Part shown: positions 1-46,275 of the stretch, piece by piece | Position numbering within the stretch: the first letter of the stretch is position 1 | Layout: every line of letters begins with the position of its first letter | Virus record (IMG/VR): IMGVR_UViG_3300044841_000164 | Coordinates: 1-46,275 of that record | Length of the DNA stretch: 46,275 nt | Direction: 5' to 3' (one strand) | Origin: a virus | Program-made: the position numbers and the translations under genes | The notes under the pieces: model-generated | Seen by the model: only the letters and a program-made list of their open reading frames with translations | The model's database searches: none | What the model was told of the DNA's origin: nothing

Positions 1-2
1 GG

Positions 3-263
3 CTGTCTACAACTTCGGAGTTTGATCTTTATGTTCTCGATAGACGGTTGCCGGACGGAAGCGGTGTGGAATTATGTTCCAGGCTTTGTGAAGTAACACC
101 CAGCGTCCCATGCATCTTCTACAGCGGCGACGCCTACGATATTCACCGGGAGCAGTGCATCGCAGCCGGGGCTGAAGACTTCATTGCGAAGCCGGACATC
201 GAGGCCTTGATCGAAAGCGTTCACAAGCTTCTTGCTGAAAGAGAGTGCGCCGCTGCGACTTAG
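3..263 (+). CDS. Response regulator receiver domain protein (5' truncated by window)
   Basis: The frame is open from the window edge to TAG at 261-263. It reads through a CheY-like receiver core: the LYVLDRRLPDGSG stretch carries the phospho-acceptor Asp, and FIAKPD near the end carries the conserved Lys of the alpha5-beta5 loop. The protein ends about 20 residues after that Lys, so this is a stand-alone receiver or the end of a longer regulator whose N-terminus is outside the window. It lies 55 bp upstream of tRNA-Lys and outside attL, so it is host DNA. Its partner kinase and output are unknown. Confidence 0.85.
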   Translation: MSTTSEFDLYVLDRRLPDGSGVELCSRLCEVTPSVPCIFYSGDAYDIHREQCIAAGAEDFIAKPDIEALIESVHKLLAERECAAAT

Positions 264-318
264 CAAAAGCGCTCGCTTGACACCTCGGTTCACGGACGTA
301 TAATTCTCTTCCCTTTGT

Positions 319-391
<73 letters not shown>

Positions 392-417
392 TACTTCATT
401 AGTTTCCAAAGGAATGT

Positions 418-795
418 ATGACCCTCTCTTCGCCCCTTCTCGCGAAAGGCAGTTCCGGAAATTGTTATCAAATAGAGTTTGACTGCGTCGACGGACGGCT
501 GTTCGCGCGATGTGGGTGCGCGGCCGGTGAGCTCAATCAACTGTGCAAACACTTGATAGCCTTTTTCGCCGGCGACTGCTCGATGCTATTTCAGCCTGAC
601 CAGGAGCCCGCGCTTTTGGAGTCCCTGAAAACATTGGACGGCGCCGGGATCCTCGCAGCCTTCGGAGATCTGCAAGGCCGTCTCGCTGAGCTCGACCTAG
701 AACTTGCGACCGTAAAGAAGCGGATCGACAAAGAGCGCAAAGGTCGAAAGGCTGAGTTCATGCGCAGTCTCGGCGCTGGTTACCCTCTGCCCTAA
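418..795 (+). CDS. SWIM-type zinc-finger protein (prophage cargo)
   Basis: This 125-aa protein has a CxC...CxH pattern: RCGC at about residues 32-35, then LCKH at about 42-45 after only six intervening residues. That spacing is typical of the SWIM zinc finger, a small metal-binding fold used for DNA or protein contact. The C-terminal half is predicted helical/coiled coil (LQGRLAELDLELATVKKRID). It sits between attL and the tail genes and is transcribed opposite to them, the usual place for a moron expressed from the lysogen. A hairpin with a T tract follows at 821-841. The ATG is 26 bp after the tRNA, so transcription may come partly from the tRNA promoter. Function unknown. Confidence 0.75.
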   Translation: MTLSSPLLAKGSSGNCYQIEFDCVDGRLFARCGCAAGELNQLCKHLIAFFAGDCSMLFQPDQEPALLESLKTLDGAGILAAFGDLQGRLAELDLELATVKKRIDKERKGRKAEFMRSLGAGYPLP

Positions 796-820
796 AACTT
801 AGCCCAACAAACCACGCGTT

Positions 821-841
821 GTTGATGAAAGTCAACTTTTT
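821..841 (+). terminator. Candidate intrinsic terminator after the SWIM gene
   Basis: GTTGA-TGAAAG-TCAAC followed by TTTTT, 26 bp after the stop at 795. The stem is only 5 bp, so strength is uncertain, but position and U tract fit. Confidence 0.4.
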
Positions 842-885
842 GGTTGTAGCTAGGCGCAACTTGCGGTCATGCGTTATCTGCAATG

Positions 886-910
886 CGCGAAGGTCCAGAA
901 AGGACCCGCG
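886..910 (-). terminator. Hairpin after the last tail gene (possible terminator of leftward operon)
   Basis: CGCG-AA-GGTCC-AGAAA-GGACC-CGCG lies 5 bp beyond the end of the leftward gene 915-1595. The stem is strong and GC rich, but no U tract follows in the leftward direction, so an intrinsic terminator is only possible. Confidence 0.3.
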
Positions 911-914
911 AAGC

Positions 915-1595
915 TCATGAGTCATAGATGACTCCGCCGAAGGGGTCACCGTCGCCACCCGTGCCACCGCCTGCGCCGCCCGAATCGGCATACGTGAAGG
1001 GCGCGGCCGTCGACTCGGCGCCATACTCACCACCACTCGAGTGCGAGATGCGGACATAGACTATGCGCGTGCCAGCGCCGCCGTCTGTGCGATTGAGGTA
1101 GATAACACGGGGTAACGTCTCACCCGGGTTGAGCGTGGTCTCCGTCTCCATCAGGCCCGTAGTCATGCCGGCATCGTCGGCGATGCGCACACGACGCTTA
1201 ATTGCTAATGCGGTGAAGCCGTCGATCGCCAGGGTGATGAGCGTGTGCGTGGTGTTCCCGACCAGCGTTACCGTCGGCGCTTCGGTCTCACGTTGAAAGA
1301 CCAATAGCGTCTCCTGCGCATCGGCGAGGTCACGCACTGAGCGCAGGCCGCGCCCGCTGATACTGACCGTGCTGAGAATGATGTTGCGATCTACGAGTGG
1401 GTTAGTGGGATAGGTGACTGTCTGCCCTGGGGCGAACGTGCCTATGCGTTGGGCCGCTGCTGCAGGCTGGTCCGCATAACGCCACCACACCTCCACCTGG
1501 GCCGGGCGGCTGCGCTCGGTGGGATACCAGGCAGGACGCGCCTGCGGCCGCACCACCAAGTTAGCGCCACCTGCATGCTTGAGCACGAGGTTCAA
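915..1595 (-). CDS. Putative tail tip or virion protein, unknown family
   Basis: This 226-aa protein is the last gene of the leftward virion operon. No catalytic motif is visible. The sequence looks beta rich (ILSTVSISGRG, TVTLVGNTTHTLITLAID) and ends in a Gly-rich tail (GGAGGGTGGDGDPFGG). It starts at TTG, which overlaps the TGA of the upstream gene (TTGA), so translation is coupled. Position directly after the tail hub suggests a tail-tip, fibre-accessory or adhesion role; this is inferred from context only. Confidence 0.6.
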   Translation of the reverse strand: MNLVLKHAGGANLVVRPQARPAWYPTERSRPAQVEVWWRYADQPAAAAQRIGTFAPGQTVTYPTNPLVDRNIILSTVSISGRGLRSVRDLADAQETLLVFQRETEAPTVTLVGNTTHTLITLAIDGFTALAIKRRVRIADDAGMTTGLMETETTLNPGETLPRVIYLNRTDGGAGTRIVYVRISHSSGGEYGAESTAAPFTYADSGGAGGGTGGDGDPFGGVIYDS

Positions 1596-1840
1596 GTCGT
1601 AACCTCTTCCTTATACCCGCACTGCCCATTGTCGAGCGCGGTATGGAATCGCACCGCCGTGCCGGCAGCGACTGGCAGCGTGCCCGCGTCGACGTGGCCG
1701 TTAGCATCGCTCGTAATATCGCTGAGCGCCGCATCGTTTGTGACGTCGTAGATGGACACGGTCTGCGAGGCCAGCGGCGTGGTCGTGCCATCGTCGTTAT
1801 CAACCAGCACTTCAAACCCCAGGTAGTCACTTGTCGGCAT
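1592..1840 (-). CDS. Small Ig/carboxypeptidase-regulatory-like virion protein
   Basis: This 82-aa protein resembles one small beta-sandwich module of the kind used in phage decorations and tail tips (LVDNDDGTTTPLASQTVSIY, then SDANGHVDAGTL, the usual turn of carboxypeptidase-regulatory-like repeats). It lies 17 bp downstream of the hub gene and overlaps the next gene by TTGA. The role is probably structural; the family call rests on pattern only. Confidence 0.55.
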   Translation of the reverse strand: MPTSDYLGFEVLVDNDDGTTTPLASQTVSIYDVTNDAALSDITSDANGHVDAGTLPVAAGTAVRFHTALDNGQCGYKEEVTT

Positions 1841-1857
1841 AGTTTTTCACCCTCGAC

Positions 1858-4800
1858 TTAAACAGCGGTCCGTCCAATCTCAAAAAAGATCTGGTCATCG
1901 TTATGGCCAACCGTTAGCAGTTCCACCTTGAAGGGCAGTCGGCGCCCTGGAAAATCCGGGTCATTCGGGTCGTCGATAGGCGGTCCGGTTGGCGCAATCG
2001 GCGGCCCCTGCGTCAGCAGCTCCAGCCGCTCGTAGTAGTCAACCGGATAGGCCTGGCATTCAATCTCGACCTTCAGGTCGGGCATACGCTTCAGCGATCG
2101 CACGCGGAAATAAGTGAACGGCTCGAGCCCCTGGGCTACCCGCACCCCGTTTATCGCGTCGAGCTTCGCCGAGTCGAGCTTAATAATCCGGTAGGGATGC
2201 AGCTCCACCGTCTCGAGATACCAGGTCGTGAAGGTCCAGCGCAGATTGTTCTTAACTCCGCCATCGTCAAACTCACCCAGGTCGAGCAACAGATTGCCTA
2301 GCCGCCCCGCCTCACCCGTGTCGGTGATACCAAACGCGCTGTAATCCTTCTGCACCACGCGTCGCGAGGTGTCGCCAAACGCGCGGCCGGCGCGGAGCTG
2401 CTGGTCGACATCTTCAAACGGAATCGGCACTTGCTTATTGTCGTGTGCCGCGTCGTCGTAAGTGAGTACGACCTTGTTGGGCAAATCAGCGTCGGACTGA
2501 ATTGAATAGCTTAGCGTCGACTTCCCGCCATCCGACTGCGGCCGGTCGATGCAGATGTTGCGCGCGTCGCCGCGATCGCTGAATGCGGGCACGTCGCTGT
2601 CGGAGCAGTCGTTGATAAACTCTATCGAGACCGAGAACGCTTCCAGTAGGTGCAGCCGGGCCAGTTCGGGCGGGTCGAAGGTGATCAGCTGGTTAAGCCA
2701 GAAGGCGGCGCCGGCGTCGTCCGGCTCACGCCGCAGAAACGCAGCGTAGCAGTCAGTAATAAACTCTTCGTCAGTGCGCGCGCGATCGGTATAGAGCGAC
2801 GACTCAAATAGATCCATAACCCGCGACTGGCATTCCTCGAGCAGCGCAGCCTGCGAGAGGTCGCGCGCCGCGAGCACGGCGTCAAACCACTCTTCACGCT
2901 CGAGACTCGTGGCCGCTCGAGCGAGGACGCCGAAGAAAGCTTTGTCTGTGAAGACCGCCGCGGAAAACAACTCGGTCGCCCGGCGGAGCGGCACGACGCG
3001 CAGCTTCCCCTTGTCAGGAAACGGCAAACTCAGCCGCCCGCTGCGGCAGATATCTTCTATCTGCTGCTGCGCCGTACGACCTACCAGCTCGGCATTGAAT
3101 TGCGAACGCAGTCCGGTGAACACGTTGCCGTCTTTGTCTTTGACGCTGACGATTTCCGCGTACCAGGCCGCGATGTCGATGAAGTCCGGCACGCGTACCC
3201 GGCGCGCATCGAGCCCGTAGCCCCAACGCTTGTTCCGGAAGCAGTGCAGCAGCGCCCAGCCGCGGTCGGTAGTGTATCCATGAGTGAAGGTGTCCGGGTC
3301 AGTGTAGATGCGCAGATCGTCCAGCCCCTCGATATCGACCTCTCCTTTGAGATCGTCAGCGGTAGCTTTAGTGAAGTCGCCCTGCGCCACGCCGAGAAAG
3401 AGCGAGGTTCCGGAGTAGTTCAGAATTCCGGGAGAGAAAGAGGTCACGGTCTGGCGCTTGCCGCCGTTGCGGTAGTTCGAATGCTGCGGCGCGATCGTCT
3501 GGCCGTTGATTTTGCCGTTAGTCACCGACCGGTTGTTGCCCTCCGGTCCCATAAAGAGGCACTTAACCGAGCCCTGGTCGGGATGCTTCGTGTCGGGCTC
3601 AACCACGTAAGCGATGATGTCGAGATCGGCGACGTGGCGCTTGCCAAACACAACCCGGATCGGCCGGCCCTGGTTGGTTTCGTTGCCGCGCGCGGTGACG
3701 GTTATATTCGGACCTTTGGTTTCGTTCACCACGTGCGATTCGAGAATCGCGTCGACGGCGAGATAGGAGCGATCGTCGCCGAGGCGAGCGATGCAGGCCG
3801 CGCGATTGTTTCGCGGGCAGGAGACGTAAGGCAGTCCCGTCGCCGGATCCAGATTGCCGAAGCCGACGCCCTCAACTCCAGACGAGAGCACTGCTATCAG
3901 TCCTCCCGGGCTGGAGACGTAGCCGTCGCTTGCCTGTCCATTGACCACCTGCACCGCAATCACATAAGTCTCTCCGACTACCAGCGTCACGCGTGCCGAC
4001 TGTGACTGCTGCCAATCATCGCCGAAGGCGATGCGGGTGCCGTTGAGATAAGCCGTGAAGGAATTGTCGCCGGAAAATATCAGCACGGCTTTCGTGTCCG
4101 CGGCCACGAAGCTCTTGCGGAAGTAGACAGTGGCGTTATCGAAACTGTGCTTCGAGTCGTGGTCCCAAATCCACTGCGCCGTTGCGCCCGGAGGAAAGGG
4201 CGGCGGCCCATTGCCCCAGGTCCACGGGTAAGTGCCGAGCGGCCCCTGCTCCACGGCGGCAGACCAACCGCTATCGTCATACCCGGCGGCGGTCCAGTCG
4301 CCTGCGGCCGGCGCGGTCGTTTGCAGCCAGGTTGAATCAGTGCCGAAGCTGTCCTCGTTGGGAGTGCCGCCGAGGTGGGCGCTGTAGAGACAATCGCCTT
4401 CGTCGATTTCCGCCTGCGTCTTGAGCAGGCCGCCGAACACAGCCTGGCAACCGTTGAGTGGCGCGCGGCCGGGCAAGGGAAGATTGCTGGAGCGAAACCC
4501 CGACTGCGCGGCCGTCTTGAAGCGATCGATATTCACTCCGGCCGGCGGCTGCAGGTGCCCCCACCATTCCGAGATCAGCAAGTCGACATCCGGGAAGTAG
4601 TAGAAGACCTCGACGCGCATGCCGGCGCCGTGAGTGTGAAAGAGGCGAGTGAACTCGTTATCGCCGTCCCAGAAGTCGAGGTCTACCCGATCGTCGCCGA
4701 TGCCGGCTTGCTGGGGAACGTCGAGAAAGACCCCGGAACCGAGCCGCAGTTCAATTGGACCATCGAGACGGTCTAACAACTCTGGATCGTCCAGAATGTC

Positions 4801-4950
4801 GTGCGCGACGCGGGTAGCGTAGTAGGTGGGACCGTCAGGCAATGGCCAGTCGACCAGCAGCAGCTCCGCAACGCGCGGGCTTTCGCCTTCACGCTGCATC
4901 GTGCGCAGCGTGGTAAGCTTCGCGTCGCGGTCTGGATCTTCAGCCGGCAT
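1858..4950 (-). CDS. Tail tip/hub protein: gpL-like cysteine module fused to J-like hub, with inserted domains
   Basis: This 1030-aa protein directly follows a 95-aa gene. Residues 25-195 resemble the start of a siphophage tail-tip protein. C168 (NGCQAVFGG), C187 (GDCLYS), C378 (VSCPRN) and C386 (AACIARLG) recall the four-cysteine pattern of lambda gpL-type proteins, which hold an iron-sulfur cluster in lambda. A beta-rich segment at about 205-355 (WIWDHDSK, YFRKSF, YLNGTRIAFGDDW) looks like a galactose-binding-like domain inserted between the cysteine pairs. Residues 400-700 and 795-1000 read as hub domains. A helical DUF4214-like unit (LRREPDDAGAAFWLNQL) sits at 717-785. The protein would form the tail tip that contacts the host. 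Domain names are by pattern. Confidence 0.75.
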   Translation of the reverse strand: MPAEDPDRDAKLTTLRTMQREGESPRVAELLLVDWPLPDGPTYYATRVAHDILDDPELLDRLDGPIELRLGSGVFLDVPQQAGIGDDRVDLDFWDGDNEFTRLFHTHGAGMRVEVFYYFPDVDLLISEWWGHLQPPAGVNIDRFKTAAQSGFRSSNLPLPGRAPLNGCQAVFGGLLKTQAEIDEGDCLYSAHLGGTPNEDSFGTDSTWLQTTAPAAGDWTAAGYDDSGWSAAVEQGPLGTYPWTWGNGPPPFPPGATAQWIWDHDSKHSFDNATVYFRKSFVAADTKAVLIFSGDNSFTAYLNGTRIAFGDDWQQSQSARVTLVVGETYVIAVQVVNGQASDGYVSSPGGLIAVLSSGVEGVGFGNLDPATGLPYVSCPRNNRAACIARLGDDRSYLAVDAILESHVVNETKGPNITVTARGNETNQGRPIRVVFGKRHVADLDIIAYVVEPDTKHPDQGSVKCLFMGPEGNNRSVTNGKINGQTIAPQHSNYRNGGKRQTVTSFSPGILNYSGTSLFLGVAQGDFTKATADDLKGEVDIEGLDDLRIYTDPDTFTHGYTTDRGWALLHCFRNKRWGYGLDARRVRVPDFIDIAAWYAEIVSVKDKDGNVFTGLRSQFNAELVGRTAQQQIEDICRSGRLSLPFPDKGKLRVVPLRRATELFSAAVFTDKAFFGVLARAATSLEREEWFDAVLAARDLSQAALLEECQSRVMDLFESSLYTDRARTDEEFITDCYAAFLRREPDDAGAAFWLNQLITFDPPELARLHLLEAFSVSIEFINDCSDSDVPAFSDRGDARNICIDRPQSDGGKSTLSYSIQSDADLPNKVVLTYDDAAHDNKQVPIPFEDVDQQLRAGRAFGDTSRRVVQKDYSAFGITDTGEAGRLGNLLLDLGEFDDGGVKNNLRWTFTTWYLETVELHPYRIIKLDSAKLDAINGVRVAQGLEPFTYFRVRSLKRMPDLKVEIECQAYPVDYYERLELLTQGPPIAPTGPPIDDPNDPDFPGRRLPFKVELLTVGHNDDQIFFEIGRTAV

Positions 4951-5238
4951 TTATGGTTTTGCGGGAGCAGTGGCCTGCTTGGCCGCGGGCACGCGAAACA
5001 CCAGGCGACCGTCGGGCTCCTGGGCCAACTCCAGTCGCGCCAGTTTCGTTTTGTTAAGACCCAGCTCCAGGGCGGCGCAGAGGATTAGGTTCTCGCGCAC
5101 CAGCAGGCCGCTGTTAATTTGCCCCTGCAGCGCCGTGAGCTTTTGGTCAGCCGCAACAATCTGCTGCGCTATCGCTTGTGGTAGAGGCATAGGGCGCGGC
5201 AAGACAAGAGACCGCTTTAGTGATCGAAGTTTGCTCAT
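4951..5238 (-). CDS. Small hypothetical protein between fibre and hub
   Basis: This 95-aa basic protein is mostly helical, with a central segment (QAIAQQIVAADQKLTALQGQINSGLLVREN) compatible with a short coiled coil. Its TAA abuts the ATG of the hub gene (4951/4950) and its ATG is 17 bp after the fibre gene. By position it could be a fibre chaperone or hub accessory. No family recognised. Confidence 0.55.
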   Translation of the reverse strand: MSKLRSLKRSLVLPRPMPLPQAIAQQIVAADQKLTALQGQINSGLLVRENLILCAALELGLNKTKLARLELAQEPDGRLVFRVPAAKQATAPAKP

Positions 5239-5255
5239 AAAATTTCCTCTTTCGT

Positions 5256-7016
5256 TTAAGTAGCAATGAGCCCATGCGCCCGCACTCGGGCCAGTAGAGC
5301 GTTGAGTTGCGTGATTGCGGAACCGGCGTCAGTCGCATCGGCCACCGCCGCGCCCTGTCCGCCAATGACCTTTGTCCCACTGGCGCGATACTCTTTCGCG
5401 TCGAACGGCGCCCAGTCGCCGGCGTTTCCGGTAATCGCGCCGATGACCCCACCTGAAAACCGCAGAGCGAACCCGCTGCCGTCCGCCGTGCCAAATACGA
5501 CGCGCGAGAAACCCGTGCCGGCGGCATTTAACAGCTGAAGGTAACCGTCCGCACCGCTGCGAAGGCTGGTCCGCGTCTTGAACTTGAGCACTGTGTCGGC
5601 GTCGACGGTTTGCACGTCGAAGATGCCGCTGTTACGCAGCCGATCGGGAAACTCGATGAAGGCGCCGAAGGGTTCCTGAAACTCAAAGTGACCGGTGCTT
5701 CCCGTTCCCGGCGACGCGTTCCAGCGGATGGCCTTAGTCTCTTCGCCAGCCTCGTTACCACCGAACTCCAAAGTAATCGAGCTAGTATCGGTCGAGCAGC
5801 CGGTGAACAGAACGGCCGTCTCGTCTCCACCGCCAGATTCCCCAAGCCTGACTTTGGCGTCGCTCCAGCCAAGCATGCCGATCCCCTGGCGCGAAACCAT
5901 CCACTCACGCGTGTTGGTGACATCAAAGAGAATTCCAGCATTATTGAAGAAGGTTACATCCGCGCGCGAGTCCTCGTTAAAGTAACTAAGGGTAAGCCAA
6001 ACATCGTCCCCATCCTGGTTCGAGAAAATCATCCTATCGGAGCTGAACCCTAGCTGGGTTTTTCCGTTATCTAAGTAATAGTCGACCGACAGCGGTCTGG
6101 TAAAGCCGTGTCCTGGTGCGCCGCAGCCAACCCACCATTCATTCTGCGGTCGGCCTTCACTGGTGACGTAGTTCATTTCCCAGGCCATCACGAACTCTGA
6201 CTCGCCCGGATTATGGTTCGGCCCGGTGCCGACGTTGTAACCGATCACCATGTCCTTGAGTTTTCGGCGCGGGGGACCTTCCAGGACACCGTAAATATCC
6301 GCAAAGGCGTTGGGTGTCGTGTAATACATCATCCCGAAGTCGCCGTCGCCCGCTTCATTGGTTCGCAGCCGCATTATCTGGTGCGCGCCGGTTGCCGGTG
6401 GGTTTATATCGAGGTAAGCACTCGGTGAGGTAGTGCCGAAACCCAAAAACTTTTCGAGCAGCGTCAGCGCTGTCAGTGCCGAGCCGCCGACGCCGTGGAT
6501 AAAGTCGATTCTGCGGTCCGCGCCGCCGCTGTTGTCCGAATCTGAAACCAAACTGAGCGCGCCCGTGCTGGACGTGCCGCCGGTTCCTGCTGCCACGATG
6601 CCCGTGATAGCCGAGCCGTTCCCGGCGAGGTTGGTGGCGTTAAGCGTGCCGCTCACGTTCATGGCGCCCGAGACGGACAGCCCGCTGCCAAAGGTGACGC
6701 CGCTAATCGAGCCGCCCGTGATGTTCACGCCGGCGGCCACCTGTTGGGCCATCGTGCCCAGGCCCAGACTGGCGCGCGCGGCGGCGGCGCTGGCAACGTC
6801 CGAAAGATTGTTCGACGGCCGCAGCGGCGTGTAGCCCAGCGCGCCCGTTACAGTCGCCGACTCGTAAGCATGCTGGGCCATGGTCCCCAGGTTGAGACCG
6901 GCGAGCAGGCTCGCGTAACTCACGCGCTTGTTGGCGCCGCTGCGGGCGAGGGGCAGATAGTCGCCGGAGAGCAGCGAAGTGACTTCCGTGAATTGCGAAA
7001 TTTTCTGATCGGCCAT
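5256..7016 (-). CDS. Tail fibre / receptor-binding protein
   Basis: This 586-aa protein has the low-complexity N-terminus typical of tail fibres: QFTEVTSLLSGDYLPLARSG, then repeated LGLGTMAQ... and VNITGGSISGVTFGSGL..MNVSG units up to about residue 150. A variable mixed beta domain follows (150-530). The end (QGAAVADATDAGSAITQLNALL) is a motif seen at the ends of many phage fibres. No S74 chaperone peptidase motif is seen. GGAGG sits about 9 nt before the ATG at 7016. The likely role is host recognition at the tail tip. Confidence 0.8.
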   Translation of the reverse strand: MADQKISQFTEVTSLLSGDYLPLARSGANKRVSYASLLAGLNLGTMAQHAYESATVTGALGYTPLRPSNNLSDVASAAAARASLGLGTMAQQVAAGVNITGGSISGVTFGSGLSVSGAMNVSGTLNATNLAGNGSAITGIVAAGTGGTSSTGALSLVSDSDNSGGADRRIDFIHGVGGSALTALTLLEKFLGFGTTSPSAYLDINPPATGAHQIMRLRTNEAGDGDFGMMYYTTPNAFADIYGVLEGPPRRKLKDMVIGYNVGTGPNHNPGESEFVMAWEMNYVTSEGRPQNEWWVGCGAPGHGFTRPLSVDYYLDNGKTQLGFSSDRMIFSNQDGDDVWLTLSYFNEDSRADVTFFNNAGILFDVTNTREWMVSRQGIGMLGWSDAKVRLGESGGGDETAVLFTGCSTDTSSITLEFGGNEAGEETKAIRWNASPGTGSTGHFEFQEPFGAFIEFPDRLRNSGIFDVQTVDADTVLKFKTRTSLRSGADGYLQLLNAAGTGFSRVVFGTADGSGFALRFSGGVIGAITGNAGDWAPFDAKEYRASGTKVIGGQGAAVADATDAGSAITQLNALLARVRAHGLIAT

Positions 7017-7034
7017 AAAGAATTAACCTCCGGG

Positions 7035-7053
7035 ACTTAAAACCGTTTTAAGT
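7035..7053. repeat. Dispersed palindrome, site 1
   Basis: ACTTAAAACCGTTTTAAGT: perfect 9-bp arms around one C. It contains the stop codon of the gene 7048-7560. This is the most symmetric of seven related sites. Confidence 0.7.
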
Positions 7054-7560
7054 GACCGGCACCGGCGACTCCACGTCGCGCAGCCGGCGCTGGCGCAGCA
7101 CGAGACCAGTCGAGTAAATCCTGGCGCAGAGCACTGCATAACTAAGCTTATTGTCGGCGAAGCTCGCCAGATATAGCTTGCGTGTGTTGTTGTCCGGATC
7201 CTCGATCTCGATCCAGAAAGGCCGGTTGCCGTTTGCCTTGCTCACCCTGAAGGCGCGCCATAGATACTCCGCGCGGGTTGATTCGTGTTCGAGCAGAATG
7301 CGGTCCCCGCCCTCGGTCAACACGTAGTCGCCGCCCTCTGTAAGCAGGTAGAAGGGCTCCAGCTCGTCGGCTATGGCCGGCGCGGCGTCAGTGCCCGGCA
7401 AGACGTCGACGCGCATGGTCCACTGCCGGGTGCCCTCGGCCGAGCCGACAGTTGCCGCCGCTTCGAAGCCGTCTCCGAAGTCCGCAGACATCACGTTCCA
7501 CTCGCCCGCTATTTCGGTGAATAGAAAGCCTGTCGTGTCGAGAGTGAATAAGTCTGGCAT
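7048..7560 (-). CDS. Tail protein following tape measure (gpM-like position)
   Basis: This 170-aa protein has a beta-rich N-terminus (WNVMSADFGDGFEAAATVG) and a repeated LLTEGGDYVLTEGGDRILLE segment common in phage tail-tip proteins. It follows the tape measure gene, the position of lambda gpM (distal tail), and precedes the fibre gene. Its stop lies inside palindrome site 1. The function is by synteny; no enzymatic motif is visible. Confidence 0.65.
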   Translation of the reverse strand: MPDLFTLDTTGFLFTEIAGEWNVMSADFGDGFEAAATVGSAEGTRQWTMRVDVLPGTDAAPAIADELEPFYLLTEGGDYVLTEGGDRILLEHESTRAEYLWRAFRVSKANGNRPFWIEIEDPDNNTRKLYLASFADNKLSYAVLCARIYSTGLVLRQRRLRDVESPVPVT

Positions 7561-7602
7561 TGTTGATGGGCGCTCAAAATCGACCGCAAAAAAATTCCCC
7601 TA

Positions 7603-10356
7603 TCAGGTCAGGCGATGCCGCTGGCTGCTCATCCGAATCAACCCCGCGTCTTCGTCCATGGCGTCAATGTAGCCTCGCGCTCCCATGCGCACGACGTCGT
7701 GCGGCCTGACGCCCTCGAGCCGCGCCAGTACCCCATGCAAACGCTCGAGCATTCCCGACATCGCCGAATCTCCGCCGCCGGACATTGCCGACATAGCGTC
7801 GCGGTGATTCAGGAAGTAGCCGTTATCCGGAGCGAGGAAAGGCTCTGGCCCATGCTCGCCGGTCCAGTAGACGCGGCCGCGCGTGCCTGGTCCACCGGCA
7901 GCTCGCCCGGCCTTGCCGCCCGCGCCTCCGCCGCCGCCTCCGGTGCCTCTGAACACTCCACCGGGCGACAGCCCGCCCGCGAGCCCAGTCGCGACGCCCG
8001 CCCAGTTGCCGGCCGCGGCGTTGCTGGCCATGCCGGCTACCTGCGAGAGAATTGGGCCGACTCCGGGAATGAACGAAAGGAACGGCGCCGCGAAGCCGAG
8101 TATCTTCGAGAAGAGCCCGCGCTTTTTGCCCACCTGCTGAGACGGCATCATTCCGGCAATCTGGCCGATCGCGCCCGATACCTGGTCCAGAATGCTGATG
8201 CCCTTGACGAGCTCGTCGCGGGCCGCCTGTTGGTATTCTTTGGTCAGCGCTATTGACTGGTCAGCGTGGAGCTTCTCCGCGCCGATTAGTGGAAGCAGCG
8301 CGCGATGCGCCGGCTCCACCGAGTTGACGAGCTCGTTGAATCGTTTCGTGCCGGGGACGATCGCGTCAGTGATGAGAGCATCCAGCGACACCTGCATGTC
8401 GACAACGGCGCCGTCAGCCTCGCCGAGCACGAGCGTGTACTCCTTCAGGTCCCGCGACTGTTTTTGGTTTCCGAAAATCGAGGCGGCCCCGCTCATCACG
8501 TCGGGAGCAGCCCCGCGGCCGTTACCGCTCGCGCCACCGATGATGCCGGCAAAGCGTACTGGCATCGGATTCGTGTCGGTAACGGCGGCGCCGTTGGCCG
8601 CTATGTCCAGACGGCCGAGATTGTATTTGTCGATTATCCCGCCGAGCTTGCTGGCATAATTGCGATCGGTGGCGTAGCCCGCGGAAGCAATGCTGCGCGC
8701 ATACGCTTTGGGATCGTGGGCATACTCGAGCGACTTCCGATACCGCCCGCCTCGTAGAAATTCGCCGTGGTCCACGAACGATTCGGTGGCAGAGTTGTAG
8801 GCGCGGAACGGGGCGTTGACGTAATAACTCTGACCGCTGCGGGTCTCTTCGCGTGTACGCATTGAGACCGAGCCTGCGGGTCCCGCACCCTTGATGCCAA
8901 AGAAGTTTTTTGCGCGCTTGGTAAGCCCGGACTTTCCGGAGCCCGACTCGAGAATCGCTTGGGCCATTGATACTGAGGCCGGTACCCCAGTCTGCTTCAT
9001 GGCCTCGATCGCTGCCTGCGCGTACTCCCGGATGAAGTCGGCAATGAGATCCTTGCCCTCGTCGTCCATGTAGGCCTTAAAGCCAATGACGGTGCCTGTC
9101 CCGATGCCTTGGCCAATGGGAATTCCGATCTCGCGCTCTATCAGGTGCGACGGCGATCTGATATCGAAGAAGCTCTTGAGAGACTTTTCCGTGAAGTCGC
9201 CGAGCGAGGTGACGGCTGAACCCACCGCGCGAAACGAGTCGCCGCTGGTGATGCCGTCCGACAGTCCCTTCGCCAGGTTGATGCCGGCGTTGGCGCCCTT
9301 CTCGACCATCCCGATTAGCGAGCCGGTAGTGTCGTCGACAAACTTGACGAACTTCTGCGCCTGTTCGCTCGAGAGCAGCTTGTTGGCCTGGCGATAATAA
9401 TCGCCGATTCCCTGGGTGGCCTTCTCCGTTCCTTCGGCCGCGCGAATGTTGCTGAGCGCGCCGTAGCGGCCTTCGGCTCCGCTCACCGTAGTGTCTGCCA
9501 GCTTGGCAGCGTACCCGCCTTTTTTGCGCTCGATGCCTTCAGCAATTAGTCGCGCCGCAACCGCGCCGTCAATGCGGCCGGTCTTCATCAGGTGCCCGAT
9601 GTACTTCTCGCTCCAGCCGGTCGCCTCTGCCAGGTACTTCTTAGCGTCGATGCCGAGCTTGAAGAGTTTGCGCAGCTCGCGCTCCGAAAGGTCGCCCTTT
9701 TCGGCCACCAGACCAAGGGCTTCGGCAACCGCGGCGATCGTCTCCGCCTTGCCGCCGAAGTCGGCCGCCTGGTCCGCGGACGCTTTAAGCAGTGTTCGTG
9801 TGAGCTTGAGATTGTCGGTGAGATCGTAGAGGTGCTCGGAAGTCTCGATCAGGAAGGCGGGGTCCTTGCCGATGTCGATGGCGAGTTGCTTGATCTCGCT
9901 GAGATACTTGACCGCCTCTTTTTCGCTGCCGGCGAAGGTGGTGAATTCGACCTTGGTTTGTTCGAGTGTCTTATTGAGCTCGATGCCGCTGGAGATGGCG
10001 CGCATCATTCCCGCGGAGAGTTTGCCGAAGACCGCGTCCACCGCGGATCCGGCCGCGCCGCCGACCGCTGTGCCAATGCCGGGCGCGATCGCGGTGCCGA
10101 TGAGAGTGCCGAGCGTCTGGCCCAGGGCGGCGATGTCGCCGGTGATGACGGCAGTCGCCGAGGAGCTGAACTGAGAGCCAAACTTTGCGCCCGCTTCTCT
10201 CCCCTTGAACGCCTTGTCGATTTCCGGACCGAGCCGGGTGAAGCGCTGGCCCAGCTTATCGACGTCTTTCTCCGTAGCCTTCAGAGACTGCGAGGCCTTC
10301 GCGTTGTCAATCGCGATCTCGGTGCGCAGCTTGAATGCTTCGATAGTCCTGGCCAT
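7603..10356 (-). CDS. Tape measure protein with embedded glucosaminidase (GH73-like) domain
   Basis: This 917-aa protein starts at the ATG that overlaps the stop of the frameshifted chaperone GT (TGATG). Residues 1-50 are helical and 60-120 are Gly/Ala-rich hydrophobic. Long helices follow to about 400, with hydrophobic Gly-rich segments at 790-830. Residues 440-580 form a FlgJ/GH73-type muramidase: MAQAILESGSGKSGL with the likely catalytic Glu (E470), NFFGIKG, FRAYNSATESFVDHGEFL and YATDRNYASKL. The protein sets tail length; the enzyme domain would open peptidoglycan locally during DNA entry. Confidence 0.9.
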   Translation of the reverse strand: MARTIEAFKLRTEIAIDNAKASQSLKATEKDVDKLGQRFTRLGPEIDKAFKGREAGAKFGSQFSSSATAVITGDIAALGQTLGTLIGTAIAPGIGTAVGGAAGSAVDAVFGKLSAGMMRAISSGIELNKTLEQTKVEFTTFAGSEKEAVKYLSEIKQLAIDIGKDPAFLIETSEHLYDLTDNLKLTRTLLKASADQAADFGGKAETIAAVAEALGLVAEKGDLSERELRKLFKLGIDAKKYLAEATGWSEKYIGHLMKTGRIDGAVAARLIAEGIERKKGGYAAKLADTTVSGAEGRYGALSNIRAAEGTEKATQGIGDYYRQANKLLSSEQAQKFVKFVDDTTGSLIGMVEKGANAGINLAKGLSDGITSGDSFRAVGSAVTSLGDFTEKSLKSFFDIRSPSHLIEREIGIPIGQGIGTGTVIGFKAYMDDEGKDLIADFIREYAQAAIEAMKQTGVPASVSMAQAILESGSGKSGLTKRAKNFFGIKGAGPAGSVSMRTREETRSGQSYYVNAPFRAYNSATESFVDHGEFLRGGRYRKSLEYAHDPKAYARSIASAGYATDRNYASKLGGIIDKYNLGRLDIAANGAAVTDTNPMPVRFAGIIGGASGNGRGAAPDVMSGAASIFGNQKQSRDLKEYTLVLGEADGAVVDMQVSLDALITDAIVPGTKRFNELVNSVEPAHRALLPLIGAEKLHADQSIALTKEYQQAARDELVKGISILDQVSGAIGQIAGMMPSQQVGKKRGLFSKILGFAAPFLSFIPGVGPILSQVAGMASNAAAGNWAGVATGLAGGLSPGGVFRGTGGGGGGAGGKAGRAAGGPGTRGRVYWTGEHGPEPFLAPDNGYFLNHRDAMSAMSGGGDSAMSGMLERLHGVLARLEGVRPHDVVRMGARGYIDAMDEDAGLIRMSSQRHRLT

Positions 10357-10897
10357 CAGCGTTTCCTGGTTGCCTTCTGCGCTGCGATGCGCGCGGCCCG
10401 CGAGACGAGCATCTTGTTTATCCAGGTCTCATCGCAGCGTTCGATTTCGTCCGGCATCATGTGCAGCTCGAACGCAAGCTCGATGAGTTCCTGCCCCTGC
10501 AGCGGCTTCCCGTGTTTGCCTCCTGTCCGATACCACTCGGTGAGCAGCAGGAGGCCTACCTGTTTGGGCCCTGGCGGTCCTCGTGGATCCCGGCGTTGAT
10601 GCGGTTCAGGTAGAAGGTGTCCATCGCTTCAAAAAACTCCGGCGTAAGCTTTACCGGGTGCCCATCCTCCATGACGCCCGGAAGCTCTATAACCACTTCA
10701 AGAAGCGCAGCCACCAGCGACTTGCGCTCGTCGGCTTCGGCTTCCACGCGCTCCTGGATCGCCCGGCCTTCGCGCAGCGAAACGCCGCGATAGACCACCA
10801 GCAGATCTTCGTTGACTACCTTGCCGTCGGCGTCCTCAAACGGCAGTTTGATAACCGCGGTATGACGTCCACCGCTAATTAATTTCTTTAAGTCCAT
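10356..10897 (-). CDS. Tail assembly chaperone GT (programmed -1 frameshift product)
   Basis: Reading gene G into the -1 frame at the heptamer CCCAAAC gives 112 residues of G followed by about 68 residues (starting QVGLLLLTEW, ending ATRKR) that stop at TGA 10358-10356, overlapping the tape measure ATG. The T part has no start codon or Shine-Dalgarno of its own, and fills the otherwise empty 200 bp between G and the tape measure. This is the arrangement of lambda G/GT, where the long form recruits tail tube subunits to the tape measure. Confidence 0.85.
10556..10897 (-). CDS. Tail assembly chaperone G
   Basis: This 113-aa acidic, helical protein sits between the tail tube gene and the tape measure gene. 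It includes LREGRAIQERVEAEADERKSLV and LTPEFFEAMDTFYLNRINAG, typical of small tail chaperones. It ends at TAG two codons after a canonical slippery heptamer. Palindrome site 2 lies 18 bp upstream of its start. It acts in the cytoplasm during tail assembly and is not in the virion (family knowledge). Confidence 0.8.
   Translation of the reverse strand: MDLKKLISGGRHTAVIKLPFEDADGKVVNEDLLVVYRGVSLREGRAIQERVEAEADERKSLVAALLEVVIELPGVMEDGHPVKLTPEFFEAMDTFYLNRINAGIHEDRQGPNR
10562..10568 (-). promoter_or_regulatory. -1 ribosomal slippery heptamer CCCAAAC
   Basis: In the frame of G the codons are GGC-CCA-AAC-AGG-TAG, so C-CCA-AAC fits X-XXY-YYZ. Slipping to CCC-AAA opens the T frame to the tape measure start. 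Confidence 0.85.
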
Positions 10898-10914
10898 TGG
10901 CCCATGCTCCTCTT

Positions 10915-10931
10915 CTTATAACGGTTTTGAG
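10915..10931. repeat. Dispersed palindrome, site 2
   Basis: CTTATAACGGTTTTGAG in the 91-bp gap between the membrane coiled-coil gene and gene G. Identical to site 4 over all 17 bases. Confidence 0.7.
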
Positions 10932-10988
10932 TTGATTGTTAGCGTCGCGGCGATCGCGCGATTGCGAAGGCGCGGTGGCGGGAGAAAA

Positions 10989-11468
10989 CTAGCGGGGGTA
11001 TGCGGCCTGGCGCCGCTGGATGTCGTCGAGAATTGTCGCCGTCAGCGCGAAGTTGTCGCTTACGCGCTGCTGAAACTCTTGTTCCTTTTCAACGTGGGCC
11101 GTGAAGCCCTCCATGATGCTTTTGCTCACGCTCTGAATCATACCGACAATCGTCACTCTGGATTCGGCGGCTTCCTGGGCCACCTGGCGCTGCAGCTCGG
11201 TCATCTGCGCTTTGACCACCTCGAGATCGGTCTTGGCTCTCAGATCGGCAATTATGACGTCCTTTGCGTGCCCTTCCTCTTTGAGCTTCGCGTCCTCTTC
11301 TTCGATACGCGCGCACTTATCGCGCAGCGCGTCGCGCTCTTCCCTTAGAATAGACGAGGTCCGCGAGCGGACGAGGACGTAGGCAATAAGGAGGCTGCCC
11401 ACGATGCTCGCAACGTTTCGGCCGAGGTCGCCCCAGGTGAAGAGTTCAAAAAGCAGAGGATGTTCCAC
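10989..11468 (-). CDS. Single-span membrane coiled-coil protein
   Basis: This 159-aa protein has one membrane helix at about residues 17-35 (NVASIVGSLLIAYVLV), followed by a long charged coiled coil to about 100 (EERDALRDKCARIEEEDAKL) and more helices. It starts with GTG after a GGAGGGG stretch at rather long spacing. It lies inside the tail operon between tube and chaperone genes. Candidates are a lysis-related membrane protein (holin or inner spanin-like) or an entry-exclusion protein; no family is recognised, so this is left open. Confidence 0.6.
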   Translation of the reverse strand: MEHPLLFELFTWGDLGRNVASIVGSLLIAYVLVRSRTSSILREERDALRDKCARIEEEDAKLKEEGHAKDVIIADLRAKTDLEVVKAQMTELQRQVAQEAAESRVTIVGMIQSVSKSIMEGFTAHVEKEQEFQQRVSDNFALTATILDDIQRRQAAYPR

Positions 11469-11528
11469 GCTAGTAATAACCCCTCCCCGGTGAGACTGTT
11501 CGACTCAAGACCCGACGGTTCCGGCGGC

Positions 11529-11759
11529 TTAGGTGGACGAGCTCAGGAACTCGTTAATCGAGTCTGCGATTAGTTTCAGGTACTTCCTGAAGCCCTTGTC
11601 GTCGCTGTTGGCGAAGGCCTGGACCGCATTGCCGCTCATCTGCAGAACTTGGCCGATGACGTCGTCGTTGCCGCGGCTGTCCGCATCCAGCAGCCGGAGT
11701 GTCTGGCCAAACGAGGCCATTTGCGAGGCGATGATAAGAAGTAGTATTCGATTTCTCAT
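11529..11759 (-). CDS. Small exported protein
   Basis: This 76-aa protein has a typical N-terminal signal (MRNRILLLIIASQMASFG) and a mature part of about 55 residues, mostly helical. A strong GGAGGAG sits 7 nt before the ATG. It lies directly upstream of the membrane coiled-coil gene, and the pair would both act at the envelope. Lysis or superinfection exclusion are possible roles; no family recognised. Confidence 0.6.
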   Translation of the reverse strand: MRNRILLLIIASQMASFGQTLRLLDADSRGNDDVIGQVLQMSGNAVQAFANSDDKGFRKYLKLIADSINEFLSSST

Positions 11760-11821
11760 TTTGCTGGCTCCTCCACTATCTGTGCTTTTCTTGTTTCTAC
11801 GGGCTCCTGGCGTTTGACTTC

Positions 11822-12598
11822 TTAATACTCGCGATACTCGCCGTAGCCGTCGGTCGCTGTCTTGCCGAGACCGAGCAGACCAACGCCTTTAAGGTCGAAG
11901 GTCTCCGGCGTGTTGCTGGTGCCCGCGGAGCTGCCGTCTTTGAGCGCCATGCCTACGGGGGCGAAAGACACGCGGTCGAATCGCGCCCAGGTCTTGTCGT
12001 TGGTTACCAGGTTGACGCCGTCGAAAAGAACGCAGACGTCCCCGGGCGTGGCGTTGGCAATCTTCAGGATTGTCGACGCCTTGTAAGAATAGGAGAAGGC
12101 TTTGAACGGCTGCGTAAAGCTGCCGAGGCTGAGGAAAGTTACCAGGCCCGCCTCGGTGAACGTGTAGTGCGTGCCGAGTGTCAGCGCGACCGGCGTGACG
12201 GCCGAGTCTTTTATAACCAGCGCAGTGATGCCCACGTGGCCACCCGGAACGAGGTAGCTTTCACCGACGACGATGCCGGTAGGAAACGCTTCGTTGGCGG
12301 TGTAGCTGCCCGCCACTTCCGCCGTCTTAGTGCCGTGATAGAACTGCTCGAGCGTGGCCGCCAATTTCTCGGTGCACATTATCTCGAGCGCGGCGCTGCG
12401 TTTGATTGCCTGGTGCAGGTTCTGCAGGTTCGGGCCCGACTTGCCGGAGCTAAAGGCGTCGGCATATTCGACGGTCTCGTCCCACTTCACCGCCGGCGCT
12501 TCGCCAATGTCGACGAACGCGAGCGGCAGACCGGTGGCCGGATCCAACTTGGCAAACTTCACGTCGCCGGCGCCGATAAAATATTTAGGAAGGGCCAT
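11822..12598 (-). CDS. Major tail tube protein
   Basis: This 258-aa protein is beta rich, with a tail-tube-like beginning (FIGAGDVKFAKLDPATG.. VDIGEAPAVKWDE). The body contains LEIMCTEKLAATLEQFYHGTKT and an insertion domain around residues 95-180 (GHVGITALVIKDSAVTP). The end is FDLKGVGLLGLGKTA. It lies upstream of the chaperones and tape measure and downstream of the terminator-like gene, matching lambda gpV position and size. It polymerises into the tail tube. Confidence 0.8.
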   Translation of the reverse strand: MALPKYFIGAGDVKFAKLDPATGLPLAFVDIGEAPAVKWDETVEYADAFSSGKSGPNLQNLHQAIKRSAALEIMCTEKLAATLEQFYHGTKTAEVAGSYTANEAFPTGIVVGESYLVPGGHVGITALVIKDSAVTPVALTLGTHYTFTEAGLVTFLSLGSFTQPFKAFSYSYKASTILKIANATPGDVCVLFDGVNLVTNDKTWARFDRVSFAPVGMALKDGSSAGTSNTPETFDLKGVGLLGLGKTATDGYGEYREY

Positions 12599-12610
12599 GT
12601 TGTGTGAACC

Positions 12611-13123
12611 TCACTGGTAAGCGTTGAATGGACCACTCAGAAACTCGACCGTAAACGAGACCGCCGCGGCTTCAACTTCGTAGGTCGTGCGGTCTCTTAT
12701 CCATCCGTCCGACTCCGGTCGCGTGTCGACAGCTAAGCCGCCGAAGGTTGGCTCGTATTTGCCGGTCAGGTGACTGGTAACTATCGCGCGCATCACGTCG
12801 CCAAGATACGAGTCGGCTAGGTCCAAATCGGTATTGCGTTTCAGGAAGATTCGGACTTGGCAGGAGAGTGTGTTCGAGACGGCTTTCTGTCGCGGAAAAT
12901 CCTGGACCGTCTTGTTGTCGTCGTCCACGATTCCGAGCGCCGGCAAGTCGTCCGACTGCAGGGCCACGGGCTTGCGCTCGATCGGGCGCGCGCCCAAGTT
13001 CGTTTGAAACTGATACTGACTGCCGTCGTGGAGTGTCACTGTCGTGGAGGCCGAGATAGCTTTCAGCCGTAGCTTCAGCAGCTCGACAAACTGACGGCGC
13101 AGCGTTACTGGCGGAGTTGGCAT
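12611..13123 (-). CDS. Tail terminator-like protein (gpU/Z position)
   Basis: This 170-aa protein has an N-terminal helix (LRRQFVELLKLRLKAIS), then a TVTLHDGSQYQFQTN beta segment, and a C-terminal YEVEAAAVSFTVEFLSGP strand pattern. Position immediately before the tube gene, size and the alpha/beta pattern fit tail terminator or minor tail proteins that cap the tube at the neck. The ATG at 13123 has no clear Shine-Dalgarno, whereas an out-of-frame ATG at 13205 has a good one, so translation may be coupled. Confidence 0.6.
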   Translation of the reverse strand: MPTPPVTLRRQFVELLKLRLKAISASTTVTLHDGSQYQFQTNLGARPIERKPVALQSDDLPALGIVDDDNKTVQDFPRQKAVSNTLSCQVRIFLKRNTDLDLADSYLGDVMRAIVTSHLTGKYEPTFGGLAVDTRPESDGWIRDRTTYEVEAAAVSFTVEFLSGPFNAYQ

Positions 13124-13236
13124 GGGGGTTACTGGCGGCGAAAGCGGCCGCGACGGCGGTCAATATCAGCCGCGTGGGAAGTAAAAAGCTCACAAGTCGT
13201 TTCATGGGTTCTCCTCATTGGTGGAATTTTCGGGTT

Positions 13237-13548
13237 CTACTCGCTCAAATAAACTGTTGCGGTCTCGGCGCCGTCGAAGGCGATGCGCTCAATCAGGTAG
13301 ACCGTAGTGCGAATCGTGGCCGTGAAGCCGCGCTTCACGTCGACCAGGTCGTCTTCGAGGCAAAGGAACGAAGGGTTCGGCGCCTCGACGCTGGTCTCGT
13401 AGAGCCCCACTGATTCAGTGCGCGGGCTCAGGTCGACGTTTAATCGGCGGATGAACCCCTGGGGGCCAGTGATGACGCATTCGGCGACCTGCTCAAAGTC
13501 GTCGGGGTCAAAGAACAATTTGCGGCCTTCCGCATCCTCAACCGGCAT
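13237..13548 (-). CDS. Head-tail joining/neck protein
   Basis: This 103-aa protein is all beta by appearance (KLFFDPDDFEQVAECVITG.. VGLYETSVEAPNPSFLCLED.. TATIRTTVYLIERI). Size and position between capsid and tail terminator genes fit lambda gpFII-type head-tail connectors. It abuts the upstream gene without a gap (13548/13549). Confidence 0.6.
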   Translation of the reverse strand: MPVEDAEGRKLFFDPDDFEQVAECVITGPQGFIRRLNVDLSPRTESVGLYETSVEAPNPSFLCLEDDLVDVKRGFTATIRTTVYLIERIAFDGAETATVYLSE

Positions 13549-13794
13549 CTACTTACCCTTCGCGCCACCTTGCCGGGGCGCTGCGTCCTGGAAGGTTTCG
13601 CGATCGGGAGCTGGGCCATCGGCGACGAACTGCGCGCGTCCGGAGCGAACGTAGTTGGCGGCGGCGCGCGCCTCGATCTCCACCTCGTCGGTTTCGAACT
13701 GCGGGCCATAGTTAATGCCTCCGTGCGACATGTCAGACGTGAAGCGTATCCGCCTCGTCTTCGCGCCCTGCTTTTCGAAACCAACTGCCATCAC
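13549..13794 (-). CDS. Small neck-region hypothetical protein
   Basis: This 81-aa protein (YGPQFETDEVEIEARAAANYVRSGRAQFV) is probably one small domain plus a disordered tail (DRETFQDAAPRQGGAKGK). It lies between the capsid gene and the head-tail joining gene, the place of lambda gpFI. A short run of heptamer-like GACTGCC repeats at 13814-13837 precedes it. Its role in the virion is inferred from position. Confidence 0.5.
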   Translation of the reverse strand: MMAVGFEKQGAKTRRIRFTSDMSHGGINYGPQFETDEVEIEARAAANYVRSGRAQFVADGPAPDRETFQDAAPRQGGAKGK

Positions 13795-13813
13795 TGCCTC
13801 CCCCGTCTTTTCC

Positions 13814-13837
13814 GACCGTCGACTGCCGACTGCCGAC
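13814..13837. repeat. Heptanucleotide repeat (GACTGCC type)
   Basis: GACCGTCGACTGCCGACTGCCGAC-like run with period 7 in the 53-bp gap before the capsid gene end. One of several heptamer families in this prophage. Confidence 0.6.
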
Positions 13838-13847
13838 CATCAGTTGC

Positions 13848-15272
13848 TTAGCTCTTCTTCAGATACTGGCCCTTGGTGAAGGCCTGCGCGTAGCGTGCCT
13901 GGATGTCGGCCATCAGGAACGTGGTGACCTCGATCATGCCGCGCTTCTTGAGGCGGTACGGATCCGTGATGACCTCAATAGCGCCCCACTCGCCGATCAT
14001 CAGGTTGGACCAGACGCCAAACACGATGCCGTGGTCCGCGCCGGCGCCGAGTGTTTTTGAAAGCTGGTTGGATGCTTCCGCGCGGAAGCCGTTCATCTCG
14101 CCGCCGCGCCAGAGCGCGAGCGCGATGGTGTTCGAAAGCTCCGCGGTCTGCTTGGCCGTGCCGCGCACTTCCGGAGTCGTCAGGTAGGCCATCGAACCCA
14201 GGTCGGCATTGGCCACCGCAATCTTCGTCTCCATGTCGATAACGCCGGCGAAACTGATAACGCCCGGCGTGGTGCCCGAAGAAGCGAACGAAGTGGTGTT
14301 GACGCCGTCGAGCGCGTAGATGCCTTTCGGCTGATTATTGGCGCCGGTGCCGTGCAGCGAGGCGCGGTCGATTTCGAGCGCGTTCACCTGCGTGAGATCG
14401 TTTTGCACGATGTTGTCAACGTTGACCGTGCCCTGGCGCAGCAGCTGCCGGGAATAAGACGTCGAGCTCTGATAAGTTTTCGGCGACAGCGTCACTTGGT
14501 CCAGCGCGGCATCGTCGTCGTCCACGTCGGTGCTGGGGTTTTCCTCTACCCAGTGGCCGGCGCCGGCGCCGGTCTGGCGCGGGAACGCCACATTGCCGAC
14601 GAGGCCCGGCAACACGGTCGCGCCGAGCTGCATGACAAGGGCCTTGTTGCGCAGCATGTCGATGAACGAGCCCGCTTCGGTGAACACCAGCTCCTGGCCG
14701 GCGGTCGGCGTAGCGGTGTCGAGACCCGCGCGCTTGAACATTTCCATCAGCTGGCGGAAAAAGATTTCCTGGCCTGCCTCGCTTACCGACTGTTGGCCGC
14801 GAAGCGCTACACCGGTCGGCATAAAGAAGCCGTCGCGATGTTGGACCAGTTTCAGGTCGCGCTGAATTTGCTGCGAGACCTCGAGCTCGAAGCAGCGCGT
14901 GTCAACCTTCTTGCCGTTCTCGCCGAGGTCTTCACCGCCCCGGCGCGAAGCCGCGTCGGCCGTGATGGCCCGCGCGATCGAGTAGCGCTGTTTCTCACTC
15001 TCGGTCAGTCGGGGCATCGCGCCGGCGACCTTGGTGGACCACTCGGAGCGCGTCTTCAGAATCTCGGCCTTCAGCTCCGCTTCGCTCTTGTCGGTCAGGG
15101 CGAACTCGCGCGCCATCTCGGTGAGCGTGCGCTTTTGAATTTCGTCGTTTCCGTAGAGCACGGCGAACTTAACGTAATCGTTAGTGCGCGTCTCCAGCAC
15201 AACGAGCGGGTTAGCAGCGGCGCGCGCGGCCTCGTCGGCGATGCGCTTGGCTTCTATTTCAGCAGCAGTCAT
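13848..15272 (-). CDS. Major capsid protein from internal in-frame start
   Basis: ATG at 15272 (residue 231 of the fusion) is preceded by ACGAGGAG with 8 nt spacing, a better ribosome site than most genes here. The product would be 474 aa: a helical delta/scaffold-like domain of about 100 residues plus the HK97-fold capsid. Capsid protein is needed in several-hundred-fold molar amounts, protease in few copies, which a nested start would provide. The ribosome site is visible; the stoichiometry argument is inference. Confidence 0.7.
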   Translation of the reverse strand: MTAAEIEAKRIADEAARAAANPLVVLETRTNDYVKFAVLYGNDEIQKRTLTEMAREFALTDKSEAELKAEILKTRSEWSTKVAGAMPRLTESEKQRYSIARAITADAASRRGGEDLGENGKKVDTRCFELEVSQQIQRDLKLVQHRDGFFMPTGVALRGQQSVSEAGQEIFFRQLMEMFKRAGLDTATPTAGQELVFTEAGSFIDMLRNKALVMQLGATVLPGLVGNVAFPRQTGAGAGHWVEENPSTDVDDDDAALDQVTLSPKTYQSSTSYSRQLLRQGTVNVDNIVQNDLTQVNALEIDRASLHGTGANNQPKGIYALDGVNTTSFASSGTTPGVISFAGVIDMETKIAVANADLGSMAYLTTPEVRGTAKQTAELSNTIALALWRGGEMNGFRAEASNQLSKTLGAGADHGIVFGVWSNLMIGEWGAIEVITDPYRLKKRGMIEVTTFLMADIQARYAQAFTKGQYLKKS

Positions 15273-15962
15273 GGTTTCACTCCTCGTTGTACGGGTTTTG
15301 GTTGGGTCAATTGGATCGCCGTCGCCTTCGGCGGCCTCTTCGTCGGCGCTCTCGCCCGCTTCCTCTTCCGGACTTCCTTCGGCTGGCTTAGGCGCGACTC
15401 GCTCCGCTTCGTTCAGGCAGCGGCCGATGCCGGTTGCCAGGTCGGCTTCAATGGTGGCCAGCGAGCCTTCGATCGGCGTCCAGCTGGTGGCCCTGAGCAC
15501 GGGAATGTTGTCGATCATTCGCTCCGGCTTGGGAGCAACTTTCTCGATGGTAAAACCAGCAGAGACGCCGGGAGAGTCGCCGTGGTCCAGCGCGTCGGCG
15601 ATTTCCTCAAAGGCATCCAGCGCGTGTTTTAGGGGAGAGAACCTCCAGGTCACGCCTAGCACGTGGCCGTCGGTAACCGGATCGCTTTGGAAGCCGTAGC
15701 GGATTTTGACGTCGTGATTGTCGAGCACGCGCGAACTGCGAGCGTTGATTCGCTCGAGGTTAATCGACTCCGCCTTGTGGTCGAGAATTACGTAGGCGAC
15801 CGTGCGGCCACCCAGCACGTGCAGGATCGGGGCGTCCGAAGAGATGTCGACGCGGACAGTTCTCTTCTCCCGATTAATGACGGAATTTTGCTTGGTCAGC
15901 CGCAGGTCGCGGACCAGCGTGCGGCCTAGAAGTTCCTGGGGGTTGAAAGCGGGGGATGCCAT
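13848..15962 (-). CDS. Prohead protease-major capsid protein fusion (HK97-like)
   Basis: A single 704-aa frame. Residues 1-190 look like a U35/HK97-type prohead protease: SRVLDNHDVKIRYG carries the likely catalytic His (H83) and SPGVSAGF the likely Ser (S134). An acidic linker at 190-228 (GSPEEEAGESADEEAAEGDG) follows. Residues 231-330 are helical and scaffold-like (AEIEAKRIADEAARAAAN), and 340-704 an HK97-type capsid protein (FTEAGSFIDMLRNKALVMQLG, FPRQTGAGAGHWVEE, YSRQLLRQGTV). An internal in-frame ATG at 15272 with its own Shine-Dalgarno would make the capsid part alone in excess. The fused form would place protease inside the prohead. Confidence 0.85.
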   Translation of the reverse strand: MASPAFNPQELLGRTLVRDLRLTKQNSVINREKRTVRVDISSDAPILHVLGGRTVAYVILDHKAESINLERINARSSRVLDNHDVKIRYGFQSDPVTDGHVLGVTWRFSPLKHALDAFEEIADALDHGDSPGVSAGFTIEKVAPKPERMIDNIPVLRATSWTPIEGSLATIEADLATGIGRCLNEAERVAPKPAEGSPEEEAGESADEEAAEGDGDPIDPTKTRTTRSETMTAAEIEAKRIADEAARAAANPLVVLETRTNDYVKFAVLYGNDEIQKRTLTEMAREFALTDKSEAELKAEILKTRSEWSTKVAGAMPRLTESEKQRYSIARAITADAASRRGGEDLGENGKKVDTRCFELEVSQQIQRDLKLVQHRDGFFMPTGVALRGQQSVSEAGQEIFFRQLMEMFKRAGLDTATPTAGQELVFTEAGSFIDMLRNKALVMQLGATVLPGLVGNVAFPRQTGAGAGHWVEENPSTDVDDDDAALDQVTLSPKTYQSSTSYSRQLLRQGTVNVDNIVQNDLTQVNALEIDRASLHGTGANNQPKGIYALDGVNTTSFASSGTTPGVISFAGVIDMETKIAVANADLGSMAYLTTPEVRGTAKQTAELSNTIALALWRGGEMNGFRAEASNQLSKTLGAGADHGIVFGVWSNLMIGEWGAIEVITDPYRLKKRGMIEVTTFLMADIQARYAQAFTKGQYLKKS

Positions 15963-16031
15963 CGAGGCGGGAAATTAACACACGCGCGAGACGAGGCTCC
16001 CTGGAGGGTGGGCCGGAAGAACCGGAGGGAG

Positions 16032-16050
16032 ACTTAAAACGATTATGAGT
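16032..16050. repeat. Dispersed palindrome, site 3
   Basis: ACTTAAAACGATTATGAGT, an imperfect copy that includes the TAA stop of the portal gene. Confidence 0.6.
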
Positions 16051-17632
16051 TGGGGGCGTCCGGCGTGGCGTCGTCTGCCGGCGGGTTCGGGGCGCCGGTC
16101 GTGTCGGTAGGTTGCTCGGCGCCGGCGGGCACCTTTGGCTTGAAGGCGGAGATTTGAATGCCGGCGTCTTTAAGAATTTTTTCTTCCTGCTGCAGCTTCT
16201 TCACTACCTTGCGGAAGTTGAGACCGCGCTCAGCCAGGACCCGCGTGCGGGTGTCGAGCGCCGCGCCGATGTCCATGATGGCCGCCGTCGAATCTTTCTC
16301 CGGGTCGACAGAGTCCCAGCCGCGCGCGTCGTAGACTGGCGCCAGGCGGGAATAGTCAGACGCGCCAACGGGCATCGCGCCCGTCAGCATGCCGCTCTTC
16401 GTGACGTCGAAGAAAACGCGCCGGGCAAACTGTTTCAGCCAACGCTGCAGGTAGCGATAGAAGTCGTGCGCCTCGTTGTCTCCGGCGCGGCTCGAGGTGT
16501 AGTTCACTCCCTCGAGATCTGAAAACATCCGGAAGTAGGGCACCAACGATCCGGCCGCGATATAGCGCGACGTCCCTTTTAGGAAGCCCGCGAAGTTTGT
16601 GTTCGGGTGCTTTGGATCGTTCGACTGCGCGGTCCAGCCCGGCGGCAATATTTGCTGCATCGCCGTCTCAAGCTCGCGCTGGGTGCCCGCTTCGAAGCCA
16701 GGTACCTGCTGTGCTGCCTTCACCTCGTCGGAGTCAAACAGTTCGTTCCACTCGTCGTTCTTCGGCGGCGACAGGTAATCGGTGACGCAGGCGCCGGCGC
16801 GGCTCGCATAGAGCTCGGCGTCAACGTATCCGCGCTGCGTGTGCAGCATCTCCATAATCGCATGCAGCCAGGGAATGCCGCGCACCTGCGTCTCGTGTTC
16901 GGTCATCAGGAAGAGGTGATAGACCTCGCTTGCCGGCACGCGCGTGCGCATAAGCGGCGAGCCGTATTCCGGATAGAGATAATCAGATGACGGGCGGGTG
17001 AAGTAATAAGCAACCCGGCGGTCGAAGTCGTCGAGCTCAACCGACATCAAGACGCGGTTGCCGTTTGGCAGAATCGTATTGAAGGTTTCGTCGAGCCAGG
17101 CGACGTCCATGAACTGCAGGGCGAAGCCGAAGGGGTTGGGCGCGTCGAAGCGTTTTCTAATCAGGCACTCGCCGTCTCGCGCCACTGTCTCCATCAACAG
17201 GGTTTGCTGGTCCACCCATGACATCTCGCCGCTCGCCGAGGCGTTCTCCGGCTTGGCCCACTCATTGAACGCCGCGATCACGTCGTCGTTAAGCTGCGCG
17301 TCCTGCTGGTTTTCTTCGTCACCTTCGATGGCATCGCTGAGCGTCAGGCCTTCAGGCCCGACGACATTGTTGCTGTACATCGCGATGACTTTCTTGACCG
17401 GCCCATTGTTGCGCTGCTCTTCCCGGCTGCGCGCGCGTAACCAGCGCAGCGATCGCCGCGTCTCGGAGTTCGCGGAGGTTTGCGACAGTGACCAGTCGGA
17501 CGTTTGGCGCGACGGCATCGCCGCCTGGTAGGTACGCGTAAGGCGAGCCCCCCTCGCCCGGCGCGCACTCGCCTGCTCCGCGCGAATCTGCGCGAAGGTT
17601 GGGAGATTGAGATCGAGAGTAGTAATAGCCAT
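16043..17632 (-). CDS. Portal protein (lambda gpB family)
   Basis: This 529-aa protein has hallmarks of lambda-type portals: RSLRWLRARSREEQRNNGPVK near 65-80, SNNVVGPEGL, ETVARDGECLIRK, VPASEVYHLFLMTEHETQVRGIPWL, and a C-terminal stretch ASDYSRLAPVYDARGWDSVDPEKD..AAIMDIGAALDTRTRVLAERG. The end is low complexity (TDTTGAPNPPADDATPDAPNS). It forms the dodecameric vertex for DNA entry. It is separated from the terminase by about 5 kb of other genes, more than in lambda. Confidence 0.92.
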   Translation of the reverse strand: MAITTLDLNLPTFAQIRAEQASARRARGARLTRTYQAAMPSRQTSDWSLSQTSANSETRRSLRWLRARSREEQRNNGPVKKVIAMYSNNVVGPEGLTLSDAIEGDEENQQDAQLNDDVIAAFNEWAKPENASASGEMSWVDQQTLLMETVARDGECLIRKRFDAPNPFGFALQFMDVAWLDETFNTILPNGNRVLMSVELDDFDRRVAYYFTRPSSDYLYPEYGSPLMRTRVPASEVYHLFLMTEHETQVRGIPWLHAIMEMLHTQRGYVDAELYASRAGACVTDYLSPPKNDEWNELFDSDEVKAAQQVPGFEAGTQRELETAMQQILPPGWTAQSNDPKHPNTNFAGFLKGTSRYIAAGSLVPYFRMFSDLEGVNYTSSRAGDNEAHDFYRYLQRWLKQFARRVFFDVTKSGMLTGAMPVGASDYSRLAPVYDARGWDSVDPEKDSTAAIMDIGAALDTRTRVLAERGLNFRKVVKKLQQEEKILKDAGIQISAFKPKVPAGAEQPTDTTGAPNPPADDATPDAPNS

Positions 17633-17644
17633 CTTGTTAGCGAC

Positions 17645-17752
17645 AGAGGTCAGAGATCAGATGTCAGACGGGAACAGCAGCCACTCGCGTCGGCGTGTGA
17701 TTGTAGCCGCGATGTTTTATTGCTGGCCTCTGACATCTGACCTCTGACCTCT
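17645..17752. repeat. Inverted repeat built from TGACCTC heptamers
   Basis: 17645-17668 and 17729-17752 are 24-bp inverted copies with one mismatch, separated by 60 bp, in the 129-bp gap upstream of the portal gene. Each arm is made of period-7 AGAGGTC/TGACCTC units. Leftward RNA could form a long hairpin here. Confidence 0.65.
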
Positions 17753-17761
17753 ATCTTTTTT

Positions 17762-18619
17762 CTACGAGGCTGCCGGCAGCGCAAAGACCGCCACTGCGAT
17801 CGCGCCCGTTTCAGTTGTGCCCGTGCCGGCCGTGCCTGTTACCAGCAGCGCTTTCGTGGCGCTGAGTGTTCCGGCATAGACCAGCTTGTCGCCGACAGTG
17901 CCCGACGTCAGACCCGACTTAAACTTGGTCGCCGTCGAGGTCTCGCCGATATTGAACGAAGGCTTCGCGCCGTCGCCGTTCGCAAAGGTTTCCGTGATAC
18001 TGACGACGATCACGACAATCCGATCAAGCGTCGCATGCGCCGTCAGCAGCGATTGCGCGCCCGATGTCGTCTTCGGGTAACTCGCTGCAGCTCCCAGACC
18101 GCTCAGCATTAGCGCTGCCGGGTTGAGACCGTTGCGCGCGTCGAACGAAAAGATAATGTTCGAGGTGGTATTGCGCGTTGGCGCCGGGATGGCGGTGTCG
18201 AGCGAAGCGTCCGCCGTGTTGTCGGTGTAAGTGGTCGCGGTGTTGTTGGCGATCGTCGCCAGATAGAAATAGTTCTCGACGAAGTTTGGATCCGCGCCGG
18301 CCTTGGTGCGATAGATTTTCCGTGCGGTTACAAACTGCGAGCCAGTCGGTATCGCCGACAATGCGACTTTGCCGTCAGTGCCGAACGCTACGACCGTCGC
18401 CGACACCTGGCCCAGGTCTTCGCCGTCGATATCGGTCTCGCCTTCGGCAGTCACAAACGTGACCAGGTAAGAGTGCGTGCCGTTGTTGACGAGGCCGGCG
18501 CCGCCGCCCGCGAGCGCCGCGGCCATTATTGCCGCCGTCAGGTTAGCTCTGGTTTCCGCGCGCGTGATGGCTGCGACGTTGTCGGCTTCGGTAATCGTCA
18601 TTAGTTGTCGTCGTGTCAT
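17762..18619 (-). CDS. Putative virion surface/decoration protein
   Basis: This 285-aa protein has a helical start (ITEADNVAAITRAETRANLTAAIMAAAL), then a fibronectin-like module (SYLVTFVTAEGETD.. ARKIYRTKAG.. FYLATIANNTATTYTDN) and a beta-rich C-terminus. It is the last of six structural-looking genes between the terminase region and the portal. Fn3-like modules are common on phage heads and fibres. Decoration or head fibre is the best guess, from pattern and place only. Confidence 0.55.
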   Translation of the reverse strand: MTRRQLMTITEADNVAAITRAETRANLTAAIMAAALAGGGAGLVNNGTHSYLVTFVTAEGETDIDGEDLGQVSATVVAFGTDGKVALSAIPTGSQFVTARKIYRTKAGADPNFVENYFYLATIANNTATTYTDNTADASLDTAIPAPTRNTTSNIIFSFDARNGLNPAALMLSGLGAAASYPKTTSGAQSLLTAHATLDRIVVIVVSITETFANGDGAKPSFNIGETSTATKFKSGLTSGTVGDKLVYAGTLSATKALLVTGTAGTGTTETGAIAVAVFALPAAS

Positions 18620-18637
18620 TAAAGTTGTCTCCTGTGG

Positions 18638-19219
18638 TTATTTGAAGCGGGTATAAACGTTTGTCAGAAACGGCGCGCCGCGCCGGAGCGCCGCCGCCTG
18701 ACGTTCCGAGTTGACGAGCTGCACGTAGCGATTTTCCAGCAGAATCAGATCGGCGATCGTGTGCTCGCGCTTCATGCGGTTCGCAATCTGATACTCGGCC
18801 GCATTTTTTGCGGCCGCCTTGCCGAGTGCCAGTCGAATGTTCGCGAGCGCCACTTCGTTTTCCGAGCGGCCGTCGACGGGAGTGTCCGTGTCGACTGACA
18901 CGAAGCCGAGCTTCACCGTGACCACGCCGGCGCCCACCTGGTGCTGCTCGAGCGTCTCGCCCGTCCCGCGCGCGACCCATGCCTGCCAGTCGTAACGCCC
19001 GCTCGCCATGCTCGCCGATTGCGCCGCGGTCATCGTCGATAGATAGTCCGAGCCGTCTTCCACTGCGACGACGTCGACACCTTTTCCAGTGCCGCGAAAG
19101 TAAGTAGTCAGCGCCCAGCCGTCAGCCGGCGGGTAGTCAGAGATTGACCTGGTCCACGCCACGGTGGCACCGCGAGTGATTTCGCGGGGTTCGCAATTGG
19201 GAATTGTTGGCGTCGTCAT
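18638..19219 (-). CDS. Putative structural protein with helical C-terminus
   Basis: This 193-aa protein has an N-terminal half with beta-sandwich traits (ITRGATVAWTRSISDYP.. WALTTYFRGTGKGVDVV.. SGRYDWQAWVARG). This is the same style as the gene at 20765-21148 (GGTVARTFTWTDDADPP), so the two may share a fold. The C-terminal half is helical (AKNAAEYQIANRMKREHTI), suggesting oligomerisation. It lies in the pre-portal structural block; function inferred from context. Confidence 0.5.
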   Translation of the reverse strand: MTTPTIPNCEPREITRGATVAWTRSISDYPPADGWALTTYFRGTGKGVDVVAVEDGSDYLSTMTAAQSASMASGRYDWQAWVARGTGETLEQHQVGAGVVTVKLGFVSVDTDTPVDGRSENEVALANIRLALGKAAAKNAAEYQIANRMKREHTIADLILLENRYVQLVNSERQAAALRRGAPFLTNVYTRFK

Positions 19220-19221
19220 TT

Positions 19222-19746
19222 TCAGCTCAACAGCTCGATTATCAGGCCCTTACAAACCACGTCACTGGCGCTGGTTCCCGCACCGGTAACCTTGATAAGA
19301 ACGGGGCTTGCCAACGTCTCGGCAGGGGTCGTGAGCGGATTGGTATTTGCCTGCTCGTTACCGCCGCTACCCGTAGCGTTACGCGACCAGGCGACTTGCG
19401 TGGCGGCGCCAGTACGGAAAACAAACGCCACGTTGACCGCCCACACGCCAGTGTGAGCAAGGCCCGCGTTCGGTGTGGCAATCACAGTGGCGCCGAAGTA
19501 GAGCTTGACGGTCTTCACGTTAGCGTTGTTCGCGTAGTTGCCAAACGCCGTAATCCGAAGGGCTTTCTGGTCGACGTCAAGCGTTCCCGCCGGCAAGCTG
19601 AAACTGTCAATTGTGGTTTCGGCCCCACCGGCTGCGCTGCCAGTGCCGCTGCTGTTTCGGTAGAGCAACGGGTCAAGCAAAAGGTCGCCGCTCTGCAATT
19701 GCTGCGGCTGGCCGCCGTTCATAACCAGTGGTTTGCGAACCGCCAT
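19222..19746 (-). CDS. Head-fibre/decoration-like protein (paralogous N-terminal tag)
   Basis: This 174-aa protein starts at the ATG at 19746, because MAVRKPLVMNGGQPQQLQSG matches the start of the next gene upstream (MALRKPIVIVGGQLQQLQST). Longer in-frame extensions overlap that gene and look unlike protein. The body is beta rich (ITAFGNYANNANVKTVKLYFG). The shared N-terminal tag suggests a common anchoring site on the capsid, with different exposed domains. No family name is certain. Confidence 0.6.
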   Translation of the reverse strand: MAVRKPLVMNGGQPQQLQSGDLLLDPLLYRNSSGTGSAAGGAETTIDSFSLPAGTLDVDQKALRITAFGNYANNANVKTVKLYFGATVIATPNAGLAHTGVWAVNVAFVFRTGAATQVAWSRNATGSGGNEQANTNPLTTPAETLASPVLIKVTGAGTSASDVVCKGLIIELLS

Positions 19747-19754
19747 CTTATCCC

Positions 19755-20240
19755 TTACAAAAGAATCGGCCGGAAGGGAGCGCTCAGCAGCAACTCCGTA
19801 GTTGATAGCGCCAGGCCGAGTTCGACGACATATTGGCCCACGGTCGACGGCGCAGTGCCGGCGCCAAGTCCCGCCGTCGTGCCCGACAAGTAGTAGCGCG
19901 TGCCCTTGGTTAACCCGCCCGACGTTCCAAACGCCGTGTCCCACTGGCCAGTGGTCGCGCTGAGCACGCCGTTGACCTGCACCGCTCCGGACGCCGCGGC
20001 CGCCGTAGAAGCGTCGCGCATCAGCCCGATAACGTCCTTCGTGCCGGAAGCGTCCGCCTTTGCTTTCTTCACGCCGTCGTTTACGTCGTTGTAAACGGGG
20101 GTGCCGATGACGATCGCGCCGGCCTCGTCGTTGGTTTGCATGACGACGTCGCCGCCCGCTTGCGGCGAGTCGAGCGTGTCAGTTGACTGCAACTGCTGAA
20201 GCTGTCCGCCGACGATAACGATTGGTTTGCGCAGCGCCAT
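19755..20240 (-). CDS. Head-fibre/decoration-like protein
   Basis: This 161-aa protein has an N-terminal tag shared with the downstream gene. The body resembles DUF2190/capsid-stabilising-type proteins (GAIVIGTPVYNDVNDGVKKA, VIGLMRDASTAAAASGAVQVNG), then KGTRYYLSGTTAGLG and a C-terminal strand PSTVGQYVVELGLALSTTELL. The last part is similar to the next gene upstream (KTTYYLDTVPGKLT.. GQVVQVIGNSISPTALRL). A capsid surface role is likely but inferred. Confidence 0.6.
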   Translation of the reverse strand: MALRKPIVIVGGQLQQLQSTDTLDSPQAGGDVVMQTNDEAGAIVIGTPVYNDVNDGVKKAKADASGTKDVIGLMRDASTAAAASGAVQVNGVLSATTGQWDTAFGTSGGLTKGTRYYLSGTTAGLGAGTAPSTVGQYVVELGLALSTTELLLSAPFRPILL

Positions 20241-20250
20241 AGGTTTCTCC

Positions 20251-20772
20251 TCACAAGAGAACAGGCTCTTCGATTTCTAGTCTCAGAGCGGTTGGGGAAA
20301 TTGAATTGCCGATTACCTGGACCACCTGACCGGGAATTGAAGGCGCACTCGCCGTCAACTTTCCGGGCACGGTATCGAGGTAGTAAGTTGTTTTCGCCGC
20401 CAGCGCCGGACTGCCAACCACTTCGGTCCAATCTTCGAGCTCAAGCACGCCGCCGAGCTGCACGTCGCCCGCGATACCGGCTGCAATGCTGTCGGCAGCC
20501 AGGCCCAGACCGTTCCGGGAATTATCAGCCGCGCTGGCGAGGGCAAAGCCCGTTCCCGACGGGTGCGACGCAACCACCTCGCCCCGGGTAATCGCGATCG
20601 CTTCCTTGTTCTCAGCGGTAAAGGTGTTTCTAGCGTTCGCGCCTGGAGCGCCCGGCGGTCCCTGCACACCAACGGTGACCACGCGAACCGCAGTTTCGCG
20701 AGCAACGACAATCTCCGTCTCGCCTTCGACTGTAACGCGCTCGATCGTTTGATTGACAGTGATATTAGGCAC
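20251..20772 (-). CDS. Head-fibre-like protein with collagen-like turn
   Basis: This 173-aa protein has an N-terminal beta region (VEGETEIVVARETAVRVVTVG), a short collagen-like GPPGAPGA at about 44-51, and a C-terminal domain related to that of the gene at 19755-20240 (same YYL..PG.L....S..GQVVQV.G pattern). Such domains occur in phage head fibres. It overlaps the upstream gene by 8 bp. Likely exposed on the virion; inferred. Confidence 0.6.
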   Translation of the reverse strand: MPNITVNQTIERVTVEGETEIVVARETAVRVVTVGVQGPPGAPGANARNTFTAENKEAIAITRGEVVASHPSGTGFALASAADNSRNGLGLAADSIAAGIAGDVQLGGVLELEDWTEVVGSPALAAKTTYYLDTVPGKLTASAPSIPGQVVQVIGNSISPTALRLEIEEPVLL

Positions 20773-21148
20773 TGACTCCGCTCCTCGGTATCACTTTCAC
20801 CGTGCCGCCAAGCAGCGGCGTAACCGTGCCGCTCGGGTGCAGCACGTCGAGCCGCCAGGAGCCGGTCGCCTGAAACAGTTCGTCGGTCTGCTCGTCGGTG
20901 ATAATTATTGCAAACTGCCCCCGGGTGTCTTCGTCGTCCTGGTCGGCGATCGTGATGCCACCCTCCTCTTCGTCGCTGATTATCAGCGCCGGGCCGGCCA
21001 CGCCCTTCAGGTAGATGCGGGCGGCGACATGGCAACCGGTCAGGTCGATGCCGGCAGGCGGGTCGGCATCGTCAGTCCAGGTGAAAGTGCGAGCAACCGT
21101 GCCGCCCTGCTGAATTGTCAATGGGTAGTTGCCGACTTCATCGCTCAT
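20765..21148 (-). CDS. Small beta-sandwich structural protein
   Basis: This 127-aa protein (LTIQQGGTVARTFTWTDDAD.. DLTGCHVAARIYLKG.. FAIIITDEQTDELF.. GSWRLDVLHPSGTV.. LLGGTVKVIP) reads as a single Ig-like domain of the kind found in baseplate, fibre and head-accessory proteins (BppU N-terminal-like pattern). It is the first gene of the structural block after the regulatory gap at 21149-21271. Assigned from pattern only. Confidence 0.6.
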   Translation of the reverse strand: MSDEVGNYPLTIQQGGTVARTFTWTDDADPPAGIDLTGCHVAARIYLKGVAGPALIISDEEEGGITIADQDDEDTRGQFAIIITDEQTDELFQATGSWRLDVLHPSGTVTPLLGGTVKVIPRSGVSA

Positions 21149-21270
21149 CGCGCGGCATGATAGGCCAGCGGGCGCGGAGGGCTAGGTGGAGGGTGGGCCG
21201 GAAGAGGCGCGCAAAGCGCGCAGAGGCCAGAGGTCAGAGGCCGGAGAGCAGAGACCAAAGAGAGCGGGCT

Positions 21271-21287
21271 CTTATAACGGTTTTGAG
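21271..21287. repeat. Dispersed palindrome, site 4
   Basis: CTTATAACGGTTTTGAG, identical to site 2. It contains the TAA stop of the XRE gene 21272-21454. Confidence 0.7.
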
Positions 21288-21454
21288 AGGCGGCGTTTCA
21301 GTTCAGCAAGAGCGAGCTCGACGTAGGGGGGCGGCGCTACCGCGTTACACTCCCAGCGCGAGAGCGTGCGTATCGTGACACCCAGGGCCTCAGCTAGTTT
21401 GCGCTGGCTGAGCCCGATCTGCTGGCGCTGTTTTTTGAGTTGCGCGGCGGTCAT
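21272..21454 (-). CDS. Small XRE-family DNA-binding protein
   Basis: This 60-aa protein is almost only a helix-turn-helix: LKKQRQQIGLSQRKLAEALG then VTIRTLSRWECNAVAPPPYVE, the classic XRE core. It lies between the packaging block and the structural block, so it could act as a late-gene regulator. Its stop is within palindrome site 4, which raises the possibility that it or its relatives bind such sites (inference). Confidence 0.8.
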   Translation of the reverse strand: MTAAQLKKQRQQIGLSQRKLAEALGVTIRTLSRWECNAVAPPPYVELALAELKRRLSKPL

Positions 21455-21476
21455 TAGAATTTCGTCGTCCTCCGGG

Positions 21477-21770
21477 TTAGTCTTTTAGTCCCACCTCTGG
21501 ATCGTACTCTGCTACGACCACGGGAAACCCGGCGTGAACTCGATGGCCACGTAAGACGTGCTTGACGGGCACGGGGCAGAGCGACTTCCACAGCTCCCTG
21601 GCCTGGTAGTCAAACTGCCCTTCGATTAAACAAAGGATCGAATGTCCACCGTCAGTCGTGTAGCAGTAGTAATCCTCCACGACGGCCGGCAGCTCAGCAG
21701 GGTAGGATTTGCCGCGCACCAGAAAGCCGGTGCCTTCGAAGAACTTCTCGATTGCTTGTGCAGGTGTCAT
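21477..21770 (-). CDS. Hypothetical protein
   Basis: This 97-aa protein includes ELPAVVEDYYCYTTDGGHSI and FDYQARELWKSLCPVPVKHVLRG. Alpha/beta character; two cysteines far apart do not form an obvious metal site. It lies in a short accessory block between terminase and structural genes. No family recognised. Confidence 0.5.
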   Translation of the reverse strand: MTPAQAIEKFFEGTGFLVRGKSYPAELPAVVEDYYCYTTDGGHSILCLIEGQFDYQARELWKSLCPVPVKHVLRGHRVHAGFPVVVAEYDPEVGLKD

Positions 21771-21785
21771 AGGAGTTAACGATCC

Positions 21786-22272
21786 TTATGCCGGGAGATA
21801 CACCTCGTCGTTCTCGGCCACTTCGGGAGCGTGTTCCTGGCAGAACTCAAATCCGCCAACGGCCTTGTAGACCGAAGGCTTGCCGCACTGCTTAGTGTCG
21901 CGCGGGTCACCTGCCGGGTCCTTGGGGATTCCGTAGGTGCAAGGCTTGTCGTTCAACTCTTCGCCCAGCCAGCCGCTTCTCTTGATTTTATATTCGTCGT
22001 CAACGTAATCCGGAAGCCGAATTCCCTGCGCCTTTGCAGACTTGAGAACCGTATCCAGCGCCGACCAGAAGGTGTCCGTATCCTCAGGATCGTAATCGTC
22101 GGTCACAACGCCGTCAACAATTTCCCACGAACCGTTGCCGAAAGCGAAAGGGTCTTCCACCCTCACCGTCACAGGTGTAAAGCGAGAAGTCCGCGTTTTG
22201 TGAAGGATCGCCAGTGCCTTGAAGAAAGTAGCTGCCGTCTGAATCGGTTTTAACAAGTGTTAGAGTTGCCAT
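21786..22272 (-). pseudogene. Hypothetical protein gene, apparently frameshifted near 22160
   Basis: ATG at 22272 has a strong AGGAG 8-9 nt upstream and opens a plausible protein (MATLTLVKTDSDGSYFLQG.. ADFSLYTC) that closes after about 52 residues. A second frame (+1) continues as VRVEDPFAFGNGSWEIVDG.. to a stop at 21786, with PCTYGIPKD.. KQCGKPSV.. FEFCQEHAPEV, a Cys/His set that may bind zinc. The second frame has only a weak TTG start without ribosome site. The two halves therefore look like one gene broken by a one-base change around 22150-22175, or by a sequencing error. Confidence 0.5.
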
Positions 22273-22408
22273 GATTCTTATCTCCTCTTTTGCTCTTTCG
22301 AGCGCCCCGCGTATATCGTCGCGGCCCGTGTTTTTTCGAACAAGGAGAGTATAGACAGATTGTCTATAGCTGTCAAGCGAAATCCGCAAAGACTCTCGAT
22401 TATTTTTT

Positions 22409-22618
22409 TTAGAGCGGGACGTCGCCATCGACGCCGACCGGGTTGCCTTCGTCACCGTGATAACCCGGCTCGGTTAGGAAACCTGCTATCTCGAGGCAGC
22501 CAGCGCATTCGAGCGGGGCGAGCTCGTGGTTTTTATTCATTAGGTGGGCGAGCGCGCGCTTGCAGCGAAAGAAAGCTTTCGCCTCGAGGCTGTCGACGTC
22601 GAATTCATCGCGACTCAT
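22409..22618 (-). CDS. Small hypothetical protein downstream of terminase
   Basis: This 69-aa protein includes SLEAKAFFRCKRALAHLMN and LAPLECAGCLEIAGFL, with three cysteines that could form a small metal site. It follows the terminase large subunit by 12 bp. The place is that of lambda gpW, but the sequence does not look like gpW. Function unknown. Confidence 0.45.
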   Translation of the reverse strand: MSRDEFDVDSLEAKAFFRCKRALAHLMNKNHELAPLECAGCLEIAGFLTEPGYHGDEGNPVGVDGDVPL

Positions 22619-22630
22619 GGGCCGGAGATT

Positions 22631-24646
22631 CTACCACTTCTTGACGAAGCCGCCGCGCCGGCGGGGGACGCGGAAAGAGGAAGGGGGTGTCGGGTTTCGG
22701 GTGTTGGGTTTCCGGTTGGGCTGCTCGCCGGTTGGTGGCCACTGGTCGCTGTCCTCTTCCCTGGGACCGCGGGCGTCTCGCCCGGCGTCCTCGCCGCTGC
22801 TATCGCCGCCGCCGTTTGGCTTCCGGCCTCTGGCCTCTGCCCGCTGCTCTCTTCGCTCTTCCTTCGCGCGCGCTGCGTCTACCAGCAGCCGCTCGCGGCG
22901 CTGCTCCGGATTCGGGTTGAGGATCTCCTTGGCGGCGATGGCGTACACGCGGGCGTCCCAGGCTTCGTTTCGCGCGCTCTCTCTCACCTTCACCCAGCGC
23001 CACACTGAGAAGCCGCGGTGCACCGAGCGAATGCGCTTCTCGGAAGTGATTTGCTTAAACCACTCGTCGCTGTAAGTGTCAGGCACGTGGCAGAAGCCGG
23101 GCCCGGGCTTCGTCACGCGAAACATGGCGGCCGCTTTATCTTTCGCGGCCTCAGTGCCGAGGAGGTAGAGCTTTACGCGCGGCGTGCCCACTCGCGAAGG
23201 CTTCTTCGGCGCGATCGGCCGGCCGGGCACGTTCGCGCCTTTGATCGCGAACCAGCGTTGCGCGCGGTAGCGATAGCAGAATTTATAAGTGGCGTCGGTG
23301 GAGTGGCCGCCAGTGTCTATAGCGCCAGCCGTGGCGCGCATGGTGACGCCGAACTCGTGCTTCCAGTCCGTAGTCAGATAGTCGAAGAGATCGTCCCAGA
23401 CGGGCGCTGGAAAAGTCTCAGTGTTGCCGAGTAGGGTTTTGTAGTCTATGGACCATGTCTCGTCGTCGAGGCCCCAACCGAGGATCTCGACCTCAATGCG
23501 GTCCGGGTGAACGTCGGCGCCGAAGGTGATATAGCAAACGCCGGCGGGCACTGGCGCCGCGTAGGCCTCGCGGTGGAATAACACCTCTTCTTCGTCGAGT
23601 CCCTCGCCTTGTTCAAACAACTCTCCCAGCGTCGAGTTGACCCACACCTGGTACTTTTCGTAGCTCTTCGCGCGCTTTGCTTCGGTCAGCTTCACGGCCA
23701 TGCCGCCCCAGGTGATTTCCGGGGAGTAAGTGCCGAGCAGCTTGAAGCTGGCGGTGCCTTTGAATTCCGCGTGCGCGCGCCATTCCCAGTTTGCGAGTAT
23801 CTCTTCCTTCTCGTCGTCTTCGTTGAGGCCTTCACAAAACACGCACTGGAAGCAGGCGTTCTCGGGCTCGCGCTTTAGCTCGGTCCACTTAATTGAACTC
23901 CAGAGAATTTCCTGAAACTCGCCGCAGCGCTGGCAGGGTACGAACAAGCGGCGCTGGTCGCCGAGGTTGTAAGCAGTCTCAATGCGCGAGCTGCCCTTAA
24001 TCGTCGGCGTGGAGGTGAGTATCGAAAGCGCCTGGCCCACCTTCTCATAGTTCAGCAGCCGGACGTCGGCAAGGTCGAGCGGATCGCCGTGGCCGCCGGC
24101 GTTCGCCGGGTAGAGATCAATCTCGTCGGCGAGGAGCAAGCTGAATTCCTGGGCCAGCAATCCGGCCGGGGCGTTGGCGCCCGCGAAGAAGGTGTAACCG
24201 CCGAGAAACTTCTTGTAGAACATCGTGTTCTCGCCGTCGCGCGTGCGCGTGTCCTCGACGATCTGGCGCAGCACGGGGGACTCTTCGACCATGGCGCTCC
24301 AGCGCTCGCGGCTGAAAAGCTTCGCGTCGTCGAGCGTGGGCCGGAGGTTCATGATCGGCCGCGGGTCGATGTGCATGAAGTAACCGTTAGCGTTGAGCAG
24401 CAGCCCCTCAGTCTTGCCGACGCGGGACGCGGACCAGAGCACTATGGTGCGCACGCTGGAATCGGTGATGCAGTTTAGTGGTTCGATGAGGAAGGGCCGC
24501 GCGGCCATGGTCCACTTCTCGCCGCGCTGCGGTCCCTGGGAAACGTAGCGGTAAGTGTCGGCCCACTCGCTGCCGGTCAGCAGCGCATCCGGAATGGCGG
24601 CGTTAATCGCGTCGCGAAAGATTTGCTGGATGGCGGGGGAAGACAT
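22631..24646 (-). CDS. Terminase large subunit (lambda GpA family)
   Basis: A 671-aa packaging ATPase-nuclease. Residues 72-80 (SASRVGKTE) are the atypical Walker A of GpA proteins, and 170-177 (LLLADEID) the Walker B. A zinc ribbon follows (CQRCGEF at 238-244, CFQCVFC at 265-271). The C-terminal half has the nuclease pattern (ITFGADVHPDRIEVEILGWG). The last 80 residues are low complexity and derive partly from repeat DNA (GRDARGPREEDSDQWPPTG, RKPNTRNPTPP). It docks on the portal and cuts and pumps DNA. Confidence 0.93.
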   Translation of the reverse strand: MSSPAIQQIFRDAINAAIPDALLTGSEWADTYRYVSQGPQRGEKWTMAARPFLIEPLNCITDSSVRTIVLWSASRVGKTEGLLLNANGYFMHIDPRPIMNLRPTLDDAKLFSRERWSAMVEESPVLRQIVEDTRTRDGENTMFYKKFLGGYTFFAGANAPAGLLAQEFSLLLADEIDLYPANAGGHGDPLDLADVRLLNYEKVGQALSILTSTPTIKGSSRIETAYNLGDQRRLFVPCQRCGEFQEILWSSIKWTELKREPENACFQCVFCEGLNEDDEKEEILANWEWRAHAEFKGTASFKLLGTYSPEITWGGMAVKLTEAKRAKSYEKYQVWVNSTLGELFEQGEGLDEEEVLFHREAYAAPVPAGVCYITFGADVHPDRIEVEILGWGLDDETWSIDYKTLLGNTETFPAPVWDDLFDYLTTDWKHEFGVTMRATAGAIDTGGHSTDATYKFCYRYRAQRWFAIKGANVPGRPIAPKKPSRVGTPRVKLYLLGTEAAKDKAAAMFRVTKPGPGFCHVPDTYSDEWFKQITSEKRIRSVHRGFSVWRWVKVRESARNEAWDARVYAIAAKEILNPNPEQRRERLLVDAARAKEERREQRAEARGRKPNGGGDSSGEDAGRDARGPREEDSDQWPPTGEQPNRKPNTRNPTPPSSFRVPRRRGGFVKKW
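22755..22790. repeat. GC-rich palindromic element inside terminase gene
   Basis: GGGACCGCGGGCGTCTCGCC-type element, related to those at 24711-24738 and 33888-33965. Here it is read as part of the disordered C-terminus of the terminase. Confidence 0.5.
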
Positions 24647-24652
24647 TGAACT

Positions 24653-24686
24653 ACAGTGGGCAGTGGGCAGTGGGCAGTGGGCAGTC
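24653..24686. repeat. Heptanucleotide tandem repeat (CAGTGGG)n
   Basis: Four and a half copies of CAGTGGG directly upstream of the terminase large subunit start (24646), in the gap to the next gene. Confidence 0.85.
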
Positions 24687-24710
24687 GGAGAAACTCAGAG
24701 GCCAGTGAGC

Positions 24711-24738
24711 GCTGGGAGCGCGGGCGTCCCGCCCGCAA
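24711..24738. repeat. REP-like palindrome
   Basis: GGGAGCGCGGGCGTCCCGCCCGC contains a perfect GCGGGCG-TCC-CGCCCGC hairpin in the 24647-24778 gap. Confidence 0.6.
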
Positions 24739-24778
24739 TGAGCGGAGGCTCGGCGACGCGAACTTCTGCGGTTAGCGA

Positions 24779-25036
24779 TCATTTCTCCTCGGCGACCTCA
24801 GCGCGACGGCGGCCCTTATGGAAGAGTTCGTGGACTCGCGACGCCGAGAGACCAAACTCTCGCGCTACTTCCGCACGACGTTTACCTGATTTCACTGCGC
24901 TGTAAATCAAGTCGATTCTCCTTACACGAGCGCGGGCCTTGCTATGAGCAGCTTCCCTCTCAATAAAGCGTTTCTCGCGCGCTATCTCACTCGCGAGCAG
25001 TTGCTGTTCACTGAGTAGGATTTCTAGTCTTGTCAT
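24779..25036 (-). CDS. Small helix-turn-helix protein next to terminase
   Basis: This 85-aa protein has an N-terminal coiled coil (LLSEQQLLASEIAREKRFIE) followed by a sigma-70 region 4 or resolvase-type HTH (IDLIYSAVKSGKRRAEVARE, FGLSASRVHELF). It sits between the terminase subunits, 5 bp from the small subunit gene. It may bind the packaging site or act as a regulator; not resolved. Confidence 0.6.
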   Translation of the reverse strand: MTRLEILLSEQQLLASEIAREKRFIEREAAHSKARARVRRIDLIYSAVKSGKRRAEVAREFGLSASRVHELFHKGRRRAEVAEEK

Positions 25037-25041
25037 CCGCG

Positions 25042-25602
25042 TTAAAGTATTTCCGGGTAGTCGCGCTTCAAGTCATCGAATATCAGCGCGAAGTCTGTCT
25101 CCATCTGCCGCGCCTGTTCGGCCGAAAGCTTGAAGCGCCGGCGCGCTTCTTTCGCGTAGCGCGTAAAACGAGTGTGGACCCCTTTGACCAGGTTGAAAGC
25201 CTCCTCGCGAAACTCGCTGCGCGGCGCCAGCTCGCCGCGTTCACGCTGCAGCTTGAGCACGATGCGCGCCGCCTCGGCCGTTGTCTTCTGCGTGCGCGCG
25301 TGCGTGAGCGGCGCGGCGCTGGCAATCTCGCGCGGGTCTCGAGAGAGCGCGGCCGTAGCATCAGCCAGGTCGTAAAACTTTTCCCGAGCGCGTTCGAACT
25401 TCGGCTTGAGCCCGGCGGCATTCAGCAGCTTGACGACGGTCGCGCGGTCCTTGCCCGACGCGCGATGCAGCTCGGAGATGTTGGCCACCTTCGCCTGGTC
25501 CGCGGCCCAGTCAGCAAGCGAAGCTTGCGACGGCGGACCGGTGACCGATGACGGTTGGCCGCCGGCGGTCTGCGGTCTGCGGTCTGCGGTCGCTTTACTC
25601 AT
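25042..25602 (-). CDS. Terminase small subunit (Nu1-like)
   Basis: This 186-aa protein has residues 35-100 forming a Nu1-type winged helix DNA-binding unit (VANISELHRASGKDRATVVK.. LLNAAGLKP.. YDLADATAAL), then long helices for oligomerisation and contact with the large subunit (QKTTAEAARIVLKLQRERGE.. AEQARQMETDFALIFDDLKR). The N-terminus (ATADRRPQTAGGQPSSV) is encoded by CGGTCTG heptamer repeats. It recognises the packaging site. Confidence 0.8.
   Translation of the reverse strand: MSKATADRRPQTAGGQPSSVTGPPSQASLADWAADQAKVANISELHRASGKDRATVVKLLNAAGLKPKFERAREKFYDLADATAALSRDPREIASAAPLTHARTQKTTAEAARIVLKLQRERGELAPRSEFREEAFNLVKGVHTRFTRYAKEARRRFKLSAEQARQMETDFALIFDDLKRDYPEIL
25565..25591. repeat. Heptanucleotide tandem repeat (CGGTCTG)n
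   Basis: Three to four copies of CGGTCTG inside the first codons of the terminase small subunit gene. Confidence 0.8.
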
Positions 25603-25805
25603 AGGCTGTAAGCTGCTTTCAGCAGCGATTGATAAAACCGGCGAGCTTCGAGACCTTGGAATTCGCGGCGTTCATTTCGGTAAACCTCGAAGCATTCAAC
25701 GCAGACGCGAATGCCGGTGACCTCATACGGCCCAGCGCGCTCCGGATGCAGGACGCAGGTGCTGCTATTAGCTGGCTTTTCCGATCCGTTCTTATCCGTA
25801 TTCAT
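25599..25805 (-). CDS. Small zinc-finger-like protein
   Basis: This 68-aa protein contains CVLHPER.. VTGIRVCVECFEVYR, with Cys-His and CVEC pairs that could form one zinc site of the type seen in small phage proteins. The stop region overlaps the start of the terminase small subunit gene by 4 bp. Function unknown. Confidence 0.5.
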   Translation of the reverse strand: MNTDKNGSEKPANSSTCVLHPERAGPYEVTGIRVCVECFEVYRNERREFQGLEARRFYQSLLKAAYSL

Positions 25806-25820
25806 CTGTGGCTTGCCTTC

Positions 25821-26426
25821 CTATGTGGCGCGGACCTCGAGGCCTTCCTCTTCAAACCGTTTTAAGAGTTTCGTCTGTTGCCGCCGACTCTTGCATTCGA
25901 TAACCAGGCGAATGTGTTCGGTGAAGACCGCGGTGCGCGACTTCGGCTCGTCAGGCTCTTCGACGTCGATCGTGTGCAGCGACTTGAGCAGCTCTTCGAG
26001 GTCCGGCATCTCGGCTATGGTCTCGTCGAGCAGCTGCTGCAGCGTCTCCGCGTCGTGCTCGGCCATGCCGGTCATTGGATCGAGCGATGCGAGCACTGCC
26101 TTCTCTTCCTCGAGCGACAGGTCCACCTGGGTGAAAGGAATGAGCTGCTCCGGATCCTGCCGCAGCGCCTCTTCAATGCGCGCCTGGCCGTCGATGAGAT
26201 TGCCGGTGCGCACGTTCTCGATAACTTCCGTCACCCAGCCGACGACGCCGAGCATCTTGCGCACGGCCTCGCGCTGGTCTTCCGGATGCCGGCGATAGTT
26301 GAGTGGGTTGAACTTGAATTCATTCGCCGGCTTCGTACCGTGGCCGACGATGCGATTGCGCCAGCCTGGCGACTTGCGCGCCGGTTTCGAGTTTCGGGTT
26401 TCGGGTTTCGGGTTTTTAGTTGTCAT
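25821..26426 (-). CDS. ParB-like nuclease-domain protein
   Basis: In this 201-aa protein residues 35-120 match the ParB/sulfiredoxin-like fold found in phage ParB-methylase genes: NPLNYRRHPEDQREAVRKML, then VTEVIENVRTGNLIDGQARI (the usual DG.AR.. motif), ALRQDPEQLIPFTQVDLSLE and EEKAVLASLDP. No methyltransferase domain follows. The N-terminus (KNPKPETRNSKPARKSP) is from a GTTTCGG heptamer repeat. It may modulate DNA modification or partitioning; the role is uncertain. Confidence 0.75.
   Translation of the reverse strand: MTTKNPKPETRNSKPARKSPGWRNRIVGHGTKPANEFKFNPLNYRRHPEDQREAVRKMLGVVGWVTEVIENVRTGNLIDGQARIEEALRQDPEQLIPFTQVDLSLEEEKAVLASLDPMTGMAEHDAETLQQLLDETIAEMPDLEELLKSLHTIDVEEPDEPKSRTAVFTEHIRLVIECKSRRQQTKLLKRFEEEGLEVRAT
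25850..25866. repeat. Dispersed palindrome, site 5
   Basis: CTTCAAACCGTTTTAAG, near the 3' end of the ParB-like gene, inside coding sequence. Confidence 0.55.
26385..26415. repeat. Heptanucleotide tandem repeat (GTTTCGG)n
   Basis: About four copies at the start of the ParB-like gene, encoding its first residues. Confidence 0.8.
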
Positions 26427-26749
26427 TGTTGGCTTTGCTCTTCGACTGCCCGATCACCAAGGACTTTGAAGCGGAGTAAGTTGAGCAAACTCGCGTCCTC
26501 GTAAACACCGGCGACGCAGCCCCATCCTCTCGAGTTTGTGCCGACGAGACCGTTAAGTACTCCGAGGATTCCCATCACATTTGGACCGTCGGGCTCCATT
26601 GGCCCAACCTGCACGGTCGGGTGGTCGGCAAGGCGATCGTTTACGACAACGCGCTTGGCCATTAGTTCCGCTACCGCTGCGGTATCAAGTTCCATCATCT
26701 CGTTGAGGAGCTTAACAATGCGCTCCGCGAGTTCGAGATCAACTGGCAT
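26423..26749 (-). CDS. Hypothetical protein
   Basis: This 108-aa protein has an N-terminal helix (LELAERIVKLLNEMMELDTAAVAELM), then VVVNDRLADHPTVQV and a Gly-rich middle (VMGILGVLNGLVGTNSRGWG). The style recalls small phage proteins of the replication/accessory region. Its stop overlaps the ParB-like start by 4 bp, so it is in the same operon. No family recognised. Confidence 0.5.
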   Translation of the reverse strand: MPVDLELAERIVKLLNEMMELDTAAVAELMAKRVVVNDRLADHPTVQVGPMEPDGPNVMGILGVLNGLVGTNSRGWGCVAGVYEDASLLNLLRFKVLGDRAVEEQSQQ

Positions 26750-26841
26750 GTTCCACCTCCAATAACTTTGCGAACGTTACCCGGTCGCTACGGCTCCCGG
26801 CTCTGACTTCCTCCCCTTTACCCGTTCCCCTTTTCCCCTGT

Positions 26842-27501
26842 TCACCCTCGCGGTGCAAACGCCTTCCGGAGTTGCCCCTGGTAGATATCGCCGAAGCGTT
26901 TCAGGAACACTTTCCGCGCTGGTCCATAGAGCACGTCTTTCTCGACTATTCGGGCGAAGGGCACCAAGATGTAGAGCGCAACCAGTCTGCCGCCTTTCCC
27001 GCGACCGCTCCGCTTCTCTCCGCGATAGCTAGATGGTTTCCCCTGAAACAGCACAAAGCCCTTACCCGACTTAAGCGGCAACACTACGTCGCGTTTCCCT
27101 CTCAACGCCGCGGGGCGTTGCGCGGCGCGAATCAGATCTCGCTTGGTCCGTCGCACGTTGCTGGTGGGTATCGCGATGAACTCGCCGCGTGGCAGCTTCA
27201 GCACGATCGAGCCCGGGCGGTTGTCTTCCACGAACTTCGCAAGCCACTCCGCCGCGGTGCCCACCCAGGCCTCGAGCTTCTGCTTGGTAGCGGGTTTAAT
27301 GCGCACGCCGAAGATGTTCGAGGGCCTGTTCCAGTTCGTGCGTATCTCAAACGCGCCGCCCTGCTGCTTGTCGAGCCCTTTGGCGGTCGCCGTCTGGATA
27401 TCCTTGGCGACGAGAGTCAGGGCCGAGGCGAGGGCAAACGTCGTCTGCTTGTCCAGATACTTGTTGCCGGAGATTGTCGATGTGACTTTGGCTGTGAACA
27501 T
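26842..27501 (-). CDS. Putative virion morphogenesis protein (DUF6441-like)
   Basis: This 219-aa basic protein (AFEIRTNWNRPSNIFGVRIKP.. EWLAKFVEDNRPG.. GEFIAIPTSNVRRTKRDLIR.. LVALYILVPFARIVEKDVLY) resembles the pattern of DUF6441/minor tail or neck proteins: a RxxW start, an E-G segment, an aIP motif and C-terminal aromatic residues. It lies upstream of the packaging genes rather than with other neck genes, so the assignment is tentative. Confidence 0.5.
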   Translation of the reverse strand: MFTAKVTSTISGNKYLDKQTTFALASALTLVAKDIQTATAKGLDKQQGGAFEIRTNWNRPSNIFGVRIKPATKQKLEAWVGTAAEWLAKFVEDNRPGSIVLKLPRGEFIAIPTSNVRRTKRDLIRAAQRPAALRGKRDVVLPLKSGKGFVLFQGKPSSYRGEKRSGRGKGGRLVALYILVPFARIVEKDVLYGPARKVFLKRFGDIYQGQLRKAFAPRG

Positions 27502-27505
27502 AGAT

Positions 27506-28114
27506 TTACTGACGGTCGACGGTCGACGGTCGACGGTCGGCTCTTCTCCAGTACACCTTCTCCGTCGCCTTCCCGTCCGAGCGAATCACGACCGGGCCGC
27601 CGTTGCGGTTGCACTTGACGGCCTCGTCGCGCTTCTCATGATGCGCGAGCGACTGCTCGACGCTCTGCCGATCGAGATCGGTCTCTTCAATAATTTCCTC
27701 GATCGACATCGGCACCGGGCCGAGACAGTCGAGCACTTCACTGTGTTTCCAGTCGTCGCTGCGCGCCTGCACCAGCACCTGGTGGCGCCACTTGTTGAGC
27801 GGACCGCGGAAGCGTTCGAACCGGACGGCCAGGGCTGCCAGCTCCCGGCCCAACTCGCAGGCTTCGCGCTCCCCTGGTTGGCGCAGTCGATCGCGTGACT
27901 GGTGGCGCGGGCCCGGCCGCGGCGCATCGTGATAGGGACGATCGCGGTCCCGATAGAAGCCGCGGCCGCCGCGCCGTTTAGCGCGTGCCGCGGTGGGCGA
28001 ATCAGAGGGGGAGTAGGCCAAAGTAAGTGCTGAATGCTGAATGCTGAATGCTGAATGCTGAGTTACTTCAGCTCTTCCTGAATCTGCCCCGAAAGCCAAT
28101 CCTCGGGCGCCCAC
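27506..28114 (-). CDS. HTH-containing hypothetical protein, start uncertain
   Basis: The maximal frame is 202 aa and overlaps the nuclease gene by 52 bp. Its first 30 residues (QHSAFSIQHSAL) are encoded by GAATGCT heptamers, so a start near 28021 (TTG) or later is possible. The middle is Arg-rich. The C-terminal half has a winged-helix pattern (LDCLGPVPMSIEEIIEETDL, DRQSVEQSLAHHEKR, DGKATEKVYWRR). The last residues (ADRRPSTVDR) come from CGGTCGA repeats. A DNA-binding role is plausible. Confidence 0.5.
   Translation of the reverse strand: MGARGLAFGADSGRAEVTQHSAFSIQHSALTLAYSPSDSPTAARAKRRGGRGFYRDRDRPYHDAPRPGPRHQSRDRLRQPGEREACELGRELAALAVRFERFRGPLNKWRHQVLVQARSDDWKHSEVLDCLGPVPMSIEEIIEETDLDRQSVEQSLAHHEKRDEAVKCNRNGGPVVIRSDGKATEKVYWRRADRRPSTVDRQ
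27511..27539. repeat. Heptanucleotide tandem repeat (CGGTCGA)n
   Basis: Four copies of CGGTCGA at the 3' end of the gene 27506-28114. The same unit recurs at 33618-33648. Confidence 0.85.
28028..28062. repeat. Heptanucleotide tandem repeat (GAATGCT)n
   Basis: Four to five copies ending exactly at the stop of the VRR-NUC gene (28063). Confidence 0.85.
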
Positions 28115-28422
28115 TTGCGCGCATCGTCGCCGGCGCCGTTGAGGGCCTCAATAGTTTCCGCCTGCGCGGGGGTCAGCGTGCCGAGCCGGCCGTTTCTGTC
28201 GTAACCCTTCAGCTCGCGATGCAGCGTGTGGCGCCGGTCAGTGTGGCGCAGGGGAATCAACTGCAGGTCGAGAATTCCCTCCGACGAATTCGTCAGATAT
28301 CGCAGCCAGAGAAAGCGCCAGCCGAGCGCGGCGCAGGCCTCGCGGACACATTCGCCAAGTTGCTCTTCCGTCATCTGCCTCGTGATAAGTGCTGAGTTCT
28401 GGGTGCGAAGTTCTGCGCTCAT
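28063..28422 (-). CDS. VRR-NUC family nuclease
   Basis: This 119-aa protein contains a compact VRR-NUC/Holliday-resolvase-like core: EEQLGECVREACAALGWRFL, then EGILDLQLI (catalytic Asp), HRELKGYDRNGRLG (Glu and Lys of the ExK motif), LTPAQAETIEALNGAG and a terminal KWAPEDWLSG. Such stand-alone VRR-NUC proteins are common near phage replication genes and cut branched or flap DNA. The ATG forms an ATGA overlap with the ThiF gene stop; M17 is an alternative start that would drop the repeat-derived N-terminus. Confidence 0.8.
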   Translation of the reverse strand: MSAELRTQNSALITRQMTEEQLGECVREACAALGWRFLWLRYLTNSSEGILDLQLIPLRHTDRRHTLHRELKGYDRNGRLGTLTPAQAETIEALNGAGDDARKWAPEDWLSGQIQEELK

Positions 28423-29369
28423 GCTGCCACCTCGTTGCGTTCGTAGCCGATGACGAATTCGACTGAGCGATCAATCTCGCGCGCAATCTCTTCCGGCGTG
28501 CAGTAGAAAGACTTCACGGTCACTGAGGCGAGGTTGGCCACCGACTGGTAAACCTTCAGGTCGTTAGTGACGAGCAGGCGCGTGAGCATGTTGTTGGCCA
28601 TCCAGGCGACGGCCGGATTGATGTTGAGCGATTGCAGGTTCGCAGCTTGCAGCTCCGCGCACGACATCTCGCGGTCTTGAACTTCATCGCGGCCGGGTAT
28701 CAGCAGACTCGGATACTGCAGCGCCGGCGAGGGCAGCGCCGCCACTTTGCCCGGGGCAACGAAGGCGCCCTCGCACTGGTCCACGTCGAGGGCCGAGCCC
28801 AGCATCACGCGGCCGGTATCTTTCAGATTGCCGCAGTCCAGCCACCAAACCCGCGGCGGTCCCATGCTCACCTCTTCCGGATTGTGCCCCAGGGTTTGGT
28901 TGAGGACCGACCGCGCCTTTGCATTGTCGACGCAGCCGATGATGACAATCAGATCGCTCGCGCCAAACATATGGCTCTCGTCAAACTCGCTCTGGAAGAC
29001 TGCGGTGTTGAGTCCCCAAGCTGGCCCATAGCGCTGCGCGAGGGCAATCGCTTTCGGTTGACCGATCTCCGCGTCGCAGAAATTCTGGCGCCCGATGTTT
29101 TTCTCTTCAACGACGTCCGGGTCGACGAGCGTGAGTTGCGCGGCCTTGCCGTTGTCGTGCATAACGCGCATCAGCCGGCCCAGGTGCGGCGCGACATAGC
29201 CGCCTATGCCGCCGCAGCCGGCCAGAATGAATTGCACGCTCGACCACTCCGGCACGACAACCGTGGCGGCGTTCATGAAGTCGAGATTCAGCGACGGCGG
29301 GTTAGGCCCGATTTCGGGTTTCGGTTTCGCAGCCTGGAATGGTGAATGCCGTTTGTTTTTTCTGCTCAT
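28419..29369 (-). CDS. PRTRC ThiF/E1-like protein
   Basis: This 316-aa protein is an E1-type adenylating enzyme of the ThiF superfamily: nucleotide-binding GCGGIGG at 51-57, LVDPDVVEEKNIGRQNF at 81-97 (metal/ATP Asp and Arg), EIGQPKAIALAQRYG at 101-115, and IIGCVDNAKAR at 143-153. SCAELQAANLQSLNINPAVA at 236-255 matches the PRTRC ThiF signature, with C237 as the likely thioester cysteine. It would adenylate the C-terminus of a ubiquitin-like partner. It is the last gene of the cassette, in the usual PRTRC order. Confidence 0.85.
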   Translation of the reverse strand: MSRKNKRHSPFQAAKPKPEIGPNPPSLNLDFMNAATVVVPEWSSVQFILAGCGGIGGYVAPHLGRLMRVMHDNGKAAQLTLVDPDVVEEKNIGRQNFCDAEIGQPKAIALAQRYGPAWGLNTAVFQSEFDESHMFGASDLIVIIGCVDNAKARSVLNQTLGHNPEEVSMGPPRVWWLDCGNLKDTGRVMLGSALDVDQCEGAFVAPGKVAALPSPALQYPSLLIPGRDEVQDREMSCAELQAANLQSLNINPAVAWMANNMLTRLLVTNDLKVYQSVANLASVTVKSFYCTPEEIAREIDRSVEFVIGYERNEVAA

Positions 29370-29399
29370 AGTCTTCCTTTGTTACTGACTTCATTGCTT

Positions 29400-29813
29400 C
29401 TAGGGATGCCCACACGCACACTGACACCTGAGCGACGCGCATCTGCCGTGCTCGCTGTTACGACAAGCTGCGGTCACAAACGCTGCTTTCTTTTGGCCGC
29501 GCAATATTTCGCTCTCAGTGTGGATCACCGGCTCATCCTGACCGGGCCACTGAAGAACGTAGAGCGTCTCCCTATGCGGTTTGCGGATGAGGAGTGTTAG
29601 CGGTCGGCGCTGCTGCGGCTTGGCCTGATCTGCGATGGCGTATTCAACACAGCCGCCAACAGGAACTACAGCAGTACACATGACATTAAGTGGCGTTCTC
29701 GGGTCTGACTCGTGGGCTGCGACGATTATTTCTCCCGGTTGGAATAGAGCGTCGGAAGGCACTGGCGTTTCTCCAAAGCCGCCGTCTGTCACGATCAGGA
29801 TTGGTCTACGCAT
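29400..29813 (-). CDS. Cysteine-rich C-terminus hypothetical protein within PRTRC cassette
   Basis: This 137-aa protein has an N-terminal globular part (RRPILIVTDGGFGETPVPSD.. LYVLQWPGQDEPVIHTES). The end is a Cys/His cluster (CRNSEHGRCASLRCQCACGH) likely to bind zinc. It overlaps the JAMM gene by 8 bp and precedes ThiF, so it belongs to the cassette transcript, but it is not one of the named PRTRC families I recognise. Confidence 0.55.
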   Translation of the reverse strand: MRRPILIVTDGGFGETPVPSDALFQPGEIIVAAHESDPRTPLNVMCTAVVPVGGCVEYAIADQAKPQQRRPLTLLIRKPHRETLYVLQWPGQDEPVIHTESEILRGQKKAAFVTAACRNSEHGRCASLRCQCACGHP

Positions 29814-30474
29814 TTCTGTCTCCCTTCCACGTAACGCAGTCCGTCACCCCTTCGGGCATTTCGAAAAACTCGCTTGCCGGGTATTCGTAGAAGTGGCCAA
29901 ACAACCCGACGCGCACGCGGATCGACGGGTTGGTAAAAATATTGCCGATGACACCGTAGAGCCGAAAGCTCATCGTGCCTTCGTCAGCGTCGTCAGTCGC
30001 GCTGAACACCGGATCCATTTCGTGGTGACTGTGCACTTCGATCACGGCGCGCTCTTCAAGACTGTTGGCGCCCTTCAGAGTCGGATCGACGTGTTCGGCG
30101 GTTGCGGTCTGTTCCGGAAAAATCAAGTGCCAGCCCGCGCGAGACAAAATAGTCCCGACGTTTGGCTTCTCACTGCTCAGGTAGAACAACGTCTCGCGCG
30201 GCTCCTTCTTCGCTATCGTCTGCGAAACATGGAATATCAGCGCCAGCATTTGCGCCGGCACTTTCGGATATCCCCACTGCACGTAGGGCTCGACGCTACG
30301 CAGCCCGCGCACTCGCGCGTCAGCGATCGGGATGCAGGCCTCGATGCCAGGGCGCCGGCCGCGCGCGTAGATGCCGCCGGCGCCGACGACATAGTCGAGC
30401 AGCAGCGTCTCGTCGACCGGTGGAAGCGGCGCGCCGCGAAGGGCAAGATGGTGATCGATAAGCCGCACGCTCAT
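29806..30474 (-). CDS. PRTRC system protein A-like JAMM metallopeptidase
   Basis: This 222-aa protein contains HSHHEMDPVFSATDDADE at 148-165, an exact JAMM motif HxH-x7-SxxD (H148, H150, S158, D161) of the Mov34/JAB deubiquitinase superfamily. Upstream ETLFYLSSEKP and downstream MSFRLYGVIGNI fit the core strands. In PRTRC cassettes protein A is the JAB peptidase, expected to cleave the Ub-like partner or remove it from targets. ATG forms an ATGA overlap with the preceding HTH gene. Confidence 0.85.
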   Translation of the reverse strand: MSVRLIDHHLALRGAPLPPVDETLLLDYVVGAGGIYARGRRPGIEACIPIADARVRGLRSVEPYVQWGYPKVPAQMLALIFHVSQTIAKKEPRETLFYLSSEKPNVGTILSRAGWHLIFPEQTATAEHVDPTLKGANSLEERAVIEVHSHHEMDPVFSATDDADEGTMSFRLYGVIGNIFTNPSIRVRVGLFGHFYEYPASEFFEMPEGVTDCVTWKGDRNA

Positions 30475-30707
30475 GCGTTTAATAACTCCTTGACGTCATC
30501 GCGCCGCGAGAGTGAACGTCGTAGCTTTCTTAAAGCGTTCTGTTCGATCAACCAGATGTTGGTGCGTGAGCAGCCGCAGACGAATGCGATCTCTACCAGC
30601 GTCCACCTTTTCAGCGGAGGCGTTGTCGCGCACAGCAAGAGTAAGCCGGCATCAATTCCGCCGTCCGGGTACTGCTGACTGCTAGGCGCTGACTGCTGGT
30701 TACTCAC
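30471..30707 (-). CDS. Sigma-70 region 4-like HTH protein
   Basis: This 78-aa protein starts at the GTG at 30707, which overlaps the TGA of the E2-like gene (GTGA). An in-frame ATG further upstream lies deep in that gene. The core RWTLVEIAFVCGCSRTNIWL, IEQNALRKLRRSL matches a sigma-factor region 4 helix-turn-helix. The N-terminus (NQQSAPSSQQ) is from repeat-like DNA. A small regulator embedded in the PRTRC operon; not a known PRTRC family. Confidence 0.65.
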   Translation of the reverse strand: MSNQQSAPSSQQYPDGGIDAGLLLLCATTPPLKRWTLVEIAFVCGCSRTNIWLIEQNALRKLRRSLSRRDDVKELLNA

Positions 30708-31543
30708 TCTGCCATCGCTCCCGTTTCCATGAACTCGCGCAACGCCTTGTCGAGAGTGACGCCGACGTTCGCAACTTGTCGCACGAGGTCCTCGATCGGG
30801 TACGCCCAATGCTCTCGCTGTTGATTGCTAACTACCGGATCCGCCAACTTGCGGAGCACGCCGCGCACGTCGTCGCCGGCGCGCTTCGACTTTCCGCTCG
30901 CGAGGTGATTATTGAACGTTGACTTAATGAAGAGGTCGAACGCGGTGAAGATCGAGCGGGCGTTGGCGCGCGGCGGCTTCACCATGCCCCAGCAAACTTT
31001 GCCGTCGGTGTAAACGTTTGGCAGCGGCGCGCGAAAGATTTCCTGGAAGGGCTCGAGCTTCGCGGTCTTGACCGCCCAGATGAAATACTGCGTGCCCATG
31101 CCGAAGAAGACGAGGCCGGGCAGCGGCACGCGCAACCGCTGGAGTTCAGATTCGACCGGCGACGGCTGACCGGCGACCGTGGCGTCACCCGTCTGCGGTC
31201 CTCGGTCTGCGGTCGACGCGCTCTCGCGCGTCACTTCCAGTTCCTGCACCGCCGGCGCGAAGAAGGCGACGGCCCACTCGCCATGCTTGCCATCGCCCCA
31301 ACGCGCGATCTCCGGACGCAGCCAGCCGCTGTCGATCGGGATTTTGGAGAAGGCCTCGCGCACGGCCGCGTCGGAAACATATCGCTCCGTCACGCCACCC
31401 TCGAGGTTTGTCATGCGGAAGAAAAACTGCCCGTCGCGAAACTCCAGCCGCGGGTTCTCGACTTCCGGGTGAATCGCAGTCGTGTGCGCCATGATACTGG
31501 TCAACTCTGACAGCACGTCGGTTTCGCCAATTTCGCTAAGCAT
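30704..31543 (-). CDS. PRTRC system protein B-like (prokaryotic E2 family D)
   Basis: In this 279-aa protein residues 135-260 match the PRTRC B / prokaryotic E2-D pattern: PLPGLVFFGMGTQYFIWAVK, then PLPNVYTDGKVCWGMVKPP with C184 at the position where family members keep a Cys after a DG.V element, and IFTAFDLFIKSTFNNHLASG. The N-terminal half is beta rich. Residues 103-130 (TRESASTADRGPQTGDATVA) are a repeat-derived linker. Expected to act as the E2-like conjugation factor with ThiF; catalytic competence is not shown. Confidence 0.8.
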   Translation of the reverse strand: MLSEIGETDVLSELTSIMAHTTAIHPEVENPRLEFRDGQFFFRMTNLEGGVTERYVSDAAVREAFSKIPIDSGWLRPEIARWGDGKHGEWAVAFFAPAVQELEVTRESASTADRGPQTGDATVAGQPSPVESELQRLRVPLPGLVFFGMGTQYFIWAVKTAKLEPFQEIFRAPLPNVYTDGKVCWGMVKPPRANARSIFTAFDLFIKSTFNNHLASGKSKRAGDDVRGVLRKLADPVVSNQQREHWAYPIEDLVRQVANVGVTLDKALREFMETGAMAE

Positions 31544-32540
31544 CCAGTTGTCCCCTTTCGCTTCCTGCCCAGAGCCGGTCGAGCTCGCCCGGCGGCAGCG
31601 CCATCATCTGGTTCGGCATCGGCACCCAGCCCTCACCCGCGGCGGCCTCCATGAATTCATCGCCTGTCAGACCTGCGTAACCCCACTCTGCCTCTCTCGC
31701 GCTCGCAGTGTTCCAGAGCGTTACCGCGCGCGTCAGACGGGCCGACAGGTCCTCCCGCAGCCAGTTGTGAAGTTTGCGCATGGCGATGTCGTATTGGTCC
31801 GCCTTCGCGCGCATTAGGGCCAACTCTGCCACCCGCTCCGGAGACCAGGCGTGGCCGAGGAGGCCAGCCTGTCGCGGCATGTCGAGCCAGAGATTTCCGG
31901 TTTTGTAAGTAACGAGCTCGAACGCGGCCGGGAGATAGGCGAGGGGCGAGTCTTCAGTCTTTAGCGCGTGCACGAAGAGCGACCAGCCGAGACCCCCGAG
32001 TGGCAGTGCCGGACGGGGGAAGTCTGTGGGACACCCCAAGCCGTCAATTGCGATCGGCTCGTCGGCCAGGTCGTCAGGCAACATTCCGGAGAGCAGTAAA
32101 GCGACCTGGAATGGCAGCTCGATCTTGGCGTAGTCGAACGCTCCGGGGATCCACTCATAACGCTGCAGCCCGCGCACCGGAATGAATGGCAGAAAGAAGC
32201 GCGGCTCGCGCTCGAGATAAGTGAGCAGATCCGTTTGCTCGTCGACCACTAAAGGGAAACACTGTGTATGGACCAGCTTGTAGAACTCATGCTCGCGCTG
32301 CACGGAAAACGGCGGCGCGGTGGAGCGCGCATACTGTTCGGGGAACGCCTGGCGATAAATGGAAAGGCAGTCAACGGCGACGTTCAGCCGCTTGTCGTAA
32401 TTCTCGCGCGCATGATGACGCACGCAGGCTAGATATTCCCCGGCGCCGAGCGGCGTGCGCGCGCGGGCGCGCGACGCGAGATAGAGCGCGGCGCGCTCTA
32501 AGGACAACTGCGGAGTGCTGGTTGCTGATTGCTGAGTCAT
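31536..32540 (-). CDS. PRTRC system protein F-like
   Basis: This 334-aa protein uses the ATG at 32540, just after the stop of the preceding gene (32542); longer frames run through that gene. The sequence includes ALYLASRARARTPLGAGEYL, FFLPFIPVRGLQRYEWIPG, MRAKADQYDIAMRKLHNWL and GYAGLTGDEFMEAAAGEGWV. The length (typical of PRTRC F, about 340 aa) and its exact place between proteins C and B support the assignment, which is mainly by synteny. Biochemical role unknown. Confidence 0.6.
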   Translation of the reverse strand: MTQQSATSTPQLSLERAALYLASRARARTPLGAGEYLACVRHHARENYDKRLNVAVDCLSIYRQAFPEQYARSTAPPFSVQREHEFYKLVHTQCFPLVVDEQTDLLTYLEREPRFFLPFIPVRGLQRYEWIPGAFDYAKIELPFQVALLLSGMLPDDLADEPIAIDGLGCPTDFPRPALPLGGLGWSLFVHALKTEDSPLAYLPAAFELVTYKTGNLWLDMPRQAGLLGHAWSPERVAELALMRAKADQYDIAMRKLHNWLREDLSARLTRAVTLWNTASAREAEWGYAGLTGDEFMEAAAGEGWVPMPNQMMALPPGELDRLWAGSERGQLDA

Positions 32541-32541
32541 T

Positions 32542-32799
32542 TCAGAATCCGGCCGGTACTTTCCTGCTGGCCACCGGTGGCGCCTCGCTGCATGACAGCA
32601 GCGACTTGATAACCGCCACGCCTTCGCGTTCACCGTCGGCAATCGCGCGCTCCATAGCTCCGGAGCGAATCGCGCGTTCGATTCCCTCCTGGTCGCCGCG
32701 TGTCTCTTCCGCCATACACTCGAGCGCGAGGGCGATCGCCGGGTTGACGTACTTCGGAGACGCAAGCAACGAGTCGATCACTGCCCGCTGCGCGTTCAT
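32542..32799 (-). CDS. Small hypothetical protein within PRTRC cassette
   Basis: This 85-aa helical protein (RAVIDSLLASPKYVNPAIAL, ERAIRSGAMERAIADGEREG) starts at the ATG at 32799, which makes an ATGA overlap with the Ub-like gene. A longer in-frame start lies inside that gene. It lies between proteins C and F. No family recognised; translational coupling implies a shared role. Confidence 0.6.
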   Translation of the reverse strand: MNAQRAVIDSLLASPKYVNPAIALALECMAEETRGDQEGIERAIRSGAMERAIADGEREGVAVIKSLLSCSEAPPVASRKVPAGF

Positions 32800-33236
32800 G
32801 GCTTCGCTCCGTCGCATACATGGCTGCTCCACTGAATGACTTCATCCGCTTCGATAAGCGCGACGTCCATTTCGTCAATGACCGCTTTCGCTCCCTGCAG
32901 TGACCCCGCGTAGACATGCGGCCGCGCGTGCCTTAGAGCATTAACGAGTCGGGACATCAGGGCCTTGCCGTGCTCGATCGTCTGTTTGACTTCCTCGCGG
33001 TTGACTTCCCTGCCGTCAATAACGATCGTGTTGGGATGCTCGCCCTTCCCCGTTCCCCGCTTAACCACCGTCGCCGATCGCGCAACGCCTGGAGCCCTTG
33101 AGCCGATGATTTCAATGTCGGCGTTCTCGACGTCCGGAAAATCGACAGACAGCGCGGCCTTGATTGCGGCGATGCCGGCGTCGATGATTGCGTCGTCAAG
33201 CGTGACGCTCTTGCCTTCGATCTTAATAACTCCCAT
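32796..33236 (-). CDS. PRTRC system protein C-like (ubiquitin-fold) with C-terminal extension
   Basis: In this 146-aa protein residues 1-65 match the small Ub-like PRTRC C family: VIKIEGKSVTLDDAI, then ALSVDFPDVENADIEIIG and a terminal RSATVVKRGTGKG. Family members normally end close to that G-K-G. Here an extra segment of about 80 residues follows, mostly helical (REEVKQTIEHGKALMSRLVN.. AVIDEMDVALIEADEVIQW). The gene abuts the ParB-like gene. The extension could be a leader removed by the JAMM peptidase, or a second fused domain (inference). Confidence 0.7.
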   Translation of the reverse strand: MGVIKIEGKSVTLDDAIIDAGIAAIKAALSVDFPDVENADIEIIGSRAPGVARSATVVKRGTGKGEHPNTIVIDGREVNREEVKQTIEHGKALMSRLVNALRHARPHVYAGSLQGAKAVIDEMDVALIEADEVIQWSSHVCDGAKP

Positions 33237-35381
33237 TTACCGCTTCCTCGCTTTCGCCGTTTTCTTCGTGGTCGACTTCTTCTTCACCGCGCCTTTCTTT
33301 TTGGCGACAGGCCGCCTCGCGGCGGGCCGCGCTGGCGCGGGTTTCTTCTTCACGCCGGTCGCAGCAGCCGACGTCTTACTCACTGGCCCCTTCTCGCCCT
33401 TGAGCTGGCGCGTAATCATGGCCAGTACGCTCTCCGGAAATCGCGGCACGTCGTCAGACGAAATCATGCCGCGCTCGGCGTCTTCGGGCTTGCCTGCTTT
33501 AACCGACACGCTCGCGCCCGGGACTTTCGGAATCCACGTGAACGAGACTGTCAGCATCCGACCCTTGAGGATCTCTTCGATCTTCTGTTTGGGTTTCGCC
33601 GCCGGCGCACTCGCTGGTTCGACGGTCGACGGTCGACGGTCGACGGTCTCGGCTCCGCCGCTCGGTTGCGGCTTGTGGTCCAGAAGCGTGAACTTGCCGA
33701 TCTCCGGTTGTGCGATGGCGCCCTGACCAACGGCGTTTTGAATTGCTGGGTAGGAGAAGCCCATCTCCTCAAGCTGCATGCGCATCAGCACGCCACCGTG
33801 CCGATTCATTACCTGCACGATGTCCTCGGGCGACTGGCCCCAGTCCGGCCGAGCCTTTCCGTAGTCGGCGTCGGGGCTGTCGTCCCCCGGGACCGCGGGC
33901 GTCCCGCCCGCCCCCGGATCGGGCTCTAAAGAGCCGGAAGCAGGCGAGACGCCTGCGCTCCCAGCTTCGCGCGCCCCTTCCCCTTGACCCGTTCCCCTTT
34001 GGCCCTCTTCCCCCTCTTCCTCTCCTCGCTCCGGCAAGTCAACGCCCGCAATGTCGGCGAGCGTGGTCTGGCGAGACTCGGCCGCGGCGTCGGGTTCAGC
34101 ATCCTTCGTGCGCTCGCCTATGTGCGTGACGTCGCGCACGACGCCGTCAGCGCCCTTCCGCAGGGGTTGGGCACTTATAACGCTTTTGAGTTCCAGCTCC
34201 TGGCGAACGCCGCTGACGAAGGGCTGCGTCACGCCGGCATGCTTCGCGATGACGCTGTCCGCGAGTCCAGCCCACTCGCGATCGGTGAGCAGCGCGGTTA
34301 CCGCCAGGCGTTTATCGGCGTTGGTTCGCTGCAGCCCGTGCGTCTTGTTCTCGCCAGCGGCAAAGATGACCGCGTCGCGCCGGTTGCCCTCACGTACGGT
34401 TACCAGCAGCTCGCCGAGCTTAGGATCCGACGCGGCAGCGTGACGGTGAGCGCCGCCCGCGAGCCAATAAGCGTCTGCCTGGAAGTCGTAAAACACATCC
34501 GCCGGAGGAAACGCGGCGCCGTCCTGCATGGCCTCGCTAAACTCGGCGACCTGCAGCAGGTTGAGACCCTCGGCGCGCATCTCGAGCGCTACCTCGGGAT
34601 TGATCACCTCAACTGGGAGTGTCCGAGTGTGTTCGTCGAAGCCGACGGCCGGATCCGGACGAAGCTCTCGCGGGACGCGCGGCGCCTGGCTCACGGCCGC
34701 AGTCCGCGCTGCGGCCGGTGAGCGCTTCGCCTCTTCGATGGCAACGTTTGCGGCTGCTGCAGCTGTTACGGCGTGCTCTGCCTCCAGTTCACGCGCGCGT
34801 GCCAACGCGTCGGGCGCGTAGCGATAGGTTTGCGTTTGCAGACCGAGGTGTTCGCTTTTCGCGATGTAGGGCAACTTCGACTTCGGGTCCTTATCGAAGA
34901 CCAACTGCCAGCCGCTTGCGAGCATGTCTTCGGGTATCAGCGAGCCGTTCTCTGCGCGATTGACTTCGGCCTCGCGGGTGAATTCCTCAGCCTGAGCGAA
35001 GGCGTCCACGACTTCTCCGTGCCACTCTGTTTCAAGGTCCAGCGTTTCGTTTACGAGTTGCCAGACAGGCGCATCGGCGCCGTCCTCTTCGCTGCGCTCG
35101 ATTGTCCAGCCTGCGGCTGCTAAGTCGTCAGGTAGCGCAGGCGTTGTCTCTCCCGCGGCCTCCTCGCGCACTGCCGCCTCTTCGTCGAACTCCGTCTGCA
35201 AGTCCCGCGCGGCGGCGATCGCTTCTTCGGCGGCGGGGAATGGACCACAGTTCGCAAGCGCGATGTTATTTCCCGCCCTGAAGCGGGCCGTGTCGGTGAG
35301 AAATAGCTGCCAGCCCTTGTCGGCCAACTCAGGAGGCATTCCCGGAATGGGCGTGCCGTTAGTTTGCGTGCTCGTGCTCAT
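33237..35381 (-). CDS. PRTRC ParB-like protein, possibly fused to protein E
   Basis: About 714 aa. The ATG at 35381 is chosen for its GGAGAGGGG ribosome site. Residues 10-200 hold three degenerate 55-residue units (PPELADKGWQLF, PDDLAAAGWTIE, PEDMLASGWQLV). Residues 255-430 are the ParB nuclease-like region (VEVINPEVALEMRAEGLN.. DAYWLAGGAHRHAAA.. LADSVIAKHAGVTQPFVSGV) with an HTH. A repeat-derived linker follows (450-500), then at about 600-660 a segment (KGRMLTVSFTWIPKVPGAS) that recalls PRTRC protein E. The end is Lys/Ala rich, as in DNA-binding tails. Protein E fusion is inferred from place and pattern. Confidence 0.7.
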   Translation of the reverse strand: MSTSTQTNGTPIPGMPPELADKGWQLFLTDTARFRAGNNIALANCGPFPAAEEAIAAARDLQTEFDEEAAVREEAAGETTPALPDDLAAAGWTIERSEEDGADAPVWQLVNETLDLETEWHGEVVDAFAQAEEFTREAEVNRAENGSLIPEDMLASGWQLVFDKDPKSKLPYIAKSEHLGLQTQTYRYAPDALARARELEAEHAVTAAAAANVAIEEAKRSPAAARTAAVSQAPRVPRELRPDPAVGFDEHTRTLPVEVINPEVALEMRAEGLNLLQVAEFSEAMQDGAAFPPADVFYDFQADAYWLAGGAHRHAAASDPKLGELLVTVREGNRRDAVIFAAGENKTHGLQRTNADKRLAVTALLTDREWAGLADSVIAKHAGVTQPFVSGVRQELELKSVISAQPLRKGADGVVRDVTHIGERTKDAEPDAAAESRQTTLADIAGVDLPERGEEEGEEGQRGTGQGEGAREAGSAGVSPASGSLEPDPGAGGTPAVPGDDSPDADYGKARPDWGQSPEDIVQVMNRHGGVLMRMQLEEMGFSYPAIQNAVGQGAIAQPEIGKFTLLDHKPQPSGGAETVDRRPSTVEPASAPAAKPKQKIEEILKGRMLTVSFTWIPKVPGASVSVKAGKPEDAERGMISSDDVPRFPESVLAMITRQLKGEKGPVSKTSAAATGVKKKPAPARPAARRPVAKKKGAVKKKSTTKKTAKARKR
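33618..33648. repeat. Heptanucleotide tandem repeat (CGGTCGA)n
   Basis: Four copies within the ParB-like gene, read as ETVDRRPSTVE in a linker. Confidence 0.85.
33888..33965. repeat. Paired REP-like palindromes inside the ParB-like gene
   Basis: Two hairpins, GCGGGCG-TCC-CGCCCGC and GCAGGCG-AGA-CGCCTGC, in inverted arrangement about 45 bp apart. In frame they encode AGVSPASG and AGGTPAVPG. Confidence 0.75.
34174..34190. repeat. Dispersed palindrome, site 6
   Basis: CTTATAACGCTTTTGAG, one mismatch from sites 2 and 4, inside the ParB-like gene. Confidence 0.65.
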
Positions 35382-35649
35382 AAATTCCCCTCTCCAAGTT
35401 TCCAAACGTTTCTTCGTAACGCGAACTGCGCGCCGTGCAGGTTTCGCGGTGACTGGTGTGGAGCTCGAAACCGCGGGCGCGCGCCTGCTCCAGCATTTCC
35501 GGTTCGAGCACGATGTAAGTGCCGAGAATTGTGTCCAGATGGACGTTGCCCTGACTCGATGGCTTCGCGTCGATCGCTGTCCGCGTCCCCGGGTCGCTGT
35601 TCAACCTGGCCCAGACGATCGCCGCGTCACACTTTTTACACCGATTCAT
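35359..35649 (-). CDS. Small zinc-ribbon-like protein
   Basis: This 96-aa protein starts with NRCKKCDAAIVWARLNSDPG, a CxxC knuckle, and the middle has IDAKPSSQGNVHL and HTSHRETCTARSSRYEE that could give the remaining ligands. This style (CxxC, aa-ID-P-, HxxxC) is frequent in phage zinc-ribbon proteins. ATGA overlap with the replication gene stop. Confidence 0.6.
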   Translation of the reverse strand: MNRCKKCDAAIVWARLNSDPGTRTAIDAKPSSQGNVHLDTILGTYIVLEPEMLEQARARGFELHTSHRETCTARSSRYEETFGNLERGIYEHEHAN

Positions 35650-36572
35650 AGCGCCGCTCCCTGAGCGCTGCCGCGCTTGCGAAGCTCTTCCTCGTAGGCG
35701 CCGAGCAGCTGCTTAATGCCCAGCGGGGTTTTTTCCACGCGCTTGTTTTTGGCGTTCGTGTACCACCAGCCATCGAGAATGTTGCCCCACAGAATGAGGT
35801 CCTGGGCCGTCAGCCAGATGTCGTGACGAAACCCTTCGCTCGGCATCAGCTTGAAGCGATCGTAGTAAAGCGTTACCGCGGGTGAGTTGAGCGGGTCGTC
35901 GTGTTGGGAGGAGCAGAAGCGACAAAGGTGGGCGATTGTCTTTTCCGGGGTTTGAAAGTTTTCCACAGACTTGTGGTCGCGGTCGGTTTTTTCGACCGCG
36001 TTCTTAATCTGTCTTTCTCTTAGATCCCTTTCTTTAATAGATCTAAGGACAAGCGGTTTCGAAATTCGATTTCCGAATTCCGAAGGCCCGTTGGGAATTC
36101 GATTTCCGAATTCCGTTGACGAAATTCGGTTTTCGAATTCTGTTTCAGAATGCTCCGCGTTTTCCACAGACGTCGCCGGGGCTAACGGAATTCGGTTTTC
36201 GAATTCCGTTACGTCAAAAGGCAGCGTTGACTGGCGGCGTTTTTGGCCCAGCTTAGGCAATGGTTTGAGGTTGGCCCGGGGAACGGCCCGATAGCGAAAG
36301 GTCCGTTGCCTGCCATTCTGAATCGTGCGGCGCTCTACTACGGTCCGGTGGCAGATATTTAGGATTGCCGCCTGCGCCGCCTCCCGGGCAAAGCCGGTCA
36401 GGCCCATGAAGCGGTCGACCGACAGCTCTGCGTCCTGGCGGTTCCAGCCGACCGTCTCGCGAATCACCGCGCAAACGATTTTCCACTCCGCGCAGCTCAC
36501 TCGCGGCATCACGTGATCGAAAAAATAGTTTTCCACCATTGTGTAACCGGCCTTAAACGTTTGTTGACTCAC
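35646..36572 (-). CDS. Replication initiator (lambda O-like)
   Basis: In this 308-aa protein residues 1-90 form a winged-helix domain typical of phage replication protein O/DnaD-type initiators (YTMVENYFFDHVMPRVSCAE, WKIVCAVIRETVGWNR, LTGFAREAAQAAILNICHR). Residues 120-175 are low complexity and are encoded by four DNA iterons (EFENRI, EFENRI, EFGNRI, EFGNRI), as in lambda where the origin lies inside gene O. The C-terminus has a small domain (EGFRHDIWLTAQDLILWGNI) that may contact the helicase. It would bind its own gene to start replication. Confidence 0.85.
   Translation of the reverse strand: MSQQTFKAGYTMVENYFFDHVMPRVSCAEWKIVCAVIRETVGWNRQDAELSVDRFMGLTGFAREAAQAAILNICHRTVVERRTIQNGRQRTFRYRAVPRANLKPLPKLGQKRRQSTLPFDVTEFENRIPLAPATSVENAEHSETEFENRISSTEFGNRIPNGPSEFGNRISKPLVLRSIKERDLRERQIKNAVEKTDRDHKSVENFQTPEKTIAHLCRFCSSQHDDPLNSPAVTLYYDRFKLMPSEGFRHDIWLTAQDLILWGNILDGWWYTNAKNKRVEKTPLGIKQLLGAYEEELRKRGSAQGAAL
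36000..36208. other. ori: Putative replication origin: four iterons plus AT-rich stretch
   Basis: Iterons at 36062-36082, 36095-36115, 36122-36142 and 36188-36208 share RAATTCGRTTTYCGAATTCYG, an imperfect palindrome. Start-to-start distances are 33, 27 and 66 bp, all codon multiples. The adjacent 36000-36060 segment is AT rich (TTCTTAATCTGTCTTTCTCT, TTCTTTAATAGATC). The layout copies lambdoid origins. Confidence 0.75.
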
Positions 36573-36610
36573 GCGGGGGAAACCTCTCTTCGCCTTGTTC
36601 TCTGCTTCCC

Positions 36611-37003
36611 TTAGCCGACTTGCCGGAGCTGGCCCCGGCCTTCGGTCGTCCGCTGACCTCTGTTCTCTGGCCGCCGGCTTTTGGCGGCGATGACCTCGCC
36701 CACCTGGACCACCTGCGCCGGGCTGTAGCGCACCAGCACCCCTGCCAGCGTGTGCTCAATCCGGCGGGCGCGCCGCAGGCGAGCGAGGGTCGATTCGCTG
36801 ACCTTCCAGATCGCGGCCACCTCGGGCTCGGTGAAATATTCCAGCCGTCGCTCGAGGGACTCGCGGCGCAACTCGCGGTTCTCTTCTTCGACCACCGTGA
36901 GACAGGCGCGCGCGCTTGCTACTGCGCCTATCGAGCGCTGCAAAGCGGCCTCTGCCTCTGCCAGTTGCCGGTGCGCGGCTGCGATGGTGTCGTCGGTATT
37001 CAA
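36611..37003 (-). CDS. MerR/excisionase-like DNA-binding protein with coiled coil
   Basis: This 130-aa protein uses the TTG at 37003 because it overlaps the preceding stop (TTGA) and the frame upstream of it runs through another gene. Residues 1-50 are a coiled coil (HRQLAEAEAALQRSIG, VVEEENRELRRESLERRL). Residues 50-105 form a MerR/Xis-like winged HTH (FTEPEVAAIWKVSESTLARL, RRARRIEHTLAG, VRYSPAQVVQV). It could be the excisionase or an early regulator; its place away from the integrase argues for regulator. Confidence 0.65.
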   Translation of the reverse strand: MNTDDTIAAAHRQLAEAEAALQRSIGAVASARACLTVVEEENRELRRESLERRLEYFTEPEVAAIWKVSESTLARLRRARRIEHTLAGVLVRYSPAQVVQVGEVIAAKSRRPENRGQRTTEGRGQLRQVG

Positions 37004-37209
37004 AACTTCTCCAGCGGCACGAAGTAGGTTGTGGCCTCGCGGTATTGGCCGGCCTCGCGGTCCAGCACGAAAAGTCGCAGGCCCCAGACAATCACTTCCG
37101 GCAGTTGCGTGACGTCGGGGGCCGGCGCGATTGCCGGGCCTGGGACAGTGGTCATGTACTCGCCAGCGCGCGTGTGCAGCTCGAACGTCAACATCAGCCC
37201 ACCTTCCAT
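37000..37209 (-). CDS. Small hypothetical protein
   Basis: This 69-aa protein (LTFELHTRAGEYMTTVPGPA, LPEVIVWGLRLFVLDREAGQ, REATTYFVPLEKF) is a compact beta-rich domain. It overlaps the upstream gene by 16 bp and the downstream one by TTGA, and M6 is an alternative start. No family recognised. Confidence 0.55.
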   Translation of the reverse strand: MEGGLMLTFELHTRAGEYMTTVPGPAIAPAPDVTQLPEVIVWGLRLFVLDREAGQYREATTYFVPLEKF

Positions 37210-37871
37210 TTCTTTTGAGAGGCGATTTCGCTGCCGGCTGTAGCGCGAACGTCACGTCGACGCGCTGGCAGCGCGCTGTCTGACTCCTGACTCCCGACTC
37301 CCGACTCCTGATTGTTGATGAAGTAGTGGCGGGTGTCGCCGACGATTCGCGACTTGATTTCACGCGTCCAAAGCAGCAGGGAGGCGATGGCCAGGCCAAC
37401 TTCGTCTTCCCCGAGCCTGGCTGTCTCGTCTGCCCCGAGGTTTGCCGCCCTGCGGATCTCCTTTTGAGTGCGCCAACCTTGGTGAATGGCCACTTTGACG
37501 CGCTCCACGTCCGAAAACCGACGCGGCGGCACTGGCGAGCGTTCGGTGCCCGGCTCATAAGTCGCGATGGAGTTCGTCGGCCGCCCATACCGCTTTCGTG
37601 TCGCCCGGTACTCTTTGCGAACCCGCCGGGCCACCGCCACTTTTTTCCGCAGGCACGCCATGCAGTAGAGATTGCGGCCGTCCTTACGCGCGCGGGCGAT
37701 TCCAAACTCCGAGAGCGGAAGACTGGTTGGCGCCGGCGCGTGTGTTGGGCAGAGTTTCGTAGCAGCGGGTTCGACCATTAGTAAACTCCAAAGCAGCCAG
37801 ACCGCCAGCAGCGTCGCCAGCAAGGCGATCAGCGCCGCGACAAGCAATTGATTTTTTGACGGTTGGGCCAT
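37194..37871 (-). CDS. Membrane-anchored zinc-knuckle protein with HTH-like domain
   Basis: This 225-aa protein uses the ATG at 37871; an in-frame GTG at 37961 would add 30 Arg-rich residues. Residues 5-32 are a strong membrane helix (LLVAALIALLATLLAVWLLW). Then CPTHAPAPTSLPLSEFGIAR, KDGRNLYCMACLRK matches the LSEF..KDG....C.xC pattern of zinc-knuckle/HNH-type N-termini. A winged-helix-like segment follows (VERVKVAIHQGWRTQKEIRR.. GDTRHYFINN). The end includes heptamer-encoded NQESGVGSQES. Combining a membrane anchor with DNA-binding elements is unusual. Confidence 0.6.
   Translation of the reverse strand: MAQPSKNQLLVAALIALLATLLAVWLLWSLLMVEPAATKLCPTHAPAPTSLPLSEFGIARARKDGRNLYCMACLRKKVAVARRVRKEYRATRKRYGRPTNSIATYEPGTERSPVPPRRFSDVERVKVAIHQGWRTQKEIRRAANLGADETARLGEDEVGLAIASLLLWTREIKSRIVGDTRHYFINNQESGVGSQESDSALPARRRDVRATAGSEIASQKKWKVG
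37280..37313. repeat. Heptanucleotide tandem repeat (GACTCCC/GACTCCT)n
   Basis: Four to five copies near the 3' end of the membrane zinc-knuckle gene. Confidence 0.85.
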
Positions 37872-37971
37872 AAGTGATTCGTTAGGTGACTCGTTTTTCG
37901 GGAAGCGCGCCGCCCGTTGGCCTCGCCCAAGACCGCGAGGCGGCGCGCTCACTCGCGACACCGACGACGGA

Positions 37972-38205
37972 TTAGCTTTCGCTGTCTATCGTCGAGCTGT
38001 TGGCGCCAGTCGGCGCCGCTTCGGTTTGGTGAAACTGCGCCAGACGGGCGCGGGTTCCTTCCAACTGCGCAATCATCTCGCCCACTGCGGGATCGTCGTG
38101 TGGCAATTTCAACGCTTCAATCAGCGTGTCGATGCGCTTCTCTACGTCGGCCTCGGCGGTAGCAACCTCTTGCACCGCCGACTTAAGGTCTTCAATCTGA
38201 CTCAT
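37972..38205 (-). CDS. Soluble coiled-coil protein from internal start (short form)
   Basis: The in-frame ATG at 38205 (residue 100 of the long form) follows AAAGGAGG with 7 nt spacing, a near-perfect Shine-Dalgarno. The 77-aa product (SQIEDLKSAVQEVATAEADV..) is of a type frequently seen as a free-standing small phage protein. The short form would lack both membrane helices and could pair with the long form. Confidence 0.6.
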   Translation of the reverse strand: MSQIEDLKSAVQEVATAEADVEKRIDTLIEALKLPHDDPAVGEMIAQLEGTRARLAQFHQTEAAPTGANSSTIDSES

Positions 38206-38502
38206 GAGTTGTCCTCCTTTCTTTTCGAGTTCGAGTAAGACTTCGTAAGTCCAGCTCTGCCTCTCAACCGCTTCGAGCAGCCGCACCTGAATCAACACGC
38301 CTTGCCTGGTAAGTTGCCGGGCCGCGCGGGTGGCGCGCAGCAGCAGGACGACGGCGACGATAGCGAGCAGCCAGGTTTGTTTACTGAGCGGCACGGACAG
38401 GAAGAGATTGGCGGCGAGCCCGGTGACGGCTATCAGCACCACCGCTGCGGGCCATCCCAGCCACCGGCCGATGCGCTCTAATGTCGTAACGGGTGTTCGC
38501 AC
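37972..38502 (-). CDS. Membrane coiled-coil protein (long form)
   Basis: This 176-aa protein has two membrane helices at about 15-35 (WPAAVVLIAVTGLAANLFLS) and 41-56 (KQTWLLAIVAVVLLLR), then a helical linker (VLIQVRLLEAVERQSWTYEV) and a coiled coil (SQIEDLKSAVQEVATAEADV, EKRIDTLIEALK). The second half is preceded by its own ribosome site and can be made alone. The architecture recalls paired-start phage membrane proteins. Specific function unknown. Confidence 0.6.
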   Translation of the reverse strand: MRTPVTTLERIGRWLGWPAAVVLIAVTGLAANLFLSVPLSKQTWLLAIVAVVLLLRATRAARQLTRQGVLIQVRLLEAVERQSWTYEVLLELEKKGGQLMSQIEDLKSAVQEVATAEADVEKRIDTLIEALKLPHDDPAVGEMIAQLEGTRARLAQFHQTEAAPTGANSSTIDSES

Positions 38503-38505
38503 TGA

Positions 38506-38745
38506 TTAGAGCCTTCCCTTTTCCCGGGCATTGGCCTCGCGCCGGTCCCAGTAGCTTTGCGGCGGGTAGCTGCCTGTGATGTCAGTGCCGCAGGGCGCGC
38601 AGTAGTTGTTCTCACCGCGTGGCGCCTTCGGTAGCCAGAGAATGTGCGCGCCCCGCGCCAGCACGTCGCTGCACTCGGCACATTCGCCTTGAAAGAGCGA
38701 GATAATCCACACGTGCGTGCGGTCTTCGGTTGCTGCGTTGGTCAT
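38506..38745 (-). CDS. Small zinc-binding protein
   Basis: This 79-aa protein has a four-cysteine set (GECAECSDVLARGAHILW, then NNYCAPCGTDITGS), CxxC...CxxC, as in small zinc-ribbon proteins. The next gene begins 5 bp upstream. A nucleic acid or protein contact role is likely but unspecified. Confidence 0.6.
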   Translation of the reverse strand: MTNAATEDRTHVWIISLFQGECAECSDVLARGAHILWLPKAPRGENNYCAPCGTDITGSYPPQSYWDRREANAREKGRL

Positions 38746-38750
38746 GGGGA

Positions 38751-39050
38751 CTATTGGCCCTCGTTAGCGATCGCGGAGTTAATGGCCATGCGCGCTTCAC
38801 TGAGTTTCCGCAGCGCGTGAGTCTTGCCCGGGCCGTCAGGAATGAGGTCGTAAGTGTTCTCGATGAGACCGACGAATGCGCGCGTCACGGCGCCGTACTT
38901 CGGCCGGGTGTCTTCGTTGGGAGGTTTATAGTGGAAGTGCTGGATTGCCCCAGCCTTAGTGCGGAAGTCAGCAGGCTTATCTGAAGCCTCAACCTTCGCT
39001 TGCTCCCTGATTTGTCTTCCGAACATTCCGTCCGTGCGGTGACTACTCAT
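38751..39050 (-). CDS. Acb2/Tad1 hairpin-like protein (candidate anti-CBASS sponge)
   Basis: In this 99-aa protein the C-terminal half (FHYKPPNEDTRPKYGAVTRA, FVGLIENTYDLIPDGPGKTH, ALRKLSEARMAINSAIANEG) follows the pattern of the Acb2/Tad1 hairpin family: a helix ending in LIPDGxxK, then A..KL.EA...N.AIA. Acb2 proteins are about 90-100 aa phage proteins that bind cyclic oligonucleotides and block CBASS or Thoeris signals. Here it is the second leftward early gene, as expected for an anti-defence factor. AGGAGAGGAAGGA precedes the ATG. The N-terminal 45 residues are extra or family-variable. Confidence 0.65.
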   Translation of the reverse strand: MSSHRTDGMFGRQIREQAKVEASDKPADFRTKAGAIQHFHYKPPNEDTRPKYGAVTRAFVGLIENTYDLIPDGPGKTHALRKLSEARMAINSAIANEGQ

Positions 39051-39240
39051 TCGGTCCTTCCTCTCCTAAAAAAATAAAACACTCGGCCGCATGCGTTGGG
39101 CCATTTCGGGTTTACACTGTCGGTCTCAACCTCTCTCCCTCAACGCTCTCCTGCTCCGGCTGAATGTCCCCAGGGATTCGGCAATGCGCGACAACCTAAC
39201 CCGACGCCCACCTGACAGGATCGGCTCGACGTGTGTCCGG

Positions 39241-39468
39241 CTACGCTGCCGCCTCGACCTGGGCCAACCTCTCAAGCATCAACTTCTTCCCGGCCTCCGC
39301 GTTCGAAGGCTCGAACTCCGCGCTACGCTTGTATGCAAGGAACCTTTCTTTATCCGGCCCTACAAGTTGCACTTGCACGATGACCGTATCCTTGTCGGTC
39401 GAAGCGGAGCCTGCCTGCTGCTGGGTTTTGTTACGCACATGGCCGCTTATAAGCATTCGTTTAGACAT
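39241..39468 (-). CDS. Small early protein, unknown
   Basis: This 75-aa protein uses the ATG at 39468, which has GGGAG upstream; earlier codons would run through the promoter. The sequence (MSKRMLISGHVRNKTQQQ, TVIVQVQLVGPDKERFLAYK) suggests a small beta-rich or ribbon-helix protein. It is the first gene left of the repressor promoter, the place of Cro-like or other immediate-early genes. No family recognised. A 190-bp gap (39051-39240) follows, in which I see no gene. Confidence 0.55.
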   Translation of the reverse strand: MSKRMLISGHVRNKTQQQAGSASTDKDTVIVQVQLVGPDKERFLAYKRSAEFEPSNAEAGKKLMLERLAQVEAAA

Positions 39469-39539
39469 ATGTTCATCTTCTCCCTCAAGGGTAATCACTT
39501 TACTCGGCTGTGTCCCTATTATATTCGGGAACGGCGCGG

Positions 39540-39569
39540 ATACTACACCCGGGCGAATTCGCCTGTCAA
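39540..39569 (-). promoter_or_regulatory. Leftward early promoter with 12-bp operator palindrome
   Basis: On the minus strand TTGACA (39569-39564), 18 bp, then TAGTAT (39545-39540). The spacer contains the perfect palindrome GGCGAATTCGCC at 39552-39563, touching the -35 box. A TATAAT also occurs at 39523-39518. Confidence 0.6.
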
Positions 39570-39598
39570 TCATTATTTTGATTATTGTAATTAGAGTC
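39564..39598 (+). promoter_or_regulatory. Possible repressor promoter, near-leaderless
   Basis: Rightward TGTCAA (39564-39569) and TGTAAT (39586-39591) with 16-bp spacing; the repressor ATG at 39599 is only 7 bp past the -10. The -35 region is shared with the leftward promoter. Confidence 0.4.
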
Positions 39599-40036
39599 AT
39601 GACTATGCTAGTCTCCGATTATGTTAGCGTTCTTCTTGTGGATAGTAAGGTCTCCCTGGGTGGGTATGTTCGCGCGGCGCGCAACGCGGCCCGTGTCTCG
39701 GCGAAGGAGGTCGCCAGGCGGAGCGGCGGCCAGATTTCAGAGGCCTACGTTTGGCGCATCGAGAACGGTCTCAGTAAAAACCCGACTCCTAAAATGCTGC
39801 GCGCTTTAGCCAGGGGTCTGCAAGTGTCAGAAGAAGAGGTGTTCATAATCGCCCGGGGCAAGTCGCTTCAGGAGCCCTCAGCAGTTGAAAGCCAGCTACT
39901 GACTTTTTTCCGCCAGTTGCCCCTCGAGCGTCAGGAAGACGTGATGCGTTTCGTGCGCGGATTGCACCAGGCGCACGCCATCAAAGAGGTGGTCCATGAG
40001 AAGAAAAAGCCACTTAAGATGCGGCGCGTTAGCTAG
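39599..40036 (+). CDS. XRE-family repressor (CI-like)
   Basis: This 145-aa protein has an XRE helix-turn-helix in residues 20-80 (GGYVRAARNAARVSAKEVAR, RSGGQISEAYVWRIENGLSK, TPKMLRALARGLQVSEEEVF). The C-terminal part is short and helical (LLTFFRQLPLERQEDVMRFV), without a LexA/CI autoprotease or ImmA peptidase motif. It is divergent from the leftward early genes, so it is the likely immunity repressor. How induction occurs without autoproteolysis is unclear; an antirepressor is possible. ATG at 39599 or 39605. Confidence 0.75.
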   Translation: MTMLVSDYVSVLLVDSKVSLGGYVRAARNAARVSAKEVARRSGGQISEAYVWRIENGLSKNPTPKMLRALARGLQVSEEEVFIIARGKSLQEPSAVESQLLTFFRQLPLERQEDVMRFVRGLHQAHAIKEVVHEKKKPLKMRRVS

Positions 40037-40547
40037 CGGAGTTGTTTGCGCGCTCGCTGGCGCCGCCAGCGCACAGGTCCCAGTCTGCGCTCCCGGCACA
40101 CTCGCCCCGGCCAATGGTTGCATCTCGAGCGAATACGATCGCTTCGAAAATAAAGAGACCGTCGCGGTGCAGATGCGCGTCATTGGCGAGGAGAAGGGCG
40201 AGCGTGTCTACCTGGCGATGATGGGCCAACACGCGGACCTGAAGAGCAAGCCGGCTGATATTGTCGTCACGATCAACGCCCTCAGTCCTTACGATTTCAT
40301 GTTCTCCGGAGACTGCACGCTTAACGTCATCGCTGACCAACAACGGTTCCGCGTCGACACGCGCAAACTTTCCCAGGAGCAACTCGCCACCTATAGCTAC
40401 GGGCAATCTTTCGCCGGCCGCTTCGAGTTTTCAGACTTCGCCGCAATCGTGCGCGCGGACGACGTCGAGATGCGGTTCTGTGGGGTCGAGTTTAAGTTGA
40501 CGCCGGCGCAGACCGGACGAATGAGAGATTTTCTGAAACGGTTTTGA
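39996..40547 (+). CDS. Secreted protein co-transcribed with repressor
   Basis: This 183-aa protein starts with a signal peptide (CGALASGVVCALAGAASAQ) and a likely signal peptidase I cut after ASA. The mature part has four cysteines in two pairs (VCAPGTLAPANGC; GDCTLN.. RFCGVEF), so disulfides are likely. It overlaps the repressor gene by 41 bp and would be expressed in the lysogen. Such genes are typical lysogenic conversion factors (envelope protection or host phenotype). No family recognised. Confidence 0.65.
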   Translation: MRRKSHLRCGALASGVVCALAGAASAQVPVCAPGTLAPANGCISSEYDRFENKETVAVQMRVIGEEKGERVYLAMMGQHADLKSKPADIVVTINALSPYDFMFSGDCTLNVIADQQRFRVDTRKLSQEQLATYSYGQSFAGRFEFSDFAAIVRADDVEMRFCGVEFKLTPAQTGRMRDFLKRF

Positions 40548-40548
40548 G
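40532..40548. repeat. Dispersed palindrome, site 7
   Basis: TCTGAAACGGTTTTGAG; contains the TGA of the secreted protein gene. The weakest copy on the left arm, perfect on the right arm. Confidence 0.5.
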
Positions 40549-40558
40549 AGGTGACGTG

Positions 40559-41053
40559 ATGACCGACATTGATGATATTTCCTACGCCTGGCATCGAGTG
40601 ACCTTAGACCGTCCGGCCATTGGCGAGAGGGCTTTGATTTGGCATCCGGCTTACGGAGTCATGCTCGCTTATCGAGAGCGCACCCGAGAACGCGACGGCT
40701 TCTATGAAGCACACGATGGAGAACTCCGGATAATTGATTTTCCGATCACCTGGTGGATGCGGGAACCCGGTCGACCTGCCGGGGAAGTTGATCCCGCGGA
40801 CTATGCGCGCGTGAGCCCGGTAAAGCAGTTTTCGCAGATCGGGTTCGCGGGTCATTCGACCAGCACGACGGGTGAAGAGGTCGCCGAACAAACTGATAAA
40901 CTGACGGTTCAGGAGTGGGCCAAGAAAACCGGGCTAAGGACGTCAGACCGAGTTCCTCACGACCAGTTCATCATGATGGTCAACAACAGCGAGGGGGAGT
41001 CCGAGATCACGCGCCTCTTCTTCGGTCCCAACAAGCCCAATACTGAAAGCTAA
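40559..41053 (+). CDS. DUF551-like protein
   Basis: This 164-aa protein uses the ATG at 40559 (GAGAGGTG upstream); a TTG at 40544 is alternative. Residues 8-75 (AWHRVTLDRPAIGERALIWH.. GFYEAHDGELRIIDFPITWW) match the DUF551 pattern found in many phages, where a W..V....P..GE start leads to a ITxWM..P end. The C-terminal half is unrelated and helical (LTVQEWAKKTGLRTSDRVPH). Function of DUF551 is unknown. Confidence 0.6.
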   Translation: MTDIDDISYAWHRVTLDRPAIGERALIWHPAYGVMLAYRERTRERDGFYEAHDGELRIIDFPITWWMREPGRPAGEVDPADYARVSPVKQFSQIGFAGHSTSTTGEEVAEQTDKLTVQEWAKKTGLRTSDRVPHDQFIMMVNNSEGESEITRLFFGPNKPNTES

Positions 41054-41059
41054 CGCGCT

Positions 41060-42313
41060 GTGCCCCGAGGATCCAACGACGGTACTATCCGCCACGTCGA
41101 GGCCGTGACCGGTGAAGACGGCGACGTCATTACGCGCGAGCATTGGATCGTGCGTAAGCGGTATACCGACCTGAAGGGCCGACCGCTCGAGAAGAAGCGC
41201 ATCGGCTATTCAGCTACCGCCGCGCTACGACTCAAACGAAAAATCGAACGCGAGATCGAGGACGAACTTGCCGGTCTTCCCAAACCGAACCGCACCCGCA
41301 CTGTCTCCGACGTTATCGCCCACTGCAAGCTCCACCAGTTCAAACCCGCCGTGTACGCCGGCGGAGTGAAGATTGCCGGGCAACGGACCTGGCGCGCGAC
41401 CTGGAACGCGCTGAAGCCGGTGGAAAAACACTTCGGGAAGATGTCGATCGTGGAAGTCACGCACGAAGACCTCGTCGACTACAAGGAGGCGCGGTTGCAA
41501 ACACCGGTAGTCATCAAGCGGGTTCGCTACGACGTCAGGGACGGGAAGAGGGTTCGCGTCGAATACGTCGACACTCGGGCGCGTTCGTCTACGTCGGTGC
41601 ACCGGGAGCTCGCCTGGGCGCGCGTTGTCTTTTCAGTGGCACTCAGTAAGAAGTGGATAACCGAGCACCCCTTTGATCACGGGCGGCCGCTCATCCAGGC
41701 GTCGATCGAAAACAAACATTTGCGGATCGTTTCTTATCCGGAGCAGAGTCGACTGTTCGGCGCCTTCGACTCTGAAGGCAAACGCGCGCACCTTTCCTTC
41801 GCTGCAACTTTTGCGCTCGAGACTGGCATGCGGAAGATTGAGCAGTTTACTAATCTCGAGCGCGAGCGTGACGTTGACATCGACGGCCGACTGTTGTGGG
41901 CCACCAGCTACAAGGGGAATAAGATGATTCGCCGGCCAGTGCCAATTACGGAAGCGCTGCTGCCGCAGCTCGTCGCGCACCTCGCCTCGCACGACGGTCC
42001 CCGGGTGTTTGAGATATTGGATCCGAAGAAAGCTTTCGCGCATTCATGCGAGGAAGCAGGCATCGTCGGTGTCACTTGGCACTCGCTGCGCCACACTGCA
42101 ATCACTCGGATGGTCCACGTCTACAAGATTCCGCCGCTCGACGTGATGAAGATTGTCGGACACTCGAGCTGGAAGACGTTCTTCGAAACTTACGTCAACA
42201 TCGACGAGGATATGGTGCGCTCCATCGGCGCCGCGATCGACGCCGCGCGGGCGGCCGCGGTGGCGCCGCCGCTGGCTGCGATCGATAATCTCATTACCGA
42301 GGTTCCACAATGA
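41060..42313 (+). CDS. int: Tyrosine recombinase integrase
   Basis: A 417-aa phage integrase with a GTG start. An N-terminal arm-binding region is followed by a SAM-like core-binding domain (about 80-200). The catalytic set is complete: R258 (ETGMRKIE), K285 (YKGNK), H341 and R344 (HSLRHT), H368 (GHSSW) and nucleophile Y378 (ETYVN). It lies 149 bp from attR and points toward it, so it is the enzyme that recombined the tRNA-Lys core. Right-end location places attP beside int, as usual. Confidence 0.95.
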   Translation: MPRGSNDGTIRHVEAVTGEDGDVITREHWIVRKRYTDLKGRPLEKKRIGYSATAALRLKRKIEREIEDELAGLPKPNRTRTVSDVIAHCKLHQFKPAVYAGGVKIAGQRTWRATWNALKPVEKHFGKMSIVEVTHEDLVDYKEARLQTPVVIKRVRYDVRDGKRVRVEYVDTRARSSTSVHRELAWARVVFSVALSKKWITEHPFDHGRPLIQASIENKHLRIVSYPEQSRLFGAFDSEGKRAHLSFAATFALETGMRKIEQFTNLERERDVDIDGRLLWATSYKGNKMIRRPVPITEALLPQLVAHLASHDGPRVFEILDPKKAFAHSCEEAGIVGVTWHSLRHTAITRMVHVYKIPPLDVMKIVGHSSWKTFFETYVNIDEDMVRSIGAAIDAARAAAVAPPLAAIDNLITEVPQ

Positions 42314-42462
42314 GATTCCGCCCCTCCCGCTGCCCCTCCAAAACTGTAACGCTCTGCCCGCCGGTGCTGTTCGGTGACCTCTCCGGCTCGACGCTACGCT
42401 GAACTCACCTCGATATGATTGGCTCTGGCGCGTGATGAGGGCCATCGCGTGACCGGCACGAG

Positions 42463-42507
42463 TGACTCTTAATCAGCGGGTCGCAGGTTCGAGCCCTGCT
42501 CGGCTCA
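42463..42507 (+). repeat. attR: attR core (displaced tRNA-Lys 3' part)
   Basis: 45 bp identical to 347-391, followed by CCA at 42508-42510. It is the original host 3' end of tRNA-Lys, cut from its 5' part by integration. Confidence 0.95.
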
Positions 42508-42743
42508 CCATTACTTCTCAATAACTTACGCCCCTCCGCCAAATCCCTAAACCCAGCCTCAGTGTGGCTATAGTGTGCCAACTTTTCACTTCCGCCCAAA
42601 GAAATTGTAAACTAAGTAATTACCCACACTTCGACATTTATAGCAATCCCTCACATAGAAGCCATCAAAATCGGAGTACACCTTTAACCCCCAATTCAAC
42701 CATCGGCACATGACAACAATTCCAACTGTTTGAAGCAAAAAAA

Positions 42744-42790
42744 TGGTAGGCGCGTGGGGATTTGAATCCCAGAGAAGCATTCGCACCAGT
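42744..42790 (-). other. tRNA 3'-end remnant
   Basis: On the minus strand it reads GGGATTCAAATCCC followed by CACGCGCCTACCA: a degenerate T arm with an acceptor 3' strand and CCA. No matching 5' half is seen, so it is probably a leftover of an older integration or decay. Confidence 0.45.
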
Positions 42791-43003
42791 TCTATCCTAC
42801 GCAAAAAACCAATAAAACAATGGGTCGCGGTCGGAAAAGATGCGTTTATGTGCCTTATGCGACAGAGGTTTCCCGATGAATCTTGGCAAAATCTCGGCAA
42901 AATTCCTGGAGGCAGGAAATCACTGAAAATCTAGCTCGCTTAACAATTCAATATCAGCATCCTTCAGGCAAACTGTTCAAAAACAGTGCCCGCTTGGGTC
43001 AGT

Positions 43004-43035
43004 AATAGGAAGGACGCTCGGAAGTCCTTCCTATT
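43004..43035. other. Perfect 12-bp stem hairpin
   Basis: AATAGGAAGGAC, 8-nt loop, GTCCTTCCTATT. No T tract on either side. Could be a transcription-end hairpin or a mobile element footprint. Confidence 0.5.
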
Positions 43036-43193
43036 CTGATATTTACCGACATTTAACAAAACGCGTTGACGTGTTATTGACGCCACTTTTTGGCCCCTCA
43101 ATCGCACCATCCTTTAAGTCTCCGTGAACTCCGAGCTGATTTGGAAGCACTGAGGCAGTCCTCATAGACTCGATTCCAATCAAACGAGAATCG

Positions 43194-43412
43194 GTGAACG
43201 CAGATTCATTGGAGTTGATAACACAAAACAATTTCAAGAATGCCTTACGCTGTGTGGAGGTGGGTTTAAGTCTCAGAGCAACAGCCGTGTCACAAATTGT
43301 CCCGGATCCACTTGTAACGGCCCAGAACGTCGATGATATTCCTGGGCAATCGTTGCACTACCAAAGTGTGCCGTTAGGCTATATCCTGTGGCGGTCCTTG
43401 AACGACTTTTGA
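43194..43412 (+). CDS. Small hypothetical ORF in host flank
   Basis: This 72-aa ORF starts at ATG with moderate codon use (SLELITQNNFKNALRCVEVG, HYQSVPLGYILWRSLNDF). There is no clear ribosome site and no family. It may be a fragment of the decayed gene that follows or spurious. Confidence 0.25.
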   Translation: MNADSLELITQNNFKNALRCVEVGLSLRATAVSQIVPDPLVTAQNVDDIPGQSLHYQSVPLGYILWRSLNDF

Positions 43413-43485
43413 GTGTTAGCGAGGTTCAATATGCCGTTGTGCCATGATCCACTGGTTTCATTAAAATTCATTTGGTTTCAATGCC

Positions 43486-44417
43486 TTGCGTGTTCCGCGA
43501 AGTGACTATGTACCCGGCTCGGTGCTAATCCGGAGCGGCGATGGTGTAGTTTCCCTATTTGGCACAATAAAAGACGCGTTTGATGTTTCAGACGGTGTTT
43601 CGCTCGAAGTGACGAAAGCTGTCGGCGCAAGAGTCCGACACACCCTTTGACTCCACCATTGCCTATATATCCAACGGAGGGTTTAACGCAGCGATCCGTC
43701 ATGAGGAGCGCGCGGTCGCCGCGTGTATCTTTGCGGGAGTACCCCTAATTGCGTTCCGCGCTTGCCGCCTATTAGCCTCACGCATAGACCTCCGAACCGG
43801 GTTACCCGTATGTGATGAGGCTCAGCGCTTAGTAGTCTATCCGGAACCTCTTTCACTTGAACTTGAATGGCACAATCTAAAGGATTTTGCTCAACAAGCG
43901 AGGGATGACCTGTTCACCTTCGAGGAGACTGCGCCAACCGAAAATAATGAGCTTGCGACATTCCTTTTCGACATCTCCATGCGCTATGTTGCGATGCATG
44001 AGGCCATGCTTTGTTTTGGGACACGCAAGGTACTGTCAGCGGACGCTTGGCCTTGACGCCTTCACAGATGTTTCTGATGAGCGCAGAGAGTTGGATCCAG
44101 TTGTCAGTCAAACCTTAGAATTCATCGCTGATCGTCACACAATATCAGGGATCATGACGGACCTAGCCGAGGGACGGTTGTTTCATGAGTGGTGTATTAA
44201 TGCTCCTAGCGAAATTGAGCCTGAACCTGAGGTCTGGCGCCGCCGAGTAGCCATTTCCGCGTTGGCACTCATGTCAAAACTATGGAAGACGACTAGTTCC
44301 CAAGGCTTTGCCGATTTTTCACTTGCGTACCCGCATCCGTACGAGCGCATGGCTTGGATGATCTGCGGTCTCCATGAAATGTCAAAGGAACAGGCACGAT
44401 CGGACATAGATCGTTGA
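43486..44417 (+). pseudogene. Decayed host gene with several frameshifts
   Basis: Protein-like sequence is spread over successive frames. From about 43486 to 43650 it reads VPRSDYVPGSVLIRSGDGVV.. SDGVSLEVTKAV. From 43649 to 44056 it reads DSTIAYISNGGFNAAIRHEE.. VVYPEPLSLELEWHNLKDFA.. SMRYVAMHEAM. From about 44010 to 44417 it reads GHARYCQRTLGLDAFTDVSD.. HTISGIMTDLAEGRLFHEW.. PHPYERMAWMICGLHEMSK. Joining them gives one roughly 300-residue protein. At the last join HEAM is followed by a frame change and GHARYC, suggesting an original HExxH-like metal site. Inactive in this genome unless these are sequencing errors. Confidence 0.55.
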
Positions 44418-44918
44418 TTTGCTCTTAACCTCGCTACGTTGGAGCGCAACTTTACATCACCGGTTTCGTTCACTCCACTGATTCAAAGCGATCTGCTCAC
44501 TCTTAATGAGGGCGGAATCTCTCAGCTCAATCGAAGCTACGCGGTGGTTAGAGCAAAGGCCATTGATCTGCAAAAGAGCATATACAAAAACTACGGACCA
44601 TTCTATCCGGGAGTGTGACGCCAATGGCCATCAGGAAGCAGTCTTGAATCCTAATGATGGACGATGTTCACGTAGACTAGGTCGACGACCGCGTGGTCTG
44701 TGTAATTCTCTCGAAGACGAAGAGCGGCGCATGCGCAACCCAGAGGTCGCGGGTTCGAATCCCAGCTGCTCCAGCAATAACACTCCATATCGACATGGTT
44801 TATTGCACGGCTTCGTTCTCATCGGGAAAAATAAATTAGCAAAATCCCCGTCTCTTTTCGAAGGTAACACAGGTGAGCGTTTACAATCTGGGATGAATCA
44901 AACGGCAGGAGCCTTGCT
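44418..44918. other. Host gap with a second tRNA 3' remnant
   Basis: No convincing gene. At 44737-44774 the sequence AACCCAGAGGTCGCGGGTTCG.. followed by AATCCCAGCTGCTCCA looks like the variable region, T arm and acceptor 3' strand of a tRNA. Its 5' part is not recognisable. Confidence 0.45.
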
Positions 44919-46131
44919 ATGAGCTATAGATCAATTTTTCGACTAGCTGCCTTACTCGGAATCGCAGTCTTTTTCTTAATGTCCCAATCCTCCTTTGCGC
45001 GCAGGATGCCGACGCGATTGGACACCGCGGACGCGCCTCGCCCGATGGATCGAAATGGACAAGAAGTGCGGGTCGTTCATCAAGATGACATTGTCGAACG
45101 GAACCTATCGGGAGATTCGGTTCAGACTTTTCATTTTGAAATTACTTCTCGTCAGTATCTGGATTTCGTCATAGCGCAACAAGGAATCGACGTAGTGGTA
45201 ACACTCTTTTGGCCCAATGGTGACAGGCTGGCTGAAGTTAACGACACAGCAGGGACCTCAGGTACCGAGGAGATCTTTGGCATAGTTGAAACGCCCGGGA
45301 CTTACCGAGTGGAGGTGAAAGCATTCAAAAAGGATGCGACGTCTGGCCGGTTTGAATTGAAGGTTATAGCCCTTAGACCGCCCACCGAACAAGACCTAAA
45401 GCGCTCGCTGGCTCGAGTAGCGGCGGCACAGGGAGATCAGCTAAGTAACCAGGGAACTACTCAGTCGCGTCAACAAGCCGTCGAGAAGTACGTTGAGGCG
45501 GCTCGACTCTGGCGGGAGGGTGCCGACCTGACCAAAACAGCGGTAACACTGCGAAAACTCGGCCTTGTTTATCAAGCCCTGGGCGACGGTCCTAAAGCCA
45601 TTGAATACCACATACAATCGTTGACACTTTGGCGAACCGTGCATGACTCAGTTGCCGAAGCTATGACCCTGGAAAGCATCGCACTCACGTACAACTCCCT
45701 TAATAACACATCGATGGCGCTTGACTACTACAAGCAGGCTGTTGCAGTACGCAAACGTGATAACGACATCTCAGGTCAAGCTCAAGGACTTTCCAGGATC
45801 GCCGAGATACAGAGTATTTCCGGCGACCCGCTGAATGCGATAGCCACCTATAAACTGGAACTTCCTCTTCTTCGTGTTGCGAAGGACCAATTTGGGGAAG
45901 CGTATACCCTCAATGACATCGGCGCTGTGTATTCGCGTTTGTCTAAATATGAGAAAGCTATTGAAAACTACCAGGAGGCGCTGCGTATTTCGCGAGTCAT
46001 CGGCAAGCGCAGACTTGAAGCCGCTGCGCTCACCAACATCGGCACAGCTTTCGACTCACTCGGCGACCCAAAGAAAGCCCTGCAGAATTTCAATGAAGCT
46101 CTTTCGCTCTCCCGTGCTGAGTCAGATCCTA
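44919..46131 (+). pseudogene. Secreted TPR protein (CHAT-type N-terminus), interrupted by IS630 end
   Basis: ATG at 44919 has AGGAG 7 nt upstream. The protein has an N-terminal signal or anchor (LAALLGIAVFFLMSQSSFA). Residues 45-150 form a pre-peptidase-like beta domain (VERNLSGDSVQTFHFEITSR.. QGIDVVVTLFWPNGDRLAEV.. GTYRVEVKAF). TPR repeats follow from about 180 (AARLWREGADLTKTAVTLRK, LGLVYQALGDGPKAIEYH and so on). This architecture usually continues into a CHAT peptidase domain. Here native sequence stops near 46131 in the middle of a TPR. The frame then runs into the IS630 transposase gene and ends at 46199, so the C-terminus is lost. Confidence 0.75.
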
Positions 46132-46275
46132 GTGTCCTGTCTCTAAAATTCGCTGACAAAACCTGGCCACGCTGTCGAGAATCTCGTCAGCGGTTTTAGT
46201 CCAAATGAACGGCTTTGGTTCTTGGTTATGATTGTCGATGTAGTGGCGGATGGTTGTTTCAAGATTACGCGTGCT
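46129..46275 (-). mobile_element. IS630-family transposase, C-terminal part (element extends beyond window)
   Basis: On the minus strand the frame reads ETTIRHYIDNHNQEPKPFIW, then TKTADEILDSVARFCQRILE and stops at TAG (46131-46129). The PFIWTKTADEIL motif is characteristic of IS630/Tc1-like transposase ends. The element edge is at or next to the TA at 46130-46131, which fits the TA target preference of this family. It interrupts the TPR gene. Confidence 0.85.

Follow-up and report, generated by a model that had tools for sequence, protein, structure and literature searches.

The closest described relatives of the protein analysed here are Acb2 and Tad1, nucleotide-signal sponges that share a hairpin domain in Pfam. 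Sponge proteins reveal which alarm molecules bacteria deploy against phages. According to its citation in PMC13232231, their diversity has been surveyed by Hadary et al. 2025. In Acb2 a short helix at the N-terminus precedes two long ones, and Tad1 carries an N-terminal antiparallel beta-sheet before its hairpin (PMC12043709). For T4 Acb2, Tyr8 is required for cyclic dinucleotide binding (PMC12657218, PMC12657230), the substitution T68M reduces binding (PMC12657230) and Phe82 stacks on the ligand (PMC12657218).

The window, that is, the whole stretch of DNA that was analysed, is a complete IMG/VR record of 46,275 bases that holds an integrated prophage. A 45-bp direct repeat at 347-391 and 42463-42507 places the integration in tRNA-Lys(CTT), leaving positions 1-346 and 42508-46275 as host DNA; a TPR/PPC-domain protein is encoded in the host flank at 44919-46199, and this TPR gene had no phage match. 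Portal, major head protein, terminase and tail genes lie on the minus strand between the att copies. The leftward early genes begin at about 39468, and a promoter-like site at 39569-39540 is recognised by consensus match only. The gene of interest (38751-39050) comes second among the leftward early genes and lies next to a divergent HTH repressor, in agreement with the initial annotation, which had placed it among the first leftward early genes beside the repressor. The features referred to in the text are as follows.

347..391, no strand: att repeat copy 1, inside tRNA-Lys 318-392 (45-bp exact direct repeat)
35646-36572: Phage_rep_O-like replication gene (Pfam, PHROG)
37194..37961, minus strand: Cys-rich early gene, with relatives downstream of the hairpin gene in phages L108 and L109
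38506..38745, minus strand: following leftward gene, Cys-rich product of 79 aa (unmatched in Pfam and PHROG)
38751..39050, minus strand: Acb2/Tad1-hairpin protein, 99 aa (PF24729, phrog_1454, clade-excluded profile, model, fold searches)
38751..38966, minus strand: conserved 71-residue core (residues 29-99) with short N-helix, Tyr41 and hairpin helices 49-69 and 74-95
38967..39050, minus strand: N-terminal extension private to this phage, residues 1-28 (modelled mostly with low confidence; lacking in the closest relatives)
39056..39067 (approximate), minus strand: ribosome-binding site AGGAGAGGAAGG, 5' of the ATG, read from the sequence
39241..39468, minus strand: first of the leftward early genes, product of about 75 aa, start inferred (no Pfam match)
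39599..40036, plus strand: divergent HTH repressor, start inferred (HTH_31, 3e-12; PHROG repressors)
41060..42313, plus strand: integrase (phrog_1, 4.8e-32)
42463..42507, no strand: att repeat copy 2, just past the integrase (45-bp exact direct repeat)

The stretch 38751-39050 is a real gene. The reading frame and both motifs quoted in the initial annotation are present on the minus strand, in a protein of 99 aa with LIPDGPGK at residues 69-76 and KLSEARMAINSAIA at residues 82-95. A strong ribosome-binding site, AGGAGAGGAAGG, immediately precedes the ATG, and Met9 is the sole alternative in-frame start ahead of the core. Residues 29-99 are gapless in four phages, the window phage and three relatives, and comparison of the protein with those relatives over this core gave pN values of 0.26-0.28 against pS values of 0.64-0.81, indicating purifying selection on the hairpin protein. 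Judged by eye, selection against change is strongest in the turn and the second helix; the ligand residues of the family sit in the turn and second helix.

Membership of the family was assessed with sequence profiles. In hmmscan the protein matched the Acb2/Tad1 hairpin domain PF24729 with E=9e-5 and 23 bits, under the curated cut-off of 27 bits; the relative from phage L111, 58% identical over the core, scored 28.1 bits against the same model, above that cut-off. A match to phrog_1454 was found in PHROG (E=1.2e-8). An independent control profile, built without the protein and its three closest relatives, gave the protein 43.6 bits (E=1.3e-9 for a million sequences) and the three relatives 40-48 bits, with a top score of 13.3 bits among 2000 shuffles and at most 6.1 bits for every other open frame of the window. 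Relatives were collected from IMG/VR, seeded by weak phage matches, to form alignment A3, in which 58 of the 59 members matched PF24729. Searched against solved structures, the A3 profile matched 'Acb2 homolog 43' (9ptq) with E=1e-7 and, after it, weakly, Tad1 with E=0.05 and T4 Vs.4, which is Acb2, with E=0.2; across the profile matches to Tad1 chains, E was 0.03-0.06. Scans with the single protein returned no relative in IMG/VR or GTDB genomes, and its kin were reached only via alignments and via relatives. PADLOC and NCBIfam gave no match for it. A hit to JukB in a single-sequence PDB search (E=1.6) was set aside as chance, and weak matches in AGM, Labrenzia and Erwinia phages were left out of the family.

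It is scarcely credible that the frame is not a gene or resembles the family only by chance. The low identity to characterised members and the sub-threshold Pfam score could be read that way, but the shuffle control and the excess of pS over pN refute it, and the intact gapless core in four phages and the strong ribosome-binding site speak against it as well.

A structure was predicted with AlphaFold2 from 56 aligned sequences. The model of the protein has helices at residues 9-22 (low confidence), 32-38, 49-69 and 74-95, with pLDDT 97-98 across residues 51-90, the hairpin. The predicted plan is thus a short helix followed by a helical hairpin, in which two antiparallel helices with a conserved turn follow the pattern F-x-Y-x-x-P, with F39, Y41 and P44 all in place. 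The L111 protein was modelled in the same shape (mean pLDDT 94.6), and the helix plan of Acb2 was found in both models, at 32-38, 49-69 and 74-95 in the prophage protein and at 4-11, 21-41 and 46-67 in that of L111.

When the model of the prophage protein was searched against the PDB with Foldseek, 9ptq had the highest probability (0.96) and was second by E-value, followed by T4 Vs.4; E-values in these searches are weak, which is usual for a fold as simple as a helical hairpin. The match to 9ptq extended over 57 columns at 1.1 Å, with a TM of 0.76 by target length and 19% identity. With the L111 model, T4 Vs.4 and Acb2 (8h2x) were among the weak matches, and 9ptq was absent among the 50 matches listed. 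Among the predicted viral structures of BFVD the top-ranked matches were nearly all annotated as 'Acb2/Tad1 hairpin domain-containing', and a protein of mycobacteriophage Phabba ranked first. By sequence profile and, for the model of the prophage protein, by fold, 'Acb2 homolog 43' is the best-supported solved match. The protein firmly belongs to the Acb2/Tad1 hairpin family, and the family and hairpin fold proposed in the initial annotation are thereby upheld by sequence profiles, the AlphaFold model and fold searches.

Within this family the closest known members differ from the protein in distinct ways. Acb2 homolog 43, which was solved with 3'cADPR, resembles it in being a short hairpin that lacks the T4 Acb2 insert. 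It keeps an Arg and a Thr in the turn and second helix that are replaced in the prophage protein and its closest relatives, at 19% identity by fold alignment, and itself lacks the Tyr, Trp and Asn. T4 Acb2 (Vs.4, 7uq2) and the Pseudomonas phage Acb2 (p26, 8h2j/8ixz) share the short N-terminal helix and hairpin, but their hairpin is longer and carries an insert. Mycobacteriophages Phabba and ScoobyDoobyDoo encode Acb2/Tad1-hairpin proteins (phrog_1454, phrog_31113) that resemble it in a PDG-x-x-K turn and in an Arg at the Thr position, and differ in C-terminal tails of about 70 residues and in having Thr and Leu where it has Ala89 and Asn96. To our knowledge, no functional test of these two hairpin proteins has been described.

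The hairpin at the C-terminus of Tad1 (7uav, 8kbb) belongs to the same Pfam domain, and the N-terminal beta-sheet of Tad1 contrasts with the all-helical prediction obtained here. That the protein is a Tad1 proper, an anti-Thoeris sponge, is very improbable: the common Pfam domain and the weak profile match to Tad1 chains are set against a model free of strands, in which the defining beta-sheet is missing, and against a 28-residue extension that is too short for such a sheet and of low confidence. Tad1 was also absent among the fold matches listed for both the prophage and the L111 models.

The extension was compared with the starts of the closest relatives, which are 71 aa long. Each of the three begins with Met or Val exactly at the position of Phe29, and in each a purine-rich stretch lies upstream of the start. 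The window gene lacks a start codon at Phe29, and its upstream ATG adds 28 residues, which are probably translated. The simplest reading is that an old start was lost and the upstream start took over. The initial annotation had described the N-terminus as longer than in known members, which holds against the closest relatives and fails against Tad1 chains of about 123-138 aa. Its suggestion of a new subtype on that ground falls away, since the 28 residues are confined to this phage, received low confidence in the model and stop at the start codon of the relatives, so they mark no subtype. A better basis for a subtype, as far as the sequences indicate, would be the conserved change of ligand positions common to four related phages. 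An ATG start in L014 was considered as a sign of a shared extension and rejected; it has no ribosome-binding site, and a GTG at 3998 was preferred. In L015 (3806-4282), L059 (2836-3195) and L079 (2836-3192), members of the family, the open frame appears to extend further at the N-terminus, as a possible fusion; the long frames of L015 were dismissed as evidence for a shared extension.

These four phages are the window phage and the IMG/VR phages L014 (identical to L108), L109 and L111; the protein of L110 is the same as that of L111. The three relatives are 56-58% identical to the prophage protein across 71 gapless residues. In the tree the four proteins form one clade with full support and a very long stem, the place of which within the family is unsure as the tree has few columns. 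Other genes are common to these phages and the window phage, varying by phage, among them terminase (48%), portal (51%), integrase (40%) and repressor (39%). In L108 and L109 the hairpin gene lies upstream of a Cys-rich gene related to that at 37194..37961 of the window (36-38% identity). The L111 gene is at 6016-6231, flanked by the genes for the small and the large terminase and outside any early block; this neighbourhood is an unexpected site for an anti-defence gene. A kin scan with the large terminase of the window found nothing. In the genome collection the sole good match to the family was a Rhizobiales contig, UCCA01000038.1 (L106). Its gene, at 6001-6216, and those of L016-L027 form a separate, well-supported clade with a PDGPDKT turn and an Arg at the Thr position, in which the Trp and the C-terminal Arg are retained.

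Ligand positions were read from the alignments. Tyr41 aligns with Tyr8 of T4 Acb2. The T4 residues K23, Thr68, W76 and Phe82 correspond to T56, Arg81, A89 and Ala95; position 56 aligns with Lys23 of T4 and Lys26 of PaP2, and position 74 with Arg67 of PaP2. We take Lys26 and Arg67 of PaP2 to be ligand contacts. All 57 common members have Arg at position 56 and Trp at position 89, and Arg is present at position 74 in 53 of them and at position 96 in 54. Throughout the four-phage clade these positions read R56T, R74P, W89A and R96N/H, and the clade has conserved basic residues of its own, K/R51, K76, R81 and K/R87. Apart from the Tyr, the ligand-site residues of Acb2 that were compared (T68 and F82 of T4, the Lys at T4 23 and PaP2 26, the Arg at PaP2 67) are not kept, R81, A95, T56 and P74 being found instead. 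The initial annotation had named missing ligand residues as a point that would tell against it, and here the outcome is divided: the tyrosine is kept, in its favour, and several basic and aromatic positions are lost.

The loss of several near-invariant ligand positions would fit a relative with the hairpin fold that has given up sequestering immune signals and serves the phage in another role, for example as a small regulator acting as an oligomer or as the partner of another phage protein. The location of the L111 gene between terminase genes and the Pfam score under the cut-off point the same way. This is possible but somewhat unlikely, given that purifying selection looks strongest by eye on the very turn and second helix that bear the ligand residues. 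Moreover, the structure of Acb2 homolog 43 was determined with 3'cADPR although its Tyr, Trp and Asn are missing, so losses of this kind are compatible with a sponge.

By the function of its family, the protein is likely to act as a nucleotide-signal sponge, and a sponge with a remodelled pocket is, in our judgement, the best reading and a fairly probable one. By analogy with its relatives, which are hexamers where solved, the helical-hairpin protein would form an oligomer that captures and retains an immune signal of nucleotide type; the effector of a host CBASS, Thoeris or similar system would thereby stay off during infection or induction. For this protein we infer the oligomer, the ligand binding and the anti-defence role alike. 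In the small and distinct clade the pocket appears to have been rebuilt: the stacking Tyr stays and the Arg/Arg/Trp/Arg positions are lost, with other conserved basic residues (51, 76, 81 and 87) present. As judged from sequence and predicted structure, the protein is a divergent variant, neither a Tad1, for want of the beta-sheet, nor a standard Acb2, its ligand positions being changed.

With these positions changed, it is uncertain that the protein has the usual specificity for cGAMP and cA3. A narrower version of the sponge reading, in which the protein binds 3'3'-cGAMP and cA3 and blocks CBASS as T4 Acb2 does, draws on the Tyr41 retained at T4 Tyr8, on the Acb2-like helix plan of the model and on conserved K76 and R81, which could replace the lost Arg and Lys. 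We nevertheless regard it as unlikely, as T4 K23, T68, W76 and F82 have become T56, R81, A89 and A95, and the Arg at position 74 (PaP2 R67) is Pro across the clade. The four-phage clade may instead be a functional variant, in which a pocket with Arg81, Lys76 and other basic residues sequesters a signal that known Acb2 and Tad1 bind poorly or not at all; this is a rather tentative proposal. Because the fold and general mechanism are already known, the interest of a sponge with a remodelled pocket rests on binding data. By retaining the sponge fold with most known ligand positions changed, the conserved clade offers a test case for the way in which the pocket determines specificity and may point to signals in poorly studied hosts.

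Elsewhere in the prophage a PRTRC-like cassette was observed at 28419-29369, 29806-30474, 30704-31543 and 33237-35405, all on the minus strand. It includes a ThiF/E1-like protein (TIGR03736, 8.5e-40), PRTRC_A (TIGR03735, 2.7e-10) and an E2-like PRTRC_B (PF14460, 1.1e-19; TIGR03737, 1.5e-13), and a large protein near these genes appears ParB-like by eye; the cassette constitutes a ubiquitin-type conjugation set on a temperate phage. Peptides of the AGVSPA...GGTPA type, at 33237-35405 and 24555-24905, resemble a repeat from Verrucomicrobiota and are a possible hint at the host.
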